Shown here one piece after another: positions 1 through 40,350 of a stretch of 40,350 bases of DNA. Source of the stretch: Comamonadaceae bacterium (lineage in GTDB: Bacteria > Pseudomonadota > Gammaproteobacteria > Burkholderiales > Burkholderiaceae_C); contig CANGEG010000002.1 of NCBI GenBank assembly GCA_947452725.1, positions 1 through 40,350 on the forward strand. Reading direction: 5' to 3'. The notes below the pieces were generated by a model. The model was not told the DNA's origin, searched no databases, and saw only the letters and a program-made list of their open reading frames with translations. A program made the translations under genes and the position numbers. Position 1 is the first letter of the stretch, and each line of letters starts with the position of its first letter.

Positions 1-654
1 GTGATCGCTGGCAAGATGACCAAATCCAACACCTTGGGTGTGGTGGCTTCTGTGCCAATTCCTGAAGTGATCCGCAATATCAACAGCTTCACTTTGGGTG
101 CGCAATCGGTTAATCCCAAAGTCAAGACCAAAGTGGTGTGGGTCAATGAGTGGTTTAACCCACCAAAAGAAACTGAAGCGGCCACCGCTTTAATCAACGG
201 CGGCGCTGACGTCTTGATGCAAAACACCGACTCGCCAGCCGTGTTGCAGACCGCCGAGAAAATGGGCAAGCGCGCCTTTGGTTGGGACTCCGACATGACC
301 GCTTACGGTCCCAAGGCGCACTTGGGTTCTGCGGTCATCAACTGGGCGCCTTATTACATCAAGGCCGTGGGTGAAGCCCTGGAGGGCAAGTGGGCCACGG
401 GGATGAGCTGGTGGGGCGTCAAAGAAGGCGCGATCGATATGGTGTCGGTGGCCGCTGACGTGCCTGAAGAAGCCAAGAAGAAATTGGACGAAGTTAAAGC
501 CGGTCTGAAAGACGGTAGTTTCACTATCTGGAAAGGCCCGATCATGGGTCAAGATGGTAAAGAAGTGCTGTCCAAAGACGCTGTGGCGGACGACAAGTTC
601 TTGGGCGGTATCAAGTTCTACGTTAAAGGTGTGGAAGGCAAAGTGCCTAACTGA
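1..654 (+). CDS. BMP-family ABC transporter substrate-binding protein, 5' truncated by window edge
   Basis: Open to the window start; closely resembles the second half of the ORF at 6552 (e.g. 'VASVPIPEVIRNINSFTLGAQSVNPKVKTKVVWVNEWFNPPKETEAA' vs 'VAGFPIPEVLQGINAFALGMRSVNPRAQVKVVWLNLWFDPSKEREAA'). Confidence 0.88.
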   Translation: MIAGKMTKSNTLGVVASVPIPEVIRNINSFTLGAQSVNPKVKTKVVWVNEWFNPPKETEAATALINGGADVLMQNTDSPAVLQTAEKMGKRAFGWDSDMTAYGPKAHLGSAVINWAPYYIKAVGEALEGKWATGMSWWGVKEGAIDMVSVAADVPEEAKKKLDEVKAGLKDGSFTIWKGPIMGQDGKEVLSKDAVADDKFLGGIKFYVKGVEGKVPN

Positions 655-675
655 TAGCTGTTCAACGTGACAGGG

Positions 676-703
676 AAACCGCCCAATTCGGGCGGTTTTT
701 TTT
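676..703 (+). terminator. Rho-independent terminator after the BMP gene
   Basis: 9-bp stem AAACCGCCC / GGGCGGTTT, loop AATTC, followed by a T run. Confidence 0.9.
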
Positions 704-705
704 GG

Positions 706-1371
706 GTGCCACCAGCATGGGCGCACTCCTTCGGGTGCCAGTCCCGTCGCAAGTTGATCACGACGAGCGAAGCGAAGCGCAACTGCATGAGGGCGACCGA
801 GTGTGGGTAGGAAGCGTGGAACATAAACGGTGAGCCGATGAACAAGAATCGGATGCGAGGCACTGCCAAGCAGGGCGACTGGGCCATAAACCAAGAAGCT
901 CTTGTGATCAAAGCGAAGGGGTGTATATCGGGCGGTTGTGAATGGCTGAGGTGGCACACAAGCTTAAGCAGTATGTGAATGGCTGGAAGGCGTACTTCAA
1001 ATTGGCGGACACGCCAAGGGTCTGGCGAGAGCTGGACGAATGGATGCGTCACCGGCTAAGAGCCGTACAGCTAAAGCAGGGGAAGCAAGGGAAGTAGGGG
1101 AAGCAGGGGAATCAAGGTAGCACGATGTACCGAGAGTTGACGTCAACCAACTACTCTGGGTGCGCTGCAGGGCGTTGCTGAAAGGGTTGCGGGAAACTCA
1201 CGGTGCTGGTGGAGAAACAGCGACGGGCCGATCAAGACCGTGTTGACGATTCAATACTTTGACAAGCTTGGAGCACCACGTCTGGTATGAACCTCAACCT
1301 CACGAACCGCCTAGTGCGGACCCGCATGCTAGGTGGTGGGCAGGGGCGCCGTCCTGTTGACTGCCCCCTAT
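706..1371 (+). mobile_element. Group II intron remnant (internally deleted; most of the ORF missing)
   Basis: 5' end GTGCCACCAGCATGGGCGCACTCC..GGGTGCCAGTCCCG resembles bacterial group II domain I starts; domain V-like hairpin at 1305-1337 (ACCGCCTAG-TGCG-GACC-CGCA-TG-CTAGGTGGT) with a 2-nt bulge; domain VI-like stem GGGCAG/CTGCCC with bulged A at 1360; ends ..CCCCTAT. Confidence 0.82.
942..1097 (+). pseudogene. C-terminal fragment of group II intron-encoded reverse transcriptase/maturase
   Basis: 51-aa frame MAEVAHKLKQYVNGWKAYFKLADTPRVWRELDEWMRHRLRAVQLKQGKQGK matches the maturase C-terminal pattern (..GWxxYFxxxxTPxxxxxLDxWxRxRLRxxxxKQ..). Confidence 0.82.
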
Positions 1372-1463
1372 GCCGATGGTGCACGTGGACTTGCAAGTCC
1401 GATCAACGGTTGCGCTGCGCCTCATAATCAGTACATTGAAATACCTGTCTCAAGGAGGTCCTG

Positions 1464-2513
1464 ATGTTCAAAGTCCACGCCGTTCCCCCGCACCGCTTGC
1501 CCGAGTTGCTGCAGCTCATGCCCAAGGCCGAGTTGCATATTCACATCGAGGGCTCGCTGGAGCCCGAGCTGATTTTTGCACTAGCCCAGCGCAACAGCGT
1601 AGAGTTGCCTTATGGCGACGTGGCCGCCATGCGGGCGGCCTATGCCTTTACCGATTTGCAAAGTTTCTTGGACTTGTACTACGCCGGGGCCAGCGTGCTG
1701 ATGTACGAGCAAGATTTTTATGACATGGCCTGGGCCTATTTTCAAAAAGCATCTGCCGACCATGTGGTAAGGGCTGAATTGTTTTTTGACCCTCAAACCC
1801 ATACCGCGCGCGGCGTACCCATGGCCGCGGTGATAGAAGGTTTGAGCCGCGCTTGCCGCGACGCACAAGCCCAGCTGAACATCAGCGCCGATTTGATTCT
1901 GTGCTTTTTGCGCCATCTGCCCGAGGCCGATGCGTTGGCCACCTTGGAGGCGGCGCTGCCCTGGCGTGCGCACTTCATCGGCGTGGGGCTGGATTCAAGC
2001 GAGGTGGGAAACCCACCTGGAAATTTTAGCCGCGTATTTGCAAAGGCCCGCGCTTTGGGTTTGCACGTCGTGGCCCATGCAGGCGAGGAGGGGCCCGCGG
2101 CCTATATCTGGAGTGCGCTCAAGGACTTACATGTTGAGCGTATAGACCATGGCGTGCAGGCGATCCACGACACGCAACTGATGGCTTATCTAGCCGAACA
2201 CCAAACTCCCCTGACCGTGTGCCCGCTTTCTAACCTCAAACTGTGTGTCTTCGACAAACTGAGCGATCACACACTGGGCCAGATGCTGCAGGCCGGGTTG
2301 TGCGTGACGATCAACTCAGACGATCCTGCATACTTTGGCGGCTACTTGAATGACAACTACCTGCGGACCTTTACTGCTCTGCATCTTGATGCCCAGCAGG
2401 CCTATAAACTGGCGGCCAATAGCATTGAGGCAAGCTTTGCCACGCTAGAGCAAAAGCACCACTGGATGCATGCTTTGAAACAGACGTTTCAAAAGTTCGA
2501 CGAACAGGACTGA
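1464..2513 (+). CDS. add: Adenosine/adenine deaminase family protein
   Basis: MPKAELHIHIEGSLEPELIF metal-binding HxH motif, HAGEEGP, RIDHGVQ and SDDPAYFG motifs. Confidence 0.9.
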   Translation: MFKVHAVPPHRLPELLQLMPKAELHIHIEGSLEPELIFALAQRNSVELPYGDVAAMRAAYAFTDLQSFLDLYYAGASVLMYEQDFYDMAWAYFQKASADHVVRAELFFDPQTHTARGVPMAAVIEGLSRACRDAQAQLNISADLILCFLRHLPEADALATLEAALPWRAHFIGVGLDSSEVGNPPGNFSRVFAKARALGLHVVAHAGEEGPAAYIWSALKDLHVERIDHGVQAIHDTQLMAYLAEHQTPLTVCPLSNLKLCVFDKLSDHTLGQMLQAGLCVTINSDDPAYFGGYLNDNYLRTFTALHLDAQQAYKLAANSIEASFATLEQKHHWMHALKQTFQKFDEQD

Positions 2514-2585
2514 TCTTCTCAAGAAGTTAATGCGCTCAAACGCCTCATCGGGTGCTGGGCCTAGTAGGTCCGAGCCATCGCTGGG

Positions 2586-5381
2586 TCAAGGTTGGGCTGG
2601 CGCCTTTTTGCCAGCGCCGGCGTAATCACCCGCATAAACGTGCAAGAACTGAGAAGGCTCAAGGTATTTGCGGATTGCCGCATTGACCTCGGCCAGCGTG
2701 GTTTTTTCAATCAGCTCGTCCATCTGCTCGGTGAACACCATGGTGCGACCCGTGGCCAGCTGCCCCAACAGCCCTAAGGCCAAAGCAGGGTCTTGGGCTC
2801 GGGCAATTTTGCGTTCTTCTTGCAAAGACTTTTTGGCGTCCAGCAGTTCTTGCTCGGTCACGCCGTTTTGCACAAAACGCGTGAGCTCTTCGCGTACGCC
2901 AGTTTTGAGTTTATCCAAATTTTGCGGTGCATAAATCGCATACAGCTTGAGCATGCCTACCGCTTCGAATGAGCTGACAGACAAGCCGCTGCCTGCACCG
3001 TAGCTGATGCCTTCTTTTTGACGCAGGCGGTCAAACAAACGTGATTTGACACCGCCACCCAACACCGCATTGGCCAGCACCATGGGTACATAGTCGGGCA
3101 TATCGTCTTTCAAGGTCAGGGGCAGTGCGGCGAGGTAAAAGGCGTTGGCTTTGTCAGGCGCTTGCAGCGTGGTCTCGCCAGGTTTTGCACTGCGCGGCAG
3201 GCTGCTCAAGCGTTGGTAGGCTGCTTTGCTTTTCCAGTTGCCAAAAAGGGTTTGCATTTGGTTTTGCACGGCCAAAGCGTCAAAGTCGCCGATCAGTGCA
3301 AGCTCGCCGTGGTCTGCGCCATAGAACTGGCTGTGAAACCGCTTGAGCTCGTCCAGCTTGGCCATTTTTAAGCGCGCTGCCAACTCGTCAAAACTCAAGG
3401 CCGCACGCACATCACCGGGTCGGTACACGTCCATGGCTTTGCCCACAGCTTGCGAGCCCATGCCTTGCGGCTCGTTGCGCTGATTGTCGATTTGCGCCAA
3501 GTTTTCTTTAATAACCATTTCGAACTCATTGGCTGCAAAGGCCGGGGTGCGCAGCGCGTCACGCACCAGTTGCAAGACTTCAGGTAGGTGTTTGCGCAAA
3601 GTGTCAAAACGCACAGTTACGGTTTGCCCGGCTGCCGACATGTTCAGCTGGGTTTTGAGCTCGTCCAGTTTCGCGCTCAGGTCCGAGCGGTTCAATGTCG
3701 TGGTGCCGCGCAGCAGCATGTCGCCCACCAAGTCGGCAGTGACGGCTAGGCCGAACAGGTTTTTCTCGTCACCCAAATTCAGGCGTAATGTGCCGCTGAC
3801 GGTATCGCCACGTGTTTTTTTCGGGATCAAAGCCAGCTTCATGCCGCCGGGTAAGTTGACGCGCAGGGTGCGCTTTTCGATGGCAGCGGGCGTGACGTCA
3901 AAGTTTTCACCCGCACTCACGGCTGCGCGACCACTGTAGCCTTGCACCAGATCGGCCACGTTCACTCGCGCAGGTGCGTTAATGCGGTCCGGGGCGCTTG
4001 TGGGCACGAACTGGCCATAGGTACGGTTACTTTCTTTGAAATAATTTTGTGCCACCCGCTGCACGTCCTGCATGTCCAGCGCTTCAATGCGGTCACGGTT
4101 TAAAAAGAACAAGCGCCAGTCGCCGTTGGCCATGGACTCTGAAAGTTGCACCGCCAGCTTTTCGGGATCGTTCAAGGTCTTATCGATCTCGCTCAGCAGG
4201 GCAGCTTTGGCGCGGCGCAACTCGGTTTCGGTGACAGGTGCTTTGCCCATGTGCTCCAAAACGTCCAGCAGGCCTTTGCGCACATCGGCCAGTTTTTGGG
4301 TGGTGTTCAACTCGGCCATGAACAGCACATAGCTGGTCTCCGCCAGCTCAAAATTCCAGGGGCTGATGGACACGGCCTTTTTGCCTTGTACTAAGCTTTT
4401 GTGCAGGCGCCCGTTCGGTGTGCCAGCCAAGATTTCGCTCAACGCGGCCATTGCGGCTGCGTCTGGGTGGCTACCTGCAGCCGTGTGGTACAGCACACCG
4501 GCCAGCTGGGTGTCGCCGACTCGGCGCACTGTCACTTCGCGCGGTCCGTCTTGCACCGGGTCTTGGGTATAGGTGACGGGCAAGCTGCGGGTAGGGCGGG
4601 GAATCGCGCCGTACACACGCTCAATCATGGCCAGCGTGGCAGCTTCGTCCAATTTCCCGGCTACCAACAACACAGCATTGTCCGGCTGGTAGTACAGGTG
4701 GTAGAAGGCTTGCAAGTTCCCGATCTGCACGTTCTCCACATCCGTGCGTGCGCCGATGGTGCTCTTGCCATAGTTGTGCCAATCGAAGGCGGTGGATGCC
4801 ATGCGCTGCCACAGGGATTGCGCAGGGTTGTTTTCACCGGACTCCATTTCATTGCGCACCACCGAAAATTCGGTGTCCAGATCTTTACGCGCGATCAAAC
4901 TGTTGACCATGCGGTCGGCTTCCATCTCCAGCGCCCACTGCAAATTGTCTGGGTTGGCTGGAAAGGTCTCAAAGTAATTCGTGCGATCGTAAAACGTGGT
5001 GCCATTGAAGTGCATGCCGCGTTTCCCCAGTTCTTGCATGAGGTTGGCGCGTGTGGGCGTGCCTTTAAATACCATGTGCTCGAGTAAATGCGCCATGCCG
5101 GTTTCGCCATAGTTTTCATGGCGGCTACCAACCAAGTAGGTGATGTTGACGGTAGTTGTGGGCTTGGAGGCGTCGGGCGCTAGCAAAACGCGCAGGCCGT
5201 TGGCCAAACGGTATTCGGTGATGCCTTCAACCTGAGTGATGCGTTGCGCAGGAGGTGCTGCTGCCGTGGCAGCAGGTCCAGACCCTGAAGCGGGTGAAGT
5301 GACTTGCGACCAAACCGAGCCCTGCAGGCCCAACCCCATGACCGCGCTCAATACAGCGATGGCAGATAAACGCATACACAC
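2586..5381 (-). CDS. M16 family zinc metallopeptidase, two fused M16 units, exported
   Basis: HLLEHMVFKGT (HxxEH) motif, N-terminal signal peptide, about 930 aa with a second peptidase-like half. Confidence 0.93.
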   Translation of the reverse strand: MCMRLSAIAVLSAVMGLGLQGSVWSQVTSPASGSGPAATAAAPPAQRITQVEGITEYRLANGLRVLLAPDASKPTTTVNITYLVGSRHENYGETGMAHLLEHMVFKGTPTRANLMQELGKRGMHFNGTTFYDRTNYFETFPANPDNLQWALEMEADRMVNSLIARKDLDTEFSVVRNEMESGENNPAQSLWQRMASTAFDWHNYGKSTIGARTDVENVQIGNLQAFYHLYYQPDNAVLLVAGKLDEAATLAMIERVYGAIPRPTRSLPVTYTQDPVQDGPREVTVRRVGDTQLAGVLYHTAAGSHPDAAAMAALSEILAGTPNGRLHKSLVQGKKAVSISPWNFELAETSYVLFMAELNTTQKLADVRKGLLDVLEHMGKAPVTETELRRAKAALLSEIDKTLNDPEKLAVQLSESMANGDWRLFFLNRDRIEALDMQDVQRVAQNYFKESNRTYGQFVPTSAPDRINAPARVNVADLVQGYSGRAAVSAGENFDVTPAAIEKRTLRVNLPGGMKLALIPKKTRGDTVSGTLRLNLGDEKNLFGLAVTADLVGDMLLRGTTTLNRSDLSAKLDELKTQLNMSAAGQTVTVRFDTLRKHLPEVLQLVRDALRTPAFAANEFEMVIKENLAQIDNQRNEPQGMGSQAVGKAMDVYRPGDVRAALSFDELAARLKMAKLDELKRFHSQFYGADHGELALIGDFDALAVQNQMQTLFGNWKSKAAYQRLSSLPRSAKPGETTLQAPDKANAFYLAALPLTLKDDMPDYVPMVLANAVLGGGVKSRLFDRLRQKEGISYGAGSGLSVSSFEAVGMLKLYAIYAPQNLDKLKTGVREELTRFVQNGVTEQELLDAKKSLQEERKIARAQDPALALGLLGQLATGRTMVFTEQMDELIEKTTLAEVNAAIRKYLEPSQFLHVYAGDYAGAGKKAPAQP

Positions 5382-5407
5382 ACTCCCTGAGATTCAATGT
5401 GGCACAG

Positions 5408-6367
5408 TTATACACCGGACCAATGGCGTTTAAGCACAAGGCCACACAAAGCCAAGGCGGTATGGGCTTCATCTATCACGCGGCCCATCGTGATGAAGCC
5501 GTGAATCTGCCTCTCAAAGCAAACGTATTGCGTTTGAACTCCTGCCTGCGACAAGGCATTGGCGTACTGCAGTCCTTCGTCGCGCAGTGGGTCAAAGCCG
5601 GCGGTAATCACCAGCGCTGCCGGCAGATTGGCGTGAGAGGTCGCAAGCAATGGTGAGGCGCGCCAGTCGTCGGCATGACTGTCTTCACTAAGGTAATTGG
5701 CGGTGTACCAGCGCATCGAGTCTTGTGTGAGCATGTAGCCTTGGCCGTTGCGCTGGTAAGAGTCTGTGTTAGGTCGCATGGTCACTGCCGGGTAAATCAG
5801 CAGCTGAAACGCGGGCCGTATGCCGTGATCGCTTGAAGCACTTGTATCGCGCAGGCCCAGGCACAGGGCTGCCGCAATGTTGCCGCCTGCGCTGTCGCCG
5901 CCCACCGTAATGCGCGCAGTGTCAATGTGCAGCGTGCCGGCTTGGGCCACCAGCCAGCTAAACGCCGCAAGCGCATCCTCATAAGCTGCAGGAAACGGCG
6001 CCTCTGGCCCGAGCCGGTAGTCAACTGAAAAGACCGCACCGCCCGAGGCGTTGCACAGGCTGCGGCAGACCGCGTCGTGGGTATCCATGTCTCCCACCGT
6101 CCAGCCGCCGCCGTGAAAGAAAAGCAGAGCTGGCAAGGCGGCATTGGCTTGAAAACCCAGGGGGCGGTATTCACGCACAGCAATCGATATGCCGCTGTGC
6201 TCCAGTACGTGGTCATGGGTGTGGGCAACGGTTTCCCCTTCAGGTTGGCTCAAAGCGCGGCGCTGCAAATAGGCGGCTCGGGCTTTTGGCGCCGTCAGCG
6301 TGTGCATGGGCTGCACGCCTTGGTCGGCCATGAGTTGCATGAATTTACGGGCTTGGGGGTCGAGCAT
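5408..6367 (-). CDS. Alpha/beta hydrolase, hormone-sensitive-lipase-like esterase
   Basis: FFHGGGWTVGD oxyanion motif, GGDSAGGNIAA nucleophile elbow, C-terminal GFDPLRDEG and H. Confidence 0.92.
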   Translation of the reverse strand: MLDPQARKFMQLMADQGVQPMHTLTAPKARAAYLQRRALSQPEGETVAHTHDHVLEHSGISIAVREYRPLGFQANAALPALLFFHGGGWTVGDMDTHDAVCRSLCNASGGAVFSVDYRLGPEAPFPAAYEDALAAFSWLVAQAGTLHIDTARITVGGDSAGGNIAAALCLGLRDTSASSDHGIRPAFQLLIYPAVTMRPNTDSYQRNGQGYMLTQDSMRWYTANYLSEDSHADDWRASPLLATSHANLPAALVITAGFDPLRDEGLQYANALSQAGVQTQYVCFERQIHGFITMGRVIDEAHTALALCGLVLKRHWSGV

Positions 6368-6551
6368 GATAAGTCTCCAGTGTTGTAATTATTTCACTCT
6401 AAGGCACCCGCGCCCTCTGGGCTGTCATGTCTTTGATACCCTCAACGGTCTGAACACCGAGGCTTTAGGGCTACTTGGGTAAAATACGGTTGAGGCTCGC
6501 GCTCCGGCGGGCCTTGCTTTTGATTCACCCGGAGCCATGTAGAGGACTACC

Positions 6552-7622
6552 ATGTATAAAAACCTCGCAGCCGCAATCGCGGCCGCCTGCTTTTTTTCGC
6601 TTTCTCCCGTCATTCATGCCGAGCCGCTTAAAGCGGGTTTTGTGTATGTCTCGCCCATTACCGACGCCGGTTGGACACGTCAACACGAAGAAGGCCGTAA
6701 AGCCGTGGACAAGTCCTTGGGTGCCACGGTCAAAACCACCTTTGTTGAGAACGTAGCGGAGGGTGCAGACGCCGAGCGCGTGATCCGCGACCTGGCACGC
6801 GAAGGTAATAAGATCATCTTTACACCCAGTTTTGGCTACATGGAACCTACGCTCAAAGTAGCGCAAGAGTTCCCTGATGTGAAGTTCGAATCCATTACTG
6901 GGTACAAAACCGCTTCGAACGTGGCTACTGCCAATGCGCGCTATTACGAAGGCCGTTTTTTGGCGGGTGTGGCCGCTGGGCGCATGACGCGTACCAATCT
7001 AGCCGGCTATGTGGCAGGTTTTCCCATCCCGGAAGTCTTGCAGGGCATCAACGCCTTTGCTTTGGGCATGCGCTCGGTCAACCCGCGCGCGCAGGTCAAA
7101 GTGGTGTGGCTGAACCTGTGGTTTGACCCGAGCAAAGAGCGCGAGGCAGCCATGGCGCTGTTTAACCAAAACGTGGATGTGATCGCTTTTCATACCGGCT
7201 CGACGGCGGTGATGGCTGCCGCACAAGAGCGCGGCAAAATGGCGGTGGCCTACCACTCTGACATGCGCAAAATCGCGCCCGATGCGCAAATCATTGCAGT
7301 GACCCACGAATGGGGGGCTTATTACACCGCCCGCGTAAAGGCCGTGCAGCAAGGCCAGTGGCAAACCGGTAATGTCTGGGGCGGTATGAAAGAGGGCATG
7401 GTGCGCGTGGGCGACTTTGGCCCCAAGGTGCCAAAGACTGTGCAAGTTGAGTTGCTGGCCAAGCAAAAAGAGGTGGCCAGTGGCAAGTTGCAACCCTTTG
7501 CCGGCCCGATCACCGACAACGAGGGCACGCTGGTGTTGCCCGCTGGTCAGGCTTTGACCGACGTGCAAATCTTGGGAATGAACTTTTTGGTCGCCGGCGT
7601 GCAGGGCAAGCTCACTAAGTAA
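6552..7622 (+). CDS. BMP-family ABC transporter substrate-binding protein
   Basis: Signal peptide; KAGFVYVSPITDAGWTRQHEEGRKAV, typical PnrA/BMP-like start; paralogous to the ORF at 1. Confidence 0.92.
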   Translation: MYKNLAAAIAAACFFSLSPVIHAEPLKAGFVYVSPITDAGWTRQHEEGRKAVDKSLGATVKTTFVENVAEGADAERVIRDLAREGNKIIFTPSFGYMEPTLKVAQEFPDVKFESITGYKTASNVATANARYYEGRFLAGVAAGRMTRTNLAGYVAGFPIPEVLQGINAFALGMRSVNPRAQVKVVWLNLWFDPSKEREAAMALFNQNVDVIAFHTGSTAVMAAAQERGKMAVAYHSDMRKIAPDAQIIAVTHEWGAYYTARVKAVQQGQWQTGNVWGGMKEGMVRVGDFGPKVPKTVQVELLAKQKEVASGKLQPFAGPITDNEGTLVLPAGQALTDVQILGMNFLVAGVQGKLTK

Positions 7623-8360
7623 AGCCGATAAAAAATGCCACTGCCCGCTGGCGCAGCGGCGCTTCGGCACTCCAGTTACTCAAGACTGCCAGTCCATTTC
7701 TTTGTGATTACTCAGTTCAGTAAGGTGAGCTGACCAAATAGATCTGGGGATTCAAGCGGTCAGTGCAAAACATTAAATTCGGCTGAAGCAGAAAGAATGC
7801 TGCAATTTTGAAAAAATGTAATGTTCTGTGTCGTTTTATACTTGCCCAACCACACATCAAGTATGGGGCGTCAGGACCTGAGCCGATAGAGATTAGCTTC
7901 GACCATCTTAAAAGTTGGTTAAGAGCTGTTAAGGTCCGGCTCCAATGGCTGAAAAGAATAAACCGCGCGCAAAACAGGTGCCAGGCAAACAAGTGGTCTG
8001 AGCCTGTAACCCATGCGTCAACTCCTAGGGTGAACGAGATGTGCCGCCAAAGGACTCATCCTTACGATGGCCCGATGGGCCCTGCGGTGAGTGGATGACT
8101 GTTGCCAATCTCATTCACCGGCGCTCTCATGGCGTTTATGCCGTTGCAGATCTTTTTTGTGGGGCAGGCTTGGCGGCAGCGTAAAGTGATGCAAATCATT
8201 AGCAACCAAAACGCAAGTTGAAGCGTTACCCTCGCAGCACTAGCTTCTTGCTGTTTGAACGGCAGCATTTTCCCCGTAGACATTACTTCTTAGCCGTGAC
8301 ATCTGTCAGATGGAATAGATGACGTGCTTGGAAATTATTGCGATTAACACTAAGGTTGAT

Positions 8361-8636
8361 ATGACACGCATGCACAAACCCCCTTATCCAGGAGAAGTCC
8401 TGAGGGAGTATTTGGGTGACCTGACAGTCACAGAGGCGGCTGTTCGCCTAGGCGTTAACCGGGTTACGCTGTCACGATTAGTCACTGGAACGTCTGGCAT
8501 CTCGCCCGACATGGCGTATCGCTTGGGAGATGCATTTGGCACCAGCCCTGAAATGTGGGCCGGCTTGCAAATGCAATATGACCTCTACCAAGCGGGTCGC
8601 CTTAAGCGTCCAAAGATCGAACGCATCGCCGCCTGA
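8361..8636 (+). CDS. higA: HigA-family XRE-type addiction-module antitoxin
   Basis: MTRMHKPPYPGEVLREYLGDLTVTEAAVRLGVNRVTLSRLVTGTSGISPDMAYRLGDAFGTSPEMWAGLQ.YDL is the standard HigA pattern; ATG at 8361 preferred over 8319. Confidence 0.88.
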   Translation: MTRMHKPPYPGEVLREYLGDLTVTEAAVRLGVNRVTLSRLVTGTSGISPDMAYRLGDAFGTSPEMWAGLQMQYDLYQAGRLKRPKIERIAA

Positions 8637-8687
8637 GTGACTGCGCTGCGCATCTCCAATTAATCTCTCCTTGGAAACAGTTTATAT

Positions 8688-10097
8688 ATGCACAAGATTA
8701 CTTGCCCGCACTGCGGCAAAGCGTTTGAGATTGACGAGGCTGGATACGCGGACATCCTGAAGCAGGTGCGCGACAGTGAGTTTGAACAGCAACTGCACGA
8801 CCGACTTGAGCTGGCCGAGCAAGACAAACAAAATGCCATCGAATTGGCCAAGACCAAGGCCGCCAGCGAATTGCAAAGGGCTGCCGCCGCCAAGGATGCA
8901 GAGATCCAGGAACTCAAGGGCAAACTGGATGCGGGGGATATCGCGCGCAAGCTTGCCGTGAGCGAAGCCCTTAGCGTTGTAGAAAAAGAGCGTGACGCGT
9001 TGGCCAGCAAACTTCAGCAGGCGAGTCACGACAAACTGAGCGAAGCCCAACTCGCGGAAGCCCGGCTCTTGAACGAGCTGCAAAAAGCAGCCACGACAAA
9101 GGACTCAGAGATTCAGGACTTGAAGGCCAAACTGGATGCGATCGCCGTTGCTCAAAAACTGGCGATTTCAGAGGCCGTTCATGACGTTGAAAAGGAGCGC
9201 GACGCGCTCAAGAATGGCCTTGAGCGATCGGAGCTGGAAAAGCAACTGGCCACCAACGCACTAAAAGAAAAGTACGAAACCCAGATCAAGGATCGAGACG
9301 ATGCGATTGAACGCCTGCGGGATATGAAGGCCCGCTTGTCGACCAAGATGGTGGGCGAGACCTTAGAGCAACACTGCGAGACCGAGTTCAACCGCCTGCG
9401 CGCCACGGCGTTCCCGAAAGCGTACTTTGAAAAAGACAACGACGCCAAGAGTGGCAGTAAAGGCGACTACATTTTCCGAGACGTAGATGATGCGCGCACC
9501 GAGATTGTCTCCATCATGTTCGAGATGAAAAACGAAAATGATGGGACGGCCACCAAGAAGAAGAACGAGGAATTTCTCAAAGAGCTCGACAAGGACCGCA
9601 CGGAAAAGGGCTGCGAATACGCGGTGCTGATCTCACTGCTTGAACCCGAGAGCGAGCTTTACAACACTGGCATTGTCGATGTCTCGCACCGCTATCCCAA
9701 GATGTATGTCGTGCGGCCGCAGTTTTTCATCCCAATCATCACGCTTCTGCGCAATGCCGCGGTGAACTCCCTTCAATACAAGTCGGAGCTCGCTCTTGTC
9801 AAAGCACAAAACATCGACATCACGAAGTTTGAGACCGAGCTCGATTCATTCAAATCTGGCTTTGCGCGGAATTTCGATTTGGCTTCCAAGCGGTTTCAGA
9901 CAGCAATTGACGAAATCGACAAATCAATCGACCATTTGAAGAAGACCAAGGAGGCCTTGGAAGGTGCTGACCGAAATCTGCGCTTGGCCAACGACAAGGC
10001 CCAAGATGTGACAATCAAAAAGCTAACCCGTGGCAATCCGACCATGGCAGCCAAGTTCAGCGAACTGAAAAATCAAGGCCCTTCAGACGAAGGATGA
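8688..10097 (+). CDS. DUF2130 domain-containing protein with N-terminal CPHC motif and long coiled coil
   Basis: [16 protein letters not shown] start; heptad-rich centre; conserved block [39 protein letters not shown]. Confidence 0.88.
8868..9224 (+). repeat. Two imperfect tandem units, period about 69 aa / 207 nt, within the DUF2130 coiled coil
   Basis: [49 protein letters not shown] vs [49 protein letters not shown]. Confidence 0.9.
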
Positions 10098-10459
10098 GGG
10101 ACGAAACAAGTCGAATATTTCAACTTGTAGCTTCACGCACGGCAACTTTGAAGTTTATAGATGATTCTTCAAAGGGCTAGTGTTCAGAAATGTTGTTTTA
10201 TATCCGCCCTCAAAAGAGCAAATGACACGTTCGCTATGCATTCCGACCGGCAAGATGTGCGGGGTGAGTTTCGTAACATTTTTTTGCGATCTAACATGGG
10301 CAATGTGAGGTTGCGCGTATCCAGTTAACTTGATAGCGTTGCTTTCAAATGTAGATTTGATGACTGATGTTTTGTGGGGCCAAGTCGCTACCTCTGGTGC
10401 AGCCGTAACTTCCTTGCCTTGTTTCAAAGCGACCGCATGAATTTGTGAAGCGCCCATAG

Positions 10460-11692
10460 TTAAGCGCTGTGCTTTGCCATCCAGTGGCGATAGCTTTTGA
10501 CCTGTCTACTCGTGATCACTTGCTGAGCCACCAACGCCCATAAAGGAGAAATTGCAGGGTTTGTGGTTTTGCCCTGGCTCAAACGCTTGAGCTGATATTT
10601 AACTCGCGCCATGGTGGCAAGAGACGCCATCATTTTGTTTTTCCAAGCGATGGGCGTTAACTCCGGCGCTACATCCTGGCCTGAGCGCCAAGCCTGTGGA
10701 AGGGAAGGGTTGATAGCTAAAGCGGTCGCAATGCCCACCAACAAGATTCCGCTATGGACTACGTTATCCGCAACAGCTTTTCGGCGAATGCCGCCAGTCA
10801 CCATAAGTGGCATTTGTGCCGTGGCCAGCATGCTCTGGGCGAACTCAAGGAAATAAGCCTCCCGAGCCAATGTGCGACCGTCCCGTGTCTGACCCTGCAT
10901 GGCGGGCGCCTCATAGCTGCCGCCAGAAAGTTCAACCACATCCACGTTCATGGCATTGAGCGTCTGCACTACTTGCTGAGCATCCACTGGACTAAATCCG
11001 CCACGCTGAAAGTCGGCTGAATTCAACTTGACGGCCACGGCAAACTGCGTTGACACCACCGCCCGCACAGCTTTAATTACATCAACGAGCAAACGTGCGC
11101 GGTTTTCGATGCTTCCACCCCATGCGTCTTGCCTTTTGTTAGAAATTGGTGAAAGAAATTGGCTAATCAGATACCCGTGCGCAGCATGAATTTGCACGCC
11201 GTTAAATCCTGCTTTTTCGGCCAGTTGCGCCGTGTAGACAAAGCGCCTTTGAATTTCCGCAATATCCGAAACGCTCATGGCTTTTGGAACAGAAAATTTA
11301 TTTGATAATTTGCCCATGTCCAAAGGCACAGCAGAGGCGGAGTAAGTTTCTTGCCCAAGTGAGGCCATCATTTGACGACCTGGATGGCTAATTTGCATCC
11401 ACACCTGGGCGCCGCCCGAGCGTGCAACTTTCGCCCACTGCCTGAATCGATCCAAGTGAGTGTCATCTTCCAGAACCACGCCGCCCGGGCCGGTCATGGC
11501 ACGGCGGTCCACCATCACATTGCCCGTCAAGATCAACCCTGCTCCACCTTCAGCCCAAGCCTGGTAAAGGCGCAGCAAAGGATCCGAAGGCGCGTGGTCG
11601 GCATCGCACATGTTCTCTTCCATAGCCGCTTTTACAATGCGATTGGGGATGCTGGTGCCGTTGGGCAGTGTGAGAGGTGAGAAAAGAGTCAT
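10460..11692 (-). CDS. NADH:flavin oxidoreductase (Old Yellow Enzyme family)
   Basis: LFSPLTLPNGTSIPNRIVKAAMEE, GVQIHAAHGYLISQFLSPISNKRQDAWGGSIENRARL; internal Met at 11692 preferred. Confidence 0.92.
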   Translation of the reverse strand: MTLFSPLTLPNGTSIPNRIVKAAMEENMCDADHAPSDPLLRLYQAWAEGGAGLILTGNVMVDRRAMTGPGGVVLEDDTHLDRFRQWAKVARSGGAQVWMQISHPGRQMMASLGQETYSASAVPLDMGKLSNKFSVPKAMSVSDIAEIQRRFVYTAQLAEKAGFNGVQIHAAHGYLISQFLSPISNKRQDAWGGSIENRARLLVDVIKAVRAVVSTQFAVAVKLNSADFQRGGFSPVDAQQVVQTLNAMNVDVVELSGGSYEAPAMQGQTRDGRTLAREAYFLEFAQSMLATAQMPLMVTGGIRRKAVADNVVHSGILLVGIATALAINPSLPQAWRSGQDVAPELTPIAWKNKMMASLATMARVKYQLKRLSQGKTTNPAISPLWALVAQQVITSRQVKSYRHWMAKHSA

Positions 11693-11968
11693 AACTGAGG
11701 TGGTCAATGAAGTGGAACAACCAATGACCCTTTTTGTGCATCTAGCAAGACGTATCCATTTTTCGTGACGCCGCATTAATCAAAGGGTCATAAGTGCGTT
11801 TTACCGAGAATACACTGGTGCACCCTTAGATTGCGGGCCACAGGCAGCGCGAGTGGTTTACAACTGGGTTTCGCTCCTTTTGTGCTTAGCGACACCGATC
11901 ACCAATAAACTCATCCGAACCCAGGAAATAAAGGAGGCTAAATTGAATGGCCTCTGTAGCTTGCAAAA

Positions 11969-12244
11969 TTGCGCTGTATTCGATCTGGCGGCACCATTGC
12001 CATGATTGGCATTCTTTCTGGCAGCGGTTTGGCGACTTCGCTGGGACACATCATCACGTGTCAGGTGCGCCTGCAGGGAGTGACCATAGGACATCGCGAT
12101 GGCTTTGAAGCCATGCTGCGAGCCATGGGCCAATACAAAGTTGAACCCGTGGCCGACAGGATTTTTGGGTTTGAGGAACTGAAGGAGGCCATGGCCCACC
12201 TCAAGAGCGGCGCCCAATTTGGCAAAGTCTGCCTGGCGCATTGA
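11969..12244 (+). pseudogene. C-terminal remnant of a zinc-type alcohol dehydrogenase
   Basis: RCIRSGGTIAMIGILSGSG...HRDGFEAMLRAMGQYKVEPVADRIFGFEELKEAMAHLKSGAQFGKVCLAH is the C-terminal third only; no matching N-terminal part upstream. Confidence 0.8.
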
Positions 12245-12271
12245 ATTCTTAATAATTCCCAAGGGACTTTC

Positions 12272-13791
12272 ATGCTTTTCCCGATTGATGGCAATCCAAA
12301 TGACCCTTCCCGTCTGGCATTTCAAATGTCTGAAACCGGAAAAAAAGGTCAGCTTCGGGCAGTTGGATGCGCGGACCAATCAGGTAGCGCAGATACTGCG
12401 TTCGTGTGGCGTGGGACCGGTCGAATATGTGGCCATGCTCATGACCAATCAGCGCCAATTTTTGGAGGCCTGTTTTGGAATGGACCGCGCCGGGGTCTAA
12501 TACACCACCATTAGCACGCGACTGAAATGAGAAGAGGTGGCCTACATTGTCAAAGATTGTTCTGCCAAGGTGCTGGTGGTCTCCGATGAATTGAAGGAAA
12601 TTTGCGCACCGCTGCGCGCGATGCTGCCAGCGAACTTCAGGTGTTTCACCCTTGGACAGGACATACATGGGGATGAGAGCTGGGATGCCGTCTTGGAAAG
12701 CGCTTCAGTGCTGCCCATTTCAGATTAATTAGGGCTTGGACATGCTGTTTTCGTCCAGCACTACAGGCCAGCCTAAGGGTGTCAAGTGGCAGATGATGCG
12801 GGCTTCCGCTGGCCACCGCACGGTGCTTGTCAACTTGCTGAAGCCTTTGTTTGGCTATGGAAGAAATAGTCGCTACCTGTCGGCTGCTCCGCTTTATCAC
12901 TCAGCGCCACTGCATGACGGTTATCAAGCACGGGGGTTCCGTTTGGGTGATGGCCAGCTTTGTCGCCCAGCAAGCGCTGGCGCTGATCGAAGCTCAGCGC
13001 ATTACCCGCAGCCGATGGGTGCCGACCATGTTTGTGCGACAGCTGAAATTGCCAGCTCAGGTCAGGTCCCAATATGACGTGTCCTCACTTCAGGTGGTGT
13101 CGCACGCGGCGGCGCCTTGTACGGTGCAGGTCAAAGATAAAATCCTGGCTTGGTGGCGTCCCATCATTTTTGAGTATTACGCCGGTACCGAAAACAACGG
13201 CTTTTCACAATCACCTTTGCCGAGTGGGGGGATCAAAAAGGCTCAGTGGGTAGAGCTACCCAAGGTCAAATGTATATTTCTGACGAGTCCGGCGAGGTGC
13301 TACCTGCGGGTGAAACCGGTTTGGTGTACTTCTCTGATGGTCCGATCTTCACTTGCCACAACGACCCTGAACGATCAGCCCAGGCGCGCAATGCCAGCGG
13401 TTGAACGCCGTTGGGGGATATCGGGCGTGTAGACGAAGAGGGATACTTATATTTGTTGGGCCGTCGAGCGTTTATGATCATTTCAGGTGGGGTCAATATT
13501 TACCCCCAAGAGGCTGAAAGCATCCTGATTGGACATCCAAAGGTTTTGGATGTTGCGGACATAGGTGTCCCAAATGAGGACTTTGGAGAAGAAGTCAAGG
13601 CGGTCGTCCAGCCAGTGAATCCCCAGGACATTGGGCCTGCTTTGGCCGATGAACTGATTGCTTACTGCAATCAAAGCTTAGCTTCATTCAAATGTCCAAG
13701 AACGATTGACTTTGATCTTGAGCTGCCACGACATGCAACAGGCAAGCTTTTTAAGAAGCTTGTTAGAGATAGGTACTGGGGCCCAGCTTAA
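12272..13791 (+). pseudogene. AMP-dependent acyl-CoA synthetase/ligase, multiply frameshifted
   Basis: Ordered ligase fragments in changing frames: VSFGQLDARTNQVAQILRSCGVGP, FSSSTTGQPKGVKWQ, IIFEYYAGTENNGF, GDIGRVDEEGYLYLLGRRAFMIISGGVNIYPQEAE, LPRHATGKLFKKLVRDRYW; a stop interrupts the section at 13390-13412. Confidence 0.93.
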
Positions 13792-13942
13792 ACACGTAAG
13801 TGACACGGATCTCAACACTTTACGAGATGCAATGGGAAAAAGCTGTGCCGACGATCCCATGATGGCTTAAACTGATCCAAGAGCCTGACAATTGACAGTT
13901 GTCGTAGGTAATTTGAAACTGCGCATACCAATCTAAAACGCC

Positions 13943-14317
13943 ATGAACAAGCCTAGTGAACCCTTAGTTGACGGGGCACCAGTGCGCCGTTTTAAGAATC
14001 CCAACTACCAAAATGTGGCCTCGAATTTGGCCGAGCTTAGGCAAAAAATTGACCTGCTTGATACACAGATCATTGAACTCTTGGCCCAGCGCGCGCAGTG
14101 TGTGAAAGATGCCACAAGATTTAAAAAAGACGCTTTTCAAGTGGCAGCCCCAGCCCGTCAGGCTCAGGTTTTTGCACGTGTGAAATCACAGGCGAAAGCA
14201 CACGAAGAATATTTCCCCAATTTCCCCGAGATTGTAGAAGCAGCATATCGAACCTTGGTCGCAGGCTTTATTGCATCTGAGCAGCATCTTTTTCAAGAGA
14301 CAGAGATCATTAAATAA
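13943..14317 (+). CDS. Chorismate mutase type II / isochorismate-pyruvate lyase (PchB-like) family protein
   Basis: LRQKIDLLDTQIIELLAQRAQCVKDATRFKKD..APARQAQVFARVK keeps the AroQ-fold Arg/Arg/Lys pattern. Confidence 0.85.
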   Translation: MNKPSEPLVDGAPVRRFKNPNYQNVASNLAELRQKIDLLDTQIIELLAQRAQCVKDATRFKKDAFQVAAPARQAQVFARVKSQAKAHEEYFPNFPEIVEAAYRTLVAGFIASEQHLFQETEIIK

Positions 14318-15315
14318 TGAAATTACTTAAATCACCCTCAATCCTCCGTCGTAATTTTTTTCTCGTCCTTTGCGTGGGTTTTTTCTTGCCCGCGACAAGC
14401 GTTTGGGCTCAGCAAGCTTGGCCGAACAAGCCCATTAAATTGGTTGTTCCCTATGGTCCCGGCTCTTCCCCAGATGTGATCGCACGGATCGTTGCAGAAA
14501 AGTTATCTCCACGGTTGGGTCAACCCGTCATCATTGAAAACCGTGTCGGCGCGGGCGGCAACACTGGCTCTGGCGTAGTGGCTAAATCAGCCGGAGATGG
14601 CTACACATTTTTGATAAGCACCAATGGCCCCTTGGTCTACAACACGGTACTGTATAAAAAGCTCACCTACGACCCATTCACCGAATTGCGGCCCGTGGTA
14701 TTGGCCGGCGGACAGTCCAATGTTTGCGCTGTAAGGACAGACTCAGGGATCAATTCCTTGGCCGATTTGATTCAGGCGATGAAGAAAAATCCGGGCAAAT
14801 TTAACTTTTCATCGACCGGTATTGGTAGCCTGTCACAACTCGGTGTTGAATTGCTCAAGGTCAAAACAGAGACTTTTGCAGTTCATATTCCGTACGTCTC
14901 TTCGCCGCTGGCGATCATGGCCATTTTGCAAGGTGATGTGCAGTTTGCCTGCGTACCTGCAGTCGCCGTCTTGCCGCAAGTTAAAGCAGGAAAAATGCGC
15001 GCTTTAGCTGTTTCAACCGCCAAGAGAAGTCAGTTTCTGCCAGATGTACCAACTATGAAAGAGGCCGGTTTGAGTGGCATTGAAAGCGTAGCTTGGATGG
15101 CGATCATGGCCCCGGCAACCACACCCAACGATATCGTGTCGCGGATGAATCAAGAGATCAACGCCGTTCTTGGGCTGCCAGAAGTTAAAGAAAAATTGTA
15201 CTCACAGTATATGGAGCCCATTGGCGGTACCGAACAGGAGCTCAAGAAATTCATGCAGCAAGAGTTGCAGGTCATGACGCCAGTGATAAAGCGCACAGGC
15301 TTAAGCATCGAATGA
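14317..15315 (+). CDS. Bug/TctC-family tripartite tricarboxylate transporter substrate-binding protein
   Basis: Signal peptide, WPNKPIKLVVPYGPGSSPDVIARIVAEKLSPRLGQPVIIENRVGAGG; start overlaps upstream stop (TAATG). Confidence 0.93.
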   Translation: MKLLKSPSILRRNFFLVLCVGFFLPATSVWAQQAWPNKPIKLVVPYGPGSSPDVIARIVAEKLSPRLGQPVIIENRVGAGGNTGSGVVAKSAGDGYTFLISTNGPLVYNTVLYKKLTYDPFTELRPVVLAGGQSNVCAVRTDSGINSLADLIQAMKKNPGKFNFSSTGIGSLSQLGVELLKVKTETFAVHIPYVSSPLAIMAILQGDVQFACVPAVAVLPQVKAGKMRALAVSTAKRSQFLPDVPTMKEAGLSGIESVAWMAIMAPATTPNDIVSRMNQEINAVLGLPEVKEKLYSQYMEPIGGTEQELKKFMQQELQVMTPVIKRTGLSIE

Positions 15316-15330
15316 TGGGCGGAAGCCAAA

Positions 15331-17265
15331 GTGCTTGAAATTCAATTTGACACTCGACTCGCCACGCAAGCGGAGGTCGACTCACAAATCGCGACTCTTG
15401 AACAAAATGCAGGAATTTATTTCGGAGTTGACGCCGGCATTGAAGGCCTTCATCCCCTGCAAGCAACTTTACTTTCGCAACCGGATCTCGCTTTTCATTT
15501 GTACAGTGATGGCATTGTTTTGAAATGCTTGACGCACTGGGGCGCCGCCTTAGTCGCGATCAAAGACATTGCCCATTGGCAAATTGAAGCAGCCCGAGGC
15601 GCTGGCCAAACTGTTCAAGCGTCGCTGCGCTCCTTTCTGGCTTGTTTTACGGCATCCCCAGATGTCATGTTGATCGGTGCATTGCCATTTGATGCGCACC
15701 GTTTGACTTTGCCCACGGACTTTGCTGAGTCTTTGGGCGTCGTTTTTTTTGGCCGTCACCTACTGAGAAGAGATGGTACTGGCCAGTGGCGCAGAATTGA
15801 TTGGAATATTCTTGGGTCGCCAAGCTCAGTTCAGGCTGACGATCTAGCACCTGAGCCTAATGGATTCAGTGCATTGCGCTCGACCCAAACTGCTATCTCT
15901 GGCGACCCTCAGGATGACTCTGCACCTGGGGGATATGCTGACATGGTCAGTCGTGCCTTGGCCAGACTCAAAGACACTGCGCTGGTATCGCTCACCCTTA
16001 GTCAGACCTACCGCCGCCGCGTGAGCATGAAAAGCACGGAAGCATTTGCACGACTTCGCAAAGCCAATCCCGCACCGGCTTGTTTTTTCTTGAACAATGG
16101 TGAAGGGCTGCATTTGTTGGGGGCCTCTCCTGATTTGCAATTGATTGTTCAAGATCACAATGTGGTTTCTTTGCCCGTTTGCGGCACAGTTGCCAAAAGA
16201 ACGAGCCCTGTTGGTGAGTCGCTGTCTTTGCAAGAGCTGATTAATGAGGAGGTTGACGCTGCTTCGCTGGCAGTTTGTACTGATGCTTTAAGAAACGACT
16301 TGGCCCCCTTTTGTCGCCCCGGGACATTGAACCTCACCCATCGCCGCAAGCCCATGATGCTGGCCACGGTAGTTCATACAGTCGATCGCATTGAGGGCCA
16401 ACTGCTGGAGTCCTGCGATGCATGGGATGCTATCTTTGCCACTGCAGCGCCTGTGATGGTCACTGGCACGCCCAGGGCACAAGCACTGGCGGCAATTTCA
16501 GAATTTGAAATCAGTCCGCGGGGATGGTATGGAGGATTGGTGGTACAGGTCGCAAGCAATGGGGACGCATTAGCGGGAACTTTATTGCGCGCTGCTGCAG
16601 TGGAGGGCGGCATCGCACAAGTTCGAACTGGTGGCGACTTGATGGCCGACTCATCGCCAGATCGCGAAGAGCAAGAGTCGCGATTAAAAACCTTGTCTTT
16701 ATGGAGAGCATTTGGCTTAGAGACTTCGCCCCAAGTTCAATCTACCGCAATAAGCGGCTCTCACACGCCACACTCCATTTGCATGGTCGACTGTCAAGAT
16801 CCCTTTGGCGCGGCCGTGCGTGACTTTGTGTTGGGCTTGGGCATACGGTTGGATACTGCAGCGGGCACTCAGCTTTGGGTGGGGCCGCTTCCAAGTGCAA
16901 ATTGGCCAACGAAAAATTGCATTGCTATGGGTGATAGCGCCTATTTGTTGCTCAAGCATTCAGGCTTTGATGTTCAAGAAATGGCACCACTCAACGGCAG
17001 ACTGACGATTAACAGATTACGCGCAGGCGGCCCAAAAGAAATGCCTCTTGAATTCGTCACGGTCAATTACGCACAGTTTCAAATTCTAAATACCTCACCT
17101 CCCCCTGGTTGGTCAGTTTGGACTGAAGATGAAAACGGCATTGCCAGTGCATGGATACATGCGGAGAAGAAATTGGCTTGTTTGCTGTTTAGGCCTGACT
17201 CCATGATGTCGGATAAAAACACACATAAAGTTTTCCTGGAAGCCTTGTCATTCATCGCGCATTGA
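15331..17265 (+). CDS. TrpE(G)/PhzE-like chorismate-utilising enzyme fused to a degenerate glutamine amidotransferase domain
   Basis: PVCGT, CTDALRNDL, HTVDRIEGQL, VMVTGTPRAQALAAISEFE.SPRGWYGG, IAQVRTGGDLMADSSPDREEQES match Rhizobium-type TrpE(G); C-terminal part GATase-like without the catalytic motif. Confidence 0.82.
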   Translation: MLEIQFDTRLATQAEVDSQIATLEQNAGIYFGVDAGIEGLHPLQATLLSQPDLAFHLYSDGIVLKCLTHWGAALVAIKDIAHWQIEAARGAGQTVQASLRSFLACFTASPDVMLIGALPFDAHRLTLPTDFAESLGVVFFGRHLLRRDGTGQWRRIDWNILGSPSSVQADDLAPEPNGFSALRSTQTAISGDPQDDSAPGGYADMVSRALARLKDTALVSLTLSQTYRRRVSMKSTEAFARLRKANPAPACFFLNNGEGLHLLGASPDLQLIVQDHNVVSLPVCGTVAKRTSPVGESLSLQELINEEVDAASLAVCTDALRNDLAPFCRPGTLNLTHRRKPMMLATVVHTVDRIEGQLLESCDAWDAIFATAAPVMVTGTPRAQALAAISEFEISPRGWYGGLVVQVASNGDALAGTLLRAAAVEGGIAQVRTGGDLMADSSPDREEQESRLKTLSLWRAFGLETSPQVQSTAISGSHTPHSICMVDCQDPFGAAVRDFVLGLGIRLDTAAGTQLWVGPLPSANWPTKNCIAMGDSAYLLLKHSGFDVQEMAPLNGRLTINRLRAGGPKEMPLEFVTVNYAQFQILNTSPPPGWSVWTEDENGIASAWIHAEKKLACLLFRPDSMMSDKNTHKVFLEALSFIAH

Positions 17266-17303
17266 CCGTGCAAATTGCATACAAAAAATTAAGTCCCTTT
17301 TAA

Positions 17304-18674
17304 ATGACCGCCGATTCAAATTATCTTCAAGAACCCTCGCGTAAAGTTCCTATTTTTGGCAAATATGACGTGGTGGTTGTGGGCGGTGGTCCCGCCGGTA
17401 TCGCGGCCAGTCACAGCGCAGCCAAGCATGGCGCCCGTGTCCTATTGGTAGAAAAATATGGTTTTTTAGGCGGCATGGGTACAGCTGCTGGCGTAACAAA
17501 TTTTGCTGGCTTGTATGGATTGAAAGACGGCGTCATGCAGCAAGTTGTGCACGGAGTGGTTGACGAAATCTTAGAGCGCCTGGCGGCACTCGGTGGGCTC
17601 AATGATCCGCAAGACGGTATGCAAGGCCGAATTCGGGTTCGTTCATACGATGTTTCGGCTTACAAATGTGCTGCAGATCAGATGCTGGTTGACGCCGGTG
17701 TGCAAATTCTTTTTCATGCTTGGGCTGCGCAAGTGGTGATGGAAGGTGATCGCATAGAAGCTCTTATTGTGGAAACCAAGTCCGGCCGCCAAGCTATAGC
17801 CGCAAATTGTTTCATTGATTGTTCTGGTGATGCAGATGTCGCCTTCTTTGCCGGTGTGCCATTTGAAGTGGGCGATGGCCACGGCAGTGGGCTTTTCCCA
17901 ACGACGATGTTTAAAGTTGGCCACGTCGATGCCAGTCTTGCATTGCCTGTTGTGGGTCCATTTCAAGGCATTAACGATTGGATGGCTACAACGGAGAAAA
18001 ATAAGCCTGGTCAGTACAAGTTTCCAAGAGAGGGGGCCATCTTGCGACCCCAGCACAATCCAACTGAATGGCGCGTCAATGTGACGCAAATAAAAAATCA
18101 ATTTGGTTTAGCGATGGACGCTACCGATGCGCGTCAATTGAGCGCGGGGGAACTTGAGGGTAGAAAGCAAATCGCAGATTATTTCCATTTTTTGAAATCG
18201 GAAATACCAGGATTTGCGCAATCCTCCATCGTTGAAATTGCCCCACAAGTGGGTATTCGTGAAAGTCGGCGAATTCAGGGGCTTTACGCTTTAACAGGTC
18301 ACGACATATTGAGCTGCGCCAGGTTTGAGGACAGCATAGGGTTCAACGCATGGCCCATGGAAATGCATACTGCCGGTCGCATCGAATGGCGGTTTCCACA
18401 AAGTCCAAGCGGCCAAACAGTCCGTCTCTTTAATGATCTGCCTTGGCGAATTTTGGTCCCATCGCGAACAACCAATTTGTTGGTCGCGGGGAGGTGTGCG
18501 TCCATGACTCACGAAGGTCAGTCTGCTGCGCGCGTAAGCGGGGCCTGTTTTGTCATGGGGCAAGCTGCAGGTACAGCTGCAGCGTATCTGGGAGAGACTG
18601 AGTCCTTCGAAAACACTCACGTGCCTACGCTTAAGCGCAAGTTGATTCAGGATGGTTGCTATTTGGAAGATTGA
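17304..18674 (+). CDS. FAD-dependent oxidoreductase (FAD_oxidored type)
   Basis: YDVVVVGGGPAGIAASHSAAKHGARVLLVEKYGFLGGMGTAAGVTNF dinucleotide-binding start; C-terminal GRCASMTHEGQSAARVSGACFVMGQAAGTAAA. Confidence 0.92.
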   Translation: MTADSNYLQEPSRKVPIFGKYDVVVVGGGPAGIAASHSAAKHGARVLLVEKYGFLGGMGTAAGVTNFAGLYGLKDGVMQQVVHGVVDEILERLAALGGLNDPQDGMQGRIRVRSYDVSAYKCAADQMLVDAGVQILFHAWAAQVVMEGDRIEALIVETKSGRQAIAANCFIDCSGDADVAFFAGVPFEVGDGHGSGLFPTTMFKVGHVDASLALPVVGPFQGINDWMATTEKNKPGQYKFPREGAILRPQHNPTEWRVNVTQIKNQFGLAMDATDARQLSAGELEGRKQIADYFHFLKSEIPGFAQSSIVEIAPQVGIRESRRIQGLYALTGHDILSCARFEDSIGFNAWPMEMHTAGRIEWRFPQSPSGQTVRLFNDLPWRILVPSRTTNLLVAGRCASMTHEGQSAARVSGACFVMGQAAGTAAAYLGETESFENTHVPTLKRKLIQDGCYLED

Positions 18675-18941
18675 TTTTGTCTTGGTTTTGCGATTCACGG
18701 CCGAAAATATAAAACCAAGCGGTGTGACTAAAGTTGCAAATTGACGCAGTGATGAGTTACCGGCGTTTGGGGGGGGATTACCGGGGCTTGTATGAAATTT
18801 TGTGCATGATGATCGTCGCGCACACTGACTCTGGATGTTAGTAAGCCTTCCAACCGCGTTATCTGGATGCATTCTTTCGTCAGTGATTTTCCCTGGTCGA
18901 CATTAACCAAGTCCAGAAAACTGCCATTCAAGGGACACTTT

Positions 18942-19574
18942 TTACCCGGCCAATTGTTCCCATGGTCTCGAATTTGAAACAGCTGCTTCGAATTGACTGA
19001 TCGCTTGCTCGTGAGTCAGGGTCGTCGACACTTCATCCGTGCCGTTTAACAACATGTCTTGCCTAAAAAGAGGCAGCGAAAAAGAAATTTCAAATCCCGA
19101 TGTGGTTTTAAGAGTGCAGTCAGTCAAATCCAATAAAAAATGTTCTTCACGCTGAGCCATAGCACTGAGCTTTTCGACGTCATTGCTTGGTAACACCAAT
19201 GGAAGCATATGGTTTCTGAAGCAATTGTCTTTAAAAATTAAACCAAAACTTGGCGCAATAATGCACCGAATACCAAAGGCTTGCAACATTGTTGCAGCAG
19301 TCTCACGTGAACTTCCGCAAGCAAAGTTATCACCAGCGATCAGGAATTTTGCTTGCCGGAATGGGCTTTTATTTAACACGAAGTCGGGATTTTCGTGTCC
19401 TTCTGTTGTGTAACGCCAAGGGCCAAAAAGCCGGTGAGCTAATTCCGACGAACTTCTAATGCCCACAGGTTGAAGTCCTTGGCCCGCTCTAACCAAGGGG
19501 GCAATCGTGTCAGTGTTGATATCTGACTTCATTAAAGAGGCCGCAATTCCATTCAATGTGACTAAAGCGGTCAT
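18942..19574 (-). CDS. LeuD-like hydro-lyase small subunit, divergent copy 1
   Basis: KSDINTDTIAP..., NFACGSSRETAA, IAPSFGLIFKDNCFRNHMLPL; ATG at 19574 overlaps the stop of the upstream LeuC-like gene (ATGA). Confidence 0.88.
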   Translation of the reverse strand: MTALVTLNGIAASLMKSDINTDTIAPLVRAGQGLQPVGIRSSSELAHRLFGPWRYTTEGHENPDFVLNKSPFRQAKFLIAGDNFACGSSRETAATMLQAFGIRCIIAPSFGLIFKDNCFRNHMLPLVLPSNDVEKLSAMAQREEHFLLDLTDCTLKTTSGFEISFSLPLFRQDMLLNGTDEVSTTLTHEQAISQFEAAVSNSRPWEQLAG

Positions 19575-20989
19575 GAATATGACTCCTGAAACATCACCTG
19601 AGTTGGATCTGCAATAAACCCGGCACATGCGGCAGCTGCAGCGACTGCAGGGGATGCGATGTGCGTTCGACTTCCAGGACCTTGCCGGCCTGCAAAATTG
19701 CGGTTCGCCGTAGAGATGGCGCGCTCTCCAGAGCCAATCGTTTCACCGTTTGCACTCAGGCACATGGAACAGCCTGGATTTCTCCATTCAAACCCAGCGG
19801 CCAAAAAGATCTTGTCGAGACCTTCTTGTTGGGCTTGCCTTTTAACCATTTCAGAGCCAGGCACAACCCAAGCCGTTACATGAGAGGCCACTTTGCGTCC
19901 TTTAACAATTGCTGAGGCCGCTCGTAAATCACTGATACGACTGTTGGTGCAAGACCCTATAAATACCCGGTGAACAGTTAACCCTAAGAGCCCAACGCCT
20001 TCCTGCAGGCCCATGTATGAGATGGCGGCTTGCATGTTGGCTCGGTGAGCTGGATCCATGGCGTTGTCTAAATATGGAATGGTTCCATCAATTGCGGTGA
20101 CCATATCCAAACTATTGCCCCAGGTGATTTGGGGTTTTAACCCAGTCACATTTAATGTGACTTCTTTGTCAAACACAGCATCGGTATCGGAAGCTAATGA
20201 ATGCCAATCTTCAAGGGCAGCGTCCCACTGCGCACCTTTAGGAGCATATGGACGGCCCTTGACGTAATCAAACGTAATTTGATCAGGGGCAATCATTCCA
20301 TACCTAGCGCCCCACTCGACGGACATATTGCACAAAGAAAATCTGGATTCCATAGGTAAACTTTCAATGGCAGAGCCAGCATACTCAACTGCAAAGCCAT
20401 TTCCCGCAGCAACCCCCAATTGTCCAATGATAAAAAGCACTAGATCTTTGCCCCCAATTCCAGGTGATACAGTGCCCTCAAGGTTAACGCGCATCGTTTT
20501 GGGTTTTTGTTGAACACAGGTCTGGGTAGCCAGAATGTGGACAATTTCACCTTGTCCCACCCCCCAAGCCAATGCGCCGAGGGCGCCATTCGTGCAAGTA
20601 TGACTGTCGCCAATAGTTACAGTTAAGCCAGGAAGAGCAATTCCCATTTCAGGTGTAATGACATGAACAATGCCATGACCAACTTGGCCAAGTTCAAAAT
20701 TCTTTACACCAAACTCTTGTGTTTCCTTGCGCAAATTTTGCACATGAGGATTCTGCATTTGAAGCAGATCAAGATTGTTGGGATCAGTCGAAACAGAATG
20801 ATCTGCCGATGCAAATGTCAACTTTGGTCTCCTAACCTTTAAGCCTCGGTCACGGAGTCGAGTAAAAGCACTGCCATTGAAATCAGGCACAACGTGGCGG
20901 TCTACATAGAGCAGGTGGAAGCCCTCGCCAAGATCAGCCACAACATGGCGATTCCAAATTTTGTTAAAAAGTGTTCCGTCAACTGACAT
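19571..20989 (-). CDS. LeuC-like hydro-lyase large subunit (aconitase family), copy 1
   Basis: VFIGSCTNSRISDLRAAS and NPGCSMCLSANGE cluster ligands; GERAISTANRNFAGRQGPGSRTHIASPAVAAAAA; internal Met at 20989 preferred. Confidence 0.92.
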   Translation of the reverse strand: MSVDGTLFNKIWNRHVVADLGEGFHLLYVDRHVVPDFNGSAFTRLRDRGLKVRRPKLTFASADHSVSTDPNNLDLLQMQNPHVQNLRKETQEFGVKNFELGQVGHGIVHVITPEMGIALPGLTVTIGDSHTCTNGALGALAWGVGQGEIVHILATQTCVQQKPKTMRVNLEGTVSPGIGGKDLVLFIIGQLGVAAGNGFAVEYAGSAIESLPMESRFSLCNMSVEWGARYGMIAPDQITFDYVKGRPYAPKGAQWDAALEDWHSLASDTDAVFDKEVTLNVTGLKPQITWGNSLDMVTAIDGTIPYLDNAMDPAHRANMQAAISYMGLQEGVGLLGLTVHRVFIGSCTNSRISDLRAASAIVKGRKVASHVTAWVVPGSEMVKRQAQQEGLDKIFLAAGFEWRNPGCSMCLSANGETIGSGERAISTANRNFAGRQGPGSRTHIASPAVAAAAACAGFIADPTQVMFQESYS

Positions 20990-21986
20990 TTGCGTTCGAT
21001 TCTTTGACTGCATTTTTCCAATGATTAACGTCAACTCTTATGGAGTGTGCAAAATCCAAAGGGCTTGAGGCAAGAATATCCATTGACTGACGATCAAGTT
21101 GAAGCTTGATTTCGGGATCAGCTAGAACTTTCAATATATCTGCATGTAAGCTTTTCAAAATTTCCGAAGGTAAGTTAGCCGGTGCAACTAAACCAAAAAT
21201 GCCGTCATAACTAAGGCCTTTGACTGTGTCGTCAAGAAGCGGTATTTGGGGAAATAATTTATTTTTTCTTCGATCACACAAAGCGATGACTTTAAGTTTC
21301 CCCGCCTTCACATGAGGTAACGCTGATTCCAGAACCACAAAACCCATCTGAACGCGACCAGGAAGTAGTTCTCTGTAGGCACCACTACTACCCGCGAAGG
21401 GGACGTGAATGATGTCAATTCCTGTCCTTTTGCGCAGCAACTCTCCCGTGATGTGGCCAGCTGTTCCAATACCTAAAGAAGCCCAAGATAAAGCTCCAGG
21501 CCTAGATTTCGCAAAATCAATCACCTCTTGCAGAGTATTAGCTTGCAGACTGGGATGCGCAACCAGGGCACTGGTTACGGTTCCAATTTGGGTTAGTGGC
21601 GTGAGGTCTTTGAACGTGTCATAGGGGAGGTCGTTGCGCAAACTTGGGTTGATGGTCAATGCGCTGATGACAACACCAAAAGTATGACCATCTGGGGTCG
21701 CCTGGGCAACGAACTGAGTTCCAAGTATGGTGCCCCCTCCTGGCTTATTTTCAACTATCACTGCTTGTCCCCAAAGGTCACTCAGTTTTTGAGCAATGGG
21801 GCGAATGATGGCGTCTGTTGCCCCGCCCGCTTGGAGTGGCGATATCAACTTAACGGGGTGAATGGGTTTAAATTGTCCAGCAGAGTTTTGTGCTTGAAGC
21901 GAAGGCAAAAACCCCGCTGAAAGCCCGCTGACTAAACCTCTAAAAATGTCCCGACGGCGTAATGTACCCATTCGTTTTCTCCTCAT
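20979..21986 (-). CDS. Bug/TctC-family substrate-binding protein
   Basis: HPVKLISPLQAGGATDAIIRPIAQKLSDLWGQAVIVENKPGGGT. Confidence 0.92.
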   Translation of the reverse strand: MRRKRMGTLRRRDIFRGLVSGLSAGFLPSLQAQNSAGQFKPIHPVKLISPLQAGGATDAIIRPIAQKLSDLWGQAVIVENKPGGGTILGTQFVAQATPDGHTFGVVISALTINPSLRNDLPYDTFKDLTPLTQIGTVTSALVAHPSLQANTLQEVIDFAKSRPGALSWASLGIGTAGHITGELLRKRTGIDIIHVPFAGSSGAYRELLPGRVQMGFVVLESALPHVKAGKLKVIALCDRRKNKLFPQIPLLDDTVKGLSYDGIFGLVAPANLPSEILKSLHADILKVLADPEIKLQLDRQSMDILASSPLDFAHSIRVDVNHWKNAVKESNANVS

Positions 21987-22164
21987 CGTGATTGATACGA
22001 AACTACGCCATTAGATAAAACATGACTTTGCATCTATCGACAGTGTCACTTTTACATCGTCCATGGAGCTGATGAAAGTTGACGTTTTTCTGGTCTAAAA
22101 TATTTTGAGAGGTCTTGGGTACCCAAAGCTTGTATGCCCATAAATCATTCAAGCTCTGAATTCA

Positions 22165-23217
22165 TCATCTCAATGCCATTGGTTCTCGTTCGTCTAAAAA
22201 GCCCACAATTTCTCGGAAAAACTGCATGCGATTTTTCTCCAACATGACTGTATGTGTCCCTTGTCCTAGCTCCACATAACGCTTGTAGGGGGTGTTGGTC
22301 AGGGCATTGAATACGCCTTGCGCTTGATAGATGGGCAAGTCGGCATCCCACTCAGCGTGAATGAGAAAAGTTGGCACCGTAATCTTGCCTGGCTCATACA
22401 TTGGTTTGTCGGCTTGCCAGTTGGTCATCACATCTTCAATTACACCGTTGGTCGCGCGAAGGTTGCCGGAGGAGCCTTTAGGATCAGTGGCCCACGTGGC
22501 ATCTGCCCACGCTTCAAATATTCCGGGGGGGATCAGGCCCTCGGCTTGCTGCGGTGTCAGTCCTTTAAGCCATCGAGACTTTGCGCTATCTTTGGAGACG
22601 TTTCTGTATGCGCCCAGTTTGACCGCGTTGGGACCTGTTGGTAATGCTGTTTCTTTTGCAAACAACCACATTGGCGCATAAAGGACAAGTCGATTGACCT
22701 TTGGGTTGTTCATGCTGGTGTACATACCAACAATTGAAGTGCCCCAAGACCAACCCATGATGTTGATCTTTGGTACGTTATGGCGTTTCAAAATGGCATC
22801 AACCGCTGAACCAAAATCACTTGCCGCATCCGCGGTATGAACGATAGGCGCATTGTCTTGAGCGGGCAAATCCATTTCTTTTGGACGCGTGGAAAGTCCA
22901 TAGCCTCGGACATCCACCAAGTAAACGTCATAGCCTTTGGCTGCAAACAGGTCCATCATGGATGCGCCTTCGATAGGTAAATCAAAAGCTGTCTCAGCTG
23001 GGTAAGTTGCGCCGTGTACAAAGAGCAAAATTTTGTCGGGTGAAGCAGCCTTTATTCCTGCCAGGTGTTTGTAGCGCATAAACAATTGAATGCCCGGCGC
23101 TTTTGATGGCACATAAAAGTCTTCGGACTCGATCTTGGGCGTCTGGGCAAATGCTGAAAAGCCCTGAAGTAGCAATGCAGCAATACTCAAGATTATTTTT
23201 TTGCTAAAAATTTTCAA
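22165..23217 (-). CDS. Periplasmic alpha/beta hydrolase
   Basis: Signal peptide ..SIAALLLQGFSAFAQ; FVHGATYPAE, DVRGYGLSTRP, IMGWSWGTS nucleophile elbow, C-terminal GQGTHTVMLE. Confidence 0.88.
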   Translation of the reverse strand: MKIFSKKIILSIAALLLQGFSAFAQTPKIESEDFYVPSKAPGIQLFMRYKHLAGIKAASPDKILLFVHGATYPAETAFDLPIEGASMMDLFAAKGYDVYLVDVRGYGLSTRPKEMDLPAQDNAPIVHTADAASDFGSAVDAILKRHNVPKINIMGWSWGTSIVGMYTSMNNPKVNRLVLYAPMWLFAKETALPTGPNAVKLGAYRNVSKDSAKSRWLKGLTPQQAEGLIPPGIFEAWADATWATDPKGSSGNLRATNGVIEDVMTNWQADKPMYEPGKITVPTFLIHAEWDADLPIYQAQGVFNALTNTPYKRYVELGQGTHTVMLEKNRMQFFREIVGFLDEREPMALR

Positions 23218-23285
23218 AGTTGTCTCCTGTTATCAAATGTGTTTTTTATGAGAGCGTGGAACTAGGGAGTTCACGACTGAAAGGT

Positions 23286-24365
23286 TCAATTTCGCAAATG
23301 AACAAGCGCCTGTACTACGGCCTCGCCCATTTCTTGGGTACCAACTCTCTCGCAACCAGGTTGATAGATGTCTCCGGTTCTCAATCCATCAGCCAGAACA
23401 CGCCGAACCGCGTGCTCAACTTGGGCGGCTAATTCAGACTGGTGAAAGCTCAGACGCAGCATCATTGCCATGGACAGGATGGAGGCTAATGGATTGGCTA
23501 AATTCTGACCCGCAATGTCGGGGGCTGTGCCATGCACGGGTTCATACAGCCCTTTATGGCCTGTAGACAAAGATGCCGAAGGTAGCATGCCAATAGAGCC
23601 GGTCAACATGGCCGCCGCGTCCGACAAAATGTCGCCAAAAATATTACCCGTAACCATCACGTCAAATTGTTTAGGTGCGCGCATCAATTGCATAGCTGCT
23701 GCATCTACGAAGAGGTGGCTGAGTTCAACATCGGGGTATTCACGCCCAACCTCAGTCATAACTTCGCGCCAAAGTTGCATGGTTTCCAAAACATTAGCCT
23801 TGTCCACCGAGCAAACTTTATGACTTCGCAATCGGGCTGTTTGAAATGCGACGTGACCAATTCTGCGAATTTCAGATTCGCTATAGCGCATGGTGTTGAA
23901 GGCTTCGCGTTCGCCATTTGGTAAAGTGCGAACACCTCTAGGTTCGCCAAAGTAGATATCACCCGTCAGTTCTCTGAGGATTATGATGTCCAAACCTTCA
24001 ACCACTTCAGGTTTGAGTGTGGATGCCCCAATCAGTTCCGGAAATAAAAAGGCAGGCCGAAAATTGGCAAATAGATTCAGTTGCTTTCTGAGTCTGAGCA
24101 AGCTCGCACCAGGGCGCATGTTGAACTCAATGGCTTCATCGCCAGGTACCCCCGCAGATCCAAACAAGATGGCCTCTGCTTTGTCGGCAATCTCGCGGGT
24201 TTGGAGAGGTAACGGATCACCTGCGGCATCAACACCGGCTTGACCAACCGGGGCGTAAACCAACTCCATCGGTAGATGATTTCCTACGACCGCTTTGAGG
24301 ACCTTGACGGCCTGATCCGTAACTTCTTGGCCGATACCGTCGCCGGGCATGACTGCAATTTTCAT
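23286..24365 (-). CDS. leuB: LeuB-like beta-decarboxylating dehydrogenase
   Basis: [69 protein letters not shown]. Confidence 0.9.
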
Positions 24366-24392
24366 GGTATTTAAGTTATATGAGTAAGTAAA

Positions 24393-24983
24393 TTAAGAAA
24401 GCTGCTTTCTTTCGAAAGCCTCAATTTGTGGGAGCAGGCTCAGTGTGTAGCCCAATTCATCGAGTCCTTCGAGAAAACATTGCTTGGAAAATTTATCGAT
24501 TTCGAAGGTGGCACTGAAATCAGAACTAGCCACAACTGTTTGCTCAGCCAGATCAATCACAACAATAGTTTCTGAATTTTGTTGGGTCAGGTTAAACAGA
24601 TGCAACACATCAGATGTGGAAAGTCTGATAGGGAGGAGCCCATTTTTTAGCGCATTATTGAAAAAAATATCACCAAAACTGGGGGCTATAACGGCGCGAA
24701 ATCCTCCGTCATAGATGGCCCACACTGCGTGCTCACGTGAGGATCCACAACCAAAATTTTCGTTCGCGAGCATGATTTGTGCTCCGACATACTTGGCCTG
24801 ATTCAGTACAAATTCGGGTCTTAATAAACCATTCCCATCGTTGCGAACATCTTGGAACAGGTAGTTGCCAAAGTTGTTGGCTCTGGTTTTTTGTAGATAT
24901 CTCGCTGGCAAAATTTGATCGGTGTCTATGTTGACCTTTTCCAATGGGAGCATCAAACTTTGAAGGGTTTTGAATTTTTCCAT
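24393..24983 (-). CDS. leuD: LeuD-like 3-isopropylmalate dehydratase small subunit, copy 2
   Basis: EKVNIDTDQILPARYLQKT, NENFGCGSSREHAVWAI, IAPSFGDIFFNNALKNGLLPI. Confidence 0.93.
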   Translation of the reverse strand: MEKFKTLQSLMLPLEKVNIDTDQILPARYLQKTRANNFGNYLFQDVRNDGNGLLRPEFVLNQAKYVGAQIMLANENFGCGSSREHAVWAIYDGGFRAVIAPSFGDIFFNNALKNGLLPIRLSTSDVLHLFNLTQQNSETIVVIDLAEQTVVASSDFSATFEIDKFSKQCFLEGLDELGYTLSLLPQIEAFERKQLS

Positions 24984-24993
24984 GATGAAGTTC

Positions 24994-26418
24994 TCAGATC
25001 AAATTGCGCACGTCGGTCAATCGACCCGTCACGGCAGCTGCGGCCGCCATAGCGGGGCTCAGTAGGTGAGTTCTGGAGCCCGGCCCCTGGCGACCCACAA
25101 AATTGCGATTGGATGTCGATGCACAGCGTTGTCCGGCTGGCACTTGGTCGCCATTGGTGCCTAAACACATTGAGCAACCGGGTTCTCGCCATTGAAATCC
25201 CGCGTTCAAGAAAATTTGATCAAGGCCTTCATTTTCGGCTTGGCGTTTCACCAACCCCGAGCCTGGCACTACCCATGCTTGCACTCCCTTGGCGACGTGT
25301 CGGTCTTTAGCAACCGCGGCAGCTGAGCGTAGATCTTCAATCCTGCCATTGGTGCACGACCCAATGAAAACGTGGTCAATTTGAATATCTATTAATTTTT
25401 GACCTGGAGTGAGGTCCATATACTGCAGTGCAGCTTCGATGGCTTGGCGTTTCACTGAGTTTGGGGCATCCTCGGGAAGGGGGACAATGCCATCAATAGG
25501 CAGAACATCTTCAGGACTATTTCCCCATGTCACCATCGGAGAAATCTCTTCTCCCCGCATTTGCACCACTTGGTTGTATACCGCCTCACTGTCGCTAAAC
25601 AGTTCACGCCACCGACCCAATGCAGCATCCCAGTCCGCGCCCTTTGGTGCAAATGGTTTGTCTTTGAGCCATTCAATCGTGTTTTCATCGGGGGCAATCA
25701 TGCCCGCACGCCCCCCCGCTTCGATGGACATGTTGCACACGGTCATGCGCTCTTGAATCGTCAGATTGCGAATAGTCTCGCCCGTGTATTCGATGACATG
25801 CCCCACTGCGCCGGCCGCACCGATTTTTCCGATAATGGCCAAAATGATGTCTTTGGCGGAAACGCCTATTCCTAATTTACCCTCAATGTTGATGCGCAGC
25901 GTCAGAGGTTTTCGTTGCCAAAGAGACTGTGTTGCAAGTACATGCGCAACTTCTGAGGCGCCAATGCCGAAGGCGAGTGCGCCAAATGCACCATGTGTGG
26001 CAGTATGACTATCGCCGCAGACAATCAACTGGCCCGGCTGACTCAGACCTTGTTCAGGTGCTATGACATGAATAATGCCTTGACGTGGATCCTGAAGGCC
26101 AAAATACGGAATGTGGTGTCTTTCGCAATCGTCCTCCAAAGCTTGCGCCATGGCTCTTTTTTCGGCGTCCGGGATCGTGTTCAAGTCACGCCCGAGGGTT
26201 GGGATGTAATGGTCCGGCGTGCCAAATGCCTTAGAGGGCACGCGCGCCACAAGCTGGCGTTGATGCAACATCTCAAAGGCGGGAGCAGATCCATCCTGTA
26301 TCAAATGACGGTCGATATAGAGAAGACTTGCGCCGTCGTCTCGTTCCATCACCACATGAGCGTTCCATATTTTTTCAAACAAGGTCAGTGCTTGCTTGAT
26401 TGATTTTGGTTTTTGCAT
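24994..26418 (-). CDS. leuC: LeuC-like 3-isopropylmalate dehydratase large subunit, copy 2
   Basis: VFIGSCTNGRIEDLRSAA, EPGCSMCLGTNGDQVPAGQRCASTSNRNFVGRQGPGSRTHLLSPAMAAAAAVTG. Confidence 0.94.
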   Translation of the reverse strand: MQKPKSIKQALTLFEKIWNAHVVMERDDGASLLYIDRHLIQDGSAPAFEMLHQRQLVARVPSKAFGTPDHYIPTLGRDLNTIPDAEKRAMAQALEDDCERHHIPYFGLQDPRQGIIHVIAPEQGLSQPGQLIVCGDSHTATHGAFGALAFGIGASEVAHVLATQSLWQRKPLTLRINIEGKLGIGVSAKDIILAIIGKIGAAGAVGHVIEYTGETIRNLTIQERMTVCNMSIEAGGRAGMIAPDENTIEWLKDKPFAPKGADWDAALGRWRELFSDSEAVYNQVVQMRGEEISPMVTWGNSPEDVLPIDGIVPLPEDAPNSVKRQAIEAALQYMDLTPGQKLIDIQIDHVFIGSCTNGRIEDLRSAAAVAKDRHVAKGVQAWVVPGSGLVKRQAENEGLDQIFLNAGFQWREPGCSMCLGTNGDQVPAGQRCASTSNRNFVGRQGPGSRTHLLSPAMAAAAAVTGRLTDVRNLI

Positions 26419-26421
26419 GTT

Positions 26422-27393
26422 TTACTCGAATTTAGCGCCAGACCGCTTCACGATATCGGCATATCGAGTGATTTCGGATTGAATGAAATTTGAAAATTCG
26501 GCCGGTGTGCCACCGCCAATTTCTGCACCTAAGTCATACATGCGTTTTTGTACTTCAGGCGAGTGCAATGCATCATTCAACTCAGCATTTAATTTGCTCA
26601 CGATGCTTGCAGGCATCCCGGCTGGGCCCATGAGTCCATACCAAGACGATGCATAGAGATCGGGTAGGCCTGCTTCATCTAATGTTGGCACGTTGGGCAG
26701 TACAGGATTGCGTTTTTTGGACATCACGCCCAGCGCCCTGAGTTTGCCTCCGGTGATGAAGGGAATGGCGGTGGCGGTATCAAACATTACCGAAATGTGA
26801 CCGGCCATCAAATCAGCCTCTGCTGGCGCTGTACCTTTGTATGGCACATGCATCATGTCAATTTTTGTAGAGCCCATGAACTGAACTGCAGCCAAATGCT
26901 GAGAAGACCCGACGCCTGCGGATCCATAAGTGACCTTACCCGGGTTGGCTTTTGCAAAATTGATCAAATCGGACACCGACTTGATCTGGGAGTTGACCGG
27001 AACAACCAAAAATATAGGAAGGGATGAAACAAACGTAATGGGTGTGAAGTCTTTGATCAGATCAAAAGGCAACTTGGGATAGAGGTGCACATTAATGGCG
27101 TTGGGCGTGATTGATCCCATCAATAAGTTGTAGCCGTCTGGTTTTGCACGTGCAGCGATATCGGTTCCGATGTTTCCTCCTGCACCAGCGCGGTTCTCAA
27201 TAACGATGGGTTGACCTAAGCGCTTGCCCAATGGCTCGGCGATCATTCGCGCAGTGGAGTCGACACCACCGCCAGCTGGCCAAGGCACCATCAGGCGAAT
27301 GGGCTGAGTCGGGTAGTTGGCGCTAGTTTGCGCTGATGCACCAACTGAAATCCAGAGCAAAGCCAAAATTGCAAAGGTATGTACTTTAATCAT
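26422..27393 (-). CDS. Bug/TctC-family substrate-binding protein
   Basis: YPTQPIRLMVPWPAGGGVDSTARMIAEPLGKRLGQPIVIENRAGAGGNIG; signal peptide from Met at 27393. Confidence 0.93.
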   Translation of the reverse strand: MIKVHTFAILALLWISVGASAQTSANYPTQPIRLMVPWPAGGGVDSTARMIAEPLGKRLGQPIVIENRAGAGGNIGTDIAARAKPDGYNLLMGSITPNAINVHLYPKLPFDLIKDFTPITFVSSLPIFLVVPVNSQIKSVSDLINFAKANPGKVTYGSAGVGSSQHLAAVQFMGSTKIDMMHVPYKGTAPAEADLMAGHISVMFDTATAIPFITGGKLRALGVMSKKRNPVLPNVPTLDEAGLPDLYASSWYGLMGPAGMPASIVSKLNAELNDALHSPEVQKRMYDLGAEIGGGTPAEFSNFIQSEITRYADIVKRSGAKFE

Positions 27394-27470
27394 CTCTTGT
27401 CTCCAACAGTATTTATCGTCCTTATTATTCATAAAACGAGCAATTATTCAATCGAAATAAACGCATAATA

Positions 27471-27491
27471 GGAATGATTTAAAATCATTCC
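27471..27491. promoter_or_regulatory. Perfect 10-bp inverted repeat with 1-nt spacer in the LysR/Bug divergent promoter; candidate operator
   Basis: GGAATGATTT-A-AAATCATTCC, ending 9 nt before the LysR ATG. Confidence 0.7.
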
Positions 27492-27500
27492 AGAAAGCAT

Positions 27501-28394
27501 ATGAACCGCAAAATTCCCCCTTTAAATGCTTTGCGTGCTTTTGAAGCCGTGTCCCGCTTGGTGAGCTTTACCAAAGCCGCTGAAGAGCTGTGCGTGACGC
27601 AGGGGGCCGTTAGCCGACAAATCTCTAATTTAGAAGCGTGGCTTGGTTTGAAATTGTTTTCTAGAGGGCGACATACGATTGAGTTGACTCCGCAAGGGCA
27701 ATCCTATTTCGCGGCCATGCGCGACATTTTTGATGAAGTTGATCGTAGTACTCGGCAACTGATGCCCAGAAAAGATGATCGTCTCTTGCGTATCAAGCTT
27801 CCCCCAACATTTGCTATTCGCTGGCTGATGCCTCGTTTGGCAAGATTTCATGCCAAACACCCTGATACGGAAGTTCAAATAACAACATCCCATCAAAGGG
27901 TGAATTTCAAGACAGAAGATATTGATATCAGTATTCATTCTGAACTGGCCCCTCCACAACTACCTGGATTCAAGTTGTTGTTTGAGGAGACCTTGATTCC
28001 TGTGTGCTCACCTGGACTACTCAAAGGTAGCAAGCCGTTGAAGCAGCCAGATGATTTGATGTTTCATGATCGTTTATGTTCGATGAACCGCCCTCACGAT
28101 TGGTCAACTTGGTTGAAGGCAGCCAAGGTCGAATCCATTGATGCGCACGAAGGCCTTAAGTTTGAAAACGCGGCCCTGGCCTACCAGGCTGCTACCAATG
28201 GACTTGGAGTAATGATGGGATTGATGGCGTTTGTACAAGGTGATTTGGCCAGTGGTTTATTGGCTGCACCATTTGATTTGAGCGTTGCGACGAAAGGGGG
28301 TTATTACATTTCATTTTCAGATTCAAAAGAGAAAACACAAAAAATTGTTGAATTTGAAAATTGGCTTTTGCAAGAAATAAGTCCAACGCCTTAG
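27501..28394 (+). CDS. LysR-family transcriptional regulator (GcvA-like)
   Basis: IPPLNALRAFEAVSRLVSFTKAAEELCVTQGAVSRQISNLEAWLGLKLFSRGRHTIELTPQG HTH. Confidence 0.95.
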   Translation: MNRKIPPLNALRAFEAVSRLVSFTKAAEELCVTQGAVSRQISNLEAWLGLKLFSRGRHTIELTPQGQSYFAAMRDIFDEVDRSTRQLMPRKDDRLLRIKLPPTFAIRWLMPRLARFHAKHPDTEVQITTSHQRVNFKTEDIDISIHSELAPPQLPGFKLLFEETLIPVCSPGLLKGSKPLKQPDDLMFHDRLCSMNRPHDWSTWLKAAKVESIDAHEGLKFENAALAYQAATNGLGVMMGLMAFVQGDLASGLLAAPFDLSVATKGGYYISFSDSKEKTQKIVEFENWLLQEISPTP

Positions 28395-28534
28395 CATCCC
28401 TTGCCGCAATGCTCACTCCTCTAGTGTCGGAAAAAAATCGTGAAGATCACTGGATCTTGTTGTTGCCATGTTGTGTTGCCGAACGACTGTAATCCAAAGT
28501 ATTCAAATTTAAAGTCCAATCAAAATCGTCATGA

Positions 28535-30181
28535 TCAATGGTGCGTAGATGCCAAAATCATGTCTGCCCCTTTTTCTGCAACCATCAAAGTGGGCGCATT
28601 GGAATTGCCCGAGGTGCAACTGGGCAGGATCGATGCATCCACTACGCGAAGGCCTTGCAAACCCCTCACCCTTAATTGCGGATCAACCACTGCATTTCCA
28701 CTGGCGCCCATCCGACAAGTTCCTACCAAGTGATAACCTGAAACACCTTTCTCTCGTGCATAGTCGATCCATTGCGCATCCGATTGGGTTGCTGTGCCTG
28801 GTAAAGTTTCCTCAATCCCCCAGCGACGTAGCGCTGGCATGGAGAAGATCTCGCGCGCCAAACGCAAGCCAGTTAACAATGCGCTGCAATCACCTGCTTC
28901 ACTTAAGTAATTCGGCTGGATAGACGGCATTTGCGCTGGGTCAGTTGAGCAAATAAGAACAGAGCCTTTGCTTTGAGGGTAGGACTGGTACACAGAGATT
29001 GTCATTCCGCCCTGACGCTCTAGTTGATAAGTTCCTGGCTCGAAACTTGCCGGAGCAAAGCTCAGCTGCAAGTCCGGCGCATCTAAAGTTGGAGTACTCT
29101 TGGCAAACGCAGCGCAAGAACTGGCTCCCATCGTAAGCACACCACGTCCCCTCGCCACGTAGTTTAGAAGTTCAGAAGCCAATGCAATGCCACGCGTACG
29201 TTCGTTCAGTGTCCCTGTACCGCTGACTCGTTGGGTCAGGCGCACAGAATAATGATCCTGTAAATTTTGACCCACACCTGCTTGATCTAAAACTACTGGA
29301 ATACCCAGTGAGTCAAGCAGCTTGGCAGGCCCTACCCCCGAGAGCTGCAGCAATTGGGGGGAGCGAATCGAGCCACAGGAAATAATTATTTCTTTACGTG
29401 CTTTCACGTACAAGGTCTGCCCATCACACAGCACCTGCGCTCCTACTGCACGCGTGCCTTCAAAGACTATTCTTTGCGCTAGGGCGTTTGTCTTAATGCG
29501 CAGATTGAGGCGCGCTCGCGCAATGCGTAAATAAGTTTGCGCCGGACCCATTCGAAAACGACCTTGCCGATTTTGATGAAAGGCGGCAGCACCCTCTCGC
29601 TCGACACCGTTCAAAGTATCACGGACCATTAAGCCAGCTTGACCGCAAGCTTGCAAAAATGCACTACTCAAGTAGTGTTGCTTAACGAAGCTCGATACGG
29701 GCATTCGCTTGTGCGGAGCAGCGCCATCGATATTCTCTAATCTATCGTAAATGGGTAGAACGTCATCAAAGGACCATCCTTCGCAGCCCTCTTCAAGCCA
29801 ACGTTTGTGTTCAGCTTGTGCGCTGCGGACATACAGCATTCCATTCAATGATCCAGTCCCACCCAACATCTTTCCTTGTGGATAAGCTATCACGCGACCG
29901 TTGCTGGATGCTTGAGGTTCAGACCCATAGCGCCAACTCAGATTTGGATTGTCTAAGAGGCTTAGAAAACCTGCAGGAATATGTATAAACGGACTGCGAT
30001 CGCGAGGGCCAGCTTCTAAAAGTAAGACCTCAAATTTCCCGTTTTCCGAAAGCCGGTCGGCCAAAACGCAACCTGCACTGCCACCGCCGACGATGAGGTA
30101 ATCAACCTCTTGCTGTGCTAGGGGGGATTGAATGCCCATGCCGAAACCTTCGTTGGATTGTTGTTTTGCTGTGAGGCTCAA
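28535..30181 (-). CDS. GMC-family FAD oxidoreductase (choline/alcohol dehydrogenase-like)
   Basis: VDYLIVGGGSAGCVLADRLSENGKFEVLLLEAG; YPQGKMLGGTGSLNGMLYVRS; C-terminal GYHLVGTCRMG. Confidence 0.95.
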   Translation of the reverse strand: MSLTAKQQSNEGFGMGIQSPLAQQEVDYLIVGGGSAGCVLADRLSENGKFEVLLLEAGPRDRSPFIHIPAGFLSLLDNPNLSWRYGSEPQASSNGRVIAYPQGKMLGGTGSLNGMLYVRSAQAEHKRWLEEGCEGWSFDDVLPIYDRLENIDGAAPHKRMPVSSFVKQHYLSSAFLQACGQAGLMVRDTLNGVEREGAAAFHQNRQGRFRMGPAQTYLRIARARLNLRIKTNALAQRIVFEGTRAVGAQVLCDGQTLYVKARKEIIISCGSIRSPQLLQLSGVGPAKLLDSLGIPVVLDQAGVGQNLQDHYSVRLTQRVSGTGTLNERTRGIALASELLNYVARGRGVLTMGASSCAAFAKSTPTLDAPDLQLSFAPASFEPGTYQLERQGGMTISVYQSYPQSKGSVLICSTDPAQMPSIQPNYLSEAGDCSALLTGLRLAREIFSMPALRRWGIEETLPGTATQSDAQWIDYAREKGVSGYHLVGTCRMGASGNAVVDPQLRVRGLQGLRVVDASILPSCTSGNSNAPTLMVAEKGADMILASTHH

Positions 30182-30187
30182 TGAGCC

Positions 30188-30481
30188 CTAAGCACAGCGC
30201 TGAAAATCAAAAAATGATTTACGCCAAGGAATGACTTGAACAGTGTCAAATACTCCCCCAGTTCGAAATGGGTCGCCGGCTGCGAAATTTTCAGCAGCGA
30301 GTCGATCCTCCGTATTCAGAATGATGAGGCCCCCAATCGGTAGCCCTGCCTCATCCAGCATGGCGCCTCCCGCTAGCATGATGTCTTGACGTTCGCTAAG
30401 GTACTTGAGATGTGCCTCGCGCAGCTGTGCACGTAATACACTGGCCCCAGATTTGTCGTAAGCAATGATGGCAAAAGGCAT
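30188..30481 (-). CDS. YciI-like family protein
   Basis: MPFAIIAYDKSGASVLRAQLREAHLKYL....GGAMLDEAGLPIGGLIILNTEDRLAAENFAAGDPFRTGGVF. Confidence 0.85.
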   Translation of the reverse strand: MPFAIIAYDKSGASVLRAQLREAHLKYLSERQDIMLAGGAMLDEAGLPIGGLIILNTEDRLAAENFAAGDPFRTGGVFDTVQVIPWRKSFFDFQRCA

Positions 30482-30507
30482 TGTTGACTCCTTGATTTTT
30501 GTTTCGA

Positions 30508-31476
30508 TCAACTTGCCGTGATTGAAGCCGACCGGATGATTTTTCCCCATGTCGCCATTTCCCGCACAAGAAATGAATTGAACTCGCCCGGGGTACTTCC
30601 TACAGGGTCGGTGCCGCTGGCAATCAAAAGTTCCCGCATTGCTGATACTTTCAAAATATTTAGTAATTCATTGCTGATCAATCCAACAACCGAAGGGTCG
30701 GTGCCAGCGGGTGCCAGTAGCCCGGTCCATGCACTCACATCAAATGGCTTTGCGATCAATTCTGCAACCGTGCGTACATCGGGCAACAAAGGGGAGCGCT
30801 GCGCGGTAGATGTCGCAAGTGCGCGCAACTTGCCGGACTTGATGAGTGGCGCGGCGCCAACAACGTTGCCGAACATCAGGTCTACATGACCACCCATCAC
30901 ATCCGTCAATGCAGGCCCGGTTCCTTTGTAAGCGACATGCACCATCGAGATACCTGCTTGGAGACAAAAAAGCTCCATGGCAAGGTGATCAGCAGTTCCA
31001 CTACCGGTCGATGCAAATGTCAGTTTTTCACTTTTGGCGCGCGTCATCAAATCGTTTAAAGACCTGATGGGCGAGGCCGCCTGAACAACCAAGATAAAAG
31101 GAGATTGCACAAGTAAGCTGATTGGAGAAAACGCTTGCGCAGTGTCAAAAGGCAACGTCCTCATCAACCACGGATTGGTTACAAGGGGCACACTGGTCAG
31201 CAACAAGGTGTATCCATCGGCGGCCGATTTGGCAACGTAATCAGAGGCGATGACGGTGCTGGCGCCCGCCTTGTTGTCAATCAATACAGGTTGTCCTATG
31301 GCCTCCGCAAGGCGAGGAGCGAACGCGCGAGCCACCATATCGGTGCTGCCGCCAGGGGGGAAGGGTACAACGAACTTGACGGGCTTAGCTGGGTATGTAT
31401 TTGCGGCCCGTGCGGGTTTTGCTAATGCAACCAGCCCAGCTGCACTTAAATAAGCCAAAGTATCACGACGTTTCAT
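30508..31476 (-). CDS. Bug/TctC-family substrate-binding protein
   Basis: YPAKPVKFVVPFPPGGSTDMVARAFAPRLAEAIGQPVLIDNKAGAST; signal peptide. Confidence 0.93.
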   Translation of the reverse strand: MKRRDTLAYLSAAGLVALAKPARAANTYPAKPVKFVVPFPPGGSTDMVARAFAPRLAEAIGQPVLIDNKAGASTVIASDYVAKSAADGYTLLLTSVPLVTNPWLMRTLPFDTAQAFSPISLLVQSPFILVVQAASPIRSLNDLMTRAKSEKLTFASTGSGTADHLAMELFCLQAGISMVHVAYKGTGPALTDVMGGHVDLMFGNVVGAAPLIKSGKLRALATSTAQRSPLLPDVRTVAELIAKPFDVSAWTGLLAPAGTDPSVVGLISNELLNILKVSAMRELLIASGTDPVGSTPGEFNSFLVREMATWGKIIRSASITAS

Positions 31477-31541
31477 TGGGTTTCCTTTTGACTTGCATAC
31501 ACATAGACAACACCATTTAGGGGGAGGTTCTGTGACCTAGT

Positions 31542-32456
31542 TCAAGCATTAAAGTTAAGCTTCAGCCCGGCTTCTGGCCATGGCATAGACACCAGTTGAC
31601 CCGTCTCACTTAAGGTGATGTAGGCCGTTTTCAAACCATCGCCGCCAAAGCAAATGTTCGTAACGTAACTGTCTGGGAATTTCACTTGGCGTAACAAGTC
31701 CCCTGCGGGCGAAATGACCGATATATGGCCTGTCATGAGCGTCGCCACACAGATGTTTCCGGACTCATCCAAGGCCAAGCTGTCAAACCTCTGAAATCCT
31801 GGAAGGCCGCATACCAAACGACCACCGTTTTGCGAAGGGAAGTCCAACTTCTTGATTTTTCCCGGTGCGATGACATCGAACGCCCAAAGTCGGGAGGTCT
31901 CAGTTTCAGCCACATAGAGAATTAGGCCATCTGGGGATAAGCCTACGCCATTGGGAGCTTGAATCGGATAGACCAACTCGCTGATAAAAGAGCCATCTGC
32001 TAACGCATAGTAGAGGCCACCGTGGTCACGAGATCTTGCGCGTTTTTTGCCGAAGTCGGTAAAGTAAAAACCACCGTTCTTGTCAAAGACCAAGTCATTG
32101 GGCGCGCTGAGCCGATGGCCTTGACAGGAATCGTACAAAGTCTCAGTCACACCGGTGTGCCAATTCACTTTTTGAATGCTGCCCCCTTCGTAATTGAGCG
32201 CAGGGCCGGATGACGTGAAATGGCCTTGCGCGTAGTTGTTGCCCCCGTTGTTACAGACATACAAAGCGCCGTCTGGGCCTATCGCAGCCCCATTCGGACC
32301 ACCGCCACAGTCTGCCACGATGCTGAGTTCGCCGTTCGCGCTTACGCGGCGAATCAGACCCGCCCTCATTTCTACAAAGATGACGGAGCCATCCTGCATA
32401 GCCACGGGGCCTTCCGGAAAGAGCAGACCTTCGGCAAGTTTTTTCAAGATTTGCAT
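31542..32456 (-). CDS. SMP-30/gluconolactonase/LRE-family protein
   Basis: AEGLLFPEGPVAMQDGSVIFVEMRAGLIRRV, GPNGAAIGPDGALYVCNNGG, SAPNDLVFDKNGGFYFTDFG, QAPNGVGLSPDGLILYVAET. Confidence 0.9.
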   Translation of the reverse strand: MQILKKLAEGLLFPEGPVAMQDGSVIFVEMRAGLIRRVSANGELSIVADCGGGPNGAAIGPDGALYVCNNGGNNYAQGHFTSSGPALNYEGGSIQKVNWHTGVTETLYDSCQGHRLSAPNDLVFDKNGGFYFTDFGKKRARSRDHGGLYYALADGSFISELVYPIQAPNGVGLSPDGLILYVAETETSRLWAFDVIAPGKIKKLDFPSQNGGRLVCGLPGFQRFDSLALDESGNICVATLMTGHISVISPAGDLLRQVKFPDSYVTNICFGGDGLKTAYITLSETGQLVSMPWPEAGLKLNFNA

Positions 32457-32520
32457 CGCTTTGTGTATGACCTTGTGGACACGGCTGAAAATTTCAACCA
32501 AAGCCACATGAGTTAATTGC

Positions 32521-32551
32521 AATAAGATATGAATTAAATTAATGTCTTATT
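32521..32551. promoter_or_regulatory. 31-nt imperfect palindrome upstream of the SMP-30 operon; candidate operator
   Basis: AATAAGATATGAATTAAATTAATGTCTTATT; outer arms AATAAGA/TCTTATT perfect, inner part nearly symmetric. Confidence 0.45.
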
Positions 32552-33077
32552 TATTTGCGCACCAATAAATGTAGCCTAATTTTGTTCCTTGAAAAAACAA
32601 AATAAATCATGTCAAAGCTTTGGGGGACTGCAATTCATGGGTGCATTTGAGGTGCAATTAAATGGCTAAAAATGGACTTCTGACGCCAATTTTCAACGAG
32701 AGTTTCGTCTCCTATTGCGGGCTGTAGTTCCCGCATGATTATGGGAAAACAGCCCGCTTAAGGTCAAGTTTTGACAGACGTTGAGTTCGTGCCAATCACT
32801 GCTTACCCACGTTAAAGATGAAAGGCTAGCCTCATCGCGTTCAGACCTCTCGCACTGGTCACTACGCTTGCTGCCAATGTGGTTGTTAATGCAGTGCCGG
32901 AGATTAAAGCCCAAGGCCAACTTTTACAGAAAATGTACAAATATTGAAGTTATCAGCCCACAAATAATGAAATGCATGCGCTATACCTATAGCTACAGTC
33001 ATGTCGCTGACATGACCTGAGTCGTAGCAAATAGACCTACAGTGATTGGTTAATTTTGTGTCTGGAAATTTACTTTA

Positions 33078-34349
33078 ATGATTGGGCTCAGCATGTTGAA
33101 CATCGGTGCTTTATTTTCATCCGCACTTTTTACTTCGGTATTCTTATGGGCTCCAGTTGCACAGGCCGCAACAGACCTCGCGCTCGTTACGGCCGCTAAG
33201 AATGCACAGACTGAGCTTATCGAGAGCCTTCGGCAAATGGTCATGATCGAGTCAGGCAGCGCGGACTTAAAGGGCTTGGCACAAATGGCAAATTTAGTTG
33301 AGTCGCGTCTGAACGCACTGGGATTTGCCACAGAGCGCCATAAAACATCCACCGGCGCAGGTGCAGACATCGTTGTTGGAAAACTGCAAGGGACCGGCCA
33401 GAAAAAGTTCATGCTGCAAGCTCACATGGACACCGTTTATCAAGTCGGCATCCTGAGTACGCAGGGCTATAAAGTCGACGGCAACCTCATTTATGGCCCC
33501 GGCATTGCGGACGACAAAGGAGGCATCGCGGTCATTTTGCACAGTCTGGCCATTCTCAAAGAGCAAGGTTGGAAAGACTATGCCCAACTCACCGTGATGT
33601 TCAATCCTGATGAAGAAGTGGGCTCCATTGGCTCGGGAGAACTTATCTCCCAATTGGCTGATCAACACGACGTTGTGCTGTCCTGCGAACCCACGGCTGC
33701 CAAAGCAATTGCCAAAAACGAAGCGGTACTTTTGGGGGCCAGCGGCGCCACGCGCATTGACATGCAAGTGAATGGAAAGGCCTCGCATGCGGGCGCCGCC
33801 CCCGATTTGGGGCGTAACGCTTTGGTTGAACTGAGTCATCAGATTGTGCAAACCCGAGACGCCTACAAAAGCATTCCCGGGGTACAGCTGAATTGGACCA
33901 TTTCACAGGCGGGTACTGTACGCAATCAAATTCCCGATAAAGCTATGGCATTAGCCGATGTGCGCACCACTTTGCCAGGGGCTGCTGAAAAATTGCAAGC
34001 TGCCCTACAAAACATGGTCAACACCCAAAAGCTGATTCCCGAAACAGAAACCCGCGTTACGCTTTTCGGTGGCCGTCCACCTTACCAAGGCGGCGCCAAA
34101 GCCAAAGCTTTGGCCGACAAAGCACAGGCCATTTATCTAGAACTGGACCGAAAACTGGACATCGTTCCTATGACGGGGGGCGCAACGGATGCGGCATTTG
34201 CTGCGCGCTCGGACAAAGCTGCGGTCATTGAAAGCTTTGGATTGGCGGGATGGGGTTATCACGCCAAGGACGAATACATAGAAGTTGATTCGATCGTGCC
34301 ACGGCTGTATTTGATGACCCGAATTTTGATGGAGTTGGGCAAACAGTGA
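33078..34349 (+). CDS. Exported M20 peptidase, glutamate carboxypeptidase (CPG2)-like
   Basis: Signal peptide ..LWAPVAQA; MLQAHMDTVY, GPGIADDKGGIAV, NPDEEVGSIGS, SHAGAAPDLGRNA. Confidence 0.92.
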   Translation: MIGLSMLNIGALFSSALFTSVFLWAPVAQAATDLALVTAAKNAQTELIESLRQMVMIESGSADLKGLAQMANLVESRLNALGFATERHKTSTGAGADIVVGKLQGTGQKKFMLQAHMDTVYQVGILSTQGYKVDGNLIYGPGIADDKGGIAVILHSLAILKEQGWKDYAQLTVMFNPDEEVGSIGSGELISQLADQHDVVLSCEPTAAKAIAKNEAVLLGASGATRIDMQVNGKASHAGAAPDLGRNALVELSHQIVQTRDAYKSIPGVQLNWTISQAGTVRNQIPDKAMALADVRTTLPGAAEKLQAALQNMVNTQKLIPETETRVTLFGGRPPYQGGAKAKALADKAQAIYLELDRKLDIVPMTGGATDAAFAARSDKAAVIESFGLAGWGYHAKDEYIEVDSIVPRLYLMTRILMELGKQ

Positions 34350-34757
34350 TCCAATACAGGATAGTTCCTCTATTGCAAAATCTGCAAGTCTTTCTAGCTT
34401 CGTTTAAACGCCCTCAAATTTGACTGAGCTGAACATATAAAGGAGCTTTTGCATTCATAAAAGATTTTTTGCGTGCCCAAGCAACTTCCTGCAGCGCAGT
34501 CATAGATGCCGGCGAACTCAACGGCCTAGATTAGAAGTTCATCCACGTCTGACAATCTAACCTTATCCAGGCGCACAGAAGCCATCCACTTGAGATGCTT
34601 AAAATTCCTCGGAGTTTCGATAAAGAACAAGCGCGCTCGTCCTTGGCAACATCGAAGCCTTGAGGTGGATTTTTAGGTCGAGCTTCGTTAGGACAGAAGC
34701 TTAGACCACCAAGCCACTCATCAGAATTTCGACTGCAACCGCACAGAAAGATACGGC

Positions 34758-35729
34758 TCAAGTGTCTAAATGGATACCCCTCGCCTTGGCCAGCGAGGTC
34801 CAGCGTGCGATGTCTTTCTTCATGTATGCGCCAAACTCTGCCGGTTTCATGGGCATTAACTCCACCGCTTCGGCGCTTAGTTTGTCTTTGAAGTCAGGCT
34901 GAGCCAGCACCACGGCCATGGCGTCGTTGAGTGTTTTGACGATTGACGCCGGCATATTGGCCGGTCCAACCACGCCGTACCACTGCTGTGCGTCAAAGCC
35001 TTTCAACCCGGCTTCTTCTAAAGTGGGTACGTCTTTGAGTTGGGGGTGGCGCTGGCTGCCGGTGACCGCCAAAGCTCGAATGCGGCCGCCGCGAATGTGC
35101 GGCAGTGCAGCGGCCAGCCCCGGGAACATCATTTGCGTTTGTCCGCCAATCAAATCGGTGATCGCCGGGGCAATGCCGCGGTAAGGGATGTGCACCAAAA
35201 AGCTGTTGGTTTGCAGCTTGAACAATTCAGCCGTCAAATGCGTAAGTGAGCCCGCACCGGCCGAGCCGTAAGACAGCTTGCCGGGGTTTTGCTTCATGTA
35301 AGCCAAAAAGGCTTGGATGTTTTGTGGCGGTAAAGCTGTGTTAATGACCAGCACATTGGGCGTGGAGCCGATCATGCCAATCGGTGTGAAATCGGCCAGC
35401 GCATCATAGGGTAGCTTGCGCGTGGCCGGTGCCGTACCGTGCGTAGCCACATAGCCTTGCATCAGGGTATAGCCGTCGGGCGCGGCGCGGGCGGTGGTTT
35501 GCGCTGCAATGACGCCGCCGCCGCCGCCCAGGTTGTCCACTACCATGGGCTGGCCGATCACCCGGCCCAAGCGGTCACACAGGGCCCGACCCACCATGTC
35601 GGAGCCACCACCGGCGGCTACCGGCACGATATATTTAACGGGTTTGTTCGGGTAACCGCTTTGTGCCATGGCCCATTCTGGCAGGCCCAACAGGGCAGGG
35701 CTGGCTTGGAGCAGGGTGCGGCGTTTCAT
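34758..35729 (-). CDS. Bug/TctC-family substrate-binding protein
   Basis: [47 protein letters not shown]; signal peptide. Confidence 0.93.
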
Positions 35730-35832
35730 ATGGTATCTCCAGAAACTTCAAGTGGCGATGGTAAGAGTCAAAGTGTGTTCGAGGGCATTTCAAACCCTAC
35801 AATCCGAATATACACACAGGAACTACATTCCC

Positions 35833-36402
35833 ATGAGCATCAAAAGTGACAAATGGATTCGCCGCATGGCCCAAGAGCACGGCATGATCGAGCCCTTTGA
35901 GCCCGGCCAGGTGCGGCAAAACGCCGCAGGCGAGAAAATCGTCAGCTACGGCACCAGCAGCTATGGCTATGACATTCGCTGTGCCCCCGAGTTCAAGGTG
36001 TTCACCAATATTTACAGCACTGTGGTGGATCCGAAGAACTTCGATCCCAAGAGCTTTGTCGATATCGAGGCTGATGTTTGTATCATTCCGCCCAACAGCT
36101 TCGCGCTGGCCCGCACCATGGAATACTTTCGAATTCCACGTAATGTGCTGACCGTGTGCCTGGGCAAAAGCACGTATGCGCGCTGCGGCATCATCGTCAA
36201 TGTGACGCCTTTTGAGCCGGAGTGGGAGGGTTATGTGACCTTGGAGTTCTCCAACACCACGCCGCTGCCCGCCAAGATTTACGCAGGTGAAGGCTGCGCC
36301 CAGGTGTTGTTCTTTGAGAGCGATGAAGTCTGTGAGACCAGTTACAAAGACCGCGGCGGAAAATACCAAGGTCAGGTTGGGGTTACGCTGCCGAGGGCCT
36401 AA
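35833..36402 (+). CDS. dcd: dCTP deaminase
   Basis: [24 protein letters not shown]..., [25 protein letters not shown] at 35833 gives 189 aa. Confidence 0.96.
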
Positions 36403-36473
36403 ATTGAGCCGATTCAGGCTCGAAATGACCAACCCAACAGCCCGTCAGCCTAAAGTGCGACAATAGCGGGTTA

Positions 36474-38012
36474 ATGACAGACTCTTTTTCCAACCTCTCC
36501 TTGGCCGAGCCTCTGGCCCGTGCCGTCGCCGAAATGGGCTATGCGTCCATGACGCCTATCCAGGCGCAGGCCATTCCTGTGGTGTTGACCGGTCAAGACG
36601 TGATGGGCGCAGCCCAGACCGGCACCGGTAAAACGGCAGCGTTTTCGCTTCCTTTGTTGCAACGCCTGCTGAAACACGAAAACAGCTCTACCTCGCCTGC
36701 GCGCCATCCGGTGCGCGCTTTGGTGTTGCTGCCCACCCGTGAACTGGCCGACCAGGTTGCCCAGCAAATCAAGCTCTACGCTAAATACACCCAGATGCGC
36801 AGCACGGTGGTGTTTGGAGGCATGGACATGAAGCCGCAAACGCTGGAACTCAAACGCGGCGTTGAAATCTTGGTGGCCACGCCCGGGCGTTTGCTCGATC
36901 ACATTGAAGCCAAAAACACAGTGCTGAACCAGGTTGAGTATGTGGTGCTAGACGAAGCCGACCGCATGTTGGACATTGGCTTTTTGCCTGACTTGCAGCG
37001 CATCTTGAGCTTTCTGCCCAAGCAGCGCACTACCTTGCTGTTCTCGGCGACCTTCTCACCCGAGATCAAGCGCCTGGCGGGTAGCTATTTGCAAAACCCG
37101 GTCACCATTGAGGTGGCCCGGCCCAATGAAACCGCATCCACCGTCGAGCAGCGTTTCTACGCCGCGCATGACGATGACAAGCGCCGTGTGGTGAAGCATG
37201 TACTGACCAGCAGGGGCATCAAACAAGCCTTTATATTTGTCAACAGCAAATTGGGCTGCGCCAGATTGGCCCGCTCTTTAGAGCGTGACGGACTTAAAAC
37301 CACTGCCCTGCATGGCGACAAGTCGCAAGACGAGCGCTTGAAAGCGCTGGATGCTTTCAAGCAAGGCGAGGTCGATTTGTTGGTCTGCACTGATGTGGCC
37401 GCACGTGGCCTGGATATCAAAGATGTGCCCGCCGTGTTCAACTTTGATGTTCCATTTAACGCCGAAGACTATGTGCACCGCATTGGCCGTACCGGCCGCG
37501 CTGGGGCCTCGGGCTTGGCGGTGACTTTGGTGTCGCCTTCAGACACCCGTTTGGTGAGTGACATTGAAAAGCTGATCAAGAAAAAAATCGACGTCGAAAC
37601 CCTGGATTTGGGTGGTGAGCGCGAGCGTTCGGACGATCGCCGAGGTTCTGATCGTCAAACCGATCGCGGCTCTGACCGCAGCCCTGATCGCCGAGCGCGT
37701 GAAACATCTTCTAGGGAAGGCAGCTCACGCGACGCTGGTTCTCAAGGCGCCGCTCAAGCGCTTTGGAGTCGCCGGGAAAATGCGGACCCGCGCGATGTGC
37801 TCGACGCGCCGCGCGAACGCCGCAGCAGCTTCAGGCCTGCACCGGTTAACCGGGACCCGTTCTTTGAAAAGCCCTACGAGGCCCCTTCGGCTTCGGCTCA
37901 ACCGGTGTGGGAGTCGGCCAAGCCTGCCGCAGGCACGCGCAGCAGCCTGTCTGCCAACATCAAGCCCAAGCGCAAAGTGGCTGCTCTTTTTAAGACCAGC
38001 GAACAAGCCTGA
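36474..38012 (+). CDS. rhlE: DEAD-box ATP-dependent RNA helicase, RhlE-like
   Basis: AQTGTGKTAAF, PTRELADQV, VLDEADRMLD, FSATF, HRIGRTGRAG; charged RS/RD-rich C-terminal tail. Confidence 0.93.
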   Translation: MTDSFSNLSLAEPLARAVAEMGYASMTPIQAQAIPVVLTGQDVMGAAQTGTGKTAAFSLPLLQRLLKHENSSTSPARHPVRALVLLPTRELADQVAQQIKLYAKYTQMRSTVVFGGMDMKPQTLELKRGVEILVATPGRLLDHIEAKNTVLNQVEYVVLDEADRMLDIGFLPDLQRILSFLPKQRTTLLFSATFSPEIKRLAGSYLQNPVTIEVARPNETASTVEQRFYAAHDDDKRRVVKHVLTSRGIKQAFIFVNSKLGCARLARSLERDGLKTTALHGDKSQDERLKALDAFKQGEVDLLVCTDVAARGLDIKDVPAVFNFDVPFNAEDYVHRIGRTGRAGASGLAVTLVSPSDTRLVSDIEKLIKKKIDVETLDLGGERERSDDRRGSDRQTDRGSDRSPDRRARETSSREGSSRDAGSQGAAQALWSRRENADPRDVLDAPRERRSSFRPAPVNRDPFFEKPYEAPSASAQPVWESAKPAAGTRSSLSANIKPKRKVAALFKTSEQA

Positions 38013-38100
38013 CCCGTCCTTCATGCGCCTTTTCCGCATGGGCCGGTGGTCTTTACGCTCTTGTCATTGAAATGACCTTGGGTGCTGTCAAAATCCACCC

Positions 38101-40350
38101 ATGCACAGTTTTTTGTCGATCCCTTGGGTACTTGGCCCTTCCCATGCAAATCTCCATAGGTGCGTCCCTGTCGTACTGACCCGCTTGAATCTGGGTTTGA
38201 CTTTGGCCTTGGCCGCCACGCTGGCGCAGGCTCAAACCACGTCCGCAGCCTCATCCGCCCAGGTGCAGGACATGGGCCAGATCGAGATTAAAAGCAACCG
38301 CGACAACGACACAGCGGTGCGACGTGAATCCACGGCTGCCAAAATAGTGATTGGCCGTGAGGAAATTGACAAACAAGGCGATGCCAGCCTGGGTGAAGTG
38401 CTAAAGCGATTGCCCGGCGTCACGATCCAGGGCACGCCTGGTCGCGGCGGGGCGATTCGCATGCGAGGGCTGGGCAGTGGCTACACGCAAATCTTGCTCG
38501 ACGGTCAACGCGTGCCGCCGGGTTTTTCTGTGGACTCTTTAACGCCTGAGCAGGTTGAAAAAATCGAAATTTTGCGCGCCCCCACTGCCGAGACCGGCGC
38601 ACGTGCGATTGCCGGCACCATCAATATTGTGCTTCGCGAAGGCCAAAAATCCAGTCCTGATGATTTTAAGGTTGGCACCAGCATCGAGCAAGGTCAGGTG
38701 TCTGAGCAGGTCAATTGGGTGCACAACTTGCAAACCGATGGCATGAACGGTACATTGACCCTGTCGGCCTTTGATAGCCGAAAACCCGATGACGTTAGCA
38801 CGCACACGGTGGCGGAAGTTCAGGCTAGCCCTGCTGCCAAGACCGATCGCACGAGCGAGACCGTCAGCTTGGCGCTTCGGCAAGGGATCCACGCAAATGC
38901 CCGTTTGCAGTGGCGCGGCGAGCAAGGCACCAGCTTGGTGTTGATGCCGTTTCTGATGTACTCCGATTACACGAACCAGGGGCGTACTGACCTGCGCCAG
39001 ACTGACGCTGCAGGCATCACGACGACCGACAGCGCAACCTCGGCTACGCAAAGCCGATTTGTCATGACGCGGCTCAATGGGCAATGGAGCCGCCGCCTGA
39101 GCGATGACGATTTGATGGAAGTGAAGTTTGGTCTAGGCCGTTCCACCTACAACTATCAATTCACCCAGATCGAAAACGGGTCCAGCGGCTTGTTGCCCAA
39201 TCGCGCCCAAAATCAGGACTTTACCGACCTGTCAAACAATCTGAGCGGCAAGTTGACCCAGGTCTTGAAAAATGGCCACCAGCTCGTCAGCGGACTGGAA
39301 GTGGAGGGCGTGAACCGCAACGAGACCGCCACCACCTCGGTCACCGACGACTCCGGCAACTTAAAAGCCAGTACCCAACGCTTTGCGATATACAGCCAAG
39401 ACGAATGGAAGTTCAACGAACGCTGGTCAGCGCACGCGGGTTTGCGCTACGAAAACATCGTGACCTCGGGCAGCAGCATTGATGTTGAACGGCGCAACAC
39501 CAGTTCGGTTTGGTCGCCATTGCTTCATGCGCTGTGGAAACCGGTTCCCAGCAGTCGCGACCAGATCCGCATGAGCCTAACGCGCAGCTACAAAACGCCC
39601 ACGCTTTACAACCTGGTGGCGCTGCCGTCTTTGTCTGTAGAGACCAACAGCCCAACGCGCACTGATCGTGTGGGCAATCCGGACCTGCGCCCCGAGTTGG
39701 CCACTGGTATTGACTTGGCGGCGGAGCGCTATTTTGAAGGCGGAGGCCTGATCAGCGCTAACCTGTTTCGGCGCAACATCACCGACCTGATTCGCTACAC
39801 CATCAGCCAAGTCAATAACCCGACCTGGGCGCCGGGCCAAACACGCTGGGTGTCGAGTCCGCACAATGTGGGCGATGCGGTCACGCAAGGCCTTGAGCTG
39901 GAAGCCAAGTTCCGTTTGAACCAAGTGTGGGTGGAGGCTTTGCCGGTGGACATTCGAAGCAATATGAGTTTCTTTCGCTCGCGGGTGAAAGACGTGTCAG
40001 GCCCGAACAACCGCCTTGACCAGCAACCCGATATGACCGCTAACTTGGGAGCCGACTACCGCCTGCGCAGCGCCCCCTTCACGCTGGGTGGCAACATCAA
40101 TTACAACCCCGACTACAGCACCCGCCTAAGCGAAACTCAAGGGGCTTACCAAGGCGCTAAAAAAGTGGTGGATGTGTATGGCTTGTGGCGCTACTCTGCA
40201 GTCACGGCGCTGCGCCTGACCGTGAGCAACTTGACGCCCTCGGACTACATCACCGGTTCAAGCTACAGCGGCAATGGCGTGTCTGAAACAGCCCGCACCA
40301 CTCACCGCAATTGGCAAAATGTGACGCTGCGATTGGAGATGAAAATTTAA
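38101..40350 (+). CDS. TonB-dependent outer-membrane receptor
   Basis: Plug domain (LGEVLKRLPGVTIQGTPGRGGAIRMRGLGSGYTQILLDGQRV...VEKIEILRAPTAE), beta-barrel repeats, terminal aromatic-rich strand LRLEMKI; true start may be internal. Confidence 0.92.
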   Translation: MHSFLSIPWVLGPSHANLHRCVPVVLTRLNLGLTLALAATLAQAQTTSAASSAQVQDMGQIEIKSNRDNDTAVRRESTAAKIVIGREEIDKQGDASLGEVLKRLPGVTIQGTPGRGGAIRMRGLGSGYTQILLDGQRVPPGFSVDSLTPEQVEKIEILRAPTAETGARAIAGTINIVLREGQKSSPDDFKVGTSIEQGQVSEQVNWVHNLQTDGMNGTLTLSAFDSRKPDDVSTHTVAEVQASPAAKTDRTSETVSLALRQGIHANARLQWRGEQGTSLVLMPFLMYSDYTNQGRTDLRQTDAAGITTTDSATSATQSRFVMTRLNGQWSRRLSDDDLMEVKFGLGRSTYNYQFTQIENGSSGLLPNRAQNQDFTDLSNNLSGKLTQVLKNGHQLVSGLEVEGVNRNETATTSVTDDSGNLKASTQRFAIYSQDEWKFNERWSAHAGLRYENIVTSGSSIDVERRNTSSVWSPLLHALWKPVPSSRDQIRMSLTRSYKTPTLYNLVALPSLSVETNSPTRTDRVGNPDLRPELATGIDLAAERYFEGGGLISANLFRRNITDLIRYTISQVNNPTWAPGQTRWVSSPHNVGDAVTQGLELEAKFRLNQVWVEALPVDIRSNMSFFRSRVKDVSGPNNRLDQQPDMTANLGADYRLRSAPFTLGGNINYNPDYSTRLSETQGAYQGAKKVVDVYGLWRYSAVTALRLTVSNLTPSDYITGSSYSGNGVSETARTTHRNWQNVTLRLEMKI

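Follow-up and report, generated by a model that had tools for sequence, protein, structure and literature searches.

Two probable catabolic LeuCD-type modules side by side on an acquired genomic island of a Comamonadaceae bacterium

Gene content of the locus

The window analysed here is the whole stretch of 40,350 nucleotides, which is an entire contig (C2) of a metagenome-assembled genome that is 81% complete and divided over 276 contigs. A first-pass annotation had described a minus-strand cluster transcribed in the order Bug-LeuC2-LeuD2-LeuB-hydrolase-Bug-LeuC1-LeuD1, and all of these genes were found intact and in the places described.

The first Bug gene, BugC (26422..27432, minus strand), encodes a TTT (tripartite tricarboxylate transporter)-type solute-binding protein, assigned by phmmer and by the synteny of its orthologues. 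It is followed on the same strand by LeuC2 (24994..26418), the large subunit of a LeuCD-type [4Fe-4S] isomerase scoring above the TIGR00170 cut-off, by its small subunit LeuD2 (24393..24983), and by a LeuB-type beta-decarboxylating dehydrogenase (23286..24365) assigned by family score. A LysR gene of the GcvA type (27501..28394, plus strand; NF008352, 312.6 bits, over cut-off) is divergent from this operon, and together these genes are referred to as module A. BugC and the LysR gene are part of the unit although they fall immediately beyond the range 18942-26418 first described. An exported alpha/beta hydrolase (22165..23217, minus strand; PF00561) with a signal-peptide-like stretch at its N-terminus separates module A from module B, which is made up of a second TTT-type solute-binding protein, BugB (20979..21986), and the large and small subunits of a second LeuCD-type enzyme, LeuC1 (19571..20989) and LeuD1 (18942..19574), all on the minus strand.

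The coordinates of LeuC1 and LeuD1 are refined ones. Comparison with orthologues moved the LeuC1 start from the ORF call at 21034 to 20989 (MSVDGTLF...) and the LeuD1 start from 19628 to 19574 (MTALVTL...). With these starts BugB overlaps LeuC1 by 11 bp and LeuC1 overlaps LeuD1 by 4 bp (ATGA), which suggests translational coupling. The intergenic gaps of 68 and 178 bp, the latter preceding BugB, would allow a single transcript and hence co-expression of the two modules in this strain; promoter- or terminator-like sites were not found in excess of those in shuffled sequences.

Against the curated NCBIfam cut-off for LeuC of 560 bits, LeuC2 scores 672 and LeuC1 592, while LeuB reaches 449 bits (cut-off 353) and both LeuD proteins exceed the LeuD cut-off. 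Since LeuC1 and LeuC2 are only 48% identical, the two LeuC/LeuD pairs are distinct, as had been claimed, and do not stem from a recent duplication. Both LeuCs retain the cysteines that ligate the Fe-S cluster as well as intact GDSHT, GSCTN and GCxMC motifs, and each pair thus has the heterodimer-type subunits and Fe-S cysteines expected of a LeuCD-type catabolic dehydratase. The dN/dS of the window LeuC1, LeuD1 and BugB against three close relatives is 0.04-0.11, i.e. strong purifying selection; this rules out a decayed LeuCD1, an outcome that the first-pass annotation had named as fatal to its reading.

BugB and BugC are homologous to solved Bug/TctC proteins. The phmmer matches of BugC include the terephthalate-binding protein TBP (3.5e-75), Bug27 and BugD, and the closest solved structure is that of the terephthalate-binding protein. 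Apart from Bug27, TTT binding proteins are reported to have only dicarboxylic acids as ligands (PMC8556258). No TctAB permease lies beside the Bug genes in the window and TctA genes are found on contigs C5 and C171, which makes BugB and BugC orphan binding proteins. An SMP-30/gluconolactonase-like protein (31542..32522, minus strand; PF08450) has a homologue of 59% identity near leuCDB on Caballeronia plasmid pNK83, and is possibly linked functionally to the modules.

The genomic island

Both modules lie within a region of approximately 27.1 kb (7623..34757) with a GC content of 49.8%, compared with 57% in the flanks. The bmp and BugE genes that border it end at 7622 and 34758, respectively. 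In six genomes of the same genus this site is empty, bmp and BugE being separated there by tens to a few hundred bp. The closest congener (G680) carries a different cargo of 2.6 kb at the same site, consisting of a Bug gene and a gene named by eye as FAD-dependent aromatic-hydroxylase-like. The modules therefore belong to an island that was acquired, in a position where varied catabolic cargo is accepted. Neither a tRNA nor clear repeats were found at the island ends, repeats having been sought within each end. A mis-binned contig was ruled out, as the M16 peptidase and DEAD helicase genes in the flanks have syntenic counterparts within the genus, with identities of 86% and 92%, respectively.

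Module B in relatives

Ten loci of Comamonadaceae-type bacteria carry a LeuC1 orthologue (65-90% identity). BugB immediately precedes it in each, and LeuD1 comes after it except in one locus (L020), where the sequence stops short of that point. LeuB or LeuC2 never accompanies LeuC1 in these ten loci. A UTRA/GntR-type gene lies beside the module in three of them, assigned by a Pfam scan for the L022 protein and by sequence similarity for those of L024 and L128. A LeuC1 orthologue is present in 1 of 200 other sampled genomes of the family, and 369 genomes drawn from the class gave no further relatives above 53%. In locus L018 the module has LigA, LigB and a 4-hydroxybenzoate-hydroxylase-like gene as neighbours; a role of LeuCD1 in the protocatechuate 4,5 pathway was considered on this basis and dropped, having no support from the other loci.

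The clade that is sister to LeuC1 contains LeuCDs whose partner is a methylisocitrate-lyase-like enzyme (nearest family TIGR02317, with scores under the cut-off), an isomerase resembling PrpF/oxalomesaconate tautomerase, or the combination of an HMG-CoA-lyase and a CoA-transferase. The sister-clade modules of Variovorax, Methylobacterium and others, in which LeuCD is joined to an enzyme of the methylisocitrate-lyase/PEP-mutase family, resemble module B in having a GntR-type regulator and, in several cases, a Bug. They differ in that a lyase gene adjoins leuCD, which is absent from the window, and in that LeuD1 has an additional loop insertion. A more distant LeuCD in Skermanella stands downstream of a complete Bug-TctB-TctA transporter and upstream of a methylisocitrate-lyase-like gene. 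This variety of partners indicates that catabolic operons have repeatedly combined LeuCD-type isomerases with transporters and C-C cleaving enzymes of different kinds. DmdAB with dimethylmalate lyase, from nicotinate fermentation, is a comparable case.

Module A in relatives

Orthologues of LeuC2 (66-71% identity) occur in the same arrangement, a LysR gene followed by Bug-LeuC-LeuD-LeuB, in Variovorax paradoxus VAI-C and in two further genomes (G098 and G216). In Paraburkholderia PREW-6R the arrangement is LysR, LeuC-LeuD-LeuB and an MFS transporter, which takes the place of Bug. The LysR protein is 51-61% identical and at the same place in four loci (L122, L126, L127 and L123), and a BugC orthologue (61-68%) adjoins LeuC2 in the first three. 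As 2 of 300 other sampled family genomes have a LeuC2 orthologue, both modules are rare among the genomes sampled.

A comparable cluster is the one on plasmid pNK83 of Caballeronia sp. NK8, with which the window has leuC-leuD-leuB, a transporter and an SMP-30 protein in common. The NK8 cluster has an ABC transporter where the window has Bug, and additional SDR and FAH genes. No publication on catabolic LeuCDB with Bug proteins was found in the searchable part of the literature. The component enzymes and proteins are of known kinds; the uptake-coupled LeuCDB module as a whole looks undescribed in the literature that was searched.

Specificity loops

The substrate loop of canonical LeuB (RPEQAILGLRK) contains a glutamate that all 28 canonical sequences compared have in common, and that corresponds in the alignment to Glu88 of the Acidithiobacillus enzyme 1a05. 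The window LeuB has glycine instead, as do all four orthologues from the module and the Caballeronia NK8 protein, and the Leu-Leu that follows is kept. A retained Leu-Leu pocket together with loss of the glutamate suggests a side chain that is hydrophobic and unlike isopropyl, perhaps bulkier.

The loops of LeuD are likewise specific for each clade: PKQFLKS in canonical LeuD, PARFLQKPR in the LeuD2 clade and IRIERL in the lyase-linked clade, whereas the LeuD1 clade has APLVR followed by a clade-specific insertion of 8-9 residues. In the window the loop of LeuD2 reads PARYLQKTRANNFG, where the canonical one is PKQFLKSIKRTGFG, and that of LeuD1 with its insertion reads APLVRAGQGLQPVGIRSSSELAHRLF. 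These differences suggest substrates other than isopropylmalate, and not the same one for the two modules.

Relation to leucine biosynthesis

As the first-pass annotation noted, the window has no LeuA. The genome has a leuA above cut-off on contig C109, and a canonical leuC directly 3' of the sdh genes and gltA, which is truncated where contig C1 ends. In a congener (G088), sdhAB-gltA-leuC-leuD-leuB form one contiguous stretch. The 81%-complete assembly showed no canonical LeuB; given the contig break and the arrangement in the congener, the missing canonical leuD and leuB most simply reflect an assembly gap. The possibility that the window holds the only leuCDB of the genome thus fell away. 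Of the second canonical set that was to be looked for, leuA and gltA-leuC are present, and leuD and leuB presumably follow. The window locus is neither the sole nor the main leu locus.

In a maximum-likelihood tree of 58 LeuC sequences, burkholderial and actinobacterial LeuC are united with support of 100/100 in a canonical clade to which neither window LeuC belongs. LeuC2 is placed in a clade of its own together with LeuB-linked catabolic LeuCs (98/98). Compared with leucine LeuCDB, the window genes share the families, the catalytic motifs, the Fe-S cysteines and the order leuC-leuD-leuB; they differ in the lack of a leuA or gltA neighbour, in the position of their LeuCs in the tree, and in the attached regulator and binding protein. 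The canonical loops of LeuD (PKQFLKS) and LeuB (RPEQ) are replaced in LeuD1, LeuD2, LeuB and their clades. Leucine biosynthesis as the role of the locus was rejected on the separate leuA and leuC, the tree and the loops. The earlier argument against leucine biosynthesis was thus borne out, and the separate leu genes and the non-canonical LeuCs also favour the import-linked catabolism that was proposed instead.

Proposed function

Our main reading, to which we give a probability of about three in four, is that the acquired island of 27 kb harbours two neighbouring yet separate catabolic modules. Its basis at the sequence level is the gene content, the catalytic motifs, the conservation of each module, their separate phylogeny, the altered loops and the island, and it is from these that we infer the direction of flux, the import and the reactions of both modules.

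In module A a periplasmic dicarboxylate would be captured by BugC and passed to a TctAB permease whose genes lie at another place. LeuC2D2 would then move the hydroxyl group of a 2-substituted malate to the adjacent carbon via the unsaturated acid (a 2-substituted maleate), and oxidation and decarboxylation of the resulting 3-substituted malate by LeuB would give a 2-oxo acid, CO2 and NADH. We tentatively suggest, at somewhat less than even odds, that LysR with Bug-LeuC-LeuD-LeuB constitutes an undescribed and horizontally spread catabolic route for the assimilation of imported 2-alkyl- or 2-aryl-malates.

Module B would couple uptake by BugB to hydration or isomerisation of a different diacid by LeuC1D1, with the product handed to enzymes encoded elsewhere. 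The module has no linked cleaving enzyme, which suggests a product acceptable to general enzymes. A candidate reaction is that of maleate to D-malate, which would be completed by the D-malate/tartrate dehydrogenase of TTC type encoded on contig C145, over cut-off.

A narrower form of the two-module reading makes LeuC1D1 a maleate hydratase of the HbzIJ type. HbzIJ, from the gentisate pathway of Pseudomonas alcaligenes, is a LeuCD-like enzyme in catabolism. An operon made up of Bug-LeuCD alone must yield something that core enzymes can use, and the dehydrogenase in the genome could meet this need. The gentisate pathway is known to include a specific maleate hydratase, according to the passage of PMC12294151 that cites Liu et al. 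2015. No gentisate-pathway neighbours were recognised among the window ORFs, however (read by eye, part of them scanned against family libraries), and the ties of the sister clade to methylisocitrate-lyase-like enzymes suggest larger acids. On balance we consider this form rather unlikely.

It is quite improbable that a single imported compound is processed by the products of all seven genes, with successive steps by LeuC1D1 and LeuC2D2, decarboxylation by LeuB and a hydrolase that frees the acid from an ester. The genes are co-directional with short gaps, promoter- and terminator-like sites do not exceed shuffles, the hydrolase has a signal-peptide-like start and each module has its Bug. The single pathway of two isomerase/hydratase steps and one decarboxylation put forward earlier is nevertheless not supported, because Bug-LeuC1-LeuD1 and Bug-LeuC2-LeuD2-LeuB are apart in every relative found and conserved there. 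Their regulators also differ (GntR beside LeuC1 modules, LysR beside LeuC2 modules), hydrolase homologues of 81-82% identity occur in two genomes without leuCD neighbours, and the 178-bp gap lies ahead of BugB.

The scores of LeuC2, LeuD2 and LeuB above the curated leucine-family cut-offs make a leucine-type activity possible from sequence, and module A could then be a redundant locus for leucine, or for isoleucine by the citramalate route, with BugC incidental. The leuA and canonical leuC elsewhere, the non-canonical phylogeny and loops, and the conserved linkage of LysR and Bug make this highly improbable. Finally, an HphBCD-like side pathway to a homologated amino acid, which the first-pass annotation had offered, would share with HphABCD phenylalanine homologation the LeuABCD-type chemistry on non-leucine side chains, and the changed LeuB pocket could suit a larger one, but it is barely credible: the uptake-linked window has no HphA (2-benzylmalate synthase, LeuA-like), the genome gives only its one true leuA (C109) and a partial match of 37.6 bits, and the neighbours are binding proteins and catabolic genes.

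Implications

Proteins of this kind pass curated cut-offs and are automatically annotated as leuB, leuC and leuD, which hides catabolic pathways and lets metabolic models gain a leucine pathway that is false or duplicated. The clade-specific loops of LeuD and LeuB, together with a linked regulator and binding protein, provide a marker for catabolic LeuCD(B), the substrates of which may be approached through binding assays on the Bug proteins. If the proposal for module A is true, LysR with Bug-LeuC-LeuD-LeuB would be the chain-elongation chemistry of leucine turned to degradation.

Gene clusters within the window

A plus-strand cluster (13943-18674) holds an isochorismate-lyase/chorismate-mutase-like protein, a TTT (TctC)-type solute-binding protein (Bug), a TrpE/PhzE-like chorismate-binding protein whose C-terminal part has no Pfam amidotransferase match, and an FAD oxidoreductase (PF12831). 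A binding protein among chorismate enzymes is an unusual combination. Acyl-CoA ligase-like fragments in differing frames lie at ~12000-13791, the last at 13411-13791, and this gene is apparently broken.

In Caballeronia NK8 (pNK83, locus L131), leuCDB is followed by genes for an ABC transporter, an SDR, an FAH-family protein and an SMP-30 protein. Since the latter is 59% identical to the product of 31542-32522, the GMC-YciI-Bug-SMP30 cluster of the window may be linked to the LeuC2-LeuD2-LeuB module, a hint from sequence similarity.

Related loci

In L018 (6391-12084) an orthologue of the BugB-LeuC1-LeuD1 module directly follows LigA, LigB and a 4-hydroxybenzoate-3-monooxygenase-like gene; in L017 and L019 the genes that precede it encode a second Bug, a TauD dioxygenase and a Rieske oxygenase. 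Locus L016 (G000:C4:10000-20000) encodes an additional LeuCD-type pair, with subunits of 430 and 162 aa that resemble HacA/DmdB in kind; it is flanked by Bug and branched-chain-type ABC transporter genes on one side and a hydantoinase-B-like gene on the other. At L150 (G000:C263), consecutive tartrate-dehydrogenase-like, Bug and glycerate-kinase-like genes look like a tartrate utilisation operon.

Island and insertion site

Comparison with relatives (L191-L195, L197, L198) delimited an island of 27.1 kb with lower GC (7623-34757) at the bmp/Bug junction. No integrase was recognised for it, and neither a tRNA nor clear repeats, sought inside each end, were seen at its ends. The junction lacks an insert in six congeners and carries different cargo, a 2.6-kb segment with a Bug gene and an FAD-hydroxylase-like gene, in the closest congener (G680); it is therefore a hotspot for the insertion of catabolic genes.
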